Shown here in pieces: positions 1-64,000 of a stretch of DNA of 64,000 bases (the first letter of the stretch is position 1; each line of letters starts with the position of its first letter). The notes under the pieces are model-generated. The model made no database searches. It had not been told where the DNA came from and saw only the letters and a program-made list of their open reading frames with translations. The stretch is from Halobellus captivus (lineage in GTDB: Archaea; Halobacteriota; Halobacteria; Halobacteriales; Haloferacaceae). Position numbers and translations under genes: made by a program. Where the stretch lies: NCBI RefSeq assembly GCF_007655485.1, contig NZ_VJXQ01000001.1:937081-1001080 (forward strand), written 5' to 3'.

Positions 1-1
1 A

Positions 2-505
2 GAGACCGCGTCGGTCATCTACCGCCGCGCGCTCAGCGAAGATCTGCTCCCCGGTCGCTCCATCGAGGGCGTCGCCACAGCCGCGCTGTACGCGGCCGCC
101 AGACAGGCCGGAACGCCGCGGTCGCTCGACGAGATCGAGCGCGTCTCCCGCGTCGACAAGATGGAACTGACGCGGACGTACCGCTACGTCGTCCGGGAAC
201 TCAAGCTGGAAGTCGAGCCCGCCGACCCCGAGCAGTACGTTCCCCGGTTCGCCTCCGAGCTCGGACTCTCCGACGAGGCCGAGCGACAAGCGCGTCAGCT
301 CCTTCGCAACGCGAAGCGCGCGGCGATCCACTCCGGGAAATCCCCCGTCGGTCTCGCAGCCGCCGCGGTGTACGCGGCCGCGTTGCTCACTAACGAGAAG
401 GTCACCCAGAGCCAAGTGAGTGAGGTCGCAGACGTCTCCGAGGTCACCATCCGAAACCGATACAAGGAGCTTCTCGAAGCCGACGACGCCGGGATGGTCG
501 CGTAG
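2..505 (+). CDS. tfb: Transcription initiation factor TFB, C-terminal part (5' truncated)
   Basis: This is the carboxy-terminal core of an archaeal transcription factor B (TFIIB homologue). It recruits RNA polymerase to the TBP-promoter complex and contacts the BRE. The open frame enters from base 2 without a start, so the zinc ribbon and first part of cyclin repeat 1 lie outside the window. The visible segments 'SIEGVATAALYAAARQ' and 'SPVGLAAAAVYAAALL' are the matching helices of the two cyclin-like repeats. The protein ends with an HTH-like segment (SEVADVSEVTIRNRYKELLE). Haloarchaea usually carry several TFB paralogues, and I cannot say which one this is. Confidence 0.93.
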   Translation, partial: ETASVIYRRALSEDLLPGRSIEGVATAALYAAARQAGTPRSLDEIERVSRVDKMELTRTYRYVVRELKLEVEPADPEQYVPRFASELGLSDEAERQARQLLRNAKRAAIHSGKSPVGLAAAAVYAAALLTNEKVTQSQVSEVADVSEVTIRNRYKELLEADDAGMVA

Positions 506-650
506 ATTCGCCTGTCGTAATCACGCGTTTCGTGCGTTCGTGTTTTCGTGGCATCACACAGATGACCAGACCGCACAGACCGTCTACGATTGTACACCAT
601 CTGCGAGCGCGCTCAACACGTCATCGGAACATCAGTAATAGTCCTGCACG

Positions 651-661
651 AACATTTATTG
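651..661 (+). promoter_or_regulatory. Probable TATA box for the zinc-ribbon gene at 685
   Basis: The A+T-rich run AACATTTATTG stands in GC-rich DNA, 24-34 bp before the ATG at 685. That spacing would place transcription initiation at or next to the start codon, as in haloarchaeal leaderless mRNAs. It is inferred from position and composition only. Confidence 0.45.
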
Positions 662-684
662 AGGTACCGCGAGTCGGTCACGCT

Positions 685-864
685 ATGGTCGAAGCGTTTG
701 TCCGACTGCTGTGCCCCGAGTGTACGAAAGGCTGGGAAACGGAGCCGACCTCGTTGCCCAACCATCGTCAGAACTTCACGTGTTCGTCCTGCGGCGCGAC
801 GCGGCGGCTCGCGGAGTTTATGCGGACTGAGCGCGACCTCAACACAGTCAAGCAGTTCGAGTAG
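685..864 (+). CDS. Small zinc-ribbon protein (59 aa)
   Basis: The encoded protein has two CxxC knuckles, CPEC near residue 9 and CSSC near residue 31, about 20 residues apart, which suggests one structural zinc site. It otherwise consists of short charged segments ending in TVKQFE. An open frame extends further upstream, but the ATG at 685 is preferred because a TATA-like element lies about 28 bp before it and the upstream residues are basic and unstructured. Such single zinc-ribbon microproteins are common in haloarchaea and may bind nucleic acid or protein partners. No specific function can be given. The gene is convergent with aIF2-beta. Confidence 0.75.
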   Translation: MVEAFVRLLCPECTKGWETEPTSLPNHRQNFTCSSCGATRRLAEFMRTERDLNTVKQFE

Positions 865-899
865 TGCAGGCTCGTTCGGCACCGATTCGGTACCGGGTT

Positions 900-1307
900 C
901 TACAGATCAGGGATCGACGAGAGCGCCCCGCAGGCATCGCATTTCAACACCGTCGTGCCGTGCTCGTCGACGAGCCGCGTGTCCGGCGATCCGCATTCGC
1001 TACACGTCACGAAGTCCGCCACGTAGGCGTCTAGCGCCTCCGCGACGCGGCGCTGTTTGAAGTCGCCGGTGAACCGCGCGCGGCCGCGGTCGTCGATCTG
1101 CGCGCTCGTCCCGAGTTCGGACTGCATAAAACGGACCAGGTGATCAGGGTCGCGGGCGAGCCGGTCGTGCGTCGCCTCGAAGTTCTCCCAGACCGTCACG
1201 TGACCTTCCGGACGGACGTCGGGATCGGGCACCTCGAACCGTCCGCTTCCCTCGGCGATGTCGGGCGAGTTATCGAGTGCTCGTTCGAGTTGATCCTCGT
1301 AGTCCAT
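900..1307 (-). CDS. eif2b: Translation initiation factor aIF2 subunit beta
   Basis: This 135-residue protein matches the beta subunit of the heterotrimeric archaeal IF2, which brings initiator Met-tRNA to the small ribosomal subunit. The N-terminal helix (MDYEDQLERALDN) is the gamma-binding element. The middle alpha/beta domain includes 'VTVWENFEATHDRLARD', 'HLVRFMQSELGTSAQID' and the GDFKQRRV segment. The C-terminal zinc finger carries two CxxC pairs (CSEC about residue 113, CDAC about residue 128). The length is normal for an archaeal aIF2-beta. It is transcribed away from the UPF0058 gene. Confidence 0.93.
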   Translation of the reverse strand: MDYEDQLERALDNSPDIAEGSGRFEVPDPDVRPEGHVTVWENFEATHDRLARDPDHLVRFMQSELGTSAQIDDRGRARFTGDFKQRRVAEALDAYVADFVTCSECGSPDTRLVDEHGTTVLKCDACGALSSIPDL

Positions 1308-1607
1308 AGATAGGTTATCGGCGCGGGCAGTGTAAAGCGTTCATATGTACGTTCGGACCCGGGCGTCGGTATAGACAGTCGCACTGGACGACGGACGATC
1401 ACACACTGAAATCGACGGCTGGGGCGACCGACAGTAGTCGTGGCCGACGCCGCGGACGGCCGCCCGCTGTCGGTCGAATCGCGGGGCGTGCACGCATAGC
1501 GATCTGTCGTGACCACATAATTGTTCATTATTGAAAACGGCAATTCCGCCGAATCCTGGCGTTTCGCCCGCATATTCGACAGGTGCGTGTTAACGAGACT
1601 CAGGATA
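1308..1607. other. Intergenic region, divergent promoters
   Basis: This gap separates the divergent aIF2-beta and UPF0058 genes. Open frames crossing it have arginine/serine-rich shadow composition and I see no gene. The right third is A+T-rich (about 1515-1620), consistent with promoters for the flanking genes. Confidence 0.5.
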
Positions 1608-1618
1608 ATAATATATCC
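1608..1618 (+). promoter_or_regulatory. Probable TATA box for UPF0058 gene
   Basis: The run ATAATATATCC lies 26-36 bp before the ATG at 1644, the spacing expected for a leaderless haloarchaeal transcript. The surrounding sequence is unusually A+T-rich for this region. Confidence 0.55.
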
Positions 1619-1643
1619 TTCCAGTCTCAACTCTTGGTTGCTC

Positions 1644-1880
1644 ATGAAGAAGCAGGAGCTCATCCACCTTCACGGCCTGCTTGCGGAAGTACACACACAG
1701 GTCGAGATGTGGGAAGACGACGACGTCTCGCTCGAAGCATACAACGAACTCGGCGTACGACCGACATCGATTCACAAATCGAAGACGGATCACAAGGCCG
1801 CCGTTTTTAAATTGGTCAAAGGAATCACTTCCTCGCTCGACGAAACCGAACAGAGCCGCGTCGCAGCGACCGCTGACTAA
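1644..1880 (+). CDS. UPF0058 family protein
   Basis: This 78-residue protein begins MKKQELIHLHGLLAEV, typical of the UPF0058 family, a small helical archaeal family. It continues with 'SLEAYNELGVRPTSIHKSKTDHKAAVFKLV'. The start is set by the family N-terminus and by a TATA box about 30 bp upstream, although the frame stays open further upstream. Conserved histidines near residues 8, 10, 43 and 48 have led to suggestions of metal binding, but the biochemical role is unknown. It is followed by about 170 bp of non-coding sequence and a convergent UPF0212 gene. Confidence 0.85.
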   Translation: MKKQELIHLHGLLAEVHTQVEMWEDDDVSLEAYNELGVRPTSIHKSKTDHKAAVFKLVKGITSSLDETEQSRVAATAD

Positions 1881-2054
1881 TCCCGACCAACTCGCCGCAT
1901 CCTCCAACCGGTACGATCGATTAGCGACCGCTACAGTTCTTCTATTCGCGAATACCTCACAGGTCACAGCCGAGCGGGCCACTATCGCGCGAGCGATCTG
2001 TTGCCGAGCGGGTTCAACCGCGTTCAGGAGAGTGAAACCGGTTTCTGACAGATC

Positions 2055-2621
2055 TCACCCGTCTTCGATCAGATCGTCGAACTCCGGAATGAGGTCGTCG
2101 GTGTCGTCCGCGGAATCCGTGTCGTTCGCTGAACCGGTGTCGTCCGCGGAATCCGTGCCGTCGGAATCGTCCTCGCCTCCGGAAACCGAACCGGCGGACG
2201 TGGCTTCCTCGGTCGTATTGTCGGCAGATGTCTCATCGTCGGATCTCTCTCCGTCGGAGGTCGTCTCCTCGTCTGTGTCTTCGGACTTGTCGATCGCCTC
2301 CACAGAAAGGACTTTCAGCGGGACGCTTTCGAGTCGTTGGCCGATCTCCTTACGAGCGATCCTGGAGGCGTGTTCCTCTTGTTCGACGTTGAACACGGTC
2401 ATCTCCAGTTCGAGGGCGACGAGGGCCTCGTCGGCGGCGACGAACGCGGGGGGAAGCTCTTCGCCGCCGGGAGTCGTCCGCGACCCCATCGAGATCTCGA
2501 CGTAGCTCAGGTCGGGATTCAGCATCTCGCCCGTCTTCGAGATGGCGATGCGGATCGCCTCGTCGGGCGTCGTCACGTCGTATACCGGAATCGCGGCCTC
2601 GACGACGACTCTGCAGTCCAT
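2055..2621 (-). CDS. UPF0212 (DUF555) family protein with acidic tail
   Basis: The first ~115 residues (MDCRVVVEAAIPVYDVTTPD... through PLKVLSVEAI) match the archaeal UPF0212/DUF555 family, a conserved protein of unknown function. The remaining ~70 residues are a low-complexity acidic tail made of repeated Asp/Ser/Ala/Thr units such as ADDTGSANDTDSADDTDD. This is probably a disordered halophilic extension. The core looks soluble, with no membrane segment. The protein ends in a short ordered motif, LIPEFDDLIEDG. It is divergent from nothing obvious and lies alone between UPF0058 and the glycosylase gene. Confidence 0.85.
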   Translation of the reverse strand: MDCRVVVEAAIPVYDVTTPDEAIRIAISKTGEMLNPDLSYVEISMGSRTTPGGEELPPAFVAADEALVALELEMTVFNVEQEEHASRIARKEIGQRLESVPLKVLSVEAIDKSEDTDEETTSDGERSDDETSADNTTEEATSAGSVSGGEDDSDGTDSADDTGSANDTDSADDTDDLIPEFDDLIEDG

Positions 2622-2763
2622 AGTGCTAAATTGGTGGCCGACGGCATCAAAGGTTCGCCCGGTTGCTGAGAATTAGTTCGGTGGTCGGCCCCGTCTCGGG
2701 GGCGAGGCGCAGCGAATCGCAGAAAGTGGTCCGGAGAGCGTGGCTCGCATTTCGCTCCGACCG

Positions 2764-3744
2764 TCACGCCTCCCCGCCCGCTCGCAGGTAGTGAAAGAGG
2801 TACGTCTGCACATAGCCCGCGTACTCGCCGCCGAGGCGCTCGCGGAGCGCCCTTGACGTCTCCGTGTAGTTCCCCCGATCGCACTCCGGGAAGTGATCGG
2901 CGATCGCGCCGCGGATCCACGTGTCGAGTGGGACGGCTTCGAGATATCCGAGCGAGAACAGGAGGACGCAGTCGGCGACCTTGTCGCCGACGCCGACGAA
3001 CCGCGTGAGCGACTCGCGGGCGTCCTCGTAGGACAGCCCGACCGCCTCGGTCGGATTCGCTTCGCCGTCGGCGATCATCTCGGCGGTCTGCTGGACGTAC
3101 GGCGCGCGGTATCCGAGCTTGAGTTCGCGGAGGTCGTCCTCGCCCCGCGCTGCGAGCTGCTCGGGCGTCGGGAAGGCCGAAATCGATTCCCCGGCGAACC
3201 CGTGGGGCGTTCCGAACGCCTCCGAAAGCGCCATCTGCATCCCGTGGATCCGCGAGACGCGCATCTGCGCCGAGCAGATGAACGAGACCAGACAGGGGAA
3301 GGGCGGGTCGCGGACGAGCCGCATTCCCCGATAGTCGTCGAACGCCCGCGCGAAGATGTCGTCGTCGGGGGCGCTCGCGTAGATCGCCGCCAGGTCGTCG
3401 TCGAGGCGGAGCAGGTGTTCCAACGCGGGGACCGGATCGCCGGTCGCCGCCCACTCCAGCGCGCCGTCGCGCTGGCGGACGCGCACGACGAGGTCCTCGT
3501 CGGTGACGCCGTCGATCGGCGGAACGACCGTTCTGTACCACGCGTCGCCGCCGTGGGCGTCGATCGACTCGTACATCCGTCCGTCGGGGCGGTCCCACAG
3601 GTACGACTGACCGCTCTCCAGCGTCGACTGCAGGTCGAACGGACCGCGGATTTCCGAGAGGTCGAGCGCTCCGGTTTCGAGCGCTTCGTCACCGTCGGCT
3701 CCAGTCCCGTCGGAGTCACTCCGCGCGCCGGGTTCGGCCGTCAT
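2764..3744 (-). CDS. ogg: 8-oxoguanine DNA glycosylase (OGG1-type, HhH-GPD)
   Basis: This is a bifunctional base-excision glycosylase/AP lyase for 8-oxoguanine. The N-terminal OGG domain includes 'FDLQSTLESGQSYLW' (about residues 36-50). The helix-hairpin-helix core reads GVGDKVADC, placing the Schiff-base lysine at 255 and the catalytic aspartate at 274 in VPLDTW. The 19-residue K-to-D spacing equals that of human OGG1 (K249/D268). Substrate-pocket region 'CSAQMRVSRIHGMQ' is also typical. I chose the ATG giving MTAEPGARSD, because the 23 residues upstream in the open frame are unlike the family. The length of 326 aa is normal. The gene stands alone upstream of a convergently unrelated MscS gene. 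Confidence 0.9.
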   Translation of the reverse strand: MTAEPGARSDSDGTGADGDEALETGALDLSEIRGPFDLQSTLESGQSYLWDRPDGRMYESIDAHGGDAWYRTVVPPIDGVTDEDLVVRVRQRDGALEWAATGDPVPALEHLLRLDDDLAAIYASAPDDDIFARAFDDYRGMRLVRDPPFPCLVSFICSAQMRVSRIHGMQMALSEAFGTPHGFAGESISAFPTPEQLAARGEDDLRELKLGYRAPYVQQTAEMIADGEANPTEAVGLSYEDARESLTRFVGVGDKVADCVLLFSLGYLEAVPLDTWIRGAIADHFPECDRGNYTETSRALRERLGGEYAGYVQTYLFHYLRAGGEA

Positions 3745-3872
3745 TGGAAGTCGAGAGGGATTCGGGGCGTATCCCGGTTTCGATGTGGCGGGTGCGAGCG
3801 GCGGCGAGAACACGGTCGCCGGTGGCCGATGCTGACATCGGGCCTCGGTGTCGACGTCTCCTCACACCAGAA

Positions 3873-4829
3873 TCACCGGTTTCGGCTCACGGGGAACTTC
3901 ACGCGGTCGGGCTCCTCGTTGAACCGCGCGAGAACCCGCTCGTAGATCGCGTTTCGGTTGCGGGTCACCTGCCGAGAGCGCGAGAGAAAACGCAGTCGGA
4001 GTTCGACCCACGACTCCTGTTGGACGACGTTGACCGTCGGCCCTTCCCGTACATCGAGCTCGACGGCCGTCCGATCCAACTCAGAGCGGTACGCCCTGAT
4101 TCCGCGGCGCATCTCCTCGCCCAGGTGGTCTGTCGCGGTTTCGATCATCACCTCGCGGGCGAACGCGAGGTCGGTCTCGTAGGCCACCTGAATCGACACC
4201 TCGCTCCAGACGAACTCGAAGAGGGTCGTGTCGTTGACGACCTGCGCGGACAATACCTCCGCGTTGGGAACGGTCACGACCCGCCCGGAGGGCTGTCCGG
4301 AGGTGACGAGCCGTCCGCCGACCTCCCACAGCGTCGTCGTCAGAAAGCCCACCTCGATGACGTCGCCGCGGGTGTTCGCGATCTCGACCCGGTCGCCGAC
4401 GCTGTAAGGCCGTTTCAGGACGATGTAGAACCAGCCGACGAGCGAGAGCAGCGGCTGTTGGAGCGCGAAGGTGACCGCGAACCCGACGACCCCGAGCGAG
4501 AACAGGACGCCGAGCCACTGGTCGGTGAGGACGCCCGCGACCCCCGCGGCCGCGACGGCACCGAAGCCGAGTCTGAGCACGTTCCGCACGTCGTGCGTCC
4601 GGCGCTTGTTCGACAGCCGAGCCGCGAGGACCGACTCGACGACGAGGTACGCACCGGTCGCCGCCGCGAGGACGGCCGCCGCGACGAGTCCCCGAGTGAG
4701 CAGCGGTTGCAACTGGACGCCATCGACGAGCGCGTCGGCGAACAGTTCCGAAGAGCGGATCGCGGTCGCGGCGAGGACGAGTCCAGCGGCGGCGATGAGT
4801 GAGCTGTATCCGACGGAGCGACGAACCAC
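3873..4829 (-). CDS. MscS-family mechanosensitive ion channel
   Basis: The protein is a small-conductance mechanosensitive channel that releases solutes under hypo-osmotic shock. The N-terminal half has about four hydrophobic segments (residues 8-24, 41-65, 86-108, 110-125). The pore-lining helix is GVVGFAVTFALQQPLLSLVGW. This is followed by the MscS beta domain ('YSVGDRVEIANTRGDVIEVGF', 'VTVPNAEVLSAQVVNDTT') and a C-terminal alpha/beta domain. The start codon is GTG. The 318-aa length fits the compact MscS class. It lies 82 bp downstream of the malQ-type gene on the same strand and could be co-transcribed. Confidence 0.92.
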   Translation of the reverse strand: MVRRSVGYSSLIAAAGLVLAATAIRSSELFADALVDGVQLQPLLTRGLVAAAVLAAATGAYLVVESVLAARLSNKRRTHDVRNVLRLGFGAVAAAGVAGVLTDQWLGVLFSLGVVGFAVTFALQQPLLSLVGWFYIVLKRPYSVGDRVEIANTRGDVIEVGFLTTTLWEVGGRLVTSGQPSGRVVTVPNAEVLSAQVVNDTTLFEFVWSEVSIQVAYETDLAFAREVMIETATDHLGEEMRRGIRAYRSELDRTAVELDVREGPTVNVVQQESWVELRLRFLSRSRQVTRNRNAIYERVLARFNEEPDRVKFPVSRNR

Positions 4830-4911
4830 GTTCCGGACTCGATCCCCTCGGACAAAAAACGGCGGGGCAGCGAGCCCTCAGTTTCGGACGAACTCGTCCG
4901 CCAAACGACGC

Positions 4912-6459
4912 TCAGTTTCGGATGTGTTCATCCGTCAACCGAGCGAGCCGTTGTGCGAGGTCGGAATCGAACGCCTCGCGGGTGCAGCGCCACGCCCAGT
5001 TTCCGGACGTCGTCCCCGGGCGGTTGAATCGCGCTTCCTCGCCGAGCGCGAGGACGTCCTGCACCGTGGTAACGGCCAAGATCGCATCGGAGCGCCAGAC
5101 CGCTTCGATCAGCGACCACGTGATCTCCGAGCCGTCGGCCCCGATGTTGTAGTGGAGGCAGTCGCGCTGGCGGGGCGGTAGCGACTCGTAGTAGCCGACG
5201 AGCGTGTTCGTGTCGTGCGTCGAGGTGTACGCGACGCTGTTCTCGGGGTAGTGCATCGGCTGGTACATATCGCCCTCGCGGCACCAGTCGGCGTAGTGGG
5301 GAACGCGCATCGACGGGAACCCGAACCGCTCGCGGAGGTCGACGAGCCCCTGGTCAAGAAAGCCGAGGTCCTCGACGACGAACGGCAGGTCGCCGAGCCG
5401 CTCGGCGACCGTCTCGAAGAAGTCGACACCGGGGGCGTCGCGCCACCCCCCGTCGGCCGGTGAGTCCGATTCGGCGGGGATCGCCCAGAACTCGTCGAAC
5501 CCCTTGAAGTGGTCGATGCGAGTGACGTCGACGAGGTCGAACAGGCGCTCAAGGCGGGCCAGCCACCACCCGTAGTCGTCCGCGCGCAACGACTCCCAGT
5601 CGTAGACGGGATTTCCCCAGCGCTGTCCGTCGTCACCCGGGTTCGGCGGCACGCCCGCCACGGCCGCGGGTTCGCCGTCGTCTGTCAGGTCGAACACCTC
5701 GGGGCTCGCCCAGACGTCGGCGCTGTCGAGGGCGACGTAGATCGGGAGGTCGCCGATGAGATCGATCCCCCGCTCGTCGGCGTAGCTCCCGAGCGCGCGC
5801 CATTGCATATCAAAGGCGAACTGGACGAACTGGTGGTAGTGGACCTCCGACGCCAACTCCTTGCGGTGGGTCGCGAGCGCGTCGGGGTCGCGTCGCCGGA
5901 TCGGCTCCGGCCACGCGGTCCACGCGCCGTCGTACCGCGTCCGCAACGCCATAAACAGCGCGTAGTCGTCGAGCCACTCCGACTCGCGCTCGCGAAACGA
6001 CCCGAAGGCCTCGCGGTCCGCGTCGCTTCCGCCAGTCCGGTCGCCGATGCCCCCGCCGCTTCCGACGCGCTCGTTGCCTCCACGGGCCGTCGCCCGGAAG
6101 CGCTCGGCCGCGGTGCGGAGCCGCTCGGTCTTGTACGCGCGGACTCGATCGTAGTCGACCTCGTGCGCCGAGAAGTCGGGGACGGGTTCCAGCTCGTCGG
6201 CGTGGAGGTAGCCCGCGTCGACGAGGCGGTCGAGGCTCACGAGGAGCGGGTTTCCGGCGAACGCGGAGTACGCCTGATACGGCGAGTCGCCGTGGACGGA
6301 CGCCGTCGGCCCGAGCGGACAGAACTGCCAGTAGGACTGGTCGGCGTCGGCGAGCCAGTCGACGAACGCCCGCGCGCCGTCCCCGAGGTCGCCGATGCCG
6401 TGCGGACCCGGAAGAGAGGTGAGGTGGAGGAAAACCCCGGATCGTCGGTCGAATCGCAT
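4912..6459 (-). CDS. malQ: 4-alpha-glucanotransferase (GH77, MalQ/amylomaltase)
   Basis: The enzyme transfers alpha-1,4-glucan chains between maltodextrins in cytoplasmic starch/glycogen metabolism. The N-terminus 'RRSGVFLHLTSLPGPHGIGDLG' is the hallmark of GH77. The nucleophile region VTRIDHFKGF, the acid/base region FVVEDLG and the transition-state residue in STHDTNTLVG are all present. The 515-aa length matches bacterial and haloarchaeal amylomaltases. An insertion around residues 120-150 (RATARGGNERVGSGGG...) is low-complexity. It is divergent from the SDR gene, with the intergenic space forming both promoters. Confidence 0.95.
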   Translation of the reverse strand: MRFDRRSGVFLHLTSLPGPHGIGDLGDGARAFVDWLADADQSYWQFCPLGPTASVHGDSPYQAYSAFAGNPLLVSLDRLVDAGYLHADELEPVPDFSAHEVDYDRVRAYKTERLRTAAERFRATARGGNERVGSGGGIGDRTGGSDADREAFGSFRERESEWLDDYALFMALRTRYDGAWTAWPEPIRRRDPDALATHRKELASEVHYHQFVQFAFDMQWRALGSYADERGIDLIGDLPIYVALDSADVWASPEVFDLTDDGEPAAVAGVPPNPGDDGQRWGNPVYDWESLRADDYGWWLARLERLFDLVDVTRIDHFKGFDEFWAIPAESDSPADGGWRDAPGVDFFETVAERLGDLPFVVEDLGFLDQGLVDLRERFGFPSMRVPHYADWCREGDMYQPMHYPENSVAYTSTHDTNTLVGYYESLPPRQRDCLHYNIGADGSEITWSLIEAVWRSDAILAVTTVQDVLALGEEARFNRPGTTSGNWAWRCTREAFDSDLAQRLARLTDEHIRN

Positions 6460-6583
6460 ACTCGAAGCATCCCGGCGAGACAGTTAAGCGTGTGGTCGCG
6501 GTCGCGCCGAAGTGGTGTCCGCGCAACGGACCGATGCCCGCGAATCGCCCACAGTTAACACCGCGCGGTCCGTTTCGGGAGTC

Positions 6584-7483
6584 GTGCATCCGAAGACGGT
6601 CCTCATCACCGGCTGTTCGTCCGGCATCGGCCGCGCGGCGGCACTGGCCTTCCTCGAGGAGGACTGGTGCGTCTACGCGACGGCCCGCAACCCCGCCGAC
6701 ATCGAAACCCTCGGCGAGAAGGGGTGCCGCATCGCGACGCTCGACGTCACCGACGGAGACGACGTCGACCGGGTGGTCGATCGAATCGTCGACGAGGAGG
6801 GACATCTCACCTGCCTCGTCAACAACGCTGGCTTCGGGCAGATGGGGCCGCTGGAAGACGTCCCGACCGAGCAGGTCCACCGGCAGTTCGACGTGAACGT
6901 CTACGGCCCGCATCGACTGATCCGCGCCGCCCTCCCGCAGATGCGCGCCCAGGAGGGGGGAACCATCGTCAACGTCTCCAGCGCCGCCGGGCGGATCTCC
7001 TTCCCCGGCGGCAGCGTCTACGCCGGGTCGAAGTTCGCCCTCGAGGCGATGAGCGACGCGCTCCGAAACGAAGTCGACGAGTACGGTATCGACGTCGTTC
7101 TCATCGAACCCGGACCGGTCGAGACGAACTTCTCGGACCGCGCCGAGCGCGAGGTCAACGGCGGCGATGGGAGCGGAACCGACGCTGACATCGAAGCCGA
7201 CACCGACGCTGACGCCGACGCTGACACCGACATCCCGGGATTGGACCGATCGGGTGCCTACGAGTCGTTCTACGAGCTGTTTTCGGAGACTCAGTTGATC
7301 GGGGGCGGCGGTCTCGGCGCGATCTCCCCCGAGCGCGTCGCCGAGGACATCGTCGACGCCGCCTCCTCGACGAAGCCTCACGCGCGCTATCAACCCGGAA
7401 CCGCCGCCCGGATCGCCGTGCTCGCGCGGCACCTCCCGTCGCGGTGGCTCGACACGGCGTATCGGTACCTCAGAAAGCTGTAA
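6584..7483 (+). CDS. SDR-family short-chain dehydrogenase/reductase
   Basis: This is a classical NAD(P)-dependent short-chain dehydrogenase. It has the Rossmann motif TGCSSGIG near the N-terminus, the structural NNAG motif, and the catalytic Ser...YAGSK (Tyr-x-x-x-Lys) triad. The open frame allows an ATG at 6512, but the family N-terminus (VHPKTVLITG) fits the GTG at 6584. A low-complexity acidic insert of alternating Asp/Ala/Thr (about residues 200-218) follows the 'ETNFSDRAEREVN' substrate loop. This looks like a halophilic surface loop expanded by short tandem repeats. The substrate is unknown. The gene ends 15 bp before the convergent ArsA-type gene. Confidence 0.88.
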   Translation: MHPKTVLITGCSSGIGRAAALAFLEEDWCVYATARNPADIETLGEKGCRIATLDVTDGDDVDRVVDRIVDEEGHLTCLVNNAGFGQMGPLEDVPTEQVHRQFDVNVYGPHRLIRAALPQMRAQEGGTIVNVSSAAGRISFPGGSVYAGSKFALEAMSDALRNEVDEYGIDVVLIEPGPVETNFSDRAEREVNGGDGSGTDADIEADTDADADADTDIPGLDRSGAYESFYELFSETQLIGGGGLGAISPERVAEDIVDAASSTKPHARYQPGTAARIAVLARHLPSRWLDTAYRYLRKL

Positions 7484-7498
7484 GTCGGATTCCCCGCC

Positions 7499-8776
7499 TC
7501 ACGCCAGGCAGGCGGCGACGACCCGGAGCGCCCGCTCGCCGCGGACCTCCTCGGCGAGGAGCGGCACGCGCCGCACGTCGCGCCCTCTGAACAGCTCGGT
7601 CGCGCGACCGATCGCGTCCTGCTGGACTCCCCAGCGGCGTTGGCAGAACTCACAGTGCTCCAAGTCGGGTGAGACGACCCAGCGGTCGTCGATATCTGCG
7701 GCCGTCACGTCCGCGAGGTCCTCCATCACTCGATTGACGACCAGCGTCTGGACCGGAATGCCGTAGCCGTCGAGGCGTTCGACGAGCCGCTCGGACTCGA
7801 CGACGCTCATCTCCTCGGGGATCATCACGACTCTGAAATCGGTCTTCGCGGGGTCGCGCAGGACCGCGCGCAGCCGCTCGATCCGCTCGCGGAGCTCGTC
7901 GAGATCGGGGGCGGCCGCCTCCGCCGATCCCATCCCGAACATCCCCTTGACGCCCTCCATCATCCCCGAGAACTGCTGGCGGAGCTTCGCGACCCGCCCC
8001 AACATCGTGTCCATCATTTCAGGGAGTTCGAGCAGTCTGAGCGTGTGTCCGGTCGGCGCGGTGTCGACGACGACCCGGTCGAATCGCGGGTCGTCGAGGT
8101 ATTCGAGCAGTTGCTGCATCGCCGCCGCCTCGTCGGCCCCGGGCATCGATCCCGGCCCCATAGCGCCGCCGAGTAAGTCCTCCATCCCGCCGAGGTCGCC
8201 GAACGGGGACGCCCCCGCTCCGCTGTCCCCGCCGCCGGCGTCCGAGAACGGGCCGTCGCGATCGTCGGCGAAGGGGTTGTCCTCGACGTCGGCGGCGTGA
8301 TCGAAGCCGTCGTTTGCCGCTCCGTTCCCGCCGAACCCGCTCGCTTCGTCGCCAGCGCCGGGGGTAAACGGCCCGGCGACGACCGCGTCGGGGTCGATCT
8401 CCGCGGCGTACAGCGGCATCGACTCGCGAATCCGCGTCGGCTCGGCGGGCACGTCGACGTCGAGCGTGTCCGACAGCGAGTGCGCCGGATCGGTGGAGAC
8501 GACGAGCGTCGCGGTGCCGGACGCGGCCGATGCGAGCGCCGTCGCCGCCGCCATCGTCGTCTTGCCGACGCCGCCCTTCCCGCCGTAGAGGACGTAGTCC
8601 GGCGCGTCGACGGCGTCGGGCAGCCCCGCGGCATCGACGTCCTCGATCGCGTTCCCGGTGGGAGATTCGACTCGATCCACGGGCTCGACGTCGATCGCGT
8701 GACCGTCTCCCGACGCGTCACTCTCCGATTCGTGCTCGTCGTCGCTCGGCTCGGCGTCGACGTCGATACTCGACAT
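7499..8776 (-). CDS. ArsA-family ATPase (TRC40/GET3-like)
   Basis: A P-loop ATPase of the ArsA/GET3 class, related to arsenite-pump ATPases and tail-anchored-protein chaperones. The deviant Walker A motif is YGGKGGVGKTTMAA, with the signature lysine, followed by the switch-type STDPAHSLSD and a VVDTAPTGHTLRLLELP segment. A cysteine pair in HCEFCQRRW near the C-terminus may bind metal. A glycine/acidic low-complexity insert lies around residues 145-215. I chose the ATG giving MSSIDVDAEP. The longer frame upstream has non-family, basic composition. About 65 acidic residues precede the P-loop. It is on the same strand as the aminotransferase 58 bp upstream. Confidence 0.9.
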   Translation of the reverse strand: MSSIDVDAEPSDDEHESESDASGDGHAIDVEPVDRVESPTGNAIEDVDAAGLPDAVDAPDYVLYGGKGGVGKTTMAAATALASAASGTATLVVSTDPAHSLSDTLDVDVPAEPTRIRESMPLYAAEIDPDAVVAGPFTPGAGDEASGFGGNGAANDGFDHAADVEDNPFADDRDGPFSDAGGGDSGAGASPFGDLGGMEDLLGGAMGPGSMPGADEAAAMQQLLEYLDDPRFDRVVVDTAPTGHTLRLLELPEMMDTMLGRVAKLRQQFSGMMEGVKGMFGMGSAEAAAPDLDELRERIERLRAVLRDPAKTDFRVVMIPEEMSVVESERLVERLDGYGIPVQTLVVNRVMEDLADVTAADIDDRWVVSPDLEHCEFCQRRWGVQQDAIGRATELFRGRDVRRVPLLAEEVRGERALRVVAACLA

Positions 8777-8834
8777 ACGCGGGACGACGAGACGGGGACT
8801 TGTGTACTTCTCGGTCCATCGGTCAGTCAATCGC

Positions 8835-10046
8835 TCAGTCGATTTGTCCCTCGAAATAGGCAGCCAGCCGATCGGCGGCCTCGTCGGCACGGTCGGTGCA
8901 GAGCGCGAAGCGAACCCACTCGTCGTAGGCGTCGCCAAAGGCCTCGCCGGGCATTCCGGCGACTCCAGCCTCGTCGATCAATCGCTCGACGTTCTCCATC
9001 GTACCCGGGAATCCGTCGAAGCGAGCGAGGACGTAAAACGCGCCCTCCGGCGTGGTGTACTCCGCGCCCGCGGCGTCGAGCGCGTCGGTGAACGAGTCGA
9101 TCCGTTCGCGTAGCGTGTCGCGGACGGACTCGTAGTACGACGGCGGCGTCTCCGCCAGCGCAGTCGCGACGGCGGCCTGGGCGGGTCGACTCGTGGCGAC
9201 GTTCACGAGCATATGCCGCGTCAGCGCCTCGTCGACGAGGGGTTCAGGAAAGACCGCGTAGCCGACCCGGAAGCCCGTGATCGCCATCGACTTCGAGAAC
9301 GCCGTGGTGACCACGACGCGGTCGCGATCGAGCGTGAGCGCGCTCTCGAACCGACCCGAAAAGTCGAAGTGGTCGTACACCTCGTCGACGACGAGCAGCG
9401 CGTCGACCTCGCTCGCGACGTCGGCCAGTTCCGCGACCGATTCGCGGTCGTAGACCGCTCCAGTGGGGTTGTTCGGCGTGTTGAGTACGATCGCGGCGGT
9501 TTCCGGGGACGCGACCGCGCGCATCGCGCGGACGTCGACGCGGCCGTCTTCGTGGACGGGGACGCGCGTGACGTCGGCGTCGAGCAGCTCCGCCTTGCCG
9601 GGGTAGTACGGATAAACCGGATCGGTCAGCAGGAACTCCGAACCCGCCTCGCGTTCGAGCGCGCCCGCCATCGCGAGGTAGTTCGCCTCGCCCGCACCGT
9701 TGGTGACGATGACCCGCGAGGCGTCGACGTTCCGTCGGCTCGCGATCTCCTCGCGGAGTTCCCTGAGCCCTTCGCTGGGCGGGTACTGGAACTCTCGGGA
9801 GTCGGCGTCGGCGTAGGCGTGCAGTCCGTCGCGGAGCGCCCGCGGCGGCTCCCAGTCGGGGTGTCCCGAGACCATATCGACGACGTCGCGGTCGGCGTCC
9901 GCGGCGTACCCGATGACGCGCTGAAAGAGCGGTTCGTCGTAGGAACTCGAGGAATCGCCCGACGCGTCCGCGGAACCGTCGGAAGGATCCGCCCGGTCAT
10001 CCGAGGCGTCCGCGGACTCGTCCGAGGGATCGACCCTGTCAGCCAT
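8835..10046 (-). CDS. Class I/II pyridoxal-phosphate aminotransferase
   Basis: A fold-type I PLP aminotransferase of the aspartate/aromatic type. Recognised elements are '[12 protein letters not shown]'-like cofactor binding ('[17 protein letters not shown]'), the substrate/PLP motif [12 protein letters not shown], the [11 protein letters not shown] loop, and the PLP-lysine motif [15 protein letters not shown]. The N-terminus is an acidic repeat region ([19 protein letters not shown]) of about 35 residues before the catalytic core. The 403-aa length is normal once that extension is counted. The exact amino donor and pathway are not readable from sequence. It is divergent from the CinA gene, whose start lies 75 bp away. 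Confidence 0.9.
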
Positions 10047-10121
10047 CTCGTCTGCGGCGACGAGCGGATCGTAGGTGTGTTTTTCGCCATCGCTTTTGTC
10101 GTCGGCCCCCGTCGTCGTCCT

Positions 10122-10634
10122 ATGCGCGAATTCGCTTCCGAGCCACCGATCGAGGTCCGCGTCGGCGACGCCCTCCGCGAGGCGGGCGCGACCCTCGCCG
10201 TCACCGAATCCTGCACCGGGGGGTTGATTGGGTCGCTCCTGACGGACGTTCCCGGCTCGTCAGCGTACTTCGATCGATCGGTGGTCACCTACTCGTACGA
10301 CGCCAAACTGACCGCCCTGGGCGTCTCGCGGGAAGCGTTGGACGAACACGGCGCGGTGTCCGAACCGGTCGCGCGCGAGATGGCGAGCGGCGTCCGCGAC
10401 GTCGCCGCGGTCGACTGGGGGATCTCGACGACCGGGGTCGCCGGTCCCGAGGGCGGCACCCCCGAGAAGCCGGTCGGAACCGTCTACGTCGGCCTCGCGT
10501 ACCGCGGCGAGTGGGGCACCGGCGACTCCTACACCCGCGTCGACCGTTTCGAGTTCGATGGCGACCGAACCGAGATCAAAGAGCAAATCGCCCGGCGGGC
10601 GTTAGAGACGCTTCTGGCGGCCGTCGAAGCGTAG
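10122..10634 (+). CDS. CinA C-terminal-type nicotinamide-nucleotide amidohydrolase
   Basis: This 170-residue protein is a stand-alone CinA C-terminal domain. The family (PncC) deamidates NMN to nicotinate mononucleotide in pyridine-nucleotide salvage. It shows the signature '[24 protein letters not shown]', '[12 protein letters not shown]', '[13 protein letters not shown]' and '[21 protein letters not shown]'. The ATG at 10122 is chosen because the family begins with a short helix before [10 protein letters not shown]. The open frame extends upstream only as an antisense shadow of the aminotransferase. Confidence 0.9.
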
Positions 10635-10819
10635 TCTCGCGCGGAAACGGCGCTTTCGGAGGCGACGGATCGCTGTCGTTGCAACGTATCGCCGTCGTCG
10701 CGAATATACGACCGGCCATCGTCGTGGAAATACGACCCTCCGTCGTCGTCGTAGCACGGCGGTCTACCACCGCCGCCGAGACACAACGTTTGTAGGGGAC
10801 ACCCGCGCAGACACAGGCG

Positions 10820-11386
10820 ATGAACAAAGACGGACACGTGCTGAACGGCGCGCTCTTGGCGATCGGACTGGGAGTCATTCTCACCGTCGACCCGACCGCC
10901 GGACCGATACTAGAGGGGACGAACGGTGAGAGCACCGCCGACGCCGCCTGGGCGCTCGCTGGCGACGTCGGTCGCTCGATCGCCGCGCTGTCGCTGCCGG
11001 TCATCCTCGGCGCGCTCTTCCCGGACGTGGACACCGCGTTCGGCCGCCACCGAAAGACGCTGCATAACCTCCCCGTGTTGGGGATCTTCCTCGCGTTCCC
11101 GTACCTCTTCGGCAACCTCCAGTTCGTCTGGATCGGCGTCGCGACGCATTACGTCCTCGACATCGTCGGCTCGAAGCGCGGCATCGCGCTGTGGTATCCC
11201 TTCTCCTCGACGGAGTACGGCTTTCCGACCGGCGTCGCGACGTCGAGCAAGTGGGCGATCCGGGTGACCGTCCTCGTCACGCTCGTCGAACTCGGAATCC
11301 TGTTCGCCGTCCACAACTACCTCGTCGCGCTCGACACGCCGCTGACGGAAGCGACGAACCTCATCGCGGCGCTCGTCGGGGTCTGA
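10820..11386 (+). CDS. Membrane-bound metal-dependent hydrolase (YdjM/DUF457 family)
   Basis: The protein has the histidine/aspartate pattern of the YdjM-type membrane hydrolases: MNKDGHVLNG at the start, 'ALFPDVDTAFGRHRKTLHNLPVLG' in the middle, and THYVLDIVGSKRG further on. These probably form a membrane-embedded metal site. Hydrophobic segments occur at about residues 9-30, 52-68, 84-105 and 150-172. The 188-aa length is typical. The substrate is unknown. It ends 13 bp before the convergent PHP gene. Confidence 0.82.
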   Translation: MNKDGHVLNGALLAIGLGVILTVDPTAGPILEGTNGESTADAAWALAGDVGRSIAALSLPVILGALFPDVDTAFGRHRKTLHNLPVLGIFLAFPYLFGNLQFVWIGVATHYVLDIVGSKRGIALWYPFSSTEYGFPTGVATSSKWAIRVTVLVTLVELGILFAVHNYLVALDTPLTEATNLIAALVGV

Positions 11387-11399
11387 CGTCCGACGGGTC

Positions 11400-12284
11400 T
11401 CAGTACACGCTGACGTCGTCGAAGCGCCCGCCGTAGGCGACGTGGCTCGGATGCGTCGGCTCGGTTCCGGAGAGAAAGATCCGGTCGAGTTTGCTCCAGG
11501 TATTCTCGAAGCCGAGATGGGCGAATTCCGCGAGTCCGCGGACGAGATGACTCGCGCCGTCACGCCGGTAGACCGTGCGCGGTTCCCCCTCGCGCAGCGC
11601 CGCGATGAGATCCGCCTCGGAGTCGATCTCGCGATCGAACGTCGTCCACACCTCGCCGACGCTCCCGTGGAGATGCGCGTACGACGAACCGAACCCCGGC
11701 GCGCCGACGTCGCGTGCGAGACGGCGCGCCCGCCGGTTCTGTCGGTCGAACAGCTTCAAGTTGTGCGTCTCGACTGCGTGAATCCGATCGCGATCGAGGT
11801 GCGTCCGCACCTCGTCGGCATCGAGACTCACGTTGAGGAACATCGGATGCGGGACGAGGACGGCCGCGTCCTGCCGCTCGAAGGCGTCGAACGCGCCGGA
11901 CAGCGAGATGAAATCGGGAACCGGTTCGGAGAGACCCAACGCGAGGAGGTGGCGTCGGTCGCGCCACGTGCCGGTGAAGACCTCGCGAGCGGGAACGACG
12001 AGCAGGTCGTCGTCGGAGAAGCGCTCCGCGCGGGCGCTGATCTCGGGGAGGCGGACGAAGTGCGGGGCGTAGACCAACACGTCGATGCCGCGGGCTTTCG
12101 CGCGGCTGACGACGCGCTCGTTCAGGATTTTCACGTGGAGGTCGACCCTGGTTTGGCCGTCCGCGTCATCCTGCACGGGTGTCGCTCCCGATTGCACCGA
12201 ACTCGCCTCCGTTCGCGTCGATTCCGCCACGATCGAGTCGGCGTCGTCTGCTGAGCCCGAGTCGGACGCGGCGGTGTCGGTCAC
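11400..12284 (-). CDS. PHP-domain/PHP-associated phosphoesterase-like protein
   Basis: The core begins at about residue 45 with 'TRVDLHVKILNERVVSRAKARGIDVLVYAPHF', the degenerate first PHP motif. It is followed by VVPAREVFTG, 'AAVLVPHPMFLNVSL' and 'VETHNLKLFDRQNRRARRLA', which carry further metal-ligand positions. PHP proteins are metal-dependent phosphoesterases of nucleic-acid or small-molecule metabolism. The first motif reads DLHVK rather than DLHVH, so one metal ligand may be altered. The start is GTG, and the first ~45 residues are acidic low-complexity sequence. The next gene on the other strand begins 90 bp away. Confidence 0.8.
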   Translation of the reverse strand: MTDTAASDSGSADDADSIVAESTRTEASSVQSGATPVQDDADGQTRVDLHVKILNERVVSRAKARGIDVLVYAPHFVRLPEISARAERFSDDDLLVVPAREVFTGTWRDRRHLLALGLSEPVPDFISLSGAFDAFERQDAAVLVPHPMFLNVSLDADEVRTHLDRDRIHAVETHNLKLFDRQNRRARRLARDVGAPGFGSSYAHLHGSVGEVWTTFDREIDSEADLIAALREGEPRTVYRRDGASHLVRGLAEFAHLGFENTWSKLDRIFLSGTEPTHPSHVAYGGRFDDVSVY

Positions 12285-12373
12285 GTCCCGCGGTTCGAGC
12301 GGGGTTCGGTTAGTGATTTCTATTTACCGTCGCCTGCGGAACGGTTTTGTCGACGGTGGTCGTGGCCTTCGGT

Positions 12374-12676
12374 ATGTCTCTGTGGAAGTGCGGCATCGGC
12401 GGCTGCTCGGAGCGGTTCGAGGACGTCGAATCCGCGATCATCCACCAGACGGTCGAACACGACCGTCACGAGTGCACGGTCTGCGGCAGCATCGTCCCGG
12501 ACGGCTATTTCGCGATTCGGCACGCCTTCGAGGAGCATTCCCGCGCGGAGTACGTTCGCGCCTACGACGCGGATTCGACTGCGGTCCGCGTCCGCGAGGA
12601 CGTCAAGGCCGCGATCGAAGACGAGGCCGACCTCCGGGTGGTCGTCGAGGAACTCAAGCAACGCGACGCGCTGTAG
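12374..12676 (+). CDS. Small C2H2/CxxC zinc-finger-like protein (100 aa)
   Basis: The N-terminal half carries CGIGGC, then HQTVEH, CTVC and HAFEEH. This is a C2-H2-C2-H pattern reminiscent of two small zinc fingers. The C-terminal half is an acidic helix (VREDVKAAIEDEADLRVVVEELKQ). The ATG at 12374 is preferred over the frame-open upstream start at 12347 because MSLWKCGIGGC is the natural zinc-finger start. It resembles uncharacterised haloarchaeal zinc-finger proteins, and no function can be assigned. Confidence 0.72.
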   Translation: MSLWKCGIGGCSERFEDVESAIIHQTVEHDRHECTVCGSIVPDGYFAIRHAFEEHSRAEYVRAYDADSTAVRVREDVKAAIEDEADLRVVVEELKQRDAL

Positions 12677-12760
12677 CCGCCGGTACCGACCTGTGTACTT
12701 CGGTTCGATCGCTGCGCTTCCGCCACTGCTTGGGTGTCAAGCGTTCGTTCGGAAACAAAC

Positions 12761-12800
12761 TGAGCGGGCGCGGGGAAGGATAAGCGGGCGCGGGGAAGGA
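12761..12800. repeat. 20-bp tandem repeat, two copies plus partial third
   Basis: Two consecutive 20-bp units differ at one base (TGAGCGGGCGCGGGGAAGGA then TAAGCGGGCGCGGGGAAGGA), followed by TGAGCGG. The repeat sits in the ~210-bp gap downstream of the zinc-finger gene and beyond the end of the oppositely oriented nusG. It is not in a gene. Confidence 0.8.
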
Positions 12801-12886
12801 TGAGCGGCCTGTGAGCGTATGAACGGCGCGAGAGAACAGGGCCTCACCGCTCACAACGGAATACGAAACTGCCTCCCGTCTCGGCC

Positions 12887-13348
12887 TCAGCGCTCGTCGC
12901 TGTCGAGCACGCGGATCTGGTCGCCGCGGACGGTGACCGGAATCGGAACGGTCGCCTCGTACAGTTCGACGGTGACCTGGTCTTTCGTCTCATCGATCCG
13001 CTGGACGCGGGCCTTCTCGCCCTTGAACGGCCCGGCGATCAGTTCGACGATGTCGCCCTCGGCGATGCCCTCGACGTCGGGCGTCGGCGAGAGGAAGTGT
13101 TCGACCTCCGCCATCGAGGAGCGACCGGCCTCCCCGCCGCTCTTGACGAGGCCGCGGGCGTGCGGAATCTCTTCGAGAACCCGCGTGATCACCGCGTCGT
13201 TGTCCGCTTCCACCATCACGTAGCTCGTGAGCGAGTCGGGGGCTAATACGGCGTGCACCTCGGGTTCCTCGCGGTTCGCGATCATATCTGCGACGGTGCG
13301 CTCCTGGCTGGCGGTCGTCTTCACGGAGAAGATCGGCACCTCAGACAC
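12887..13348 (-). CDS. spt5: Transcription elongation factor Spt5/NusG
   Basis: This is the archaeal Spt5 (NusG homologue), which clamps RNA polymerase together with Spt4 and stimulates processivity. The NGN domain runs from '[18 protein letters not shown]' to '[15 protein letters not shown]'. The C-terminal KOW domain contains [19 protein letters not shown]. The start is GTG, and the gene overlaps the 3' end of secE by 8 bp, which indicates translational coupling in a secE-spt5 operon. The 153-aa length is standard. Confidence 0.95.
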
Positions 13349-13514
13349 CCCCCGGGAGGAAGGACATCACCGCGTAGATGAGAAAGCCCAGGAAGCCGAC
13401 GAGAACGATCCCGGCACCGGCAATGAGACCAATCTGTGAGAACTCCTCCCACGAGGGGGTGCTGGCCAGTTTCAGCACCCGCACGTAGCTGGTCAGGTCG
13501 TACTTAACGTCCAT
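13341..13514 (-). CDS. secE: Preprotein translocase subunit SecE/Sss1
   Basis: A 57-residue single-span membrane protein matching the gamma subunit of the SecYEG translocon. An amphipathic helix ('[19 protein letters not shown]') is followed by one transmembrane helix ('[20 protein letters not shown]'). The ATG giving [10 protein letters not shown] is chosen, and the longer open frame upstream is basic and not conserved. It overlaps the start of spt5, and ftsZ1 lies about 250 bp upstream. This arrangement is well known in haloarchaea. Confidence 0.92.
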
Positions 13515-13761
13515 CGTTGCGTGTCGATAGTGCGCCCGGCTTTTTCTATCTATTGATACAGCCCCCACGACGATGTCGGGAATTGCGGCCGGACGAATCG
13601 ACGACGAGGCCAGGAATTGACACCCGACGGTTCGAAGAACTGAAACCGGACGAGCCGACGACGAGAGAAGTCTGATCCGGGTTCACACGAAGTGGTCCGA
13701 AATTCAACGGTCGCAGTCGCGACCGCGGCTTACGGCAGGGAACGAGGCGAAAGCCACCCGT

Positions 13762-14928
13762 TCACTCGACGTAGTCGATTTCAGTTCCCTGGTCTTGGCC
13801 CTGCTGGGGAGCCTGCGGCTGGGGCTGCGGCTGGGATTCCTCCTCCTCGCTGCGACCGTAGATCTGCGGCGATTCGACGCCGGTGACGACGATCATCGTC
13901 CGCATCGTGCCGTCGAGTTCCTCGTCGACGGAGGTCCCCCAGATGATGCGGGCGTCCGGATCGATCCGGTCGTAGATCTCCTCGACGACGCCCTCGGCCT
14001 CCTCGATACTCATATCGGAGCCGCCGGTGACGTTCACCAGCGCGGAGTTCGCGCCAGAGATGTCGACGTCCAAGAGGGGAGAACGGAGCGCGCTCTTGAC
14101 GGAATCCTGCGCCTTCGACTCGGAGTCGGACTCGCCGAGGCCGATCATCGCGACGCCGCCCCGCTCCATCACCGTCTTCACGTCGGCGAAGTCGAGGTTG
14201 ACCAGCCCGGGCTTGGTGATGAGTTCGGTGATGCCCTTCACCGAGCGCATCAGCACCTCGTCGCTCACTTTGAACGCCTGTCGGACCGGAAGCTTGCCGA
14301 CCGCGTCGAGCAGTCGGTCGTTCGGGACGACGATGACGGTGTCGGCGACGTCGCGGAGTCGCTCCAGACCCGCCTCGGCGTTGGTTCGGCGAACTTCACC
14401 TTCGGCGGTGAAGGGCGTCGTGACGATCGCGATGGTGAGCGCGCCCGACTCCCGAGCCGCCTTCGCGACGACCGGCGCGGAGCCGGTGCCGGTGCCGCCG
14501 CCGAGTCCGGCGGTGACGAACACCATATCGGAGCCGTCGATCGCGTCGTAGATCTCCTCTTGGGACTCCAGCGCCGCCTCTTCCCCCACTTGCGGGAGCG
14601 ATCCCGCGCCGCGGCCCTGCGTCTTCTGTTCGCCCATCAGGATCTTCGTGTCGGCCTCGATCTCGACGAGGTGCTGGACGTCGGTGTTGGCGGCGACGAG
14701 CGTCGCGCCCTCGATGCCCTCCTCGTGCATCCGGTTCACGGTGTTGCCGCCAGCCCCGCCGCAGCCGACGACCGTGATATCGGTCTGGAGGTCGACGAGA
14801 ACCTCCTGTAGCTCTTCGTCGGTCATCGTTCCGGTGCGGGGCATCTCCCCGCCCGCGGGTGCGTCGACGGCGCTCCCATCCCCCGTCTCCTCGGCCTCGT
14901 CAATCGCATCGTCGACGATGGAGTCCAT
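13762..14928 (-). CDS. ftsZ1: Cell division protein FtsZ (FtsZ1 type)
   Basis: A tubulin-superfamily GTPase that assembles the archaeal division ring. It has the N-terminal GTP-binding loop [15 protein letters not shown], the tubulin signature [13 protein letters not shown], and the synergy-loop region '[20 protein letters not shown]'. The N-terminal acidic leader ([20 protein letters not shown]) and location upstream of secE-spt5 match the haloarchaeal FtsZ1 paralogue rather than FtsZ2. The C-terminal tail is glutamine/proline-rich ([15 protein letters not shown]). Length is 388 aa. Confidence 0.95.
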
Positions 14929-15018
14929 AGTATGGGCGTTCGTACCGAATACAGCCTAATGATCTTTCCCCCTTACGTCCGACGCGCGTCTGACGTTGAG
15001 GCCGGTTCTCGCGGTGGT

Positions 15019-16437
15019 TCACCGGGCTTCGGGGTGCGCGTCCCGCCGCGCCGTCGAAAACGTCACCCGCTCCTCGGCGGTGACCTCCTCGGGCGTCACC
15101 TCGACGCCGTCGACTTCGACGGGCTGTCCCGCCGATAACCGGCCGAACTCGGGGCCCTCCGGGACCCCAGCCTCCGCCGCCGCCGCGGGGTCGAACGTCT
15201 CGCGCGTCGCGATCACCCGGTCGCCGTCGACGCGGACCGCGTCGTACTTCGATTCGAGAATCCACGAGAGCGCGTCGACGACGTCGTCAACGGCGGTTCG
15301 GTCGGTCACGGCGGCGCGTCCGCGCGGCTTCGTCCCGCCCTCTCTCGTCTCGAAGGCGACGACGCGGGACGCGACGGCCTCGAACGTCTCGTCGCGGTCG
15401 ATCCCGGACGCTTCCGCGAGGAGGTCGTCCGGGAGCGCGACGATTTTGCAGGTGTCGTCGATGTCGCCGACGTCCGCAGCGAGCGTCTCGGAATCGACCG
15501 CCTCCGCCGACGCACCGAACCGAAGCCCCTCGTCGACCGTCGAGAGGCGGGATTCGAGCGCCGCGACGAGGTCGAGATCGACGCCGGAGGTGGTGCGGAC
15601 CCACGTCTCGTCGACGACGCGGTAGCCGAGGTCGTCGACGACGGCTTCGAGTTCGGGATCGTCGTCGACGACGAGCGCGCGGGTCGCCGACGACCGCTCG
15701 AAGGCGCTGTCGATCACGTCGGCGTTGGCCTCCGGCGCGCCCATCGACTGCAGCACCCAGTCGGCGGCGACGTGGCCGACCGCCCAGTCTGTCTCCCTGA
15801 GAATCCGCTCGAACTGCGGCGCGTAGTGGCCGCCCCCGAAGCCGACGACGTGCCGACGGTCGCCCGTAGCGGTCGACGCTGGCGCGTCGGCGGCGACGCC
15901 GGAGAGTTCCAAGACGGCGCGGGCGACCGCGCGGGCACCGGCCGGATCGTCCCACTCCGTCTCGCTGCTCCCGAGTTCGACGAACAGCGAGGGCGCGCCG
16001 ACGTCGCTCGGGCCGTGGTGCGTGCCCTCGATGCCGACCTCGTAGCCGTCGGGCGCGTGCCTGTCGAAGGCCTCGACGACGGTGCGCTGGGCGTTCGGGC
16101 AGGCGCGCGCGAGTTCACTCGGGGAGCCGCCGTACTCGGCCGGGCCGAAGTTGCCGGTGAAGTGGGCGGTCAGGAGCGGTCCGGTGTCGCCCGCGTGCCG
16201 CGAGAGGAAGGACACGAACTCGGGCGGCTCCGAAAACGCGTCGGCGACGCCGTCGAGTTCGAGGTGCCACTCGTCGAGCGCGCGGAGCTCGAAATCTCGA
16301 TAGCGGTAGTACGTCCCGCCGCCGTCGGCGTCGCTTCTGGAGGCGTCTTCGTGCCGCTCCCACGCGGCGAGGTCGCGAAGCGCCTCGCCGATAGCCACGG
16401 ATGCGGAATCCTCCCGGCTGACGACCAGTCCGATCAC
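15019..16437 (-). CDS. dtdA: D-aminoacyl-tRNA deacylase (DTD2/GEK1 type)
   Basis: The enzyme hydrolyses D-aminoacyl-tRNAs and so enforces chirality in translation. The N-terminal ~280 residues show the DTD2 hallmarks: 'MIGLVVSREDSASVAIGEAL' and 'HAGDTGPLLTAHFTGNFG'. They continue with EGTHHGPSDVGAPSLFVELG and GFGGGHYAPQF, whose histidines build the zinc-containing active site. A ~180-residue C-terminal extension (CKIVALPDDLL... PVEVDGVEVTPEEV) is typical of haloarchaeal members. The start is GTG. It is on the same strand as ftsZ1 and 82 bp from the calcium antiporter gene. Confidence 0.92.
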   Translation of the reverse strand: MIGLVVSREDSASVAIGEALRDLAAWERHEDASRSDADGGGTYYRYRDFELRALDEWHLELDGVADAFSEPPEFVSFLSRHAGDTGPLLTAHFTGNFGPAEYGGSPSELARACPNAQRTVVEAFDRHAPDGYEVGIEGTHHGPSDVGAPSLFVELGSSETEWDDPAGARAVARAVLELSGVAADAPASTATGDRRHVVGFGGGHYAPQFERILRETDWAVGHVAADWVLQSMGAPEANADVIDSAFERSSATRALVVDDDPELEAVVDDLGYRVVDETWVRTTSGVDLDLVAALESRLSTVDEGLRFGASAEAVDSETLAADVGDIDDTCKIVALPDDLLAEASGIDRDETFEAVASRVVAFETREGGTKPRGRAAVTDRTAVDDVVDALSWILESKYDAVRVDGDRVIATRETFDPAAAAEAGVPEGPEFGRLSAGQPVEVDGVEVTPEEVTAEERVTFSTARRDAHPEAR

Positions 16438-16507
16438 GGACGAGAGTGGTCCGCCCTCGGTATAAAAACTCTCGGAGCGGATCGAACGGCCGGGGCGACG
16501 CCTCGAT

Positions 16508-17830
16508 TCAATCCGCTCGTTCGGGCTCCGGAACCGACGTGCCGCGGATGTTCGCGACGGTGAGCCGGGCGAGTCGACGGAGATCCTGGCGGCGCGTGGC
16601 GAGAAGGCCCGCGCCGAGGAGGATGTACACGATGGAGTACGTGAGCAACAGATAGATCGAGTACTGCTCGGCGAGCGCCTCGGGGTACGTCCGGATGAGT
16701 CCGAACTCGATGACGACCTGCGAGACGAAGAGCACCAGGAGCGTCACGGCCTCACGAACGCTGATCCGGAAATTCACGAGGATGGCGATTGCGAAGAAGC
16801 TCTGCGCCGCGGTGAGCCAGATTTCGGCCGCCTGCTTGAAGTCGAACGGGAGGACGCCGTACGCGCCGAGCGAGATGCTGTAGACGACCGAAAGCGTCCC
16901 GATAAGCAGCGTCCACTGATTCAGCTTCGAGGAGATGAGCGCGTTGAACGCGGCGGTCGAACGCGCCTTGTTCACGAGATACGCCGTCACGATGAGTTCG
17001 GGGCTCTCGGAGGCCAGCGGCGCGATCCACTGGATCATAAAGAACTCGGGGATGCCGAACTGCAGCCCCAGCGACTCCAGCCCGTGTGCGAACGGTTCGA
17101 CAGCGGTGAAGATCAGAAAGCCCGAGTAAACGAACAGCGAGAGGATGATCGGAACGCGGACGGAGCGCGGTTTCGCCTGGAAGTACCGGGGCACGCCGAT
17201 CTGGTCGTCGTGGTCCTCGACGTCACCGCGGATGATGATCGCGATGTAGGTGACGTAGAGGCCGACGAGCACGATCGTGTCGATGGCGTCGATCCCGCCG
17301 TTGAGCGGGACAAAGAAGGCGAACACCGTCGCCAGGAACAGAAAGAGGATCTCCGTCGAGATGCTCGGATCGAGTTTCACCGCGTCGCGGAGCGTTCCCT
17401 CGCGGTTCACGACGGCTCTGTCCTTCCGAGAGCCCGACGTGGCCTTGTAGATCGAAAACAGTGCGATCCCGGACCAGCCGAGACCGATGAGGATCCGGTT
17501 CGCACCGGTCATATTGGCGACCGCGAGGTTCGCCCGCGAGGGGTCGGTCGCCGCCTGCCACGCGTACAGCGCGTCGACGGCGTATTCGGGGGCGACCGCG
17601 AGCACGGCGAGCACGGCGATGGCGAACGCGCGGGGAACGTCCTTTTCGGCCGTTTCTGCACCCCACGCGAGGAGGAACGACGCGCCGAGGACCGCGAGCC
17701 CGGCCACGCTGACGACGGTCGTCGGCCCCAAGCCCGCCGAGATTCCGGTGGCCCACGAGACAACCCACGGCAGCGTCAGCGCGAGCGCTCCACCCGCAGC
17801 GGTGAGCGGGTGACGCAGGCGAGAAGTCAT
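16508..17830 (-). CDS. Sodium/calcium antiporter (CaCA family)
   Basis: An integral membrane protein with about ten hydrophobic helices in two inverted halves. The first alpha-repeat includes '[22 protein letters not shown]' and [13 protein letters not shown]. The second is '[34 protein letters not shown]', with the conserved acidic residue and SP-E-L pattern of CaCA exchangers. It probably exchanges Ca2+ for Na+ at the cytoplasmic membrane. The ATG at 17830 ([14 protein letters not shown]) gives a start directly before helix 1. The gene is divergent from aroE. Confidence 0.88.
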
Positions 17831-17954
17831 CACCCGGAACTGCTCCCCTCGGCGGCGTATCTCTTGCGGTTCGGAACGCCGCGGGAGCGTCGCTGTTCGC
17901 GAGCGATGGCCGCCGAGGAGACCATTTAACACGGTCGGCGGAAGACCCCTGCGT

Positions 17955-18761
17955 ATGCAGGTATTCGGACTTCTCGGGAACCCGGTCGGCCACTCGCTGT
18001 CGCCGCCGATGCACGAGGCGGCCTACGAAGCGCTCGATATCGACGCGCGCTACGTCACGTTCGAGCCCGACCGCGACGCCGCGGCCGACGCCGTCGACGC
18101 CGCCGAGGTACTGGGAATCGCCGGACTGAACGTCACGATCCCGTTCAAGCGGGACGTCCTCGAGGCGGTCGAACTCGACGACGTCGCCCGACGCGTCGGT
18201 GCCGTGAACACGATCGACTTTTCGGCATCCCCGCCGCGCGGCTACAACACCGACGTCGCTGGCGTGGAGCGGTCCTTCGCCCACCACGGCGTTTCGATCG
18301 ACGGTCGCGACGCGGTCGTCGTGGGGGCAGGCGGGGCTGGCCGCGCGGTGGCGTTCGCGCTCGCCGACGCCGGAGCGTCGGTCCACATCGCCAATCGCAC
18401 CGTCGACCGGGCGGAATCGCTCGCCGCCGACGTCCCCGGCGCGACCGCGGGCGGACTCGACACGCTCGATCGGGTCGCCGACGCGGCGCTGTTGGTCAAC
18501 GCGACGAGCGTCGGAATGGAGCCAGACGTCGACGAGACGCCCGTCCCCGAAGAGCACCTTCACGCCGACTTGGCCGTTCTCGACGCCGTCTACTCGCCGA
18601 TCGAGACGCGGCTGCTTCGAGCGGCCGCGGACGCGGGCGCAACGACGATCGACGGCGCGTGGATGCTGCTGTTCCAGGGCGTGGAGGCGTTCGAGATCTG
18701 GACCGGCCGCGACGCCCCCGTCGACGCGATGAACGAGGCGCTGCGGGCGGAGTTGGAGTAG
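17955..18761 (+). CDS. aroE: Shikimate dehydrogenase
   Basis: NADP-dependent reduction of 3-dehydroshikimate to shikimate in aromatic amino-acid synthesis. Recognised motifs are [15 protein letters not shown] (substrate serines), [12 protein letters not shown] (catalytic Lys), [10 protein letters not shown] (catalytic Asp and substrate contacts), [15 protein letters not shown] (dinucleotide fold), [13 protein letters not shown], and '[13 protein letters not shown]' near the C-terminus. The 268-aa length and the ATG at the first codon are normal. The convergent ABC transporter gene ends about 40 bp downstream. Confidence 0.95.
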
Positions 18762-18800
18762 GTGAACGGACGCGAAGCGAGGCGGTTCGAAGGGTGACGC

Positions 18801-20741
18801 TCAGTCGTCGGCGTCGGACTCGATCTCGGTCCGCGAAACGCGGCGGCTCGCGCGCTCGATGAACTCGTCGGGGAGTTCGTCGATTTCGCCCGCCTGCACG
18901 CCCCAGAGGTGCGCGTAGAGGTCGTCGTTTTCGAGCAGTTCCTCGTGGGTGCCGCGCTCGGCGATCTCGCCGTCTTCGAGGACGACGATCTGCTCGGCAT
19001 CCTTGATCGTCGAGAGCCGGTGGGCGATGCTGAACGTCGTTCGGTTCTCGGTGAGGCGGTCGAGCGACCGCTGGATGAGCATTTCCGTCTCGGTGTCGAC
19101 GTCGGAAGTCGCCTCGTCGAGCACGAGGATTTCCGGGTCGCGGAGGACCGCGCGGGCGATCGAGAGCCGCTGGCGCTGGCCGCCGGAGAGCTTCACGCCG
19201 CGCTCGCCGATCTCGGTGTCGTAGCCGTCCGGCAGTTTCCGGATGAACTCGTGGGCCTCGGCGGCCTTGGCGGCCTCGACGACGTCCCCGTGCGTCGCCC
19301 CGAACGTCCCGTAGCGGATGTTTTCCTCCACCGTTCCGTAGAACATGAACGTGTCCTGGCTGACGTAGCCGATCGAGCGCCTGAGGCTCGGAATCGTCAC
19401 GTCGCGGACGTCGGTATCGTCGATGGAGATCGATCCCTCGTCGACATCGTACATCCGGAGCAAAAGCTTGAGCACGGTCGATTTCCCGGCGCCCGTCGGA
19501 CCGACCAGCGCGAGCGTCTCCCCGCCCTCAACGGTGAAAGAGACGTCCTCGATGATCGTCTCGTCGGCGTCGTAACCGAAACTCACGTCGTCGTAGACGA
19601 CCCGTCCGTCCGCGACGAGGAGTTCCTCGGCGTCCGGATCCTCGGCGATCTGGGCGGGTTCGTCCATCAGGCCGAAGATCCGCGCGGCGGAGGCGTACGC
19701 GCGCTGGTACATATTGATGATCTGGCCGAACTGCGCCATCGGCCAGATGAACCGCTGGGTGAAGAGGATGAACCCGACGAACTCGCCGGGCGTGAGCCCG
19801 CCGGAGAAGAACAGCGGTGCGCTGCCGGTCTCCCGGTAGGTGAGTACCCAGATCCCGCCGATGAAGAACGTGAGGATGAAGCCGATGCCCGAGAGAAGCC
19901 GGAGGCCGGGGAAGAACTTGATCCGCGTGCCGATCGCGTCCCAGTTGGCGTCGAAGTAGTCCTGTGAGACGCCGTCGACGCGATCGGATTCGAAGTCCTC
20001 GGTGTTCGAGGACTTGATCACCTGGATGCCGCCGAGGTTGTTTTCGAGCCGGGAGTTCAACTGCCCGACCGACGAGCGGACGTCGGCGTACTTGGGCTGG
20101 ATCGTCTGCACGAAGCGGTAGGTGAAGAACCCGATCAAGGGAACGACGGTGAGCGTGACAACGGCCAACTGCCAGTTCCAGTACAGGAGGATCGCCGCGA
20201 TGCCGATCACCATCACGCCGAGGCGGAACGCCGAGTTCATCCCGTCGTTGAGGAACCGCTCTAGCCTGTTGACGTCGTTCGAGAGGATCGACATCATCTC
20301 GCCGGTCTGCTTGTCGGCGAAAAAGTCCATATTCAGCCGCTGCATCTTGTCGTAGGTGTCGGTCCGGACGGCGTGTTGGATGTGTTGGGCGAAGGAGTTC
20401 CACCCCCAGTTCCGCGTCCAGTGGAACGCCGCCCCGCCGAAGAACGAGAGCGCGATGAGCCCGGCGGCGAGATAGAGCTGTCCGGTCTGCGTCGTCGGCA
20501 GCCACGCGTCGGGGACGAGCCACAGCGAGAACGGGCGCTCGTCGAAGAAGATCGAGTCGACCGCGACCGTCAGGAGGACCGGCGGGAGCAGGTCGAGCAA
20601 GCGCGCGACGATGCTGGACGCCAGGCCGACCACGAACGCGAAGGCGTTCTCGCGGCCGTACTCGTCGAAGAGGCGGCGCATCGGGTTTTCCGCGCGCTCG
20701 CGCTGTTGCTCGAAGGGGTCGTCCTCGGCGGGGCTGACCAT
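18801..20741 (-). CDS. ABC transporter, fused permease and ATPase (exporter type)
   Basis: A homodimeric-type ABC exporter half. The N-terminal ~350 residues form six transmembrane helices (start around 'AFVVGLASSIVARLLDLL'). The C-terminal nucleotide-binding domain has Walker A GPTGAGKST, an 'SIGYVSQDTFMF' Q-loop, signature LSGGQRQRLSI, Walker B ILVLDEATSDVD and the switch histidine in IAHRLST. The start ATG (MVSPAEDDPFEQQ) is preceded in frame by a GTG. Substrate is not predictable; such proteins export lipids or drugs. Its upstream region holds a 21-bp tandem repeat array. Confidence 0.92.
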   Translation of the reverse strand: MVSPAEDDPFEQQRERAENPMRRLFDEYGRENAFAFVVGLASSIVARLLDLLPPVLLTVAVDSIFFDERPFSLWLVPDAWLPTTQTGQLYLAAGLIALSFFGGAAFHWTRNWGWNSFAQHIQHAVRTDTYDKMQRLNMDFFADKQTGEMMSILSNDVNRLERFLNDGMNSAFRLGVMVIGIAAILLYWNWQLAVVTLTVVPLIGFFTYRFVQTIQPKYADVRSSVGQLNSRLENNLGGIQVIKSSNTEDFESDRVDGVSQDYFDANWDAIGTRIKFFPGLRLLSGIGFILTFFIGGIWVLTYRETGSAPLFFSGGLTPGEFVGFILFTQRFIWPMAQFGQIINMYQRAYASAARIFGLMDEPAQIAEDPDAEELLVADGRVVYDDVSFGYDADETIIEDVSFTVEGGETLALVGPTGAGKSTVLKLLLRMYDVDEGSISIDDTDVRDVTIPSLRRSIGYVSQDTFMFYGTVEENIRYGTFGATHGDVVEAAKAAEAHEFIRKLPDGYDTEIGERGVKLSGGQRQRLSIARAVLRDPEILVLDEATSDVDTETEMLIQRSLDRLTENRTTFSIAHRLSTIKDAEQIVVLEDGEIAERGTHEELLENDDLYAHLWGVQAGEIDELPDEFIERASRRVSRTEIESDADD

Positions 20742-20818
20742 CACCGTGTTTCAGGCCTCGTCGGTACTAAAGGGTTCCATCGATCGACCGACTCGATTTC
20801 GGCGCGATGTCCGTTGTT

Positions 20819-20944
20819 CGAGCGGACGGCGAACGCCGTTGATCCGACAGCGGACGTCGCCGAATCGACAGGTGAACGGATCGGGCCGACAGGCGGTGCC
20901 ATCGAACCCACGGGCGACATCGTCGGGCCTACAGCGAACGCCGT
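20819..20944. repeat. Six degenerate 21-bp tandem repeats upstream of ABC exporter
   Basis: Six consecutive 21-bp units begin at 20819, 20840, 20861, 20882, 20903 and 20924. Most share a core like CCGACAGGCG (for example CGGGCCGACAGGCGGTGCC and CGGGCCTACAGCGAACGCC). Units 1 and 6 end in the same GCGAACGCCGT. In one minus-strand frame they would encode a heptapeptide-like repeat (SPVGSMA, PPVGPIR), but that frame has no convincing gene. The last unit overlaps the stop of the 92-aa gene. Confidence 0.8.
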
Positions 20945-21207
20945 TCGACGCGGGGGTCGAGTCCGGCGGCGTCGAGGTCGTCCCGAATTCGCGCACGGAG
21001 CGGCTCGGGGACCGTGTCGCGGCCGACGGGGACGGCCGTCTCGCCGTCGCCTTTCACCTTCCAGTAGAGGACGCACTCGGATGGGCCGTAGAACTCGATG
21101 CTGTAGCGGTCGTCCGCGCCGCGGTAGTGAACCCGCGCGGCGTACCCCTCCACGTGCCAGCCGTCGAGGGCGGCCAGGGCGTCGAGCGCGCTGGTCGGAT
21201 CGCTCAT
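20929..21207 (-). CDS. Conserved hypothetical protein, 92 aa
   Basis: A small soluble protein starting MSDPTSALDALAALDGWHVEG, with an alternating beta-strand pattern (YAARVHYRGADDRYSIEFYG, ECVLYWKVKGDGETAV) and a C-terminal helix (PLRARIRDDLDAAGLD). I see no catalytic motif. The fold looks like a single small alpha/beta domain, and it resembles uncharacterised haloarchaeal proteins. The ATG at 21207 is chosen because upstream in-frame residues are arginine/proline-rich shadow sequence. The gene lies 50 bp downstream of the DUF192 gene on the same strand. Confidence 0.75.
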   Translation of the reverse strand: MSDPTSALDALAALDGWHVEGYAARVHYRGADDRYSIEFYGPSECVLYWKVKGDGETAVPVGRDTVPEPLRARIRDDLDAAGLDPRVERRSL

Positions 21208-21257
21208 ACGTGAAGGGCGAGTCCCGGGGCTCCTCGGGCTTTCGGTTCCGCCGCGTG

Positions 21258-21785
21258 TCACGCCCCGTCCGCTGGCGGTCCCCACTCGCCGTCGGCGCGG
21301 ACGCGGTCGCCGACCTCGACGCCGCGCTCGACGGTGTAGTTGTACGGCACTTCGAGCACATACTGACCGCGGCCGCGGTAGCGGGTCAGATCGTCGTTAG
21401 CCGTTCCGTCGGGCGGCAGTTCGGCGTGGTGGATCGCGGTGATCGTCCCCTCGCTGTCGACGAAGACGATGTCGATCGGGAACGCCATATCCCGCATCAC
21501 GTAGGCGTAATCGCCCGCCTCGTCGTGGACGAAGAGCATCCCCTCGTTCGGTCCGAGGGAGTCGGTCTCACTGAGTCCGGTGTAGCGCTTCGACTGCGTG
21601 TCGGCGATCCGGGCGGTCACCGTCGCGAGCGTCTCGTCGGTATCGTCGTCGACGAGTGTTACTGTTGTCCGGTTGTACTCGCCGGTCGGGAGAAGTCCGG
21701 GATTGCTCGCGACGGCGACGACGCCGACCGCGAGGAGGACGGCGACGGCGAGGATGACGGTAGCGAGTCGTGACCGATCGGCCAT
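21258..21785 (-). CDS. DUF192 family secreted/membrane-anchored protein
   Basis: The first ~28 residues form an uncleaved signal anchor (LATVILAVAVLLAVGVVAVA). The DUF192 domain follows with 'ARIADTQSKRYTGLSETDSL', 'GMLFVHDEAGDYAYVMRDM', AFPIDIVFVDSEG and 'YVLEVPYNYTVERGVEVGD'. DUF192 proteins are extracytoplasmic and of unknown biochemical function. The ATG start (MADRSRLATVIL) sits 88 bp before the divergent tRNA-Val gene. The 175-aa length is typical. Confidence 0.9.
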   Translation of the reverse strand: MADRSRLATVILAVAVLLAVGVVAVASNPGLLPTGEYNRTTVTLVDDDTDETLATVTARIADTQSKRYTGLSETDSLGPNEGMLFVHDEAGDYAYVMRDMAFPIDIVFVDSEGTITAIHHAELPPDGTANDDLTRYRGRGQYVLEVPYNYTVERGVEVGDRVRADGEWGPPADGA

Positions 21786-21872
21786 ATCGTGTAGTCCGAG
21801 CGCGTGGGCGTAAGGATTCCGCCGTTCGGGATTGGAAACCGTTATACCCGCGTGCGGACTTCTTCGACGTGC

Positions 21873-21945
21873 GGGCTCGTGGTCTAGTGGTTATGACGCT
21901 TCCCTTACAAGGAAGAGATCGGTGGTTCGACTCCGCCCGAGCCCA
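21873..21945 (+). tRNA. tRNA-Val (anticodon TAC)
   Basis: A cloverleaf can be folded by eye. The acceptor stem pairs GGGCTCG (21873-21879) with CGAGCCC (21938-21944), with discriminator A at 21945. The anticodon arm is CTTCC-CTTACAA-GGAAG, which puts TAC in the loop. The T arm is GGTGG-TTCGACT-CCGCC. The CCA end is not encoded. Its 3' end is the integration target of the genomic island that follows. Confidence 0.93.
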
Positions 21946-21972
21946 TACGTATCACGCACGGTTTCTAAGGCA
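21932..21972 (+). repeat. Left attachment site (attL), 41-bp direct repeat
   Basis: This 41-bp segment runs from the T loop/T stem of tRNA-Val to 27 bp past its end (TCCGCCCGAGCCCATACGTA onward). It recurs without mismatch at 50883-50923. Because it includes the tRNA 3' terminus, integration leaves a complete tRNA gene at this end. The copies diverge immediately on both sides. Confidence 0.9.
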
Positions 21973-22427
21973 CCGATTTCATCGCGTAGAAGCGATATAG
22001 CCCAATTTTCCCAATTTTTGTCGCCGTAGCGACGGGGTTCGATTTTCCCGAACCCAATCGTTTGTCGACTGGCCCCCGCCTCCGTCCGAGGTTCTGCGTT
22101 ATCCGAACGCGCGCTGGAGTATCAATGTATCGGGGCTGTGTTCAGATTAGCTGGCTGGACGGCAAACGCTTGAGTTCTATCGCGCCGAATGGCCTATGAG
22201 TGCCGAGCCAGCTTTCTATCCATCCATTTGCAGGAAGAATGGACAACGTCATAGAATCGCGTCTGCAACCTTCTAAGAAAGGATAATCGTGACCAAAAAC
22301 CGAATAGAGAACATTCTGAGAGGTCACATAGGTCTTGTTATCGGTCCTACTGTTTCACTACACGAAACCAGACATAGCGACCTTCCTGTCAGAAAATGCT
22401 TAGTGAATCGGATAGGAACCGGGTTGT
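21973..22427. other. Non-coding left end of island
   Basis: No credible gene is seen between attL and the PLD nuclease gene. The first ~100 bp contain T-rich runs (CCCAATTTTCCCAATTTTTG) and a small hairpin, GTCGCCGTAGCGAC, which could end tRNA transcription. Beyond about 22140 the sequence is A+T-rich, with only short frames of shadow composition. Confidence 0.5.
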
Positions 22428-23588
22428 ATGAAAGTGTCTTTTGTCGGTCAAGGATTCGAGAATTCTGATAATCCAATAGGCGTCCTACTCAACGAGTCAT
22501 TTGCCGATGAGAGCTATACGAAATTCCTCTCCCTCGTCGCCTTTGCTCGTTCATCTGGAATCCGAAATCTAAGTGGGGTAATACAACAGTCAAAGGAGAA
22601 TATCGATGAATTTCAAGTTATTGTCGGTATTGATCAAAAAGGAACCACAAAAGAAGCGTTAGAAGACTTATTAGAGTTAGATATTGGTGCAAGTGTATTC
22701 TATACTAGGTCTCCAAGCACATTCCATCCAAAAATTTACGTTTTTGAGGGGCCCGATAACGGGAGAGTGATTGTTGGTTCTTCTAATCTAACCAATTCAG
22801 GTCTATTTCGAAACGTGGAATCATCGATTCTTGTCGATTTCGAAAAACCCGATGAGGATGGAGAGGCGGTAATAACCGATATTCGGGAATACTATCAGCC
22901 GTTGATTTCAGGGACTAGTCCTAATGTCCATAAATTATCTACTGATTTGATTAATATGCTATACGAAAGCAACCTCGTAGATAGTGAAGTAGATACTAGG
23001 GGCAATTCTGAGTCATCAGCTTCGGGCCAAAGCGACACATCTGATGAAGTCCGCGACCTGTTCCCCCCGATAGATGTTGCTCGTCCACCAGCAGAACACT
23101 CAGGCCCTGGACTCTCAGACTCAGAGGTTCGTCAGGTAGAGGAGATGGATACGGGACGAGGACCTCTACTGTGGGAAAAGCCAGATTTACCTCGATCAGA
23201 TGCTCAAGATCCTAGAGCTAGCCACGTAACTGGGCAATTGCGATTTAGTCAAGCTGGTTGGGAAGTTTCTGGGGATGTTATTGACCAAACCACGTACTTC
23301 AGATATGATGTATTTTCAGACTTTGATTGGGAGGAAATTGAGACTAATCCGATTGTTGAATCTGCTCAGGTCATCTTTCACGTAAACCTCGACGATGAGT
23401 ATGAAGGCTATCATCAACTTGAACTCATTCATAAACCAGTCTGGGAAGCTGAACAGCGGAATGTAACGACAATGCTACGGTGGGGTGAATTGAACCAAAA
23501 GGTGAGTGAGTTGGATTTGACCGGAAAGACATTCTACCTTTATCGTCCCGAGAATGGCTCTGAGCCGTACTATATTGTAATTAGATAA
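22428..23588 (+). CDS. PLD-family nuclease, NgoFVII/BfiI-like restriction endonuclease candidate
   Basis: The 386-residue protein has one phospholipase-D-type HKD motif: H100-P-K102 (TFHPKIYVFEG), followed by GRVIVGSSNLTNSG with the conserved Asn at 120. Single-HKD PLD nucleases such as BfiI dimerise to form one active site and cut DNA without metal. Residues 180-250 are a polar linker. The C-terminal ~125 residues (FRYDVFSDFDWEEIE ... KTFYLYRPENG) are beta-rich and resemble the B3-like DNA-recognition domain of NgoFVII/BfiI-type enzymes, although I infer this from pattern only. It has no adjacent methyltransferase on its own strand, and it is convergent with the TBP-like gene 9 bp away. A+T-rich codon use suggests transfer. 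Confidence 0.75.
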   Translation: MKVSFVGQGFENSDNPIGVLLNESFADESYTKFLSLVAFARSSGIRNLSGVIQQSKENIDEFQVIVGIDQKGTTKEALEDLLELDIGASVFYTRSPSTFHPKIYVFEGPDNGRVIVGSSNLTNSGLFRNVESSILVDFEKPDEDGEAVITDIREYYQPLISGTSPNVHKLSTDLINMLYESNLVDSEVDTRGNSESSASGQSDTSDEVRDLFPPIDVARPPAEHSGPGLSDSEVRQVEEMDTGRGPLLWEKPDLPRSDAQDPRASHVTGQLRFSQAGWEVSGDVIDQTTYFRYDVFSDFDWEEIETNPIVESAQVIFHVNLDDEYEGYHQLELIHKPVWEAEQRNVTTMLRWGELNQKVSELDLTGKTFYLYRPENGSEPYYIVIR

Positions 23589-23597
23589 GATCTATTC

Positions 23598-24152
23598 CTA
23601 CATTTGCAGCTCATCCAATTGTTGCTTAAGTTTCGAGATGACACGGTTGACTGCTTCTTCCCCGACAGAGGTATTGATGACACATTTACCCGATGCAGAG
23701 ATTGTCATTGTACAGTTAATATCTGATGGGTGATAGACGATATATGGGAATTGTTCTGGCTCATACTCGGCTTCCTCTCCTAGCCAAATATCAAGTTGAG
23801 TGACATTGATGTCTCTATCAAGGTCAACTGAATACACATAGTTGGTTACCGAAACGGAGTGCCCGTTCTTCCCGTCGATTATTCCATACTCTATCAGTAT
23901 CTCTAAAAAGCTCTCGTTCGTTCGGTGTAATCCCTCAACTGAATCACTTCCCATAATAGTGTATTTGCCCGAACGATAGAGGCTGATAGTTCCTGTTTCG
24001 CCAGAAAATCGGACTGTAATCCCTTGGCTGGTTCTGTTAACATTCTCGATAGAAGAATTCTCGGCAATATCTTGTAGAACTGCATCAAGGTCCAATTCAC
24101 GACCTAGATTTCCACTTCCGACTACATTCACTACTTCGACTGATTCGGGCAT
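23598..24152 (-). CDS. Divergent TATA-box-binding protein (TBP) homologue
   Basis: The 184-residue protein has the two-repeat TBP architecture. Repeat 1 (about 5-90) starts VEVVNVVGSGNLGRELDLDA and contains SLYRSGKYTIMG. Repeat 2 (about 98-184) contains VSVTNYVYSVDLDRDINVTQ, EYEPEQFPYIVYHPSD and ISASGKCVIN. The YEPEQFP motif of repeat 2 is intact at 130-136, but its counterpart in repeat 1 is lost. The DNA-kinking Phe before each SGK is replaced by Tyr-Arg in repeat 1 and Ser-Ala in repeat 2. DNA bending is therefore likely altered. The gene starts 7 bp after the Type IIG enzyme stop on the same strand, so the two are probably co-transcribed. Haloarchaeal megaplasmids are known to carry extra TBPs, but pairing with a restriction gene is unusual. 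It may be an element-specific initiation factor or a control protein. Confidence 0.8.
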   Translation of the reverse strand: MPESVEVVNVVGSGNLGRELDLDAVLQDIAENSSIENVNRTSQGITVRFSGETGTISLYRSGKYTIMGSDSVEGLHRTNESFLEILIEYGIIDGKNGHSVSVTNYVYSVDLDRDINVTQLDIWLGEEAEYEPEQFPYIVYHPSDINCTMTISASGKCVINTSVGEEAVNRVISKLKQQLDELQM

Positions 24153-24159
24153 TATATTC

Positions 24160-27100
24160 TCAATCTACGATGTCCAACGGTTTCACGGATTCGTGTTGCC
24201 TATTATATCTATGCACATGCTCCTGAACATCTTCTTCCGATAGCCCATAGAGTTCGAATACAGCTTCATTGATTTGCTCCTCTAATTCAGCAATATCTCC
24301 ATCGTTGCGGGTTGAGATATCCTCAGCTAGCTCATCCAGCGCGTTTTGCGCAACTTCGTCATCAAGGGGGACGGGTAGCGAAAGTGTTTGGTTCTTGTGT
24401 AGTTTGGTATCTTGGAGTGCAGTTTGTACATATTCGGCCTTCACGCCGGAGTCAATACCCTCAGAAAGTGATTGACCATCGTCCAAGACTAATGTCGTAT
24501 CCCGGTCCAAATTCTGCTGGACAGATGGTGAAGAAATAAAAGTCGATTCAGGAGTTATTGTCACATCTATAAATTCCGCTCCCTTCTCACGGGCCTTAAG
24601 AATATACGGGTCCGGGAATTGGGGTATCTTCGTTTCAAGGTCTTTCAGGTGAAGAATCTCATTAACCGCAGTTTCAATGCGTTCTTTCAATTCCCCTGTT
24701 GGAACTTTCACCGGCCATTTTGAGATATAGTCTTTAATGTAACTGTAGGCTCTCCCTCTGTGGATTCGAGAATGGTGTTTATGATAATATTCTGTTATAG
24801 CAGAATTCAAAACTCCTGCTATGGAATATCTTTTATCCTCAGCAACGGCAAACGAATAGACCCGCGCATTATGCGGTGCAATAATGCCTTCATCGTCGAA
24901 GCATAGGCTATTTTCGTTCTTTTGATTGCCTGTTAGCAATTTGGGATACGGAAGCGACTCAATATTCTGGCGGCGCATATACCGATACCACCAGAGATCC
25001 TTGTCGAACAAGTCAATGACATCTACATTTGTTCTAATCGCACGACTCAGGTCCTGATACTGGCTTGATGAAAGGTCTGCCTGTCTATAATCACGCTCAC
25101 CATCATTTGTCGTCACATCATCCTCGTCAATTACATCAAGTTCGTAGGCGAGGCGGTTATGAATCTCCTCACGCTCCACGGAGTCCTCGGACAACGTTTC
25201 CAAGACCTTCGCGTCAGAGAAGTATTCCCACGTCTGCTCATATTCTTCTTTCAACTCTCGGGGGCGAATCAATTGCGCTCGCTCGTCACCCTGTTTGTAC
25301 GGGACGAAAACAAGGCGGTTGTCCCAAGAAGGCAACCATCGTTCAACGTCCTGACTACTGATGTCTATCTTCAAAAGCCCCGTTTCTACAGTATATGTTT
25401 CGTCAATCCCGCGCGGAGTAATCGGGAGCGTATCTATTTCACTCAGTTTCTCCTTGCTAATACCCACGATAGGATGAACGATGTATGCATTATCTCCACT
25501 AGTCTGAATTCCCACCATAATTTCATCCCCGACCAAATTCGGTGCATCCTCTGGGGAATTGTTCCGGATAACTCGCCTATCCCCCAGACGCATATCCATT
25601 AGGTCCTCAACCTGGCCCAGAACGTCATACTCACTCATAGGGCAGAACGGCCACACGTCTGCTATCGGCAGCATCTTCGAAACAGAAACACGCTGGCCGT
25701 TTGCCGTGAAACGAGTAGACATCTCCTCACGATAGACTTCACCTCGTTTTACCCATACACGACCTTGGAGGTGTTTGGAATCTATGTCGAAGAACTCGAT
25801 GGTCGGGTGAGGTACCCGCGCTCGGATAGTACTAATCAAAGACTGAACATCCACATTATCGGAGTCATCTGTCTCCTCCCACTGACGAACACGAGTCGAC
25901 AAGATTGAATGCTCATTAGTGAAAGAATCGTCTTCTATGAACGAGTCCCAATCGTCGTTATCGACCTCCTTCTCAACCGTTATTGCCGCGGTGTAGTTCG
26001 TTGCGTCAGGGAATATCGGAACATCGGTAAAGTCGATAATTTCGTGAATCCGATTCTTAGCAAGTAGGGCACGGATTTCCTTTGCACCTGAATTATAGAG
26101 GAAACGGTTTGATACGACGAACCCGAGTTTCCCCCCAGTGTGAAGCATATCGAGACCACGCTCCATAAACTCCATATAGGGGTCTGATTCGCTCCATGCC
26201 GAATAGTAGAGTTGCTGCATCCGCCGGTTCTGGTCATCCCCAGTATATCGGTTCTGCTTAGCGACCCACGGTGGGTTCCCAATGACGTAGTCATGTGAAA
26301 TATCGTTCTTAATGATAGACGCGAGCACAACGTCCTCAATGAGTTTCAACAGTCGGCCGTCATTGTAGTCGTGACGTAAGTCTTCAACTGTTCCGAGGAA
26401 TCCGTTTGCTGTATCAAGAAAGACATTTGCAATCTGCTCCGTACTGATGTGGGGCTCAAAGTAATCAGTAAAGTATGACTCCAATTCGTCCTGCTCAACC
26501 TCGTAGCGTTCTTGCCGCCCGCCGATTTCTTTGACTGCGTCGAATACGCCGAGTAGCGCTGAGAAGTACTGTTGTTGGTTCTGAATTTCGTTTAGCGTCT
26601 TCTCTTGTACATAACTAAACTCGGGCAGTTCGAATGGGAGGGATTCGAAATCACTTCCTTGACGAATTGGGAGAGGCATCTTGAATTCAATCATTCCCTT
26701 ATCGTGGCTGGCAGTGAGAGTCTGCTGGAGTCCCTCCTCAACTTGACTCTCATCGATAAGTGAGTCGGTGCGGTAAATCGGGAGTCGTTTGAGGACGAAC
26801 CCCGGACCCTCCTGCTCGACTGCTTCCCCGTACTCCGGCAGAATATCGAGCATAAACCGAATCTGGGCTAGCACGACTGCGAACGGATGGATATCTAATC
26901 CAACGAGTCGGGACCGCTCACATAGGTTACGGAGTTCAGTTGCCCAGTTCGTGTCCCCACCACACTGCTCCCGGTATTTTTCTAGGGCTTGTATCAGAAA
27001 CGTACCAGAGCCGCATGAAGGGTCGATAAGCCGTTGCTGACGAAGGTCCCGGTCACTTTCCGCAGGATCGTAACCTGCGGAGTCCAAGACGTATTCTGCC

Positions 27101-28326
27101 AAACTTGGGGGGGTGTAGAACTCACCCAGTGCACGGCGAGTTTCTTGTGTGAAGTGCTTCTGGTACAGCTCTCCGAGTGGGTCGCCACGGATATTCATGT
27201 AGTTAAAGCGTGAGACAGATAGAATAAACTCAAGCAGTGTTCGGTCAAACTCTCGCATAGCCCGCGGCCAGTCTGTTTGACTCAGTTCCCGAACGTCACC
27301 CGCGTCGTAGTCCTCAACAGGTGCGTTCCACCAGTAGTAGATGTCCTGTTCGAAAATGGATTCTACGAGTTCCTGCCGCATCTGGTCCATCAAGTCACTC
27401 GCAGCGATTGTGTAAGACCCGACGGGAACCGTGTCACGAAACTCGCGTGTATTTCCTATAATAAACTCCGAGAGCGACAGAGAGGGGAAATCAAAGTCGT
27501 CACAGGCCTTCGCCAACATAAACCGTCCGAGCAAGGATTGGACAGTTTCAACAGCGAACATAACCTTCTCTTTATTCGCTGCTGACCCGGCGATATCCTG
27601 CCACTCATCAGGGAGATCACTCCAATTAGGTTCTGCCGAGTAGTACTCCTCCCAGAACTCGTAAGCGTCCTTTGGGAACGAATTCTCTTCGCGCTCGACA
27701 TAGTAGTCGAGGAGGTTGTACGTCTTTTCGAGCATTTCATAGAATATGGTATTCTGCTCGTTAGCGAAGGTAGTCAGGAACTCATTCTGACCAACCTGCT
27801 CATCATCAATTACCTCTCCAATAGATACAGAATCAATCGAATCGAGATACTCGGTGAGTTCGGATTTCGTACTAAATTCGTAACTCGGTTTGTGAAGGTC
27901 AACGATCTCGTCAGCTTCCACGTCAGTAATCTCTTCTAGCGAATTGCGGAAGATACGTTCTGCCCGGTCCCGTGCCCCACGTTCGTATAGAATGATTTCC
28001 TGTCCGTCAGTCAGAACGCCATATCTGGCTTTGAGAGGCTTTACATATTGCTCCCAGAGTTGGGGTTTGTGATTTGCTAGGTCTTCGTCTCTAGACGGTT
28101 TCTTAAATTCGATTGTGAATACCGTATTATCGAGGTCGTCTTTCCCTGAATAATCTGCTCGTCCCTTCCCCACGATACTCTCTTCAGAGCGTATGTCTAC
28201 TCCGAACCCTTCGTACCCAAGCTCGGAAAAGAACCCTTCGTCAACAAAAATATCCATAACCTCACTTTCGGATAGGTTGGGATTCTGTTGTACGTTCTCG
28301 AAGATGGAACGAAGGATATCCTGCAT
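24160..28326 (-). CDS. Type IIG restriction-modification enzyme (Eco57I-like, 1388 aa)
   Basis: A single chain combines nuclease, methyltransferase and specificity regions. The N-terminal PD-(D/E)xK domain shows GRADYSG (Asp58) and FTIEFKKP (Glu73-x-Lys75). A helical segment follows, then an N6-adenine methylase: GEFYTPPSL (401-409), SAM motif I DPSCGSGTF (435-443), GLDIHPFAVVLAQIRF, and catalytic motif IV NPPW (684-687). Roughly residues 850-1240 form the TaqI/Eco57I-like target-recognition region, and the C-terminus is helical. Such enzymes methylate one site and cleave unmodified DNA nearby. The gene is A+T-rich compared with the chromosome. A TATA-like ACTTTATC lies about 25-35 bp upstream on the minus strand, and the TBP homologue follows 7 bp after the stop. 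Confidence 0.9.
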   Translation of the reverse strand: MQDILRSIFENVQQNPNLSESEVMDIFVDEGFFSELGYEGFGVDIRSEESIVGKGRADYSGKDDLDNTVFTIEFKKPSRDEDLANHKPQLWEQYVKPLKARYGVLTDGQEIILYERGARDRAERIFRNSLEEITDVEADEIVDLHKPSYEFSTKSELTEYLDSIDSVSIGEVIDDEQVGQNEFLTTFANEQNTIFYEMLEKTYNLLDYYVEREENSFPKDAYEFWEEYYSAEPNWSDLPDEWQDIAGSAANKEKVMFAVETVQSLLGRFMLAKACDDFDFPSLSLSEFIIGNTREFRDTVPVGSYTIAASDLMDQMRQELVESIFEQDIYYWWNAPVEDYDAGDVRELSQTDWPRAMREFDRTLLEFILSVSRFNYMNIRGDPLGELYQKHFTQETRRALGEFYTPPSLAEYVLDSAGYDPAESDRDLRQQRLIDPSCGSGTFLIQALEKYREQCGGDTNWATELRNLCERSRLVGLDIHPFAVVLAQIRFMLDILPEYGEAVEQEGPGFVLKRLPIYRTDSLIDESQVEEGLQQTLTASHDKGMIEFKMPLPIRQGSDFESLPFELPEFSYVQEKTLNEIQNQQQYFSALLGVFDAVKEIGGRQERYEVEQDELESYFTDYFEPHISTEQIANVFLDTANGFLGTVEDLRHDYNDGRLLKLIEDVVLASIIKNDISHDYVIGNPPWVAKQNRYTGDDQNRRMQQLYYSAWSESDPYMEFMERGLDMLHTGGKLGFVVSNRFLYNSGAKEIRALLAKNRIHEIIDFTDVPIFPDATNYTAAITVEKEVDNDDWDSFIEDDSFTNEHSILSTRVRQWEETDDSDNVDVQSLISTIRARVPHPTIEFFDIDSKHLQGRVWVKRGEVYREEMSTRFTANGQRVSVSKMLPIADVWPFCPMSEYDVLGQVEDLMDMRLGDRRVIRNNSPEDAPNLVGDEIMVGIQTSGDNAYIVHPIVGISKEKLSEIDTLPITPRGIDETYTVETGLLKIDISSQDVERWLPSWDNRLVFVPYKQGDERAQLIRPRELKEEYEQTWEYFSDAKVLETLSEDSVEREEIHNRLAYELDVIDEDDVTTNDGERDYRQADLSSSQYQDLSRAIRTNVDVIDLFDKDLWWYRYMRRQNIESLPYPKLLTGNQKNENSLCFDDEGIIAPHNARVYSFAVAEDKRYSIAGVLNSAITEYYHKHHSRIHRGRAYSYIKDYISKWPVKVPTGELKERIETAVNEILHLKDLETKIPQFPDPYILKAREKGAEFIDVTITPESTFISSPSVQQNLDRDTTLVLDDGQSLSEGIDSGVKAEYVQTALQDTKLHKNQTLSLPVPLDDEVAQNALDELAEDISTRNDGDIAELEEQINEAVFELYGLSEEDVQEHVHRYNRQHESVKPLDIVD

Positions 28327-28632
28327 TGAGAGGTACTGCTCTTGCTACCTCTGATAAAGTTTCGGTCAAGTGTCCTCGAAAGAGTTCATTGTACGATTAG
28401 TCACGCTCTGAGTCGCACAGCGGCGGGTCTGCTAGTGCCTCCGGGTACCATCGAATGGACGACTTGGAAGTTCGTCAACGAAGGCCCACACAACCCCCGT
28501 GCTTCCCTGTTTGACTATCACCTAGGCATCGGCGTGCACCGTCTCACCGTCCGTTTCCGTAGGCCGTGGGAACGAGTACAGAAACACCCTTCTCAAGACA
28601 TTGTTATAAGGCGCTTCTGAACGATAATGGCC
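28327..28632. other. Intergenic region with promoter of the Type IIG operon
   Basis: This stretch lies between the 3' end of mcrC and the 5' end of the Type IIG gene, both on the minus strand. On the minus strand, AAACTTTATCAG (about 28349-28361) is positioned 24-35 bp before the ATG of the Type IIG gene. The plus-strand frame here has shadow composition. No gene is seen. Confidence 0.5.
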
Positions 28633-29910
28633 TCACCAAGGAAGTTGGGCAGCAACACCCCGTTGAATCGTTGTAAGGAGGGACTGTCCATCAACAGCTT
28701 TGACGGGGACTTCCACCAGCGTGAGCGAGTCAAGATCACGTACCTCATATGTGGATCGCAGGGCCTGCTCTTGCTCTGGATAAAATAGTACACCAGGGAC
28801 GTCGTGTGCTACTTGATACGCGACAAGTTGATAGATATCACTGGGCGACGGTTCGCGACTATTGGCTGCTGGATTGTCACGCTTCCACTTTGCATCACCC
28901 ACAAGCCGAGCACGCTCCCCATCCGAAACCAACACGTCAGGGCGGATCTGTATCCGGCGATGACCGCCTGAGACAAGTCGCGTTGAAGTAGCCTGTGCCG
29001 TGGCGACCCAGCCGCGTTCAGTTGCCAGCTCAGAAACCACCCGTTCAACCACCTCCTCAAAGATCGTATTCATATTCACTAAGAGAGCATACGAGTCTCG
29101 GTCCGCGACGCGGAGTGAATCGAGATGCACGTTCTGTAGCACTAGCTTGGTCAATCGAACGAGATCCTCGTAGTACTCCATCAACCGTGTTAGCTCGACT
29201 GATTCCAACTCGATTGGCCGCACTGGCGTCAGCTCGACTCGGCGGCGTAACTGTTGCTGGTGCCGGCGTAGTGCCCTGTTAAGATCGGGGTCACTGACGA
29301 GCCGCTGCAGAACCGTTGTGGCATAGAGGATTGCCTGGTTAACCGTGGTATCAACCGTTAATTCGTCGTACGTACACTCGAAGGCTGTCGGCGTTGGCCC
29401 CTGTCGTTGAAGTTGTTGCTGCACATTGATTCGGCCTCGGAGGTGGTCAGTAGTCCGTGATACGCGGCTGTATGACCCGTGAAGCCCCTGGGTCAACACG
29501 TGATCGAGCTCGTTTTGGAACAGCATCGCAAGCGCATCAATAAACCGGGCTCCACCGGCAAGTTGAGTCTCCTGCTCGAACGTCTGCGCTTCAATATTTT
29601 GTGCGTATTTGAGAAGTCCAAGAAGGTCTGTGTTGGCTATTTTTGGGCGAATCTCAACCGTTGGCCCCTCTGGCAATGCGACGATTCCGATATGCTGAGT
29701 AGCTCGGAGTCGGGCACGACCGTCTGCCCGATATTCCAGCAGAAGGCGGGTCGCTTTATCTGACCCAGTTCCCCCATTAATTTCCCGTTCGACCGTCTCT
29801 CGAGCCTTTGAGGGAAGCTCTTCTGTATCCAGGTATGGGGTTGCCTCGTATTCGCGAAGCGTGTAGTCGGGCTCACTCGTGGAGAGGGAAGCGGACTGCT
29901 GACCACTCAT
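28633..29910 (-). CDS. mcrC: McrC-family nuclease subunit of a McrBC system
   Basis: McrC is the nuclease and McrB-stimulating partner in modification-dependent restriction. The N-terminal beta-rich adaptor includes 'GIVALPEGPTVEIRPKI' (74-90). The middle contains 'HLRGRINVQQQL', which is typical for the family. The PD-(D/E)xK nuclease at the C-terminal part reads IRPDVLV (Asp325) and LVGDAKWK (Asp339, Lys341). The 425-aa length fits McrC. Its ATG overlaps the mcrB stop by 4 bp (ATGA), so translation is coupled. Confidence 0.9.
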   Translation of the reverse strand: MSGQQSASLSTSEPDYTLREYEATPYLDTEELPSKARETVEREINGGTGSDKATRLLLEYRADGRARLRATQHIGIVALPEGPTVEIRPKIANTDLLGLLKYAQNIEAQTFEQETQLAGGARFIDALAMLFQNELDHVLTQGLHGSYSRVSRTTDHLRGRINVQQQLQRQGPTPTAFECTYDELTVDTTVNQAILYATTVLQRLVSDPDLNRALRRHQQQLRRRVELTPVRPIELESVELTRLMEYYEDLVRLTKLVLQNVHLDSLRVADRDSYALLVNMNTIFEEVVERVVSELATERGWVATAQATSTRLVSGGHRRIQIRPDVLVSDGERARLVGDAKWKRDNPAANSREPSPSDIYQLVAYQVAHDVPGVLFYPEQEQALRSTYEVRDLDSLTLVEVPVKAVDGQSLLTTIQRGVAAQLPW

Positions 29911-32306
29911 AACTCGGCTGACTGAAGCTTCTCGGGGATAGGCTCACCATCTCGAATTGCACGTGCCAGTTCGAGGAGAGAGTATTCGTCATACCCAGGG
30001 ATGTACCAGTAGTCGTGGCCCGCGTAACTGGTTCGATCGGTATCGCGATGATCGTGATCGATCCGACGAGCGAGGTCAGTTAGAGAATGGAGCTCGCCGT
30101 CATATGCCCACCGGACGCCCTTTTGTGTCCCGAGATCTGCGACCGTACACACCCAATAGTCGCTGTCCGGCTCAAACTGTGGCTCCGGACTCTCGTGCAT
30201 ACTGTCAATATCGAAGTGGAGTTCATCCCCAATCTTCAACACGTTATTCTCTGCTAAATAGCCGAGCGAGTTCGAGAAAGAGTCCTCGGATGACGTCGGA
30301 GTTTCCCAAACAACGTTGATGCCGACTAGTTCAGCGAGTACAGTGGCGAGCTCACCTGCTGTGAATGCGCGAATCTCCTGGCGGTCCGTATCAAGCAGCT
30401 CTCCAGCATCACCATCGAACAGCTGTTGTTCGATCTGGACGAACTGCCCAAAGTAGTATTCCTCCAAAAGTGGAAGGATCTCGAACTGCCAGGCATCAAC
30501 GATCTGGGCGACCTGTTCGGTCGCCTTACCGTCCTGATCGATCCCGAGTAGATACGAGTGGCCGAGCTGTTTGCCACGCCCAAGTTGGGATGCATCGCGG
30601 ATCCGCGCATTCAGCTGTTTCCATGCGAGAATTGAGAGGGCAAGCAGCGAATCGGCCGCATCCCCCTCAGTAGCGAGCGCCTCTAATTCAACCTCACCGT
30701 CGAATCCATATCTCTCTTCCAGCGGCGTCATCTCCGGCGGGAAATGGATGAATCGGAACCGGCGTCTCAGCGCCGCGTCCACCAGGGCAATCGATCGGTC
30801 GGCCGTATTCATCGTCCCAATTACATACAGATTTGGTGGGACGGTGAACCGTTCGTTCGAGTGGGGGAGCGTTGTGGCGGTTTCGCTGGTAGCATCTTGT
30901 CGTTTATCCGGTTCCAGGAGGGTGATGATCTCACCGAAGATCTGAGCGAGATTCCCCCGGTTGATTTCGTCGATGATAAGGACGTATGGCGGTGGCGATC
31001 CTTCGGACTCCCCCTCGCGGTGCGACTCGTAGGCAAGACGCGCTCGATCACAGAGCCGCTTGAACACACCGGCCTCAACCGCATATTCGACGCCACCATT
31101 GTGTTGGCGAGCAGTCAAGCCCTCGATGAAATCTTCATACGTAAACGACGGATGGAAGGTGACGACTTCGAGTTGGGCTTCCGTCGGTGCGTCCGACTGT
31201 TTTGCAATCCACCATCGGGCGAACTCGCGGGCAGTGTACGTTTTACCCGTCCCCGGCGGGCCATGGAAGATAAGTTGATTTACCCGAGAAAGTTGGCGAG
31301 CAATCGTATCCCGTCCTCGCGGTGGCCTCGTCGACTCTTCCAGCGGTGGCCGCCGGAACCGCTCGTCGAGTAGTTGATCCATCTTCACGTGATTGAAATT
31401 TGGGGTGAGATCCGCCTGTAATTGTAGACCCCGGATTAGCACGACGAAGAGAACTTGCGCAGGTGTCAGTGAGGAGTCGGTGATCTGTTGAACACCAAGT
31501 CGATCAGCTTGGGTTTGGAGTTGCTCGATATGCCTATTGTACAGATCAAACAACTGCTCATAAACGTGGACATCGCTTGGATCGATGTCGTTTTCGACGG
31601 TGGAATTGCGTCGAAGGACAGTCGTCCACTCTTCAATAACGTCAGTCGCAAGCGCGCTGCCAAGCCAGTTGCCAGGGGATCCATCGGTGAGCTGCTCTCG
31701 GATTGCAGCCGTCGCCTCGGAAATGCCACTGTACGGCTTGGTGCCTCCGCTGACAGTATAGCCGTGTTTTTCGAGTAGCGTTCTCAGGTTCGATGATTCG
31801 GCAGCGAAGATCTCAACGAGCTCTGGGGGGCACTCAGTAAAATAATGTCCTTGATTTAGCTGTAGGTTCTTTGTGTAGAAGATTTTCTGGTCGGTTGTCT
31901 CACAAATCCGTTGCAGATCCTCGGTGTATTCCTCGTTCCGGAGGATGTCATCATAGATGTGAATATGCGGTTCGATACCCTCCTTTGACCGAAGATCACG
32001 ACGATAGCCGCCCCCGGCTTGTTCCTCACTCCACCGATTATCTGGAGGGCCCTCGAAATCCTCCTGTAGTTCTGAATCGATAACGGAAACCGCGACGATT
32101 TGATATTGTTCTTGCACCAGATGGAGAACGATATCTCCAATATCAGCTTCGCGCAGGGTTTCATACCGCCGGTAGCCACCATTATCCCTGCTCGGTGAAA
32201 TCAGCGCTTTTCCGAGTGCTAATTCTCCTTCTTGCTTGTAGCGCCTGCCCTCCTGCTGGGTTTTCTCAATCCAGACGCGAGGAGAGGAGGACTCATCAAT
32301 GTTCAT
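29907..32306 (-). CDS. mcrB: McrB-family AAA+ GTPase with EVE/PUA-like N-terminal domain
   Basis: The motor subunit of a modification-dependent restriction system. With the ATG giving MNIDESSSP, Walker A GPPGTGKT lies at about 349-356, Walker B ending in IDEINRGN near 446-452, and the McrB signature IGTMNTADRS near 496-505. The N-terminal ~150 residues (RVWIEKT, ELALGKALISPSRDNGGYRRY, DIGDIVLHL, DNRWSEEQAGGGYRR) look like an EVE/PUA-superfamily domain. Such domains read modified bases and replace the DUF3578 domain of E. coli McrB. A GTG at 32381 would add 25 residues. The central ~170 residues are helical. Confidence 0.87.
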   Translation of the reverse strand: MNIDESSSPRVWIEKTQQEGRRYKQEGELALGKALISPSRDNGGYRRYETLREADIGDIVLHLVQEQYQIVAVSVIDSELQEDFEGPPDNRWSEEQAGGGYRRDLRSKEGIEPHIHIYDDILRNEEYTEDLQRICETTDQKIFYTKNLQLNQGHYFTECPPELVEIFAAESSNLRTLLEKHGYTVSGGTKPYSGISEATAAIREQLTDGSPGNWLGSALATDVIEEWTTVLRRNSTVENDIDPSDVHVYEQLFDLYNRHIEQLQTQADRLGVQQITDSSLTPAQVLFVVLIRGLQLQADLTPNFNHVKMDQLLDERFRRPPLEESTRPPRGRDTIARQLSRVNQLIFHGPPGTGKTYTAREFARWWIAKQSDAPTEAQLEVVTFHPSFTYEDFIEGLTARQHNGGVEYAVEAGVFKRLCDRARLAYESHREGESEGSPPPYVLIIDEINRGNLAQIFGEIITLLEPDKRQDATSETATTLPHSNERFTVPPNLYVIGTMNTADRSIALVDAALRRRFRFIHFPPEMTPLEERYGFDGEVELEALATEGDAADSLLALSILAWKQLNARIRDASQLGRGKQLGHSYLLGIDQDGKATEQVAQIVDAWQFEILPLLEEYYFGQFVQIEQQLFDGDAGELLDTDRQEIRAFTAGELATVLAELVGINVVWETPTSSEDSFSNSLGYLAENNVLKIGDELHFDIDSMHESPEPQFEPDSDYWVCTVADLGTQKGVRWAYDGELHSLTDLARRIDHDHRDTDRTSYAGHDYWYIPGYDEYSLLELARAIRDGEPIPEKLQSAEL

Positions 32307-32587
32307 ACCGACTACATTCTCGGTAATGTAATCAAACCACGGTCTGTCACCAATATAATAACCACTATCGCATAGTCCCACAAATACAATAAGTAACTAA
32401 TCGCTGGGAGTAGTTCAGATCGGAAAGATATGAGCTTGTAGCTCGAACGGGGAGAGACCGTCGCGTATTTGCGGAAACGCGAAATCAAGCATACCGATGA
32501 CCTCTGACTGAGCAACTACGGACCCAATCCTCATTAGTTTCACTCCGCTCAGACAAGTATTATCTTAACACTCAGCAAGTACGAGGT

Positions 32588-32917
32588 ATGTGGATTGAGG
32601 TACTTCCTCCGGTTGTCATCGAAAATCTGGACGTGATCGCGTTGATACTGCTCGGACTGCTCGTTGAAAAGCAGTACATCAGCCGGCCCGCCATCTGGGC
32701 GAACGTCGCAGCCATCAACATTCACCTATACGACTACTCGTTCGTCAGCGACTGGCTTGTTTGGTACGCGAATCTCGGAGTTATCGTCGCTGGCCTCGCT
32801 CTCTACACATACGGGTTCGATGAATCACTCCCTGGATGGTATTACACGCTCGCTTGGGCGTACTCATCAATTCCCGTTGCAGGAATTGCGTACCTGACTT
32901 GGAGTGGTGCGCTCTGA
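32588..32917 (+). CDS. Small membrane protein, unknown (109 aa)
   Basis: The protein is mostly hydrophobic with four probable helices: residues 8-25 (IENLDVIALILLGLLVE), about 33-48 (ISRPAIWANVAAINIHL), 53-74 and 85-106. Trp and Tyr cluster at the segment ends (WLVWYANLG, GWYYTLAWAY). I recognise no family. It is the only plus-strand gene between mcrB and the KAP gene and ends 23 bp from the KAP stop. It could be an effector or inhibitor of the neighbouring systems, but that is inference only. Confidence 0.6.
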   Translation: MWIEVLPPVVIENLDVIALILLGLLVEKQYISRPAIWANVAAINIHLYDYSFVSDWLVWYANLGVIVAGLALYTYGFDESLPGWYYTLAWAYSSIPVAGIAYLTWSGAL

Positions 32918-32940
32918 ATACTGTCGAGAACTTCAACTAG

Positions 32941-35900
32941 TTACTCCAGATAATATTCTTTGATGCCTTCCAACCTTTCCTGATCAACGGTCTCTAATTG
33001 CTCGAACCGTTGGATCAAGTCCTTAGCCGCATTCTTGACTGCATTGTTATTCGTCCGGTCGAGAAGGCTCTCTAGGCGATCTAGTATCTGATCCTCCTTC
33101 CCATAGAACTCCTTAAAACCGGCAATCTGTTCAACGACTGTTTTCAATTGACTGGCGTTGAGATTTTGATCAGTCAGGGCATTGCTGAGCCGTTCCATAA
33201 ACCGGCCGCCTTGGTTCTTTCCGAGCTCTTCAGGCATCGATTGCAGGACTTCGATAATCGGTGTGAGGTGGTCCGGGTTCTGGTTATTGCTGAGTCTCTG
33301 AGCAACTTCTTCTCGCACGTCCCCGACAACTGCTGCACGTCGATCTGCGTCTGCGTCTTCCGAAAAGGCGTCCCACAGTTCCTTATAGACCTTGTAGTCG
33401 CCTGCATTGCCTCGAAGAAGGATCTCCATTTGTCCGATGAAGCTCTCTTGCTCCGGCCCATCAAGCTTCGAGAAATGCTTAGCGATAGGCATCAAGAGTC
33501 GTTTCTTAACGTTTGAGTTATTCTCACCTTTGGCCTGTCGACCGCATTGCTCAATAATCGAACCCCACTCTTCCTCAAATCTACTGGGGTGCTTCTCAAC
33601 TATCGAAAGCCCGAGTTGTCTATGGTTGTTATTGTTGTTCTGGATCAGTCCGTCTGCTTTATCAGCAATCTTCGAATCGTATTCAGACGAAACTCGTGGA
33701 ATCACTTCGTCAATGATGAAGTCCTCGTTGTTGATGTGGCTAGGTACACGAGAGAGAAACGCATCAACTTCTTCTTCAGACTCAAGCACCGGTATCTTAT
33801 TCTCCACTGCAAATTCGTAGATCTCTCTCACGTTATTCGGATTCCACTTCCGGTACAAGTCGCTAATCAACTGCTGAACCTCCGACCAAGTATTCTCTGA
33901 GAACGACTCGTGGAAGTGTAGGACGGCCTCAACAAGTACAACCCTCTCGTTACTCTTCTCTTCGAGAAGCTCCTTAATCGTCTGAAAAACTTTTTCTGCT
34001 GTAGATTCTGAAACCTTTGAACCTACCTCCATCAACTCACGAGCAAGTGACTGATCGATTTGATCCGCTTGATTCCCATTGTAATCGTCTCGAAGTTCAA
34101 GCAGCTTCTCTACGTAGCTGCTACGGCCATCGACACCAGCTATGTCATCAAACTGACCGTACTGCCCAGTCTTTGTATACTCGTTCTGATTGTCCTCCAT
34201 CTCAACCAGTGAAGCAGCAACTTCGATAATCTCAGCCGTGACCAAGTGCTCCTTAGCTTCGCTGGAATCTGCTAAACTCTTCAGAGCAGCACTCAAGTTA
34301 TCATCTCGCAGATCAATTACACTGGTAGAGAATTTTGAGACTGTACGCCTAGGGATTTCGTCAGCGTGTGTGATGAATGCCTCTAAGACACCATCGTTCA
34401 GTCCATCTTCAATTTTGACTAATTCTGCGAACCTGTTGAAGAGCCGGCGTGAATAACGTGCCGGCATCACCAGTAGTATCGGGAATACAGATTTTGCATT
34501 AAGATGAGGTAGATCCTCGCGTACAGGATTTCTCACCAGATATTTGCCGACGACTTGGGCGACCTGCTTCTTTTCTTCTTCCTCTAGTACGTTGAAGATA
34601 GAGACCAAACTTCGAATAATGCTATACATTGGCTGCTCACGACTGTTTGAACGGTAGGTCTGAAGGTCGTCATCAATGGCATCACAGTACTGAGCAAATG
34701 AACGACTTCTCTCCCTGATATCCTCTATTTGCTCTCGAAGCTCTGATTGTTGGCCCGTCTTCAAGTACCGCATTACGTCGTCTAAATCATCTAAACCAGA
34801 CGAATAGGACGGTTCTGCAAGATTAAGGAAAGGACGGACATTCGGTGCTGTAACTCTTTGAGTCGAGCTGAGGAACGATTCCAAACGTGATTCTCCTCGT
34901 TCATCAATATCGAGAATTTTCTTTATACGGTCCTGCTTGTCCTCATCTTGTAAGTCATTGTTGAAATATGAATTAACATCGTCTAAGAGGTACGGGTCAT
35001 CTACAAGTTGCCTGTAGAAGTCTGAGAACTCCTCTTCCAGTATTGAAATCTTTGCAAGGAACGGCGTATTTTCAGTGATTCTCCCCGAGTTCAGTATCCC
35101 CTCTGCCTCTCGTTCTTCTGCGATTTTTCGGAGAGTAACGAGCCGGTTGATCGCGTTTTTAATTCTGCGGGGGTTCTCAAAGTAGGCGTTTGCTATGATA
35201 TCAACAGTCTCTTCGTCAAATGAATTGCTAAGCTGTTCATTCTGCTCCTGAGCATAGTTTTCGACATCTTCGGTTTGGAACGGTGGGATCCGCATATGGG
35301 TCTGGAAAAACTTTCTGAGGAACTCGCGCTCGCTTCGTGTATCCCCAAAATATCCGTCCTCGTTAATCGCCTTTAGGTGACTCTCCAACGCTTCATCATC
35401 ACACGGAATCAAGTAGATACAACGGTCGTCCTCCAAGAAGGTCTTCAAGGACACGAGGACGTCGTAGACCGTGTCGCTTTCACACCGGTCCAAGTTATCC
35501 ACTGAGATGACGACCTTTTCGGCCTCCGACTCCTGAATAATTGACTCGAAGATCCTTTGATAAGCACCGGTCCACTCCTTCCGAGGGTACAAAAACTTCC
35601 TCTGAATCGTCTGAGCAACCGTATCCAACTGCTGTAGAATATATCCTAGCACAGGTAACAGTAACCCTGTCAGGACTACTGATGCGGCAGCAGAGTATCC
35701 GCCAGCTTCTAACGCAACAGCGGCTATAGCCAATCCAACAAATGCTATTGCAAGTAATGGGCTGTCAGACCAGAAATCAGAGATAATTTCTTGTGGGCTA
35801 CTGGATTTCGTGACTTGCTCATCTTCCTCTACGTCGTAAAGCCGGCCCGTAATGTCGTCTTCTCCGAGAACACCTTCCGAATCTTCACCGTCGATCTCTT

Positions 35901-36213
35901 CACCAATCGCTTGATCTAATTCCAGAAGTAGTTCTGTCCGGATCGAGTCTTCAGCGTGAGCCCAAGCGTCGAACTCGATACAAAGCACCTCGTCAAATTC
36001 TGAGCGGCTCCGTATTCTGTTATACAGCAGTTTGATAATCGAGCTTTTTCCTGACCCCCACTCACCGAAGATGCCGACGTGCCAGGGTGGCTCAACATTC
36101 TGAATGACTGTGGAGAGAGTGTCTACGTATTCGATATGGCCAAAGCTGTCTTGCTCTTCAGAAGTGATTGGATCATCAGTTAGGAACATACGACTATCAT
36201 CGGAAGACGTCAT
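32941..36213 (-). CDS. KAP-family P-loop NTPase with membrane hairpin (about 1090 aa)
   Basis: KAP NTPases are AAA-related ATPases with transmembrane helices inserted between Walker A and Walker B; the F-plasmid phage-exclusion protein PifA belongs here. This protein shows GIFGEWGSGKSS (Walker A, about residues 48-58), VLCIEFDAWAHAED, and a hydrophobic hairpin at about 150-193 (LLAIAFVGLAIAAVALEAGG, VVLTGLLLPVLGYI). Walker B is KVVISVDNLDRCESD at about 232-246, followed by RFFKKFFQTHMRIPPF-like sequence (EFLRKFFQTHMRIPPF) and NPRRIKNAINRLVTLR. The C-terminal ~650 residues are a long helical, charged, HEAT-like region. I use the ATG giving MTSSDDSRMF, because the upstream frame begins only with TTG. 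The gene is A+T-rich and stands alone on the minus strand. Confidence 0.85.
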   Translation of the reverse strand: MTSSDDSRMFLTDDPITSEEQDSFGHIEYVDTLSTVIQNVEPPWHVGIFGEWGSGKSSIIKLLYNRIRSRSEFDEVLCIEFDAWAHAEDSIRTELLLELDQAIGEEIDGEDSEGVLGEDDITGRLYDVEEDEQVTKSSSPQEIISDFWSDSPLLAIAFVGLAIAAVALEAGGYSAAASVVLTGLLLPVLGYILQQLDTVAQTIQRKFLYPRKEWTGAYQRIFESIIQESEAEKVVISVDNLDRCESDTVYDVLVSLKTFLEDDRCIYLIPCDDEALESHLKAINEDGYFGDTRSEREFLRKFFQTHMRIPPFQTEDVENYAQEQNEQLSNSFDEETVDIIANAYFENPRRIKNAINRLVTLRKIAEEREAEGILNSGRITENTPFLAKISILEEEFSDFYRQLVDDPYLLDDVNSYFNNDLQDEDKQDRIKKILDIDERGESRLESFLSSTQRVTAPNVRPFLNLAEPSYSSGLDDLDDVMRYLKTGQQSELREQIEDIRERSRSFAQYCDAIDDDLQTYRSNSREQPMYSIIRSLVSIFNVLEEEEKKQVAQVVGKYLVRNPVREDLPHLNAKSVFPILLVMPARYSRRLFNRFAELVKIEDGLNDGVLEAFITHADEIPRRTVSKFSTSVIDLRDDNLSAALKSLADSSEAKEHLVTAEIIEVAASLVEMEDNQNEYTKTGQYGQFDDIAGVDGRSSYVEKLLELRDDYNGNQADQIDQSLARELMEVGSKVSESTAEKVFQTIKELLEEKSNERVVLVEAVLHFHESFSENTWSEVQQLISDLYRKWNPNNVREIYEFAVENKIPVLESEEEVDAFLSRVPSHINNEDFIIDEVIPRVSSEYDSKIADKADGLIQNNNNNHRQLGLSIVEKHPSRFEEEWGSIIEQCGRQAKGENNSNVKKRLLMPIAKHFSKLDGPEQESFIGQMEILLRGNAGDYKVYKELWDAFSEDADADRRAAVVGDVREEVAQRLSNNQNPDHLTPIIEVLQSMPEELGKNQGGRFMERLSNALTDQNLNASQLKTVVEQIAGFKEFYGKEDQILDRLESLLDRTNNNAVKNAAKDLIQRFEQLETVDQERLEGIKEYYLE

Positions 36214-36641
36214 TAGAGGACAACCTGTACTCGAATTATAAATAAACCCGTCAATATTACAACGACTCAAACACTGCTTCACCAATACTTAGCTCGTCGA
36301 TTTTTTGCATTATCTGTGCTCTTTTCTTCTCTTACTCCTTTCTGTCGCGCCAGTGATGCTGTTTCCCCGTCCGTATCTCTCAGTAAAACTCTTTGAAGGA
36401 AGATTATGGGCTGGAAAGATGAAACGCAACTCTCCTCATTAGACGAGACGTCATAAAAGATATCTCTGAAAGCCTTAATTGGGCACACAGTGGCTAATTT
36501 GTACAGACACATATTACTCAATATTGGCACCAAGTCCCGCACTGATTGGTGTTGTCCCGATCTCAGCTGCCGTCTGTAACATACGGGAAAAGAGTCGAAA
36601 TAACGGGGAGTATTTTCTTTCTACAGGCTAAACCTGACGCT
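36214..36641. other. Intergenic region between KAP and VapB genes
   Basis: No convincing gene. The segment carries divergent promoters: A+T-rich DNA precedes the KAP start, and AGTATTTTCTT (about 36609-36619) lies 23-33 bp before the vapB ATG. AGTCCCGCACTGA at 36533-36545 recurs at 44883-44895, with similar flanks on both sides. Confidence 0.45.
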
Positions 36642-36896
36642 ATGACGTCGAAAGCCGACAAGCGGGGCCGGATCTACCTCCCCAAGGAGATCCGTGAAAA
36701 GCACGGCCAGAAATACCGCATCGTCGAACTGCCGTCGCACGTCGCGTTGTTCCCCGTCGCCGACGACCCGCTCGCCGCGATCGAGGACGAAGTCGGCGAC
36801 GCCTTGGCGGGCAAAGACGTCGACGAGCTCAAAGCCGAAGCGCGCTCAAAAGCGGCCCGCGAGGTCGCAGCCGAACGCGACGAGGAAGAGGACTGA
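36642..36896 (+). CDS. VapB-type antitoxin with SpoVT/AbrB DNA-binding domain
   Basis: The N-terminus MTSKADKRGRIYLPKEIREK is a swapped-hairpin AbrB/MazE-like DNA-binding domain. It is followed by strand-rich 'YRIVELPSHVALFPVADDP' and an acidic helical tail that would neutralise the toxin. The ATG at 36642 is supported by a TATA-like element 23-33 bp upstream. Its stop lies 6 bp before the PIN-domain gene. GC content is high compared with the flanking KAP gene. The 84-aa length is typical. Autoregulation by the toxin-antitoxin complex is expected from family knowledge. Confidence 0.85.
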   Translation: MTSKADKRGRIYLPKEIREKHGQKYRIVELPSHVALFPVADDPLAAIEDEVGDALAGKDVDELKAEARSKAAREVAAERDEEED

Positions 36897-36902
36897 CTCC
36901 AG

Positions 36903-37307
36903 ATGTACGTCGAGAGCGATTTTCTGTTTGCCCTCGCGAAGCCCGAGGACTGGCCGAAAGAGAACGCGACGGCCGCGCTCGAATCCGAGGACGTCTACAC
37001 GTCGCTTACTGCCTACACGGAGTTTCTCGTGTACTGGTACGACGAAGACGCAGCTGAGTACACCGTTGACGCCGCGACGATTGTTCCGAACCTCCTTGAA
37101 CTCGTGCCGGTCCGTCCCGCAGAACACGAGGAAGCGCTGCTCGCTGCGGTCTCGTTTATCGAAGAGTACGGGACGACGCCATTCGACTCCGTACACGCCG
37201 GGATCGCGCACACCAACGGCGATACGGTACTCTCCACAGAACAGGATTACGACACCGTCAGCGTCGACCGCGTTCCCCTCGACTCGTACCTCAACGACAC
37301 CGAATAA
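36903..37307 (+). CDS. VapC-type PIN-domain ribonuclease toxin
   Basis: A 134-residue PIN domain. The four acidic residues expected at the metal site are visible: Asp6 (MYVESDFLFAL), Glu40 (TAYTEF), Asp95 (TTPFDSVHAG) and Asp115 (STEQDYD). VapC toxins cleave specific RNAs, often tRNA or rRNA, when the partner antitoxin is lost. It is the second gene of a bicistronic unit, with the antitoxin 6 bp upstream. In the island it could serve as an addiction module. Confidence 0.87.
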   Translation: MYVESDFLFALAKPEDWPKENATAALESEDVYTSLTAYTEFLVYWYDEDAAEYTVDAATIVPNLLELVPVRPAEHEEALLAAVSFIEEYGTTPFDSVHAGIAHTNGDTVLSTEQDYDTVSVDRVPLDSYLNDTE

Positions 37308-37325
37308 AACGCCGCCGAGGACAGT

Positions 37326-37481
37326 CATTCACAGATCAGACAGCGGAGCCTTGAATCGCTCACGCCACACCAGCGGACCGTCTACGAGATCCTGGGGGAT
37401 CACGGTCCGCTCGCCCCGAGCGAGGTCGACGACCGCTACGTCGACGCTGTCGATGATCCGCGGACGAAGCGAACCGTCTGA
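37326..37481 (+). pseudogene. Orc1/Cdc6 C-terminal winged-helix fragment
   Basis: In one frame this segment translates to sequence containing SLESLTPHQRTVYEILGDHG, PLAPSEVDDRYVDAVDD and PRTKRTV before a TGA. It resembles the winged-helix domain of haloarchaeal Orc1/Cdc6 replication initiators (LTPHQ, GPLAP, DDPRT-RTV). The AAA+ part is absent, no start codon precedes it, and the expected continuation after RTV is cut off. It begins 18 bp after vapC. It is probably the relic of a plasmid-type initiator, so the island may once have replicated. Confidence 0.65.
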
Positions 37482-37706
37482 ACATATCTTTCAAAGATGG
37501 AGCAGTACAACCTCCCCGCAGCCAAGGGGGACGAGTCGCAATCGAGAGTACAGTGTTGTCGGCGTTGATAGCGGTTGAGACCTCAGTCTGCACTGCTTTC
37601 CTATCATAGCGAATTGTAACAGGCATAAATGAGACTGAGAGAGGCGTATTAAACAGCGGATTCTGGCCCACTCCATACTTATTGGAATCCCCACAATAAG
37701 TCAGAT

Positions 37707-38651
37707 ATGGAACGAGATATCGCCAAAATCCAAGAGCATAACCTTCGCTCTGTCTGGGCGAACGAAGAGAGAGACTTTACTCGTTGGTTGAGAGAAAATG
37801 TCAATTTGTTAGGGGCTGAGCTCGGGATTGAGCTTGAAGATGCACGTACGGAAGAAGCAGTTGGTGACTTTTCAGCTGATATCGTAGCACGGGAGATGAA
37901 TACAGGGGAAGCCGTGGTGATCGAAAATCAATACAATAAGACAGATCACGACCACCTTGGAAAGTTGTTGACGTATTCATCAGGCAAAGATGCAGGTTTC
38001 ACGATCTGGTTAGCTGAGGAATTTAGACCAGAACATCGTAGTGTGCTTGAATGGTTGAATGAGAGCGGACCGAAGGATGTCAAATTCTTCGCGATCAAAC
38101 CACGTGTTGTGAGTGTGGAAGGCTCGGACAAACGTGGATTTGAGTTTGAAATAATTGTTGAGCCAAATGAATGGGAACGAGATATTACAGATGATTCTCT
38201 TTCAGAATCCGAGCGGAGCTATCGGCAGTTTTTCGCTGAGCTTGTCGAAGCGTACTCTGAGAAACGACCGAGCTGGTACAAACTCAAGCCTGGCCCTCGT
38301 AATTACCTAACCTTCAGTGCTGGTCTGTCGAGAGTCAGGCTGGGATGGGTTTTCCATCAGGGACCGGAATTCTCGGTTGAACTCTACATATCAACACCGG
38401 ATAAAGAACGCAACGAAGAGATTTTTCAGTCGTTACGAGAAGAACAGGAAGACATTGAATCAAGCTTAGAAGCTGAATTAGAATGGGAACGTTTGCCGGA
38501 AAAACAGGCCTGCCGAATTAAATGGCCCACACCGATCGAAGCGAGTATTACTGAACTAACAACCGATCAGCGTACCCAACTAATTGAGTGGGGGGTGGAT
38601 GCGATGAACGTCTTCCAGAATGAATTCGAGCCGAGAGTTTCTCAACTTTAA
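37707..38651 (+). CDS. DUF4268 protein with PD-(D/E)xK-like nuclease fold
   Basis: The N-terminal domain shows the nuclease-like pattern VGDFSADIVA (Asp54/Asp58), then VVIENQYNKTDHDHLGKLLTY. The usual ExK is Glu73-x-Gln75, as is common in this family. The C-terminal ~150 residues ('RSYRQFFAELVEAYSEKRPSWYKL' to the end) match the DUF4268 layout, with strands GLSRVRLGWVFHQGPEFSVE and helix ERNEEIFQSLREEQEDIES. DUF4268 proteins are found in defence islands and are probable nucleases, with no proven substrate. The gene is A+T-rich, unlike the next two genes. It appears to be a stand-alone transcription unit. Confidence 0.8.
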   Translation: MERDIAKIQEHNLRSVWANEERDFTRWLRENVNLLGAELGIELEDARTEEAVGDFSADIVAREMNTGEAVVIENQYNKTDHDHLGKLLTYSSGKDAGFTIWLAEEFRPEHRSVLEWLNESGPKDVKFFAIKPRVVSVEGSDKRGFEFEIIVEPNEWERDITDDSLSESERSYRQFFAELVEAYSEKRPSWYKLKPGPRNYLTFSAGLSRVRLGWVFHQGPEFSVELYISTPDKERNEEIFQSLREEQEDIESSLEAELEWERLPEKQACRIKWPTPIEASITELTTDQRTQLIEWGVDAMNVFQNEFEPRVSQL

Positions 38652-38917
38652 CCTCTAAAATATTCCTTGAAGCGGACCGTCGACATTTGATAGCCTAATA
38701 GTTTATTTCCGTTAATAGTGGGAGTTATGTTACAACTATATAAATCTATATTCCAAATTAGGGTCGAATATGTTCGCTCTTAGCTATTGTCTTGTTGGTA
38801 TTGGCGGACAACCAGAGTGATTCGGCAATTCATACACAAATATGCCGAAATGGGATTCAATCGCACTCTCTACGACTTAACCCCCACATTTAACCAAATA
38901 CTTACCAACAGCATAGC

Positions 38918-41500
38918 GTGTCTATTCGCCGCGCCCGACCGCTCGACGCCCTCTACGAAGCAGTCGCCGACCACGACCTCGTCATCGTTCCCGACAACGC
39001 GCTCGCGGACGCAATTAACCGGCGCGTCGAAACGCCACAATTCGGAACCTTCGCGACCACACCCCGCCGAATCGCAACCGGCCGCCGCGAACAAGCCGAG
39101 GATCGCCTCGCTTTCCTCGAAGTAATCGACCAGACCGACCACTCCTGGAAGGCCATCGCCTACGCCATCGGTAACGTCCTTCAGTGCTGGGAACACCGGG
39201 GAACCCACGACGCGGTCCTCGACTACGACGCCTACACCGACGACACGACCGAACAGGTCGTCGGAATTATGGCCGGCCTCCAGTCGACATCGAACCAACT
39301 TACCGACTACACTATCGACAACGAACAGTCCGTCGCCGTCGTCGGATACAAACAACTGACTGAACTGGAACGCTCTATTCTCCCAGTCAACTACGACCGC
39401 GTTGGCCTCTTCACTGACGACCCATTCGACCACCCGCCCTTCCACGTCTTCGACTCTTCGGCCGACATCATCGACTCACTTCTCGATACCGTAACGGCTG
39501 AGAATTCCGAGGAGATTGCCGTCGTCCTCGACAGCGGGAGCCGGTACTCTTCGCTCGTCGAATCGGCGCTCGACGCAGCTGATATCCCGTACTACGGCGG
39601 ATCGGGCTTCGTCGACGACCCCGACCATCGGGCATTCGTATGTCTCCTCCGGTCGGCGTATCGCGGGTCGGACACGACTGTAGCGGACGTCAAGTCGGTT
39701 TGCTCGCAAATGGGTATCGGGGTCGACATCGAGCACGACGAGAAGCGTCTCAGAGCGGTTGAGATTCCGAAAATCGAATGGATTCGCGAGTTCTGCGGGG
39801 ACATCGATTCTCGCACCTTCTCGGAAGCCGTCAACGACTACGAGTCGAAGACCGGTCGCTCCCTGGACGACTTCCGCAATGAACTCTCCGAACTCGACCT
39901 CGCCGACCAATCCGTCGACCGTCGCCGGGTCGAGGACCTCGTCTACTACCTCCAGACATACGAGGTCCCGGTCGACCGCGAGAACGAGGGCGTCCTGCTC
40001 GCCGACGCCAAATCATCGGGTTACGTCGACCGACCAGTCGTTTTCTACCTAGGCATCGACGAGGGATGGACTCACTCAGCACCGCAACGCCCCTGGGTGG
40101 ACACTGAGGCGCAGTTCGAGCGATACATCCGGCGGTTCCAACTTCTGCTCCAGAGTGGGGCCGAGCAATACTACCTCGTCCAGGACACCGCGGGCGGGCA
40201 ACCGGTGACGCCGTGTCTGTATCTCGGCGAGCTACTCGATGCGGACTTCGAGCGGTTCAGCGACCTGGACTCGGTACGTTACACACGTCCTCCCGACGAC
40301 GGCGCGGGCGGCTTCGAGAAGGAACCCGTCAACGTCGATCCAGAGGCCATCGACACCGTCAGCCAGTCGAGTCTCAACACCTACGTCAACAGCCCGCGGG
40401 ACTACTTCTTCAGCCGGCTCCTCGATAGTCCCGACAAAGACTACTTCCGCGAGGGTAACCTCTTCCACGACTTCGCGGAGTTCTACGTCAACCACCCCGA
40501 CCGGATCGACGACGTGGCCATCGACGAGGTCGTCGATGTTATGCTCGACGAGGCGGGTGCGTTCTTCCACGAAGATGACGAGCCGCTTCGCAGGCGGAAG
40601 TACCGAATTGGGCTGGAGACCATCGTCGAGTTCCTCGACGCGAACCGTCCGGAACGAGATGACTTCCTCACGCCTTCCTCGGGTTGGGGTACCAACTTCT
40701 TCGAGGACCACTTTGGCGAACCGATCGACTCACCGCTCACCGAGCGGTGGTTCGAAAACGAGGCCATCGGTGCCAAGGGGAAGATCGACCTCATCCGCGC
40801 CGCCGACCACCTCGTCGACTACAAGAGCGGACGCAGGAAGTCGGCCTACAGCGTCGTCACGGGCGCGGCCGTTGATCCGCCGGACGATACGCCGAACTTT
40901 CAGGCCGCGCTCTACCTGAGTCACTTCCGGACTGAACAGCCGGGCACGCGAATCGAGTTCACGTTTTTCCACTTCCTCGAGACGCTGGATGGAGTCGTCG
41001 CCGGCGAAGCCGACCTCGACGACACGCTGACCACGGTGACGTACTATCCTGAGACGTTCGCCGCATTTGTCGCATCCAGGGAAGCCTACGGGATACTCCT
41101 TGACGGGTACAACGACTGCGTCGCGACATTCGAAGACCTTGGATTCGAGGCCTACGAGAACATCGTGACTAACCTCTCCTTCCCTGAGACGACCGACCGC
41201 GACGAACTTCGGGAGTCGGCGTTCGCCCGGAAGTTCACCGACGCGGTCGACGCGGCCACGGGAGGCGACGTGGACGCCGAGAAGGGCTGCGACCAGGCCA
41301 TCCGCGAACTCAACGGCGTTCGCAAGCGTGCGTTCTTTCGGGAGAACCTCGACTCGTTCGAAGGGTTCCTCGCGGACCGCATCGAGGAGATCAACCACTA
41401 CCGGGCTGGCGAGGACCGATTCCCCGTCGACGGGCCCGCTGGCGAACCGAACTACCGGCGCGTCGACCATCGCGACCTGCTGTTGGAGGGTGAGCGATGA
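38918..41500 (+). CDS. AddB-like protein: inactive helicase-type domain plus PD-(D/E)xK nuclease
   Basis: An 860-residue protein with the AddB/RecB-C-terminal layout. The N-terminal half (LVIVPDNALADAINRR, VAVVGYKQLTELERSIL) resembles a degenerate UvrD-like helicase core without Walker A. The C-terminal third has VSQSSLNTYVNSPRDYFFSR and EGNLFHDFAEFY (about 478-525), then the nuclease motif GKIDLIRAADHLVDYKSG (Asp about 623, Asp-x-Lys about 634-636). This matches RecB-family nucleases. I see no four-Cys Fe-S pattern. The start is GTG. Its stop overlaps the helicase gene by 4 bp, so the two proteins likely form a complex. GC-rich codon use contrasts with the flanking genes. Confidence 0.82.
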   Translation: MSIRRARPLDALYEAVADHDLVIVPDNALADAINRRVETPQFGTFATTPRRIATGRREQAEDRLAFLEVIDQTDHSWKAIAYAIGNVLQCWEHRGTHDAVLDYDAYTDDTTEQVVGIMAGLQSTSNQLTDYTIDNEQSVAVVGYKQLTELERSILPVNYDRVGLFTDDPFDHPPFHVFDSSADIIDSLLDTVTAENSEEIAVVLDSGSRYSSLVESALDAADIPYYGGSGFVDDPDHRAFVCLLRSAYRGSDTTVADVKSVCSQMGIGVDIEHDEKRLRAVEIPKIEWIREFCGDIDSRTFSEAVNDYESKTGRSLDDFRNELSELDLADQSVDRRRVEDLVYYLQTYEVPVDRENEGVLLADAKSSGYVDRPVVFYLGIDEGWTHSAPQRPWVDTEAQFERYIRRFQLLLQSGAEQYYLVQDTAGGQPVTPCLYLGELLDADFERFSDLDSVRYTRPPDDGAGGFEKEPVNVDPEAIDTVSQSSLNTYVNSPRDYFFSRLLDSPDKDYFREGNLFHDFAEFYVNHPDRIDDVAIDEVVDVMLDEAGAFFHEDDEPLRRRKYRIGLETIVEFLDANRPERDDFLTPSSGWGTNFFEDHFGEPIDSPLTERWFENEAIGAKGKIDLIRAADHLVDYKSGRRKSAYSVVTGAAVDPPDDTPNFQAALYLSHFRTEQPGTRIEFTFFHFLETLDGVVAGEADLDDTLTTVTYYPETFAAFVASREAYGILLDGYNDCVATFEDLGFEAYENIVTNLSFPETTDRDELRESAFARKFTDAVDAATGGDVDAEKGCDQAIRELNGVRKRAFFRENLDSFEGFLADRIEEINHYRAGEDRFPVDGPAGEPNYRRVDHRDLLLEGER

Positions 41501-44361
41501 CCGGTCTCGAGCCCAACCGCCGACAGCGTGAACTCATCGAAAACACCGACGGGATCTATCTCGTCGACGCCGGGGCCGGGACCGGGAAGACGTTCGCCGT
41601 GACGCGACGGTACGCCACCATTGTCGACCAGTCGAGCGTCGAACCGGACGATGTGCTCCTCGTGACGTTCACCCGGAGCGCCGCCACGGAGATGAAAGAG
41701 CGCATCGTCGACCATTCGAGCTATGGTCTTCGGGAACTCGCCGACGTGCCCATTCAGACGTTCCACTCGCACTGCCACGACATCCTCCAGGAGCACGGTT
41801 ACGACGCACCGACCTACCTCGGCATCGACGACTGCATCACCGGGTCGGCCCGCCTTATCGAGGACGAGCTCGTCGAGAATGAGCTGTTCCGGGAGTTCCT
41901 CGGACAGTTCCGCGACGCCCATCCTGAGTATGCTGACCAGTTCCGGACCGTCCGCGACTCGCTCGAACTCCTCGACGTCGTCAAGGAACTGGCGTCCAAG
42001 GGCATCTTCCCGACTGCCGACGGGTGGTACCGTGACTGCGAGGAACACCTCGATGGCGACTTCGAACTATTCCGTGAACTCTTCGACGAGGTAAACGAGC
42101 CCAGAAACGGCGGGAGCAAGCAGTCGAAGCTCCGGGATTCACTCGGTCGCTTCGGGACCAACAAGACCTACCTCCCCGACGCGCCATCGAAGTCCGGGTT
42201 ACGAGGCGGCCGGGGAACCAAGCAACTCGACGACCCCGTCGCAGAGCAGGTCTTCGACGAGGATCGCGAGGATCTCAAGGCGTTTGTCCACGATGTCTAC
42301 TTCGAATACCTCGAGTTTGCCCTCAGCCGTAACTTCCTCAACTTCGGGTTTATACAGCTGTTCGCCTTTGTCCTGCTCTGCGAGAACCACGACCTCCGAG
42401 ACCGGGTCGCCTTCGAGTACGTGATGGTGGACGAGTTCCAGGACACCAGCGAGATACAGTTCAAGCTGGCACTCCTCCTGGCCGACACCGATAATCTCTG
42501 TGTCGTCGGTGACTGGAAGCAGAGCATCTACTCGTTCCAGTACGCCGACGTCGACAACATCGTCGAATTCGAGAACCGACTCGGACGGTTTGCGGCCGAC
42601 CTCAACGATGACGCCGATCGCGTGTCCTTCGCAACGGATGCCGTCCACCGGATCGAACTGGAGGAGAACTACCGGTCCACCCAGACTATCCTCGACTTCT
42701 CCGAAGAGGCGCTCGTCACGCCGGCAACGAGCAAGGACGAGGTGGACGAGAGCGCCCTCGACAACGTTGTGTCGCTATCTTCCAACGCGTCCTTCGACGA
42801 GACGACCATCGAGGCGATACAACACGAAGACGAGCACGAAGCGGTCCTTTCGACCGTCCAGCGCGTCGTCGGAAACGACGATTACGCGGTCGAGGATGAG
42901 GATGGAAACCGCCGGCCACCGGAATACGGCGACATTGCCGTCTTGACTCGGACGCGAGACTACGGCCGAGAACTACTCGACGTTGCGGAGACGTACGATT
43001 TCCCGATGGCCTACGACGGCGGCGTCGAGCTGTTCCGGACCGACCCGGCGAAGCTCTTGCTCGCGTGGCTACGCATCCTGGAAGCAGACGCCGACCGCGG
43101 CTGGGCCGTCGTCCTCGAACGCGCCGGCTACACGCTTGATGAAGTCAGCCACTTGCTCTCGACCGGCGACTACCCGACCAACATAGCCGACTTCCGGGAT
43201 AAACTCGACGCGATGGAATCCGTCGGGTCGGTCGCCCGCCGGGTCTTTGACCGCTATGGGTTCGACGGCGACTACACCGACGTCATCCTCCACACGATCC
43301 AGTCGATCCACGACTCGACGACGCTGACCCGCGGCGACTTGATCCGGTTCATCGAGCGGGCCATCGAAAATGGAGTGACCCACGACGTCCACACCAGTGC
43401 TGGCGACGATTCGGCCACTGTCCAGACTATCCATGGGGCGAAGGGCCTAGAGTACCCCATCGTGATCCTCGCGAATATGAACGACGGTCGGTTCCCACCT
43501 TCGTCGCGAGACTCGAGCGTCATTCGATACGAGGAGCCGGTCGGGCTTCGTCAGCGAAAGCAGTATGCCGAGGTTCACGAGCACCCCCACGTCTACGACA
43601 ACTGGCGTCACGACGTCCTTCGACACTGTCTGCCTCGCGAGTACAACGAAGAACGGCGGCTGCTCTACGTCGCTATCACGCGGGCCGAGAGCCACGTCAT
43701 CTTCGGCTGCGGCGAGGAGCCCAACACGTTTATCGAGGAGTTGCCCGTCGAGATACAGACCGAATCTCCAGCGGTCGAGGCGATCGAACGAAACCGGACC
43801 GTTCAGGCGCAGCTTCCGTTCACTATCCCCCCACCCGATGGACCCGTCGGTGAAACGCCGCACTCGTTGATGGACGACAGCGTCTACGAGGAAGCGGACA
43901 AAGAGATGGAACCCGTCGACGGACGCGGCATCGGCTTCGGCTCCGACCTCCACGAGTTCGCCGAGGACTACGCCTACGGGGTCGACGTTACGCCGTCGAA
44001 CGCAGACGAGCGACGAGTCCAAGAGTTCGTCGATGGACTTGATGGCGAACTGTTCGTCGAAGAGTGGGCCAGATTGCCACTCGAGGTCGACGGTGAGCGG
44101 GTCACGATCTCCGGGATCGTCGACCTGGTCCATGTGACGCCGGATCGTGTCGAGATAGTCGATTACAAGACCGACCTGAGCCGTCGGGCCGAGGAGGAGT
44201 ACCGGAAACAACTGAGCGTCTATTATCACGTCCTCGCGTCGGAATACAAGGATCGGAAGGTAACGACGAGTATCTACTACACAGCGCAGGATGAGCACGT
44301 CCCGCTACCACCGCACTCTGTCGAAGAGCTACGCGACGTGGTAAGACAATGTCAGGAGTAG
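41497..44361 (+). CDS. AddA-like UvrD/RecB-family helicase with C-terminal nuclease
   Basis: A 954-residue SF1A helicase. Walker A is AGAGTGKT (25-32), motif II DEFQDT (about 312-317), motif III VVGDWKQSIYSF (about 335-347), motif V TIHGAKGLEYP (about 643-653) and motif VI LLYVAITRAESH (about 721-732). A C-terminal RecB-type nuclease reads ISGIVDLV and VEIVDYKTD (about 870-893). With the preceding AddB-like gene (4-bp overlap) it forms a helicase-nuclease expected to process DNA ends, as AddAB does. Haloarchaea do not use AddAB as standard repair machinery, so its presence on an island suggests defence or element maintenance. Both partners carry a nuclease domain, as in true AddAB. Confidence 0.88.
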   Translation: MTGLEPNRRQRELIENTDGIYLVDAGAGTGKTFAVTRRYATIVDQSSVEPDDVLLVTFTRSAATEMKERIVDHSSYGLRELADVPIQTFHSHCHDILQEHGYDAPTYLGIDDCITGSARLIEDELVENELFREFLGQFRDAHPEYADQFRTVRDSLELLDVVKELASKGIFPTADGWYRDCEEHLDGDFELFRELFDEVNEPRNGGSKQSKLRDSLGRFGTNKTYLPDAPSKSGLRGGRGTKQLDDPVAEQVFDEDREDLKAFVHDVYFEYLEFALSRNFLNFGFIQLFAFVLLCENHDLRDRVAFEYVMVDEFQDTSEIQFKLALLLADTDNLCVVGDWKQSIYSFQYADVDNIVEFENRLGRFAADLNDDADRVSFATDAVHRIELEENYRSTQTILDFSEEALVTPATSKDEVDESALDNVVSLSSNASFDETTIEAIQHEDEHEAVLSTVQRVVGNDDYAVEDEDGNRRPPEYGDIAVLTRTRDYGRELLDVAETYDFPMAYDGGVELFRTDPAKLLLAWLRILEADADRGWAVVLERAGYTLDEVSHLLSTGDYPTNIADFRDKLDAMESVGSVARRVFDRYGFDGDYTDVILHTIQSIHDSTTLTRGDLIRFIERAIENGVTHDVHTSAGDDSATVQTIHGAKGLEYPIVILANMNDGRFPPSSRDSSVIRYEEPVGLRQRKQYAEVHEHPHVYDNWRHDVLRHCLPREYNEERRLLYVAITRAESHVIFGCGEEPNTFIEELPVEIQTESPAVEAIERNRTVQAQLPFTIPPPDGPVGETPHSLMDDSVYEEADKEMEPVDGRGIGFGSDLHEFAEDYAYGVDVTPSNADERRVQEFVDGLDGELFVEEWARLPLEVDGERVTISGIVDLVHVTPDRVEIVDYKTDLSRRAEEEYRKQLSVYYHVLASEYKDRKVTTSIYYTAQDEHVPLPPHSVEELRDVVRQCQE

Positions 44362-44404
44362 ATGGCGAACCGAACTGGCAGATCGATATTCGTCGCCAGC
44401 AGAT

Positions 44405-44710
44405 CTAGGCCTCATTGAGATAATCGTCGGGTGGGTAGCCGGCCCTCGAAACCCGGATCCGCGCCTTCTTACGTACGGTTTTGTTTGCAGGCCGCTCTTC
44501 GTGCTCTTGGATGTACTCCTTAATGTACGCCGCCATCTCGTCCATCAGATCGAGCCCGGCGGTATCCACCACGCTCTCTAGCGTCTGCTTGTACCCTTCC
44601 TCCGACGCCGGAAACCCCTGCCGCGACTCCAATACCTCGTCGTTGGCCGCTGCTATCTCGTAAAGATGGCCCTTCATCCGTAGCTCGACATCTCGCTCCA
44701 TCGCATCCAT
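44405..44710 (-). CDS. Hypothetical protein, 98-101 aa
   Basis: A small, mainly helical protein with an acidic middle (DTAGLDLMDEMAAYIKEYIQEHEER) and a basic patch (NKTVRKKARIRVSRAGY). I recognise no family. Two ATGs compete: 44710, and 44701 (MERDVELRMKG). A minus-strand TATA-like ACTTATAGTC at 44723-44732 lies 22-31 bp before the second, which favours 44701 as a leaderless start. It is convergent with the helicase gene and lies directly downstream of the GGGATTGC repeat cluster. It could be a regulator acting on those repeats, but this is unproven. Confidence 0.6.
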   Translation of the reverse strand: MDAMERDVELRMKGHLYEIAAANDEVLESRQGFPASEEGYKQTLESVVDTAGLDLMDEMAAYIKEYIQEHEERPANKTVRKKARIRVSRAGYPPDDYLNEA

Positions 44711-44730
44711 ATTGGGTGGAACTGACTATA

Positions 44731-44918
44731 AGTCTCGGTATTGCCATCGTCATACAACCCCAGATTGCTTTCTCCGGCAATCCCGGGATTGCTAATATCG
44801 GTAAAACCGGGGAATGCCAATTCCGATAACCCGGGATTCGCAATCCGTTGAGTCTCGGGATTGCCAATCATAGGAATTGGCGAGTCCCGCACTGACGGTG
44901 AGCAAATAACCGGAATTG
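44731..44918. repeat. Iteron-like cluster of GGGATTGC elements with a 16-bp palindrome
   Basis: A perfect palindrome GCAATCCCGGGATTGC lies at 44777-44792. Two longer direct copies, AGTCTCGGTATTGCCA (44731-44746) and AGTCTCGGGATTGCCA (44851-44866), are 120 bp apart and differ at one base. Additional near-copies include AGATTGC (44763), GGGAATGC (44810), CCCGGGATTCGCAATCC (44830-44845) and GGAATTGC (44912). The cluster occupies the gap between the 98-aa gene (minus) and the second integrase (plus), so it could be an operator or a replication/excision control region. Confidence 0.75.
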
Positions 44919-45130
44919 CTGAAGTCTTCTTGGACTCGACAAACGATTTGATTGTAGTTTCCGGAGCGCGCGTGAGGCTAAGAGATGACTTGAATATGAC
45001 TCCAGTCGAGAAAACGCGGCGAGGATCCGACTATGATCACCAATTATCTGGATACGACTACCAATTCTGCTAATTCACCAATCCCAATTAATTGGACAGT
45101 ATATGTACTGCGGGTGAATTGGGTGCGGTG

Positions 45131-46219
45131 ATGGTTGGGCGAGAACTCGAACCCCTCGCGCCGCAGGAAGCCCTCGATTGGTATCTCGAACATCGACTGG
45201 ACGACCTGCGAACCGCGACTCGACGAAAGCACTCATCGGCGCTCGGAACGTTCGTCGATTGGACGGACGAAGCCAATATCGACAATATGAACGACGTCAG
45301 CGGTCGAACGTTGATGGAATTCAAGACGTGGCGAAAGAACAACACTGCGTTGAATACGCTCAGTCTCAACGGCAATCTCGCTATCCTGCGTGTTTTCCTC
45401 CAGTTCTGCGAAGACATCGATGCAGTCCACGCTGATCTTTCAGAGCGTGTCCCATTACCGAACGTACCGCCAGACGAGGAAGTCAACGAGTTCGTCCCTG
45501 ACTCCGAAGAAGTAGAGGGAATCCGATCCTATTTTCGCCGATTCGAGTATGCTTCGAGGGCGCACATCGAATTCGAGCTGATTGCTGAGATCGGCCTTCG
45601 TATGGGTGCCGTGCGCGCTATCGACCGCGACGATTTCGACCGGGAAGATCGAGTGATTCACCTCCGTCACCGTCCGGAAGGCCGCGAAGAGTACGGAACA
45701 CCACTCAAGAACGGTTCCGATGGTGAACGTATTATCAACATCTCCGACGGACTACGGGACTTTATCGCTGATTACGTCGAATACACACGGCACGATGTTG
45801 TCGACAGTTACGACCGTAAGCCGCTATTCACAACGTCTTCGGGCCGCCCATCGACAACAACCATACGACGTGATTTCTACAAGATGGCCCGGCCGTGCAC
45901 GTACGCAAATGACTGTCCACACGACCGAGAGCAGTCAGACTGCGAAGCGGCTCAGAACTCAAGCGCGGCAAAGTGTCCGTCGAGCTTTAGCACTCACCCG
46001 ATGCGGAAGTGGTCGATAATGCATCAGTTGGACGAGGGCGTCCCAAAGGAACTGCTGAGTGACCGTGTCGACGTCTCGGTTCCCGTACTCGACAAGCACT
46101 ACGATCAGCGAACCGAGGAACGGAAGTCTCGGCGTCGACGGGAGGCTCTGGAAGCTAATCTTACTCAATATGCGATGACGGATGGTGGGCATCCTGTAGA
46201 CGAAGATCCAAACGAATAG
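45131..46219 (+). CDS. Tyrosine recombinase/integrase (internal copy)
   Basis: A phage-type integrase with N-terminal SAM-like core-binding domain ('LDDLRTATRRKHSSALGTF', 'NDVSGRTLMEFKTW') and catalytic domain. Catalytic residues are visible: Arg157 in IGLRMGAVR, His289-x-x-Arg292 in STHPMRKW, and Tyr324 in LDKHYDQR. Cysteines in CTYANDCPHD and KCPS precede the HxxR box and may bind zinc, as in many haloarchaeal integrases. The ATG at 45131 (MVGRELEPLAP) is chosen to match the island-end integrase, which begins similarly at ELEPLEPDRA. It clearly resembles that protein but is not next to a recognised att pair. Confidence 0.88.
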   Translation: MVGRELEPLAPQEALDWYLEHRLDDLRTATRRKHSSALGTFVDWTDEANIDNMNDVSGRTLMEFKTWRKNNTALNTLSLNGNLAILRVFLQFCEDIDAVHADLSERVPLPNVPPDEEVNEFVPDSEEVEGIRSYFRRFEYASRAHIEFELIAEIGLRMGAVRAIDRDDFDREDRVIHLRHRPEGREEYGTPLKNGSDGERIINISDGLRDFIADYVEYTRHDVVDSYDRKPLFTTSSGRPSTTTIRRDFYKMARPCTYANDCPHDREQSDCEAAQNSSAAKCPSSFSTHPMRKWSIMHQLDEGVPKELLSDRVDVSVPVLDKHYDQRTEERKSRRRREALEANLTQYAMTDGGHPVDEDPNE

Positions 46220-46793
46220 TTTGTCGGTTGGAATGGACCTGGAGTTCTCCTGCTGTCTCTTCCTTGATCGCATTCTGGAACTCTGTGTTGGTCTTATCTT
46301 CCACGGGGTCATCAGTGAATCAACCGGTAGAACAACCGTGCGAATTGACAGTTGGAGTTTCTACTAATTCAGATAGATGTTCTGATAACCGTCCAAGATA
46401 CAACGCGCGAATGCAGCACGTCGCACTCCGAGAATCGGGGCCGTCTGATTCGGTTAGTACAGGGCGCGTATTCAGCATCGCACAAACTGCGACTGTTGGG
46501 ACGCCGACGCTGAATTCCCGTGTTGGCCGGAGGGTATCATAGAACAGTTTGCACACCCATCGTCTCCCTTCTAAATCCTCAATACAGCTTCTGGAGGTAC
46601 TGGGAGTACTCCTGTCTTAGGGAGCCTGTCATACAATAGTTGCCAACGGATATAATTCGAAGCCTCGGTTTTGAATAGAACTATCGGATGTCGAGATTAC
46701 GGGCTTAAGCGCGAAGTTGGGGCTCTATAATCGTTATGCGGAGGGCGTGAGACGTATTCTATGACACGCTGTAATTCCTCTACTTATCTCAAA
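46220..46793. other. Non-coding gap with degenerate TCATAGAA repeats
   Basis: No gene is supported; frames here have poor coding character. Three copies of a degenerate motif are seen: AGGGTATCATAGAACAG (46531-46547), GAGCCTGTCATACAATAG (46622-46639), and an inverted copy ACGTATTCTATGACACGCT (46752-46770). A fourth, GAGGGTGTCATAGAACATCC, lies at 49516-49535, on the other side of the SMC-like gene. They may be recombination or regulatory sites. Confidence 0.5.
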
Positions 46794-49286
46794 TCAGCTC
46801 CATTGAATATCATAGTGGGACCGGCAATTGCATCTAAGCTCGTGATAATCTCCACCGAACTCCTCATAGCGGATACACGAGCCACATTCATCGCAGTATA
46901 GGAGTTCGTAAGCAGCCTTATGTGCTTCAAAAACTTCCTCGAATTCAGACGGACTTAGCGTCAACCATCGTCCAGGAGTCCAGTGAACGCGACGATTTAC
47001 TTTATTCAGTTGTTGTCCCACTTCGTTTAGGACTGATCCATAAGCATTGTCAAGATCGTTTGCTTCGGAAAACATTTCGTCAGATTGATCGAGATTGTCT
47101 TTCGCTCTTCCAGTGAGTGTGTCTAATCGGCGACAAACTGAGTCTTTGAAGTCACTGAGCGTATGCCGGAGCCGAGGATCATATTCGACTTTGCCTCCTA
47201 GCGATACTGCACACTGTTGGAACATACGCTCTGTAGCATATCGAAGTTCATGGGCCGCCCGTTCCATTTCATCGTCTTCCATCGCCTCTTCAACGGTTTC
47301 CCACTGCTCATAGACGTCAATATACCCGCGACTTTCTTTCACACCGTCATCGAATGACCACTCTCGTAGTCGTATCTGCGGTCCACCTTGTAAGGCCCCT
47401 TGGCTGGATAATTGTTCGGCCCACAGTTCATCATGGGTTGTAATGATTACTTGATAGTCCTCTGCGAACTCTTTAGCTATCATCTGTGCAATTTCGAGAC
47501 GATGGCTCTGATCAACGGACATAACCACGTCGTCAAGAAGGAGGAGGGACTTCTCGTCCTGTTGTAGATAGTCGGCAAGGGCGAGATGGAGACAGAGGCC
47601 CAACGAATCCAAATGGCCCTCACTAAATACGGAGTGGGGAGGGTACTCACCGGCATTATAGAACTCTTTTTGCAGGTCCGCACCAGTTTCTGTAACGACA
47701 ATTGAGGTTGAGGTATCGAACTCGTCCGGATGAATCGAATTATAATACGTTTCGACACGATCTGTGATGTCGTCGTAAATCTCTCCGATCACCTCACTAC
47801 GGGCAGCTATGAACGCCGACTCAGCGGTCTCCGTGTCGGATACCAGTGAGTCCAAACGGTCAACCTTATCATCCAGGTTCTCGTATTCTTCCCACCGTTC
47901 AGCAACGGACTTGAGACGCTCGTATCGCTGTTCAGTGTCACTGATATCATCGAGATCTTCGGCCGTCGATTTCAAGGAATTCGTTGTCTGAATGGCTTCC
48001 TCGATTTGGGCACTGATATCCGTATCATCTGACCCGGCAATAGGGAGATTGAGTGGTTTGAAATCGATGTTTCCGAGCAAATCACCGGATATCATCTCCG
48101 TTGATTTTCTTAGTGCCGTATTGAATTCAGATAGTGTCTCTACTTCTGGGTATTGATCTTCCTTCAACTCTTTTGTCAGATACTCCAAATAATCCAATCC
48201 ACGTTCGAGCTCCTTCCGCAGATCGGATTGTAGCTGATCGATATTGTCTACGGTCTGCTGAAATTCGTGAAGTTGCTCGCGCCGATGACGTACATCTTCT
48301 AATAAGGAGCCGTCCCCTCGCCAGTCCTGAGCACAGAGCGGGCACACGTCTGCGTCGGCATCGATAACTTCTTCCCCCAGTTCCAGCAGTTCAAGCTTCG
48401 ATGCGGATATTTTGGAGGTATCTCTCTCCCTGTATTCTTTAATCAAGTCATCCAACCGGTCGATTTGTTCAGGCAGGTCGTCACAGAAATCGCCTAGCCA
48501 ATCTGCAAATTGGTTTAATTCCTTTCGTGGTCGTTCCCGTTGGAGTGCCTGTGTGGACACCGCCTCTACGGGGGATTCGATACCTTCTCGGACAGTTCCA
48601 GGATCGATTTCGTCAACGGGCTCGCCATCGAACGAGGTTCTGAGACGGTTGATCGTCTCAATAGTGTCTGTTCGAAGCATTATTGAATCAGACGCGTCCG
48701 ATTCAGCGAGTTCTTGTAATCGTTCATTCGCTGTTTGACGCGAAGCTTTCGCTTTTTCCAGTTCATCTTCGAGAGCTTTTCGGGTCCGTTGGAGTGCAAG
48801 ACGTCGTTCGTCGATGTCGGGGAGATCCAATAATTCGCTGAGAACCTCTCTCCGAGAGCTCGGTTGAGCGATGATTAGATCCAGCAAGTCATCCCGGGTG
48901 AGGATGTGTTGTCCTTGAAGCGCGGTATCGATCGTTCGCTGTAGCGAGACTGGTAGTTCTTCTATTGGTGGTTCGAGATCGGTCGAGTCGGTCGATCGCT
49001 CTACAGACACCTGTGTATCGCGTCCGGGATCTGTGAAAACTCCAGAGACTACACAATCACCGTTTGCGTCGACGTTGGGTATGACATCTTGCTTCCTGAC
49101 GCTCTTCATTCCATCTCTGTCGAGCTGACGAATATCATGTGTAAGGAGGAAGTTGATAGCCTCTAATATCGAACTTTTCCCAGAGCCATTGGGTCCGACA
49201 ATGATCGCATTATTTCCTTCAGGCTCGAATGTGTAGCTTCCTTTTACTCCTCGAAAGTTTTCGATGTCGAGCCTCTCAAGCTTCAT
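46794..49286 (-). CDS. Rad50/SMC-like AAA ATPase with zinc hook and C-terminal zinc ribbon
   Basis: An ~830-residue ABC-type ATPase of the RecF/Rad50/SMC group. Walker A is VGPNGSGKSS (about 30-39). Two coiled-coil arms flank a hook-like CPLC motif at about 315-318 (DVCPLCAQDW). The ABC signature region is FSEGHLDSLGL (about 554-564), Walker B LLLLDDVVMS (about 581-590), and the switch histidine is in ITTHDEL. After the ATPase head a ~190-residue helical extension ends in a Cys cluster, YCDECGSC plus CNC, likely a zinc ribbon. The start ATG gives MKLERLDIENFRGVKG; the upstream frame begins with TTG. The gene overlaps its upstream neighbour by 11 bp. Such ATPases partner with nucleases or effectors in several defence systems, but I cannot match this one to a named system. 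Confidence 0.82.
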   Translation of the reverse strand: MKLERLDIENFRGVKGSYTFEPEGNNAIIVGPNGSGKSSILEAINFLLTHDIRQLDRDGMKSVRKQDVIPNVDANGDCVVSGVFTDPGRDTQVSVERSTDSTDLEPPIEELPVSLQRTIDTALQGQHILTRDDLLDLIIAQPSSRREVLSELLDLPDIDERRLALQRTRKALEDELEKAKASRQTANERLQELAESDASDSIMLRTDTIETINRLRTSFDGEPVDEIDPGTVREGIESPVEAVSTQALQRERPRKELNQFADWLGDFCDDLPEQIDRLDDLIKEYRERDTSKISASKLELLELGEEVIDADADVCPLCAQDWRGDGSLLEDVRHRREQLHEFQQTVDNIDQLQSDLRKELERGLDYLEYLTKELKEDQYPEVETLSEFNTALRKSTEMISGDLLGNIDFKPLNLPIAGSDDTDISAQIEEAIQTTNSLKSTAEDLDDISDTEQRYERLKSVAERWEEYENLDDKVDRLDSLVSDTETAESAFIAARSEVIGEIYDDITDRVETYYNSIHPDEFDTSTSIVVTETGADLQKEFYNAGEYPPHSVFSEGHLDSLGLCLHLALADYLQQDEKSLLLLDDVVMSVDQSHRLEIAQMIAKEFAEDYQVIITTHDELWAEQLSSQGALQGGPQIRLREWSFDDGVKESRGYIDVYEQWETVEEAMEDDEMERAAHELRYATERMFQQCAVSLGGKVEYDPRLRHTLSDFKDSVCRRLDTLTGRAKDNLDQSDEMFSEANDLDNAYGSVLNEVGQQLNKVNRRVHWTPGRWLTLSPSEFEEVFEAHKAAYELLYCDECGSCIRYEEFGGDYHELRCNCRSHYDIQWS

Positions 49287-49533
49287 CGTTGTCACCAATC
49301 GTCGCTATAAGCTCATCTGAGAATTCGCGCGGTGGATCATCAGCTAGTACTTCCGTAAGTACTGTCTCGGCTATTTCCTCGTCAATATCGCTCTCTTCAA
49401 TTCTCGATGTGAACGATTCGAATATCTCTCCACGAATCTCATCGGAGCTGGCACCGGGGTCCACCATTTGATATGTAATCGGGAACTCAGGAAATCCAGA
49501 TAAACCTTTCCCGGTGAGGGTGTCATAGAACAT
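49276..49533 (-). CDS. Small acidic partner protein of the SMC-like ATPase
   Basis: An ~85-residue acidic protein starting MFYDTLTGKGLSGFPEFPIT, then helices rich in Glu/Asp (IFESFTSRIEESDIDEEIAE, REFSDELIATIGDNDEA). It overlaps the downstream ATPase start by 11 bp, so the two are probably translated together. A longer frame starts only with TTG at 49587. The coding sequence for FYDTL coincides with one of the TCATAGAA-type repeats, so the 5' end may have been created or trimmed by recombination. No family is recognised. Confidence 0.6.
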   Translation of the reverse strand: MFYDTLTGKGLSGFPEFPITYQMVDPGASSDEIRGEIFESFTSRIEESDIDEEIAETVLTEVLADDPPREFSDELIATIGDNDEA

Positions 49534-49805
49534 CCGCACAGCATTTCTTTCGTCGAAACCGCGATGAGCTATCCGTTCACTACGCAATTCTACTGAACGG
49601 CTGATTCATCCGGATCGGTGTGAAACCAACGACGGGCAACTGCTGACTTCACCCTCTATATTCAGCAGCCAGTTCCTGACAGAATTTGGGTAAATAACGA
49701 CCCTGTGTGATACAGCATTCGTCTGTACTGAGCAAATCTGGGATCATCAAACCGAGAAGAGATATTGTAGTCTCTCTTGTCCAATTGAGAGTAGTAGGGA
49801 GTCGA

Positions 49806-50804
49806 TTAGATATTATCGAGGTATCCTCTTCGTTGCTCTAATTTGACCTCTTCAGAACGTCGGTCGTAGTGTTTATCGAGAACGTCACGACTCACATTCA
49901 TCCGGTCGCTAACGATCTCGGTCGGTATATCCTTCGTGAGGAAGTGAGTAATGCTACCTCGACGAATTGGATGCGGACTGACCGCTTCTGGACACTTTTT
50001 TTCCTCCGCACCTGTACAACCGGGGCAAGGCTCATTCCGGAAGCACGGTGCAGTGATACGGTACACGATTCTCCTGATGTTAGTCCGTGTCATTCTTCCG
50101 TGGGAAGTCGTTAATAGTGGTTCTCGACCGTACTCGTCGGTGATCTCTAGTCGTCTGTTTTCGATGAAATCTTGCAAAACCTCAGAAAAGCCTTCTGTAA
50201 TAGCAATGGGCCGCTCACCAGTCCCACCGTTCTTTAATTCGGTCCCCTGCTCAGGACAGTGAACAAGTTCAATCCGTTTGTCTTGGGTATCAATATCTTC
50301 GAGATTCAAGGAATGAGCACCACCTAACCGCATACCCGTCTCCCAGAGGAGTGCGAATATCGTATGTTCAATCGATGCAAAATGATACCTCTCCAAATGT
50401 TCTCGAATGGCCTCTGCAGTTTCAGCCTCAAGCATCTCGTCGGATCGCTCTTCTTCCGGTGTCACTCGTGGAATCATTACCTTCTCGTAGAGGTCTGCAG
50501 GGACCGCTTCCATCGAACCACACCACTTGATGAACACCCGGATGGTGCTCATCTGCTGAGTCAAGGTGATTTTCTTTAGATCACCGTCATCCTGACGCCA
50601 AAGGCGATACTCTTGTAGATCACGGCCAGTCAAGTCATTCAGGTTATCTATATCGCTCTCAGCACACCACCGAACGAAGGGGTTAAGTCGAGATCTGTGC
50701 GACTGCACCGTCTGCTTGGAGGCATCCATTTCTTTCTGTTTCACGTACAGTTCTTGCGCGCGGTCCGGCTCCAACGGTTCGAGTTCGTCGTGTTCTGTTT
50801 TCAT
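49806..50804 (-). CDS. Tyrosine integrase at the island right end
   Basis: A 332-residue tyrosine recombinase, the likely catalyst of island integration. The core-binding domain contains 'KQTVQSHRSRLNPFVRW' and NDLTGRDLQEYRLW. Catalytic residues are Arg159 (ETGMRLGGA), His278-x-x-Arg281 (SPHPIRRGS) and Tyr313 (LDKHYDRR), with the beta-hairpin lysine probably at 191 (ELKNGG). A CPGC...KCPE cluster lies just before HxxR. The ATG at 50804 (MKTEHDELEPLEPD) is preferred over a GTG at 50813. The start is 79 bp from attR, and the gene points inward. It shares much sequence with the internal integrase. Confidence 0.93.
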   Translation of the reverse strand: MKTEHDELEPLEPDRAQELYVKQKEMDASKQTVQSHRSRLNPFVRWCAESDIDNLNDLTGRDLQEYRLWRQDDGDLKKITLTQQMSTIRVFIKWCGSMEAVPADLYEKVMIPRVTPEEERSDEMLEAETAEAIREHLERYHFASIEHTIFALLWETGMRLGGAHSLNLEDIDTQDKRIELVHCPEQGTELKNGGTGERPIAITEGFSEVLQDFIENRRLEITDEYGREPLLTTSHGRMTRTNIRRIVYRITAPCFRNEPCPGCTGAEEKKCPEAVSPHPIRRGSITHFLTKDIPTEIVSDRMNVSRDVLDKHYDRRSEEVKLEQRRGYLDNI

Positions 50805-50882
50805 CGATCTCACAGAACCGCGTTAGGAGGCTGGAGCGCGTCGATGCCGACAGGGAAGGAAACCCGCGCGATACGCGCTGGG

Positions 50883-50923
50883 TCCGCCCGAGCCCATACG
50901 TATCACGCACGGTTTCTAAGGCA
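50883..50923 (+). repeat. Right attachment site (attR), 41-bp direct repeat
   Basis: An exact copy of 21932-21972. It carries only the last part of tRNA-Val (from the T stem) plus 27 bp, without the rest of the tRNA, so this is the element-derived or displaced target copy. It lies just outside the integrase start. Confidence 0.9.
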
Positions 50924-51234
50924 TGGTTTTCGGGCCGGGCTCTCATCGGAACGCGTGGTTATCTTGGTGGCGCTACCGCGCCGCGCGTACGGTATTGAGG
51001 GTGCAGCAACGTTTCTCTCTCCTCCACACCTCGTTTCGAACCTCCTCACAGGGATCGTAGGCTGCCGTTCGTTGGGCTGTTCTCTGGGCATACCGAGAGG
51101 CTGAAGCAAGCGATTAAGCTGTGCGATTCGGACGAGTGCGACGGCACATACGAGTGGAATCCACTGCCCCGTTATAAACGTCTTACCCGATTAAGCTAAA
51201 TCTCGATGGTATTCTGGACCCCTTATTCGATTGT
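50924..51234. other. Chromosomal gap downstream of attR, no gene seen
   Basis: This would be the native sequence downstream of tRNA-Val before insertion. I see no credible gene and no strong repeats. Composition is mixed. Confidence 0.45.
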
Positions 51235-51372
51235 ATGGCAGACAGCAACCACACCAGCGAGACGAGCAGAGACACTGAATCAAAATTCTATCTCCCTGTG
51301 GGCGTTTCTCCATCTTCCGAAGAGAGTCGAATCGAGCGCATCTGGACGGCTCTCTTTAATCACCGCGTCTGA
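51235..51372 (+). CDS. Possible small protein, 45 aa
   Basis: A short frame starting at ATG 51235 translates to a polar N-terminus (MADSNHTSETSRDTESK) and a more structured end (FYLPVGVSPSSEESRIERIW, then TALFNHRV). The second half has plausible coding character. It has no known family and could be a microprotein or chance frame. Confidence 0.3.
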   Translation: MADSNHTSETSRDTESKFYLPVGVSPSSEESRIERIWTALFNHRV

Positions 51373-51581
51373 GAAATCAGAACCGCGGCAAGCGGTGATG
51401 ATAACGGAGAATTAGTCACCGAATTTTTCCAAGAACATCGGAACTGGCCAAGTCCGAGGATCCTCATACGAGGGCCTCGGGCGTTTATTGGCGAACGTCG
51501 CAAGAGGGGTTTCAACTAAGTATTTCGGACACTGAAATAGAGCAGGAAACACGGTTTGTAACCCACTCGTGCGGAGAACCA

Positions 51582-52235
51582 ATGAGCGATATTAAAGCCG
51601 TCATCCGAGTCGAACACCCAGATATTGTGCTCACGAGGACCGTCAGTCACGACCAAAGTGCGAAAGTGATGCCTGTGTCGGAGGCAGGAACTGACCCCGA
51701 TTCGGGCCGATTTCTATACCACGTTGCGTCAGCGGACTTCGATCGGTTCGAAGAGGGGTTACGGAATGACCACACGATAGCAGCGTTCAAGCGAGTCATC
51801 GAAACCACCGCCGAGAGGGCAATCTATAGCTTCGAGTACACTGACGAAGCGAAGACGTTCTCGCCGGTGATCTCGAAAGCCGACGGTGTCGCGCTTGAGA
51901 TGGAAAACGATGGCAACGCGTGGCTCATCTCGCTGTGGATGCCCGATCGGGAAAAACTGGCCGATGTTTGGGACTACGCCCAGGCCAACAGTATCGACAT
52001 CGACCTACGGCGGGTAAACGAGTATGCTAGTCTGGGGAAAACAACTTCCGGATTGACTGAAACGCAACGCGAGGCGCTACTCGTCGCATTCGAAGCAGGG
52101 TATTTCAAGGATCCGCGCGACGTAACGCTCAGCGAGGTTGCGGACACACTCGACATTTCGAAGCCAGCAGCCAGTGGTCTGCTTCGACGCGGGATCCAGC
52201 GATTAATCATCGCAAGTCTCGTCGAAGACAGTTGA
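51582..52235 (+). CDS. Bat-type HTH transcriptional regulator (HTH-10 family)
   Basis: A 217-residue haloarchaeal regulator of the bacterio-opsin-activator class. The N-terminal ~145 residues form the Bat-associated sensor-like domain ('IKAVIRVEHPDIVLTRTV', 'FLYHVASADFDRFEEGL', 'ERAIYSFEYTDEAKTF'). The C-terminal HTH-10 domain is GLTETQREALLVAFEAGYF followed by 'VTLSEVADTLDISKPAASGL'. It lacks PAS and GAF domains, so it is the short form. The target is unknown. Confidence 0.88.
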   Translation: MSDIKAVIRVEHPDIVLTRTVSHDQSAKVMPVSEAGTDPDSGRFLYHVASADFDRFEEGLRNDHTIAAFKRVIETTAERAIYSFEYTDEAKTFSPVISKADGVALEMENDGNAWLISLWMPDREKLADVWDYAQANSIDIDLRRVNEYASLGKTTSGLTETQREALLVAFEAGYFKDPRDVTLSEVADTLDISKPAASGLLRRGIQRLIIASLVEDS

Positions 52236-52251
52236 ACAACAAACGCGCTCG

Positions 52252-52605
52252 TCAGTGAGTCACACGCGCTGTGCTCCAGTCACCCTGCTCTCTCAACTCT
52301 ACCTGTGGATCGAATATTTTCTGAAGCGAGTACCGTTCATCATCGTACCGCAGGTCGTGGGTGTTCCCACTCCGATGGAACGGCCCTTCGACGACGATCT
52401 GAATCGTTTGGCTCAGGTACTCCAGACAGTTCGCTCCTGGAGGTGGGCCTTCCGCTTCTCGTGTCCCACTGCCGAATTCGAAGCCGCCGTCTCGGCTGTA
52501 GAGCGGCCCTGTTGAGACCTTCAGCGTTGATACTGAGCAGATCCATTCATCCTCCCGGATCCCGCAAATTCGAGGAGAGATCAGCCGCGAAGCAAACCGC
52601 AACAC
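52252..52605 (-). CDS. Hypothetical protein, up to 117 aa
   Basis: The frame has plausible haloarchaeal composition in its central and C-terminal parts ('DGGFEFGSGTREAEGPPPG', 'ANCLEYLSQTIQIVVEGPF', 'LRYDDERYSLQKIFDPQVE'). The start is GTG with no clear upstream signal. It is convergent with the Bat-type regulator, ending 17 bp away. No family is recognised. It may be a small gene or a decayed one. Confidence 0.4.
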   Translation of the reverse strand: MLRFASRLISPRICGIREDEWICSVSTLKVSTGPLYSRDGGFEFGSGTREAEGPPPGANCLEYLSQTIQIVVEGPFHRSGNTHDLRYDDERYSLQKIFDPQVELREQGDWSTARVTH

Positions 52606-52632
52606 TGTGAGAGGAAGCCGACGGCGTCCGTT

Positions 52633-52800
52633 ATGTCGACCAGTGGGGACGGCGGGGTCGCAACAGGGAGCGAACTCAGTACGATGGTAAAGCCCAGTAC
52701 TCCTCGGTTGCAGTATCGATTCAACCCGTCACGACGAGGCGGAAATCTCGAACCGGATTCGAACGAACGCGTGTACCAGAACGGAGAGGAGACCGGTTAG
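52633..52800 (+). CDS. Possible small protein, 55 aa
   Basis: A short ATG-initiated frame ending in TAG. Its C-terminal half reads like a structured haloarchaeal microprotein (RLQYRFNPSRRGGNLEPD, ERVYQNGEETG). There is no known family and no clear promoter, so it may be chance. Confidence 0.25.
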   Translation: MSTSGDGGVATGSELSTMVKPSTPRLQYRFNPSRRGGNLEPDSNERVYQNGEETG

Positions 52801-52890
52801 ATTGAAACACAGTCCAGAACAGCCAAATCTCGCTGACGACGCGGCGATCCGAAACCCTTTTTTATATACTGGGCGTCGGTCGAAGTGCGC

Positions 52891-52964
52891 GCCGCCTTAG
52901 CTCAGACTGGGAGAGCACTCGACTGAAGATCGAGCTGTCCCCGGTTCAAATCCGGGAGGCGGCA
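52891..52964 (+). tRNA. tRNA-Phe (anticodon GAA)
   Basis: The acceptor stem pairs GCCGCCT (52891-52897) with AGGCGGC (52957-52963), with discriminator A at 52964. The anticodon arm CTCGA-CTGAAGA-TCGAG places GAA in the loop. The T arm is CCCGG-TTCAAAT-CCGGG. CCA is not encoded. An A+T-rich TTTTTTATATACTGG block about 20-35 bp upstream is a good TATA candidate. Confidence 0.95.
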
Positions 52965-53081
52965 TTTTCCTGCGAACGAAGTGAGCAGTGAAAACGATAC
53001 CCAGACGGATTTGAACCAGCGAGCAAACCTGTAATTTGCGAGTGAGGTTCAGAATTCGGGAGGCGGCATTTTCCTGCGAAC
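52953..53081 (+). repeat. Direct repeat of the tRNA-Phe 3' end (integration scar)
   Basis: A perfect 25-bp repeat spans the tRNA-Phe 3' end and 13 bp beyond (52953-52977) and recurs at 53057-53081. Similarity extends leftward into the T arm (GGTTCAAATCC versus GGTTCAGAATTC). The two copies enclose only about 80 bp with no gene. This is the footprint expected from an att duplication whose element was lost or decayed. Confidence 0.7.
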
Positions 53082-53147
53082 CAACCGAAGAGCGCACTGC
53101 CCGAGCCGCGAGTAGAGAGTGTACCGCGCCGAACCGAGACACCCCCT

Positions 53148-54065
53148 CTACGTGTACCGGTCGATGAGCGCGGACACCTCGTCGATGTAGTTCTCGCGGA
53201 CGCGCCTGTTCGACATCTCCTGGACGTGCGTCGCCGTCTGATCGATATTCGGGCTCGTCCCGAGGGGTCGGTCCACGAGGTCGTACTGTGAGATCAGTTC
53301 GACGGGGCCGTCGACCGCTTCGAGGTTGTCGATGATGGCGTCGATGGAGCGCCTGATCTCGGTCCGTTCGGCGAAGTCGGGACAGCGGGTCATCCACCCG
53401 CGGTCGCCGTCGCGCTCGTAGGCGGCCCACACGTCGGCCTCGAAAAACCGCGTTTCGCCCCGGTACTCGATGTTCGAGACGCTGTCGTCCTGGACGTAGA
53501 TCGCGTATTCGGGCGCTTCCTGATCGAGTCCGAAAATCGAGAAGAAGTCGTCCCACTCGGTCGGCAGGTCGTCGAGTTGGCCGGTCAGCGCGACGTCCCA
53601 CACCTGTTTGCCGGCGCTGGTCCGCCGGTCACGCCACGAATCGAGGCGGCTCTGATCGATGAAGACGGGAATCGAGTTCCGGCCGATGCCCTCGTAGAGC
53701 CCCGCGTAGTAGACGCCTTTCATCGGTTCCAGGCGGACGACCGGCTGGCCCGAACTGATGCTGACCAGCGCGTCGATGCTGGTCGGCGCCCGCGTCGACA
53801 GCGCGTCTCTGAACTCGAAGTGCCGCTGCTTGATGAGCCGCGGATCTCCGAAAATCATCGGGGCGTACAGCGACAGCGTCCCCTCAACGGTGACGTACGA
53901 CCCCGTGTTGAGCGTATCCTGCCGGTGCGCGGCCCAGAACTCCTTGACGCCGCCGATTTCGTCGACGCCGCCGTCGGGAACGGCGGTCTTCCGCTGGTGA
54001 TAGACGCTCGCGGCGTCGACGCCCAACGATAACGCCCCGAGCGTGGCAGTGATCGGATCGACCAT
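53148..54065 (-). CDS. Conserved hypothetical protein, 305 aa
   Basis: The protein begins MVDPITATLGALSLGVDAAS, a short hydrophobic N-terminus that could be a membrane anchor. It continues with strand-rich segments (GSYVTVEGTLSLYAPMIFG, QPVVRLEPMKGVYYAGLYEG, IPVFIDQSRLDSWRDR), then an acidic region and a final helical part ('SNRRVRENYIDEVSALIDRY'). The ATG at 54065 is used because the longer frame begins with TTG. I do not recognise a family or active-site motif. It stands alone, divergent from the small acidic gene. Confidence 0.7.
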   Translation of the reverse strand: MVDPITATLGALSLGVDAASVYHQRKTAVPDGGVDEIGGVKEFWAAHRQDTLNTGSYVTVEGTLSLYAPMIFGDPRLIKQRHFEFRDALSTRAPTSIDALVSISSGQPVVRLEPMKGVYYAGLYEGIGRNSIPVFIDQSRLDSWRDRRTSAGKQVWDVALTGQLDDLPTEWDDFFSIFGLDQEAPEYAIYVQDDSVSNIEYRGETRFFEADVWAAYERDGDRGWMTRCPDFAERTEIRRSIDAIIDNLEAVDGPVELISQYDLVDRPLGTSPNIDQTATHVQEMSNRRVRENYIDEVSALIDRYT

Positions 54066-54211
54066 ACCGTACTTTCCCAAACGACGTTACTTAATCTTCA
54101 CCGATACTGACAGGACGGCTCGCTCTCCCGGTTGCATCGGATCCGGAGATGCGAATCGAATGTCGGAGATGCGCACCGGACTCTTGTATCTGCAGCGCCA
54201 AGTACGAGACT

Positions 54212-54430
54212 ATGGCTGACGACGAACACGGCGTCGACATCGACGAGGAGACAGAACTGGAGACCGCAGAGGACGAGAAACAGAGTGAACGAGCGGCCGA
54301 GGAAGCCGACGAAGCCGTCGAGGAGTCGAAGACGGAGCGAGCGCTCGAGCAGGAATCGGACGCTCGCGAGGAAGAAGCCAAAGAGCAGGAGAATCCAGAC
54401 GCGCACCGCGACGAGGAACCGCACCAGTGA
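54212..54430 (+). CDS. Small highly acidic protein, 72 aa
   Basis: A Glu/Asp/Ala-rich, lysine-poor protein (MADDEHGVDIDEETELETAE ... ERALEQESDAREEEAKEQEN). It is probably disordered or a long single helix. The frame is open upstream, but the ATG at 54212 fits the acidic start. No family is recognised; low complexity makes homology unreliable. Confidence 0.55.
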   Translation: MADDEHGVDIDEETELETAEDEKQSERAAEEADEAVEESKTERALEQESDAREEEAKEQENPDAHRDEEPHQ

Positions 54431-54466
54431 GCCGCCGGCACGAGGGCGCGAAGGGGTCGTAGCCGA

Positions 54467-55168
54467 TCAGAACTGGATCCGCCCTTCGAGCCGGTGGACG
54501 AGGTCGCGAACGGCCTCCTGTTTGTAGTACCCGACCGCCGAGAGCGCGATCACGACCCCGACGAGGGCCATCCCCTCGAGGAACCGGCCGCTGGCCAGTT
54601 CACCACCGGCGTAGACGGTGATGACGTACGCGGGGAGGCGACCGATGCTGATGACCGCGATGAACGTCCGGAGCCGCAGGGGCGTGAGCCCGCTCAGAAA
54701 GCAGATGGCGTCGTCGGGGAGCCCCGGAATGATGACGAACGCGAAGAGCCCCGGCGCGCCGACCCGCTCGACGAAGTCGTCGAAGCGGTCGACGACGTCC
54801 TCGTGGAGGATGTCCTCGACGAACGATCGCCCGAATCGCTTCGCGAGACTGAACGCGATCGCGCTGCCGATGAGGACGCCGGTGAGGCTGTAAACGGTGC
54901 CCCAGAACGGGCCGAACAGGTAGCCCGCGACGAGCGCGACGACCTGTCCGGGGATCGGGGCCACGATGACTTGGACCGCCTGAATGACGACGAACACGAG
55001 CGGAGCGAAGACGCCGAACTGCGCGATCCACGTTCGGAGTTCGTCGGCGCGAAAGATGAACGACGCGTACCGCTGGACGGCCACGTAGAGCGTCAAGAAA
55101 GCGACCGCAACGAGGAGTAAAACGAGGATTCCCCGCCAGCGGTCCGCTCTCGACGAGAAAACTCTCAT
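54467..55168 (-). CDS. TVP38/TMEM64-family (VTT/SNARE-associated) membrane protein
   Basis: A 233-residue membrane protein with about five to six hydrophobic segments. The VTT-domain core is visible: 'PGQVVALVAGYLFGPFWGTV', 'GVLIGSAIAFSLAKRFGRSF' and 'VIIPGLPDDAICFLSGLTPL' (the re-entrant loops containing G-PxD/FGPxxG patterns). DedA/TVP38 proteins are linked to lipid scrambling and membrane homeostasis. The ATG start gives a short basic N-terminus, then helix 1. Confidence 0.9.
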   Translation of the reverse strand: MRVFSSRADRWRGILVLLLVAVAFLTLYVAVQRYASFIFRADELRTWIAQFGVFAPLVFVVIQAVQVIVAPIPGQVVALVAGYLFGPFWGTVYSLTGVLIGSAIAFSLAKRFGRSFVEDILHEDVVDRFDDFVERVGAPGLFAFVIIPGLPDDAICFLSGLTPLRLRTFIAVISIGRLPAYVITVYAGGELASGRFLEGMALVGVVIALSAVGYYKQEAVRDLVHRLEGRIQF

Positions 55169-55275
55169 TCCTCTCAGAGGACGTCACAACCGAACTTGAA
55201 TCTTGCTTGTACCGCCGGAAGAGACGGCGAATCCACGGCGAACTCACGACGAACTCACGACGCACCAGCGGACCG

Positions 55276-55806
55276 TTACTCGATGACGACAGACGTCGTC
55301 GCCTCCTGCTGGTCGTTGAGGCCGACGGTCACCTCGTACTCGTCCGATTCGTCGGGGTTCCGGACGGCGGGATACTCGAGGGCGACGACGTCGCCTTGGC
55401 GCAGTTCGTACTCGGTGTCCATCGAGACCGTGAAGGAGTACTCGTTGTTGTTCGCGCCGCTGATCGCGTCCGAGCCGAACTCCTCGTCGAGCGACCCGTC
55501 GCCCGTCCGATCGACACCAACGGTGATGGCGTCGTGACTCGCGCTGTCAACGACGAACCGGTCGCGGGGATACGTCGCCGAAACCGCGCCGAGCGTCTGG
55601 CCCGCGATAGCCTCGGAAACGGGGACGCGAAGCGTTTGCGCGCCGCTGGCGTCGGGGTCGTCGCGATGGAGGGAAACCGATTCCTCGGTGCTGGCTCCGT
55701 CACCGCCGCCGTTTCCGGGTTCATCGGAGCTACCTGAAAGTGACGAACAACCGGCTGTCGCTGCGATGGCTGTCACCGCGCCTGCGAGGTAGGTTCGTCG
55801 GTGCAC
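55276..55806 (-). CDS. Predicted Tat-like lipoprotein, 176 aa
   Basis: The N-terminus MHRRTYLAGAVTAIAATAGC is a signal peptide with an Arg-Arg pair and a lipobox (TAGC at about 17-20). The mature protein would be lipid-anchored at the cell surface. An acidic linker follows, then strand-rich sequence (TLRVPVSEAIAGQTLGAVSA, EYSFTVSMDTEYELRQGDVV, YEVTVGLNDQQEATTSVVI) like a single beta-sandwich domain. The start is GTG. Function is unknown. It is divergent from the FNT-UspA gene. Confidence 0.8.
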   Translation of the reverse strand: MHRRTYLAGAVTAIAATAGCSSLSGSSDEPGNGGGDGASTEESVSLHRDDPDASGAQTLRVPVSEAIAGQTLGAVSATYPRDRFVVDSASHDAITVGVDRTGDGSLDEEFGSDAISGANNNEYSFTVSMDTEYELRQGDVVALEYPAVRNPDESDEYEVTVGLNDQQEATTSVVIE

Positions 55807-55903
55807 GGGGCGGGCTTTCGGATCCCGAGGTTAATACCTGGTGGCTCGATGACGTCCCGCGTAAACACTACAATAAAGTCGCCCCGCTCAGTGGCGTAAT
55901 CCA

Positions 55904-57778
55904 ATGGACGAGCCTACCCCGGAAGAGCAAGGCGATCCGCCGCAGGGAGACCCGCCCGATAGGCCGGATCTCGACGAGTTCCCGGATCGGACAGATTTAG
56001 ACGAGTCAGTACGGGAGGCCGTCGAACGGTCCCGTATGGGCGCGCCAGCCGTCGGAGAGGCCGTTCGCGACCGGTTCTCCGCGGACGAGGTGTTCCAGCG
56101 CATCGTCGCCGCGGCCGACGAGGAAGTCACCTCGACCGGACGCGAACTGTTCTTCAGCGCCATCGCGGCCGGGTTCGCGATCAGCATCACGTTTCTGTTG
56201 TACGCCTCGGCCTCGTCGATCACGGACAACAAGATTGTCGGGGCACTCCTGTACCCGCTCGGCTTCATCTACATCATCATCGGCGGCTATCAGCTGTACA
56301 CCGAGAACACGCTACCTCCGGTCGCACTGACGTTAGAGCGGATCGCGAGCCTCCCGGCGCTGTTGCGCCACTGGACGATCGTTCTGTTGGGCAACTTCGT
56401 CGGCGGCGCGATCGGAACGCTCGTGCTCGTGTGGGGGGACGTGTTCGACCCCGCCGCGGCCGACGAAGCGCTCTCTCTCGCCCGTCACGGCGCGTTCGAA
56501 GTGGGATGGTGGGCGCTGTTTTCGAAGGCCGTCTTCGCGGGACTCATCGTCGCCGGAGTCGTCTGGGTGGGATTCAGCTCGCGCGATACCATCTCGCGGA
56601 TCGTCGTGACGTACCTGGCGTTCCTCGCGATTCCGGTCGGCGGCCTGTTCCACTCCGTCGTCGCGTTCTCCGAGGCGTGGTATCTCGTGCTGTACGGCGA
56701 GTTGGCGTTCATAGCGGGCATCACAGATTTCGTCCTACCGGTCCTCCTCGGTAACACGATCGGCGGCGTCGCGCTCGTCACACTCGTCAACTTCTTCCAG
56801 ACGAGTCGCGACCGACTCGAATCGGCCCGGTTCGAGGGGATCGAACGCCGCCTCACCCTTCGGGAGTGGCTGTTCGGACGCCTCGTCGGACGCTCGTACG
56901 TACCGATTTTGGACCCTTCGGAGCGGTCGCTCTCGCGCGACGGCGGGTTCCGGATTATGGTCCCGATCGCGAACCCGCGAACCGAATCGGGGCTCGTCGA
57001 TCTGGCGTGTACCCTCGCGAGCGCGAAGGAGGACGCGACCGTCCACGCGGTGCACGTGATCCAAACGCCCGGAAACCGCCCGGCCGATCCGAGCGCCCGA
57101 CAGCGACAGCGCATCTCCGGGGAGTCCGAACGCCTGATGGAGCCGATTCACGAGACTGCGGCGGGATACGACGTCGGGTTCGAGACGTCACTCGTCGTCA
57201 CCAACCGGTCCTTCGAGGAGGTGTTCAACACCGCCCGGCGGACGAGTCCCGATCTCGTCGTGATGGGGTGGGAGGACAACCGCCTGTGGAGCGATGCGCG
57301 CGCCGAACGGCCCCTCGCGGAACTCACGAACCAGCTACCGTGTGACTTCCTGATCGTCAAGGACCGCGGCCTCGACGCCTCCAGAATTCTCCTGCCCACC
57401 TACGGCGGCCCGGATTCAGACCTGAGCGCCGAAGTCGTTCGGATGCTTCAGACGGCCGTCGGGTCGGCGGTGTCGCTGCTCCACGTGGTCGACGACGACG
57501 GCGAGGTGGAGTCCGGACAGCAGTTCCTCGAAACGTGGGCGCTCGATCACGAGCTCACCGACGCCGACCTCCACGTCGAGGCCGGGGACGTCGAGACCGC
57601 AATCGAACGGGAAGCGAGAGATCACACCCTGATGATCCTCGGTGCGACGGAGCGGGGACTGCTGTCTCGGCTCCTGACCGACACGCTGCACCTCGACGTC
57701 GTCAACGAGGTCGAGTGCTCTGTGCTGCTCGCCGAGCGCCCGTCCGAGCGGTCGATTCTGGATCGGCTGTTCGGCTGA
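55904..57778 (+). CDS. FNT-family channel fused to tandem UspA domains
   Basis: A 624-residue fusion. After an acidic N-terminus, residues ~85-320 have about six transmembrane helices with formate/nitrite transporter features ('LFFSAIAAGFAISITFLLYA', 'LLGNFVGGAIGTLVLVWGD', 'ITDFVLPVLLGNTIGGVALV'). From about 350 two universal-stress-protein domains follow: 'RIMVPIANPRTESGLVDLAC' to 'CDFLIVKDRGLDASRIL', then 'LLPTYGGPDSDLSAEVVRML' to ECSVLLAERP. The second domain's LGATERGLLSRLL resembles the UspA ATP-binding loop. The channel may move a small monocarboxylate or other anion, with Usp domains sensing nucleotides. The pairing is inferred to allow energy- or stress-linked gating. CspA lies 90 bp downstream. 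Confidence 0.88.
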   Translation: MDEPTPEEQGDPPQGDPPDRPDLDEFPDRTDLDESVREAVERSRMGAPAVGEAVRDRFSADEVFQRIVAAADEEVTSTGRELFFSAIAAGFAISITFLLYASASSITDNKIVGALLYPLGFIYIIIGGYQLYTENTLPPVALTLERIASLPALLRHWTIVLLGNFVGGAIGTLVLVWGDVFDPAAADEALSLARHGAFEVGWWALFSKAVFAGLIVAGVVWVGFSSRDTISRIVVTYLAFLAIPVGGLFHSVVAFSEAWYLVLYGELAFIAGITDFVLPVLLGNTIGGVALVTLVNFFQTSRDRLESARFEGIERRLTLREWLFGRLVGRSYVPILDPSERSLSRDGGFRIMVPIANPRTESGLVDLACTLASAKEDATVHAVHVIQTPGNRPADPSARQRQRISGESERLMEPIHETAAGYDVGFETSLVVTNRSFEEVFNTARRTSPDLVVMGWEDNRLWSDARAERPLAELTNQLPCDFLIVKDRGLDASRILLPTYGGPDSDLSAEVVRMLQTAVGSAVSLLHVVDDDGEVESGQQFLETWALDHELTDADLHVEAGDVETAIEREARDHTLMILGATERGLLSRLLTDTLHLDVVNEVECSVLLAERPSERSILDRLFG

Positions 57779-57869
57779 CGCGGCGAGTGGAGAGACAGCG
57801 GTTCTCGAAACCCGTGGTACCACGCATCGCACAACAGTTATACATCGCGGGCCACTCGGTACGGTTGCA

Positions 57870-58064
57870 ATGGCAAACGGTAAGGTTGACTTCTTCAACG
57901 ACACGGGCGGCTACGGCTTCATTTCGACTGACGACGCTGACGAGGACGTCTTCTTCCACATGGAAGATATCGGCGGCCCGGACCTCGAAGAGGGACAGGA
58001 AGTCGAGTTCGACATCGAGCAGGCCGACAAGGGCCCGCGCGCGACGAACCTCGAGCGCCTGTAA
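57870..58064 (+). CDS. cspA: Cold-shock protein (CspA family)
   Basis: A 64-residue single cold-shock domain with RNP-1-like GGYGFIST and RNP-2-like DVFFHMEDI motifs. It begins MANGKVDFFNDTG, with the rest of the OB fold (GQEVEFDIEQADKGPRATNLE). It binds single-stranded RNA/DNA and acts as an RNA chaperone. An A+T-rich ACAGTTATACAT lies about 30 bp upstream. Confidence 0.95.
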   Translation: MANGKVDFFNDTGGYGFISTDDADEDVFFHMEDIGGPDLEEGQEVEFDIEQADKGPRATNLERL

Positions 58065-58277
58065 CTCGGAGAAGTCAACGCGACTGCGGTAGCGGACGGA
58101 GGCTGGCGGCGAGCGGGCAGACGAGTCCGATTCGGTTGCGGCAGTTCTCTGAACTATTCTCATTTCATCACACGCGGAGTGGCGACGTCGTCTGCGAGAT
58201 GACACCACTCGAAATCACGAACAACGATAGTTGCGTCCGCCGACACGTTCTCGGTGGCGGCGACCGAACGGTCCCGT

Positions 58278-59123
58278 ATGGACGAGGAGGACGTCGAGAT
58301 GGAGTACGCCGAGGCGTACGGCACGCGCGTTCCGAAGGTGGGGCTCGGGACGTGGCAACTCACCGGCGAGGCGTGTTACGAGACGGTGTCGACGGCGCTC
58401 GAACTCGGATACCGACACGTCGACACGGCGCAGTTGTACGGGAACGAGGAGGAGGTCGGGCGCGCGATCGCCGACGCGGACGTCGATCGGGACAATATCT
58501 TTCTCACGACGAAAGTTTCGCCGCGAAACGCGGGCTACGATAACCTGATCAAGTCGACGAGGGCGAGTCTCGACCGACTCGATACTCCGTACGTCGATCT
58601 CCTCTTGCTCCACTGGCCCAACCCGATCGTCTCGGTCTCGAAGACGATGCGCGCGATGGACCGCCTCGTCGAACTGGGAGAAGTGTACAACGTCGGCGTC
58701 AGCAACTTCCCGCAGGTGTTTCTCGACCGCGCGCGTGCGGCCGCCGAGACGCCGATCGTCACAAACCAGATCCAGTTTCACCCGTACAAGCCGCAGCGCC
58801 GGATGTTGCGGTACTGCCAGTCGGAGGGGATGTTTCTGACCGCCTACAGCCCGCTGGCCCGCGGAACGGTCCTCGGCGACGACGACGTCGGAGAGCTCGC
58901 CGAGCGGTACGAGAAAACCCCCGCACAGATCGTGCTCCGGTGGGCGATTCAGCACCGCGACGTCGTCGTGATTCCGAAATCGACCGACGAGACGCACCTG
59001 AAAGCGAACCTCGAACTCTTCGATTTCAAGCTCACGCGCGAGGAAGTCGACACCCTCACCAAACCGTCGCTGCTGAAGTCCGGGAAGGCGATGCTCGACG
59101 GGATGGTGAGCGAGTTCCGGTGA
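58278..59123 (+). CDS. Aldo/keto reductase
   Basis: A TIM-barrel NADPH-dependent oxidoreductase. The N-terminal 'RVPKVGLGTWQLTG', the catalytic region 'GYRHVDTAQLYGNEEEVG' (Asp and Tyr), the lysine in TTKVSPRN, the histidine in LLLLHWPNP and the C-terminal cofactor motif VIPKSTDETHLKANLE are present. The length is typical of AKR family members. ATG 58278 (MDEEDVEMEYAEAYG) is chosen; a GTG at 58254 would add eight residues. The substrate is unknown. Its stop overlaps the next start (TGATG), so the two are likely co-transcribed. Confidence 0.93.
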   Translation: MDEEDVEMEYAEAYGTRVPKVGLGTWQLTGEACYETVSTALELGYRHVDTAQLYGNEEEVGRAIADADVDRDNIFLTTKVSPRNAGYDNLIKSTRASLDRLDTPYVDLLLLHWPNPIVSVSKTMRAMDRLVELGEVYNVGVSNFPQVFLDRARAAAETPIVTNQIQFHPYKPQRRMLRYCQSEGMFLTAYSPLARGTVLGDDDVGELAERYEKTPAQIVLRWAIQHRDVVVIPKSTDETHLKANLELFDFKLTREEVDTLTKPSLLKSGKAMLDGMVSEFR

Positions 59124-59635
59124 TGGACGGCAGTCGGCCGTCGCGACCGCTCGCGAGACGCGTCGCGGCCGCGTGGATCGGGGTCGTCGTCCTCGCCTCG
59201 GTCCTCGACCCGACCGCGGTATTTTCCGCGGTCGGCGGCCTACTGGGACCGGTCGGGCAACCCGAATCTGGCGGACAACTCGGCGTCGCCGGATCCCTGG
59301 CGAGTCGGATCGACGTGTTCGCCCTCTCCCACGTCGTCGCGTACGGCGTTCTCGCGTGGCTCCTCGCCGACAGTCTCGAGACGACCGACGCGGCCGATAC
59401 GGGCGACGCAGCCGATGCGGTCGACGCAGCCGATGCGGTCGACGCCGCCGATGTGGGAGGGAGTTCCAGACTGGGATCGCTGTTGGTCGCCGTCGCGCTC
59501 GCCGCCGCAGTCGGTCTCGGCGTCGAACTCGTGCAGGCCCCGCTGGCAACCCGCACGGCGAGCGTTGCCGACGCGGTGGTGAACGGGGTCGGAGCGGTCG
59601 CCGCCGTTACCTTCCGCGACGTCGTGTCGCGGTGA
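59123..59635 (+). CDS. VanZ-like membrane protein
   Basis: A 170-residue membrane protein with helices at about 14-30, 60-82, 115-132 and 150-165. The segment IDVFALSHVVAYGVLAWLLA and GVELVQAPLATRTASVADAV resemble VanZ-family sequence ('D-K-xHF-xyg-lg', 'E-xQ-xxx-R-sxxD-xxan'). It contains an acidic loop of repeated Asp-Ala-Ala-Asp-Ala-Val units (about 90-110) encoded by tandem 18-bp repeats. Function is unknown. It overlaps the aldo/keto reductase by one base. Confidence 0.75.
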   Translation: MDGSRPSRPLARRVAAAWIGVVVLASVLDPTAVFSAVGGLLGPVGQPESGGQLGVAGSLASRIDVFALSHVVAYGVLAWLLADSLETTDAADTGDAADAVDAADAVDAADVGGSSRLGSLLVAVALAAAVGLGVELVQAPLATRTASVADAVVNGVGAVAAVTFRDVVSR

Positions 59636-59706
59636 TCCCGTGACGGCGGGGCGACCTCGACGACGCGCCGTTTTTACCCGGCGAGCGCCAACGGGGAGTG
59701 AAATCG

Positions 59707-60450
59707 ATGTCCGTGACGACGCTGCACCGACCGACCCACCGCGACGCCCTGGGACTCTTAGAGGCCGCGTTCGGCGACGGTCGGATGGTGACTGCCTTCG
59801 GTCGGTGTAGCGTCGACTACGACGGGCGGGCGTCCTCGGAACTCGGTCCGGGTGACAGGCTCGTCGTCTGCAAGCCCGACGGAACGATCCTCGTCCACAC
59901 CGACGAGAACCGCAAGCCGGTCAACTGGCAACCACCGGGCTGCGTCCACCGCGCGAGCGTTCGGGACGGGCAGCTGCGAATCCGCAGCGAGCGCTCCTCG
60001 CCGACGGAGCGACTCGACGTCGCCTTCGAGCGCGTCGAGCAGGTGACCGCCTACGAGGTGAGCGATCGGAGCGACCTCCGACTGACCGGGAGCGAGGAGG
60101 ACCTGCGCCAGCGAATCCTCGACGATCCGGCGCTCGTCGAACCGGGGTTCGAGCCGACGGCGACCGAACGGGAGACGGCCGCGGGCCCCGTGGATATCTT
60201 CGGTGCGGACGCCGAGGGACGGCCGGTCGTCGTGGAGTTGAAACGCCGACGAGTCGGTCCGTCGGCCGCGAGCCAACTTCGGCGGTACGTCGAGGCCGTC
60301 GACGAGGAGTTCCCCGACGAGGGCGTTCGCGGACTGCTCGTCGCTCCGTCGGTCACAGACCGCGCGGCCGCGCTGCTCGACGAACTGGATCTCGCGTTCG
60401 TGCCGGTCGATCCGACCGCGAACGTGGCTTCGGAAGGGACCCCCCGGTGA
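59707..60450 (+). CDS. nucS: Mismatch/branched-DNA endonuclease NucS (EndoMS)
   Basis: NucS/EndoMS makes double-strand cuts at mismatches and is stimulated by PCNA. The C-terminal RecB-like nuclease has Asp163 in PVDIFGADAEG, Glu177-x-Lys179 in VVVELKRRR and Gln190 in AASQLRRYVEAV. The N-terminal DNA-binding domain contains FGRCSVDYDGRASSELGPGD and VCKPDGTILVH. The 247-aa length matches haloarchaeal NucS. The ATG MSVTTLHRPT is chosen; a GTG at 59698 would add three residues. A PCNA-binding tail is not obvious at the end. Confidence 0.94.
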   Translation: MSVTTLHRPTHRDALGLLEAAFGDGRMVTAFGRCSVDYDGRASSELGPGDRLVVCKPDGTILVHTDENRKPVNWQPPGCVHRASVRDGQLRIRSERSSPTERLDVAFERVEQVTAYEVSDRSDLRLTGSEEDLRQRILDDPALVEPGFEPTATERETAAGPVDIFGADAEGRPVVVELKRRRVGPSAASQLRRYVEAVDEEFPDEGVRGLLVAPSVTDRAAALLDELDLAFVPVDPTANVASEGTPR

Positions 60451-60470
60451 GGTCGGCGAACAGTTCGAAG

Positions 60471-60480
60471 CGCTTTTAGG
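60471..60480 (+). promoter_or_regulatory. Probable TATA box for the L16 gene
   Basis: CGCTTTTAGG sits 31-40 bp before the ATG at 60511 in an otherwise GC-rich spacer after the nucS stop, giving a leader of only a few bases. It is inferred from position. Confidence 0.5.
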
Positions 60481-60510
60481 TCGTATCGGCGTTGTTCCGC
60501 ACAAGTAACT

Positions 60511-61041
60511 ATGTCCGACAAACCCGCCTCAATGTACCGGGAACTGTCGAAGCCGTCCTACACGCGGCGCGACTACGTCACGGGGATTCCCGGCTCGAAG
60601 ATCGCACAGCACAATATGGGTAACCTCCAGACCGGTCCGGAGGACTACCCGATCCAGATCAGCCTCCGCCTCGGAGAGGAGTGTCAGATCCGCCACGGCT
60701 CGCTGGAGTCGGCGCGTCTGTCGGCGAACCGCGTGATGCTCAAGGAGGTCGGCCAGGAGAACTACAAGATGGTCCTCCGGAAGTTCCCCCACCAGATCCT
60801 GCGCGAGAACAAGCAGGCGACCGGTGCGGGTGCGGACCGTGTCTCCGACGGAATGCGACAGGCGTTCGGCAAGCCCGTCGGCACCGCCGCGCGCGTTCAG
60901 AACAACGAGCGCGTCTTCACCATCTACTGCCAGCCTGAGCACGCGGACATCGCGAAGGACGCACTCCGACGCGCGTACAACAAGATGTCGCCGCCGTGCC
61001 GCATCGACGTCGAGAAGGGCGAGAAGCTGCTCGTCTCGTAA
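60511..61041 (+). CDS. rpl10e: 50S ribosomal protein L16 (archaeal L10e type)
   Basis: A 176-residue large-subunit protein near the peptidyl-transferase/A-site region. The N-terminus '[20 protein letters not shown]', [14 protein letters not shown], '[20 protein letters not shown]' and '[20 protein letters not shown]' all match the archaeal uL16 family. Its own promoter appears to lie just upstream. Confidence 0.97.
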
Positions 61042-61283
61042 GGTCGCGTCCGGTCCATCGACGCGCGACGAACCGCGCTTTTGCTGCTGACTCGCCATTC
61101 CAGCGGCGGCACTCGCTATCCTGGTTTCTGGACGCCTCCACTCACGCGTTCGAACGGCAGCGCTCGATCGGCTGACAAACCGTTGCGAACGCACGGATAG
61201 CGAACCCGCTGCCGTTCGGCGTCGATCGTCAGGAAGCGGGTCTCCGAGTAAAAATACGCGAACGGTTCAGCGGGCTGGACGGC

Positions 61284-61646
61284 TCACTCGAGGTCGATCG
61301 AGGCGGAGTCGTCGATCTTCTCGAACGTGACCTGGAGAATGCCGTTGTTGAACGAGGCGCTCGCGGAGTGTTCGTCGACGCGCGCGGGCAGTCGGACGCG
61401 CTCGTCGTACTCGCGGCGGTCACCGGCCGCGGAGATTGTGAGCACCTCGCCGTCGCACTGCAACTCGACGCCGTCCTTCGTGACACCCGGGAGATCGGCG
61501 ACGAGTCGGAGCGACGATCCCTCGTCGTAGACGTCGACGTGGGTCTCCGTGGCGAACCCAGTGGCGTCGCTCCCAGTCATTTCGTCCATCATCCGCTCGA
61601 TCCCATCGAAGAAATCGTCGAACGGGTCGTCGCGGTCGTCTCTCAT
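61284..61646 (-). CDS. Hsp20/alpha-crystallin-type small heat-shock protein
   Basis: A 120-residue protein with an alpha-crystallin domain: THVDVYDEGSSLRLVADLPG, VTKDGVELQCDGEVLTISA and REYDERVRLPARVD. The final ASFNNGILQVTFEK is the conserved GILxV-like block. The N-terminus is acidic and methionine-rich (FDGIERMMDEMTG). The ATG at 61646 fits the family; upstream in-frame residues are unrelated. It holds unfolded proteins. GvpH-like proteins share this fold, but no gvp cluster is visible here. Confidence 0.88.
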   Translation of the reverse strand: MRDDRDDPFDDFFDGIERMMDEMTGSDATGFATETHVDVYDEGSSLRLVADLPGVTKDGVELQCDGEVLTISAAGDRREYDERVRLPARVDEHSASASFNNGILQVTFEKIDDSASIDLE

Positions 61647-61969
61647 CGAACCATCGTAGGGAGGTTCCGGAGAAAAGCCTTCTCCCCCCGGCCGATTCGG
61701 CCGGACAGTGGCAGAGCACGCCACCGTGTCCCGGTCTATGCCGTTTAGAGTTCCTCACGCGGATAAACTGATTGGTTCTGATCATTTCCGTTTGAAGTAA
61801 CGCGTTTGATGATTGGTTCTGCACGTACTGGAGGCGATTCGGATGTGAGAGAGTCGAATAAAACTCCACAAATCACACGGTACAAAGACTATCGAAGTCG
61901 ATATCCGGAGATATCGGGACGAATTTAATGACACAGGGATTCAAGTATATGGAATATGTGTACTCAAAT
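61647..61969. other. Intergenic, divergent Hsp20 and GAPDH promoters
   Basis: No gene is seen. The right part (about 61760-61969) is notably A+T-rich, with repeated TTGATTGGTTCTG-like elements (CTGATTGGTTCTGATCAT at 61768, TTGATGATTGGTTCTGCA at 61806) sharing GATTGGTTCTG. These are possible operator or BRE/TATA-associated sites for the glycolytic gene. Confidence 0.5.
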
Positions 61970-63016
61970 ATGAGTGAAAAATTCGACTTGAACGCCGCGG
62001 CGGGGGTCGAAGACAGCGTCCGGGTCGCCCTGAACGGGTTCGGGCGGATCGGTCGCAACGTCTTTCGGGCGGTTCGTGACCACCCGGAGATCGAACTCGT
62101 CGGCATCAACGACGTGATGGACTTCGAGGATATGGCCTATCTCGCGAAGTACGACACCGTGATGGGTCGACTCGACGAGGTCTCCCGCGACGGCGATTCA
62201 CTCGTCGTCGGCGACACGTCGGTCCCGCTGTTCAACGTCCAAGATCCCACGAAGCTCCCGTGGGACGAACTCGACGTCGACGTCGCCCTGGAGTGTACCG
62301 GCATCTTCCGCACGAAGGAGGACGCCTCGGCCCACCTCGAAGCGGGCGCGGAGAAGGTCATTATCTCCGCGCCGCCGAAGGGCGAGGAACCGGTCAAGCA
62401 ACTCGTCTACGGCGTCAACCACGACGAGTACGACGGCGAGGACGTCGTCTCGAACGCCTCATGTACGACGAACTCCGTCAGCCCGGTCGCGAAAGTGCTC
62501 GACGAGGAGTTCGGCATCGAGAGCGGCCTCCTGACGACGGTCCACGCCTACACCGGCAGTCAGAACCTCATCGACAGCCCGCACTCGAAGCAGCGCCGCG
62601 GGCGTGCGGCAGCCGAGAACATCGTCCCCACCTCGACCGGAGCGGCGAAGGCGACGACCGAGATCCTCCCGCAACTCGAGGGGAAACTCGACGGGATGGC
62701 GATTCGCGTGCCCGTTCCGAACGGGTCGATCACGGAGCTCGTCGTCTCCCTCGACGCCGCGCCGTCGACCGACGAGATCAACGGCGCCTTCCGCGCGGCC
62801 GCCGACTCCGGTCCCCTGGCGGGCGTCCTCGGGTACACCGACGACGAGGTCGTCTCCTCGGACATTCAGGGACTCCCCTTCTCCTCGACGGTCGACCTGC
62901 AGTCGACGAATCAGGTCAACGACGGCGGCCTCTACAAGATCCTGACGTGGTACGACAACGAGTACGGCTTCTCGAACCGGATGCTCGACGTCGCCCACTA
63001 CGTCACGTACGGCTGA
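61970..63016 (+). CDS. gap: Glyceraldehyde-3-phosphate dehydrogenase (type I, GapB-like)
   Basis: A bacterial-type phosphorylating GAPDH. The Rossmann motif 'RVALNGFGRIGRNVFRAV', the active-site SNASCTTNSVSPVAK with Cys at about 165, the HAYTGSQNLIDSPH segment, and the C-terminal WYDNEYGFSNRMLD are all present. The ATG giving MSEKFDLNAAAG is favoured, although 61928 and 61949 are in frame. Upstream sequence is A+T-rich. It is followed by PGK on the same strand 126 bp later, so they probably form a glycolytic/gluconeogenic unit. Confidence 0.95.
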   Translation: MSEKFDLNAAAGVEDSVRVALNGFGRIGRNVFRAVRDHPEIELVGINDVMDFEDMAYLAKYDTVMGRLDEVSRDGDSLVVGDTSVPLFNVQDPTKLPWDELDVDVALECTGIFRTKEDASAHLEAGAEKVIISAPPKGEEPVKQLVYGVNHDEYDGEDVVSNASCTTNSVSPVAKVLDEEFGIESGLLTTVHAYTGSQNLIDSPHSKQRRGRAAAENIVPTSTGAAKATTEILPQLEGKLDGMAIRVPVPNGSITELVVSLDAAPSTDEINGAFRAAADSGPLAGVLGYTDDEVVSSDIQGLPFSSTVDLQSTNQVNDGGLYKILTWYDNEYGFSNRMLDVAHYVTYG

Positions 63017-63142
63017 GCCGCTCCACCGAGACGACACCCAGTCAAGCGCTCCACCGAGACGACACTCCGGTGACCGGATTCGCCGCGACCGGATCCGACT
63101 ACGACTAAGTAAGTCCTTCCCGAATCCATCTCACAGCCACCG

Positions 63143-64000
63143 ATGCCCACATCCACGCCGACCGCCACGTTCGAGACGCTCGACGACCTCCCGACCGAGC
63201 AGCGCGTGCTCGTCCGCCTCGATATGAACTCACCGATCGTCGACGGCGAGCCGCAGGACAACCGCCGCTTCGAGCGCCACGCGGAGACCGTGCGCGAACT
63301 CGCCGAGGCGGGACACCGCGTCGTGCTTCTCGCCCACCAGGGGCGACCCGGACGCGACGATTTCGTCTCGCTGGCGGGCCACGCCGACATCCTCGCCGAC
63401 CACGTCGACCGCGACGTCGGCTTCGTCGCCGACACCTATGGAGCGACGGCGATCGACGCCATCGAGGCGCTCGAACCGGGGGAAATCCTCCTCCTCGAAA
63501 ACACGCGGATGTGCGACGACGAACTGCCCGAGGAGGCCCCCGAGACGAAGGCCGAAAGCGAGTTCGTGCAGTCGCTCGCGCCGCACGTCGACGCGTACGT
63601 CAACGACGCCTATTCGGCCGCGCACCGTTCGCACGCCTCGCTCGTCGGCTTCCCGCTCGTACTTCCCGCCTACGCCGGGCGCGTGATGCAGACGGAGTAC
63701 GAGGCCAACACCGCCATCGCTGGCAAGGAGTTCGACGGCCGGGTGACGATGGTCGTCGGCGGCACCAAGGCGACGGACGTCATCGACGTGATGAATAACC
63801 TGGGTGACAAAGTCGACGGCTTCCTGCTCGGCGGCATCGCGGGCGAACTGTTCCTCCGCGCCGCGGGCCACCCGGTCGGATTCGACCTCGATCCCGACGC
63901 CGATCTCTACGATTCCCAGTGGGAGGCGAACCACGAGGTGGTCGAGGAGATGCTCGACGAGCGGGGCGAGCAGATCACGCTCGCGACAGACCTGGCCTAC
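63143..64000 (+). CDS. pgk: Phosphoglycerate kinase (3' truncated by window)
   Basis: The frame from ATG 63143 runs open to the window end. It begins MPTSTPTATFETLDDLP and has the PGK hallmarks VLVRLDMNSPI, HRVVLLAHQGRPGRDDF, ILLLENTRMCDDE, YVNDAYSAAHRSHASLVGFP and RVTMVVGGTKATDVIDVM. These correspond to N-domain substrate-binding motifs of the enzyme that transfers phosphate from 1,3-bisphosphoglycerate to ADP. The C-terminal nucleotide domain is mostly outside the window. Confidence 0.93.
   Translation, partial: MPTSTPTATFETLDDLPTEQRVLVRLDMNSPIVDGEPQDNRRFERHAETVRELAEAGHRVVLLAHQGRPGRDDFVSLAGHADILADHVDRDVGFVADTYGATAIDAIEALEPGEILLLENTRMCDDELPEEAPETKAESEFVQSLAPHVDAYVNDAYSAAHRSHASLVGFPLVLPAYAGRVMQTEYEANTAIAGKEFDGRVTMVVGGTKATDVIDVMNNLGDKVDGFLLGGIAGELFLRAAGHPVGFDLDPDADLYDSQWEANHEVVEEMLDERGEQITLATDLAY

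Follow-up and report, generated by a model that had tools for sequence, protein, structure and literature searches.

In bacteria, RM operons are linked to small dedicated regulators, the C proteins and RptR (PMC3115060, PMC12255303), and the WYL-domain regulators BrxR and CapW form a single family that occurs together with varied defence systems and islands (PMC9122601, PMC9122589, PMC9122588). TBP-family proteins have a place in conflict systems of the TOTE/TALON type, whose components are TPR, OB, TBP and Effector; TALON is reported chiefly in Chloroflexota, with a TPR-CSD partner (cited in PMC12458937). In haloarchaea, Becker et al. (2014; PMC4230888) listed 21 homologues of TbpC-like proteins, in which the N-terminal Phe pair has been lost, and judged them to be perhaps non-functional or very specialised; the text of that paper makes no mention of restriction. 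Deletion of tbpC in Halobacterium NRC-1 gave no apparent phenotype (PMC2121645), and the gene was reported to be untranscribed in strain PHH1 (PMC4230888). In the literature that we searched, mostly non-subscription papers, we found no report of a link between a TBP and restriction, and TBPs are not mentioned in the surveys of RM systems or in the archaeal tailed-virus paper that were consulted.

The window analysed here, a stretch of 64,000 nucleotides from Halobellus captivus, carries a divergent TATA-binding protein (TBP) gene next to a Type IIG restriction gene. Like the C proteins and RptR, its product is a small protein linked to an RM operon; C proteins, however, are HTH proteins that recognise defined operators and are not TBPs, whereas the window protein has a predicted TBP fold, no HTH (Pfam, AF2) and no family-wide operator. 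As in the case of BrxR and CapW, one regulator family would stand beside varied defence systems, but these bacterial WYL-domain proteins do not have a TBP fold, and the window TBP has no WYL match in Pfam. The presence of a TBP-family protein inside a conflict-system operon is shared with TOTE/TALON; unlike in TALON, the partners of the window clade are methylases. Membership in TOTE was considered and rejected, as no TPR or OB domain was found among the island proteins scanned.

Results

The Type IIG gene and its TBP neighbour

The pair is encoded on the reverse strand and consists of a gene for a 1388-aa Type IIG-like restriction enzyme/adenine methyltransferase (24160..28326) and, 7 bp downstream on the same strand, a gene for a 184-aa protein (23598..24152), an arrangement described in the earlier note and confirmed by the ORF coordinates. 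The 184-aa protein matches PF00352 (E=1.9e-29) in two stretches that correspond to both repeats, and the solved archaeal TBPs 1ais and 1pcz match it at 1e-17 in a PDB sequence search. The AlphaFold (AF2) model has a mean pLDDT of 95.3, and is informed by related TBPs since 40 of them are present in the underlying alignment; in Foldseek, every match down to E~1e-8 is a TBP, with TM values of about 0.8. We conclude from sequence and modelled structure that the window protein is a genuine two-repeat TBP with a predicted saddle fold; the two-repeat homology and the saddle were, respectively, the proposal of the earlier note and the outcome of the structure prediction that it had called for. The H. 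captivus genome carries several canonical TBP genes plus this single divergent copy (23598-24152). The best NCBIfam model for the window TBP, as well as for both other clade members scanned, is NF001593 (PRK00394.1-2), a TATA-box-binding protein subfamily whose name is silent on defence, and the window protein scores 135.5 bits against its cut-off of 181 bits.

The larger gene is apparently intact, judging from its sequence. Its product matches Eco57I (1.4e-22) and N6_Mtase (1.1e-17) in Pfam, as well as TaqI_C weakly (2e-4, below the Pfam cut-off), and is recognised by PADLOC as REase_MTase_IIG (4e-39). It carries an N-terminal PD-(D/E)XK-like motif (GRADYS...EFKKP) together with DPSCGSGTF and NPPW, and displays the one-chain Type IIG layout of endonuclease, methyltransferase and specificity regions, in which the nuclease is assigned by motif alone and the specificity domain lies below the Pfam cut-off.

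Both genes lie within a low-G+C genomic island of approximately 29 kb (21932..50931), bounded by 49-nt direct repeats of 94% identity (21932-21980 and 50883-50931). The first repeat overlaps the 3' end of a tRNA-Val gene (21873-21945), and a tyrosine integrase gene (49806-50813, reverse strand) is located just inside the second. Genes for McrC (28633-29910) and McrB (29907-32381), identified by ORF and Pfam and spanning 28633..32381 on the reverse strand, probably form a transcription unit separate from the pair. A PLD-family nuclease-like gene (22428..23588, forward strand) converges on the TBP gene, 9 bp from its stop codon, and was not found in the IIG loci compared. Both sets of genes are given as context: the idea that McrBC, the PLD gene and the pair form one system was rejected, since no match to either was found beside the four IIG genes most similar to that of the window. 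The island also carries genes for a KAP-family NTPase (32941-36285, reverse strand), a PD-(D/E)XK protein and UvrD helicase-nuclease pair that is AddAB-like (38918-44361, forward strand), and an SMC-like ATPase (46794-49298, reverse strand), which are possibly more defence genes.

A clade of divergent TBPs located beside restriction and BREX genes

A search with the whole window protein, covering 171 genomes from the family of H. captivus and imposing no EYEPEQF requirement, was the source of most clade members and returned many TBPs that, by score, resemble the window protein more closely than canonical TBPs do; part of the clade members came from a scan demanding EYEPEQF. Forty TBP neighbourhoods were fetched first, and a scan of named genomes gave 80 more loci, many of them canonical, which were employed as controls. 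In the resulting tree the window TBP falls in a clade of 59 rows (support 100/98), within which its exact position is unsure because of its long branch; three other long-branch rows sit outside both the clade and the canonical side.

The neighbours of the divergent TBPs are HsdM-HsdS-HsdR operons, Eco57I-type methylases with an SNF2 helicase, Type IIG enzymes and PglX-PglZ-BrxL. RM or BREX markers are present within 5 kb of 54 of the 59 clade members versus 0 of 59 canonical TBPs (Fisher p=6e-28, a value that overstates independence because the rows are related, although the contrast is nonetheless complete). Since the marker profiles had been built on the first loci, 56 separately fetched loci, most of them from other haloarchaeal families, were tested. 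They hold 67 TBP genes, including a few short or divergent copies, and 61 carry an RM/BREX marker within 5 kb; this second sample is largely, but not wholly, independent, because of these odd copies and because a few loci repeat earlier regions (L318=L157, L279=L152). The search for the same gene pair in other haloarchaea, suggested by the earlier note, thus gave a recurrent association in both samples (54/59 and 61/67), and the divergent TBP that closes the restriction operon of the window is one case of a conserved linkage. Most of the marker-less cases, in both samples, adjoin an MjaI-type REase with a methylase, or Type ISP, NotI-like, DUF1156 methylase, PLD-helicase or ArdC-like genes.

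The TBP gene shares its strand with the nearest marker, at a distance of at most 50 bp and often with overlap, in 44 of 90 non-redundant cases, and in a further 12 the two are on opposite strands, 51-400 bp apart; both arrangements are layouts typical of regulators. The TBP gene is found at either end of the operon or divergent from it. Among the partners are restriction systems of Type I, Type II and Type IIG, BREX, and DISARM/BREX-like methylase-helicase systems, and every identified partner is based on DNA methylation. In a class-wide search with a strict cut-off, clade-type matches were present in 78 of 392 haloarchaeal genomes.

Several other features of these neighbourhoods were recorded. 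A GmrSD-type (Type IV) restriction gene is convergent with the TBP gene in L052, L054 and L055. A protein of ~670 aa, with similarity to PADLOC mad8/HerA, follows TBP genes that end Type I operons (L046, L047, L286). Near divergent TBPs, two TBP-like proteins (L041:10921-11754 and L157:8551-9375) carry approximately 80 extra N-terminal residues, a stretch that by eye looks like a winged helix (Pfam gave TBP only).

Repeat-1 kinking residues are mostly replaced and the TFB surface is kept

All four kinking Phe are present in 58 of 58 canonical TBPs. In the clade, the two repeat-1 positions are Tyr in 39 and 53 of the 59 members, the repeat-2 Phe are retained in 56 and 55, and the Glu pair of the TFB contact in 57 and 58; the Glu positions are those of human TBP E284/E286, which contact TFIIB. 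The alignment also agrees with the altered kinking positions and the single lost PEQFP motif that had been read from the window sequence, the motif being gone from repeat 1 and kept in repeat 2 (EYEPEQFP). The kinking positions of the window TBP are Ser, Tyr, Phe and Ser. With only one of four Phe left, the window protein has the fold and descent of a TBP but departs from the standard form. Four aligned clade members, the window copy included, keep a single kinking Phe and most keep two; the loss of Phe with retention of the stirrup goes furthest in two proteins, the window copy and the BREX-linked BND7 copy. Pairwise dN/dS within the clade has a median of 0.11 and a maximum of 0.26 (29 of 29 pairs at or below 0.26, the window copy being without a relative close enough for comparison), indicating that the TbpC-like clade is under purifying selection.

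The clade matches, by sequence, the TbpC-like proteins of 2014, with which it shares the loss of the repeat-1 Phe pair and the conservation of repeat 2. The window copy has likewise lost the repeat-1 pair, but unlike in the TbpC-like description it is also short of one repeat-2 Phe, and keeps the first of the two. On plasmid pNRC100 of Halobacterium NRC-1, the only TBP with this pattern among those read follows a methylase-helicase operon and, from its sequence and gene order, is likely to be TbpC. At this locus (L245, pNRC100 103476-109054) an ISH27-2 transposase gene interrupts the methylase gene that precedes the likely tbpC, and the NRC-1 tbpC deletion therefore says little about an intact system. 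Compared with a relative, the two parts of the split methylase match at 88% and at 33-35%, and the second may have a different origin.

The TBP is optional and changes partners

Among 40 fetched homologues of the window IIG gene, one has a TBP beside it and 39 have none within 5 kb; two further TBP-paired homologues (L063 and L064) were reached through the TBP search. The closest homologue, L111, is 87% identical over 1109 residues and has no TBP within 5 kb, nor do L112-L114. The TBP was therefore rejected as a required partner of the window IIG enzyme. The alignment to L111 (L111:7832-11991) runs at 87% identity over the 1109 residues, meets a frame break and continues in a C-terminal part of 65% identity, the drop being sharp and near the specificity region.

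On a tree of 99 non-redundant clade members, partner type changes at least 28 times (minimum possible 7, shuffled mean 54), a count that is approximate because many branches of this quick tree are weak. Neighbouring branches nonetheless tend to share a partner type, and the TBP therefore appears to be inherited together with a partner for a while and then swapped. Two viruses carry such genes: in Halorubrum virus HRTV-9 (L242) a Type IIG gene is followed 16 bp later by a gene for a TbpC-like TBP, and Haloarcula virus HJTV-2 (L243) has a clade-type TBP in whose vicinity an N4C-methylase and also an Eco29kI REase are encoded. In the plasmid collection, the TBP most similar to that of the window (42.6%) is found within a BREX locus, and a Halorubrum lacusprofundi plasmid bears one clade TBP.

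The promoter of the pair

Upstream of the IIG gene, a putative canonical promoter on the reverse strand (28353..28365) consists of the BRE CCGAAA (28360-28365) and the TATA-like element CTTTATC (28353-28359), and the promoter is retained (GACCGAAACCTTATCA) at L111, the homologue without a TBP. A special TATA element for the window pair was rejected on these grounds, and activation through such a box is therefore unsupported for this promoter; the window TBP is probably unnecessary for driving it. Between the TATA-like element and the ATG lies an inverted repeat, AGAGGTA-N10-TACCTCT (28329..28352, reverse strand), a candidate operator that lacks family-wide support. Inverted repeats with a 10-bp spacer at first seemed enriched; in 163 held-out upstream regions, none was seen with arms of at least 7, where 0.4 were expected, and the repeat was dropped as an operator common to the family.

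Discussion

The analysis reported above established the fold and the clade, the conserved linkage, the pattern of residues, the purifying selection and the optional presence of the TBP. From these we lean, slightly, towards the view that the window TBP is a dedicated regulator of the adjacent defence operon, acting through TFB. The winged-helix-like N-terminal extensions of related TBPs, judged by eye, point the same way. We would give an even chance to the wider proposal that, in haloarchaea and some of their viruses, a portable TBP family supplies dedicated regulators to defence systems that work by methylation (Type I, Type II and Type IIG, BREX, methylase-helicase). The window TBP would then be a portable regulator built from a general transcription factor, and a functional counterpart of C proteins and of BrxR/CapW. 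Since the repeat-2 stirrup is kept, the TBP could still engage TFB, and the change in the repeat-1 DNA surface (mostly Tyr in the clade, Ser and Tyr in the window copy) would yield a TBP-TFB-promoter complex of altered specificity or stability. Such a complex could tune, in either direction, transcription of the adjoining RM or BREX operon, and tuning of this kind may limit self-damage and time expression after transfer. With three of its four kinking Phe gone, the window copy may act by repression or by capturing TFB, at no lower probability than by activation. For the branch that it forms with its BREX-linked relative, in which most kinking residues are lost and the stirrup is kept, these two modes are a serious alternative. 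Of the three roles advanced in the earlier note, that of a control protein is the best supported, by the conserved RM/BREX linkage, though it stops short of proof.

The TBP could instead be an accessory subunit of a methyltransferase/restriction complex, for which its saddle would bind DNA, distort it, or act as a sensor of methylated A/T-rich sequence. We regard this as unlikely, even though the identified partners are all based on DNA methylation and many of the genes overlap or nearly so: a single clade serves unrelated enzyme types, and its best conserved part is the TFB-binding surface, which a subunit does not need. The DNA-binding subunit role that had also been envisaged for this locus is disfavoured, in an obligatory form, by the repeated changes of partner and by the close IIG homologues without a TBP (L111-L114, and 39 of the 40 fetched). 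An RM-specific, optional and swapped protein with a kept TFB surface and a changed DNA surface fits better with a dedicated regulator than with a subunit.

There is also a small chance that the protein is an antiviral effector or decoy that, by binding to TFB or to the TATA boxes of viruses, blocks transcription of the virus (or of the host), the RM genes being cassette neighbours. Its location in a defence island would suit such a role, as would a nearly invariant TFB stirrup in proteins whose DNA-kinking residues degrade, most of all in the window and BND7 copies, but viruses bear such TBPs beside RM genes of their own, and the linkage is specific to methylation systems and not to islands generally.

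It is quite improbable that the TBP serves the mobile element as a whole, as an alternative general factor that acts at promoters specific to the element and not at the restriction operon. Many copies do reside on plasmids, islands and viruses, but the constant neighbour is an RM or BREX gene and not other genes of the element, and the window promoter has an ordinary BRE/TATA. The element-specific promoter role put forward previously becomes less likely since the same clade accompanies RM/BREX genes on many replicons and viruses. Finally, it is highly improbable that these are island-acquired duplicates losing function, as Becker et al. (2014) considered for TbpC, for although the window copy is long-branched with lost Phe and TbpC was reported to be silent and dispensable, this reading is weakened by the low dN/dS (purifying selection in all compared pairs), and the near-invariant repeat-2 stirrup, the recurrent Phe-to-Tyr replacement and the near-exclusive RM linkage in two samples argue against it.

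With these results, one whole branch of the multiple haloarchaeal TBPs gains a concrete context, as it travels with restriction and BREX systems, and a clade TBP can serve as a simple marker for locating defence operons in haloarchaeal genomes. The proposed regulatory role can be put to the test in hosts that grow in culture, Halorubrum lacusprofundi among them. If it is true, it would provide an explanation for TbpC, earlier thought to be possibly non-functional, and general transcription factors would join the list of defence regulators.
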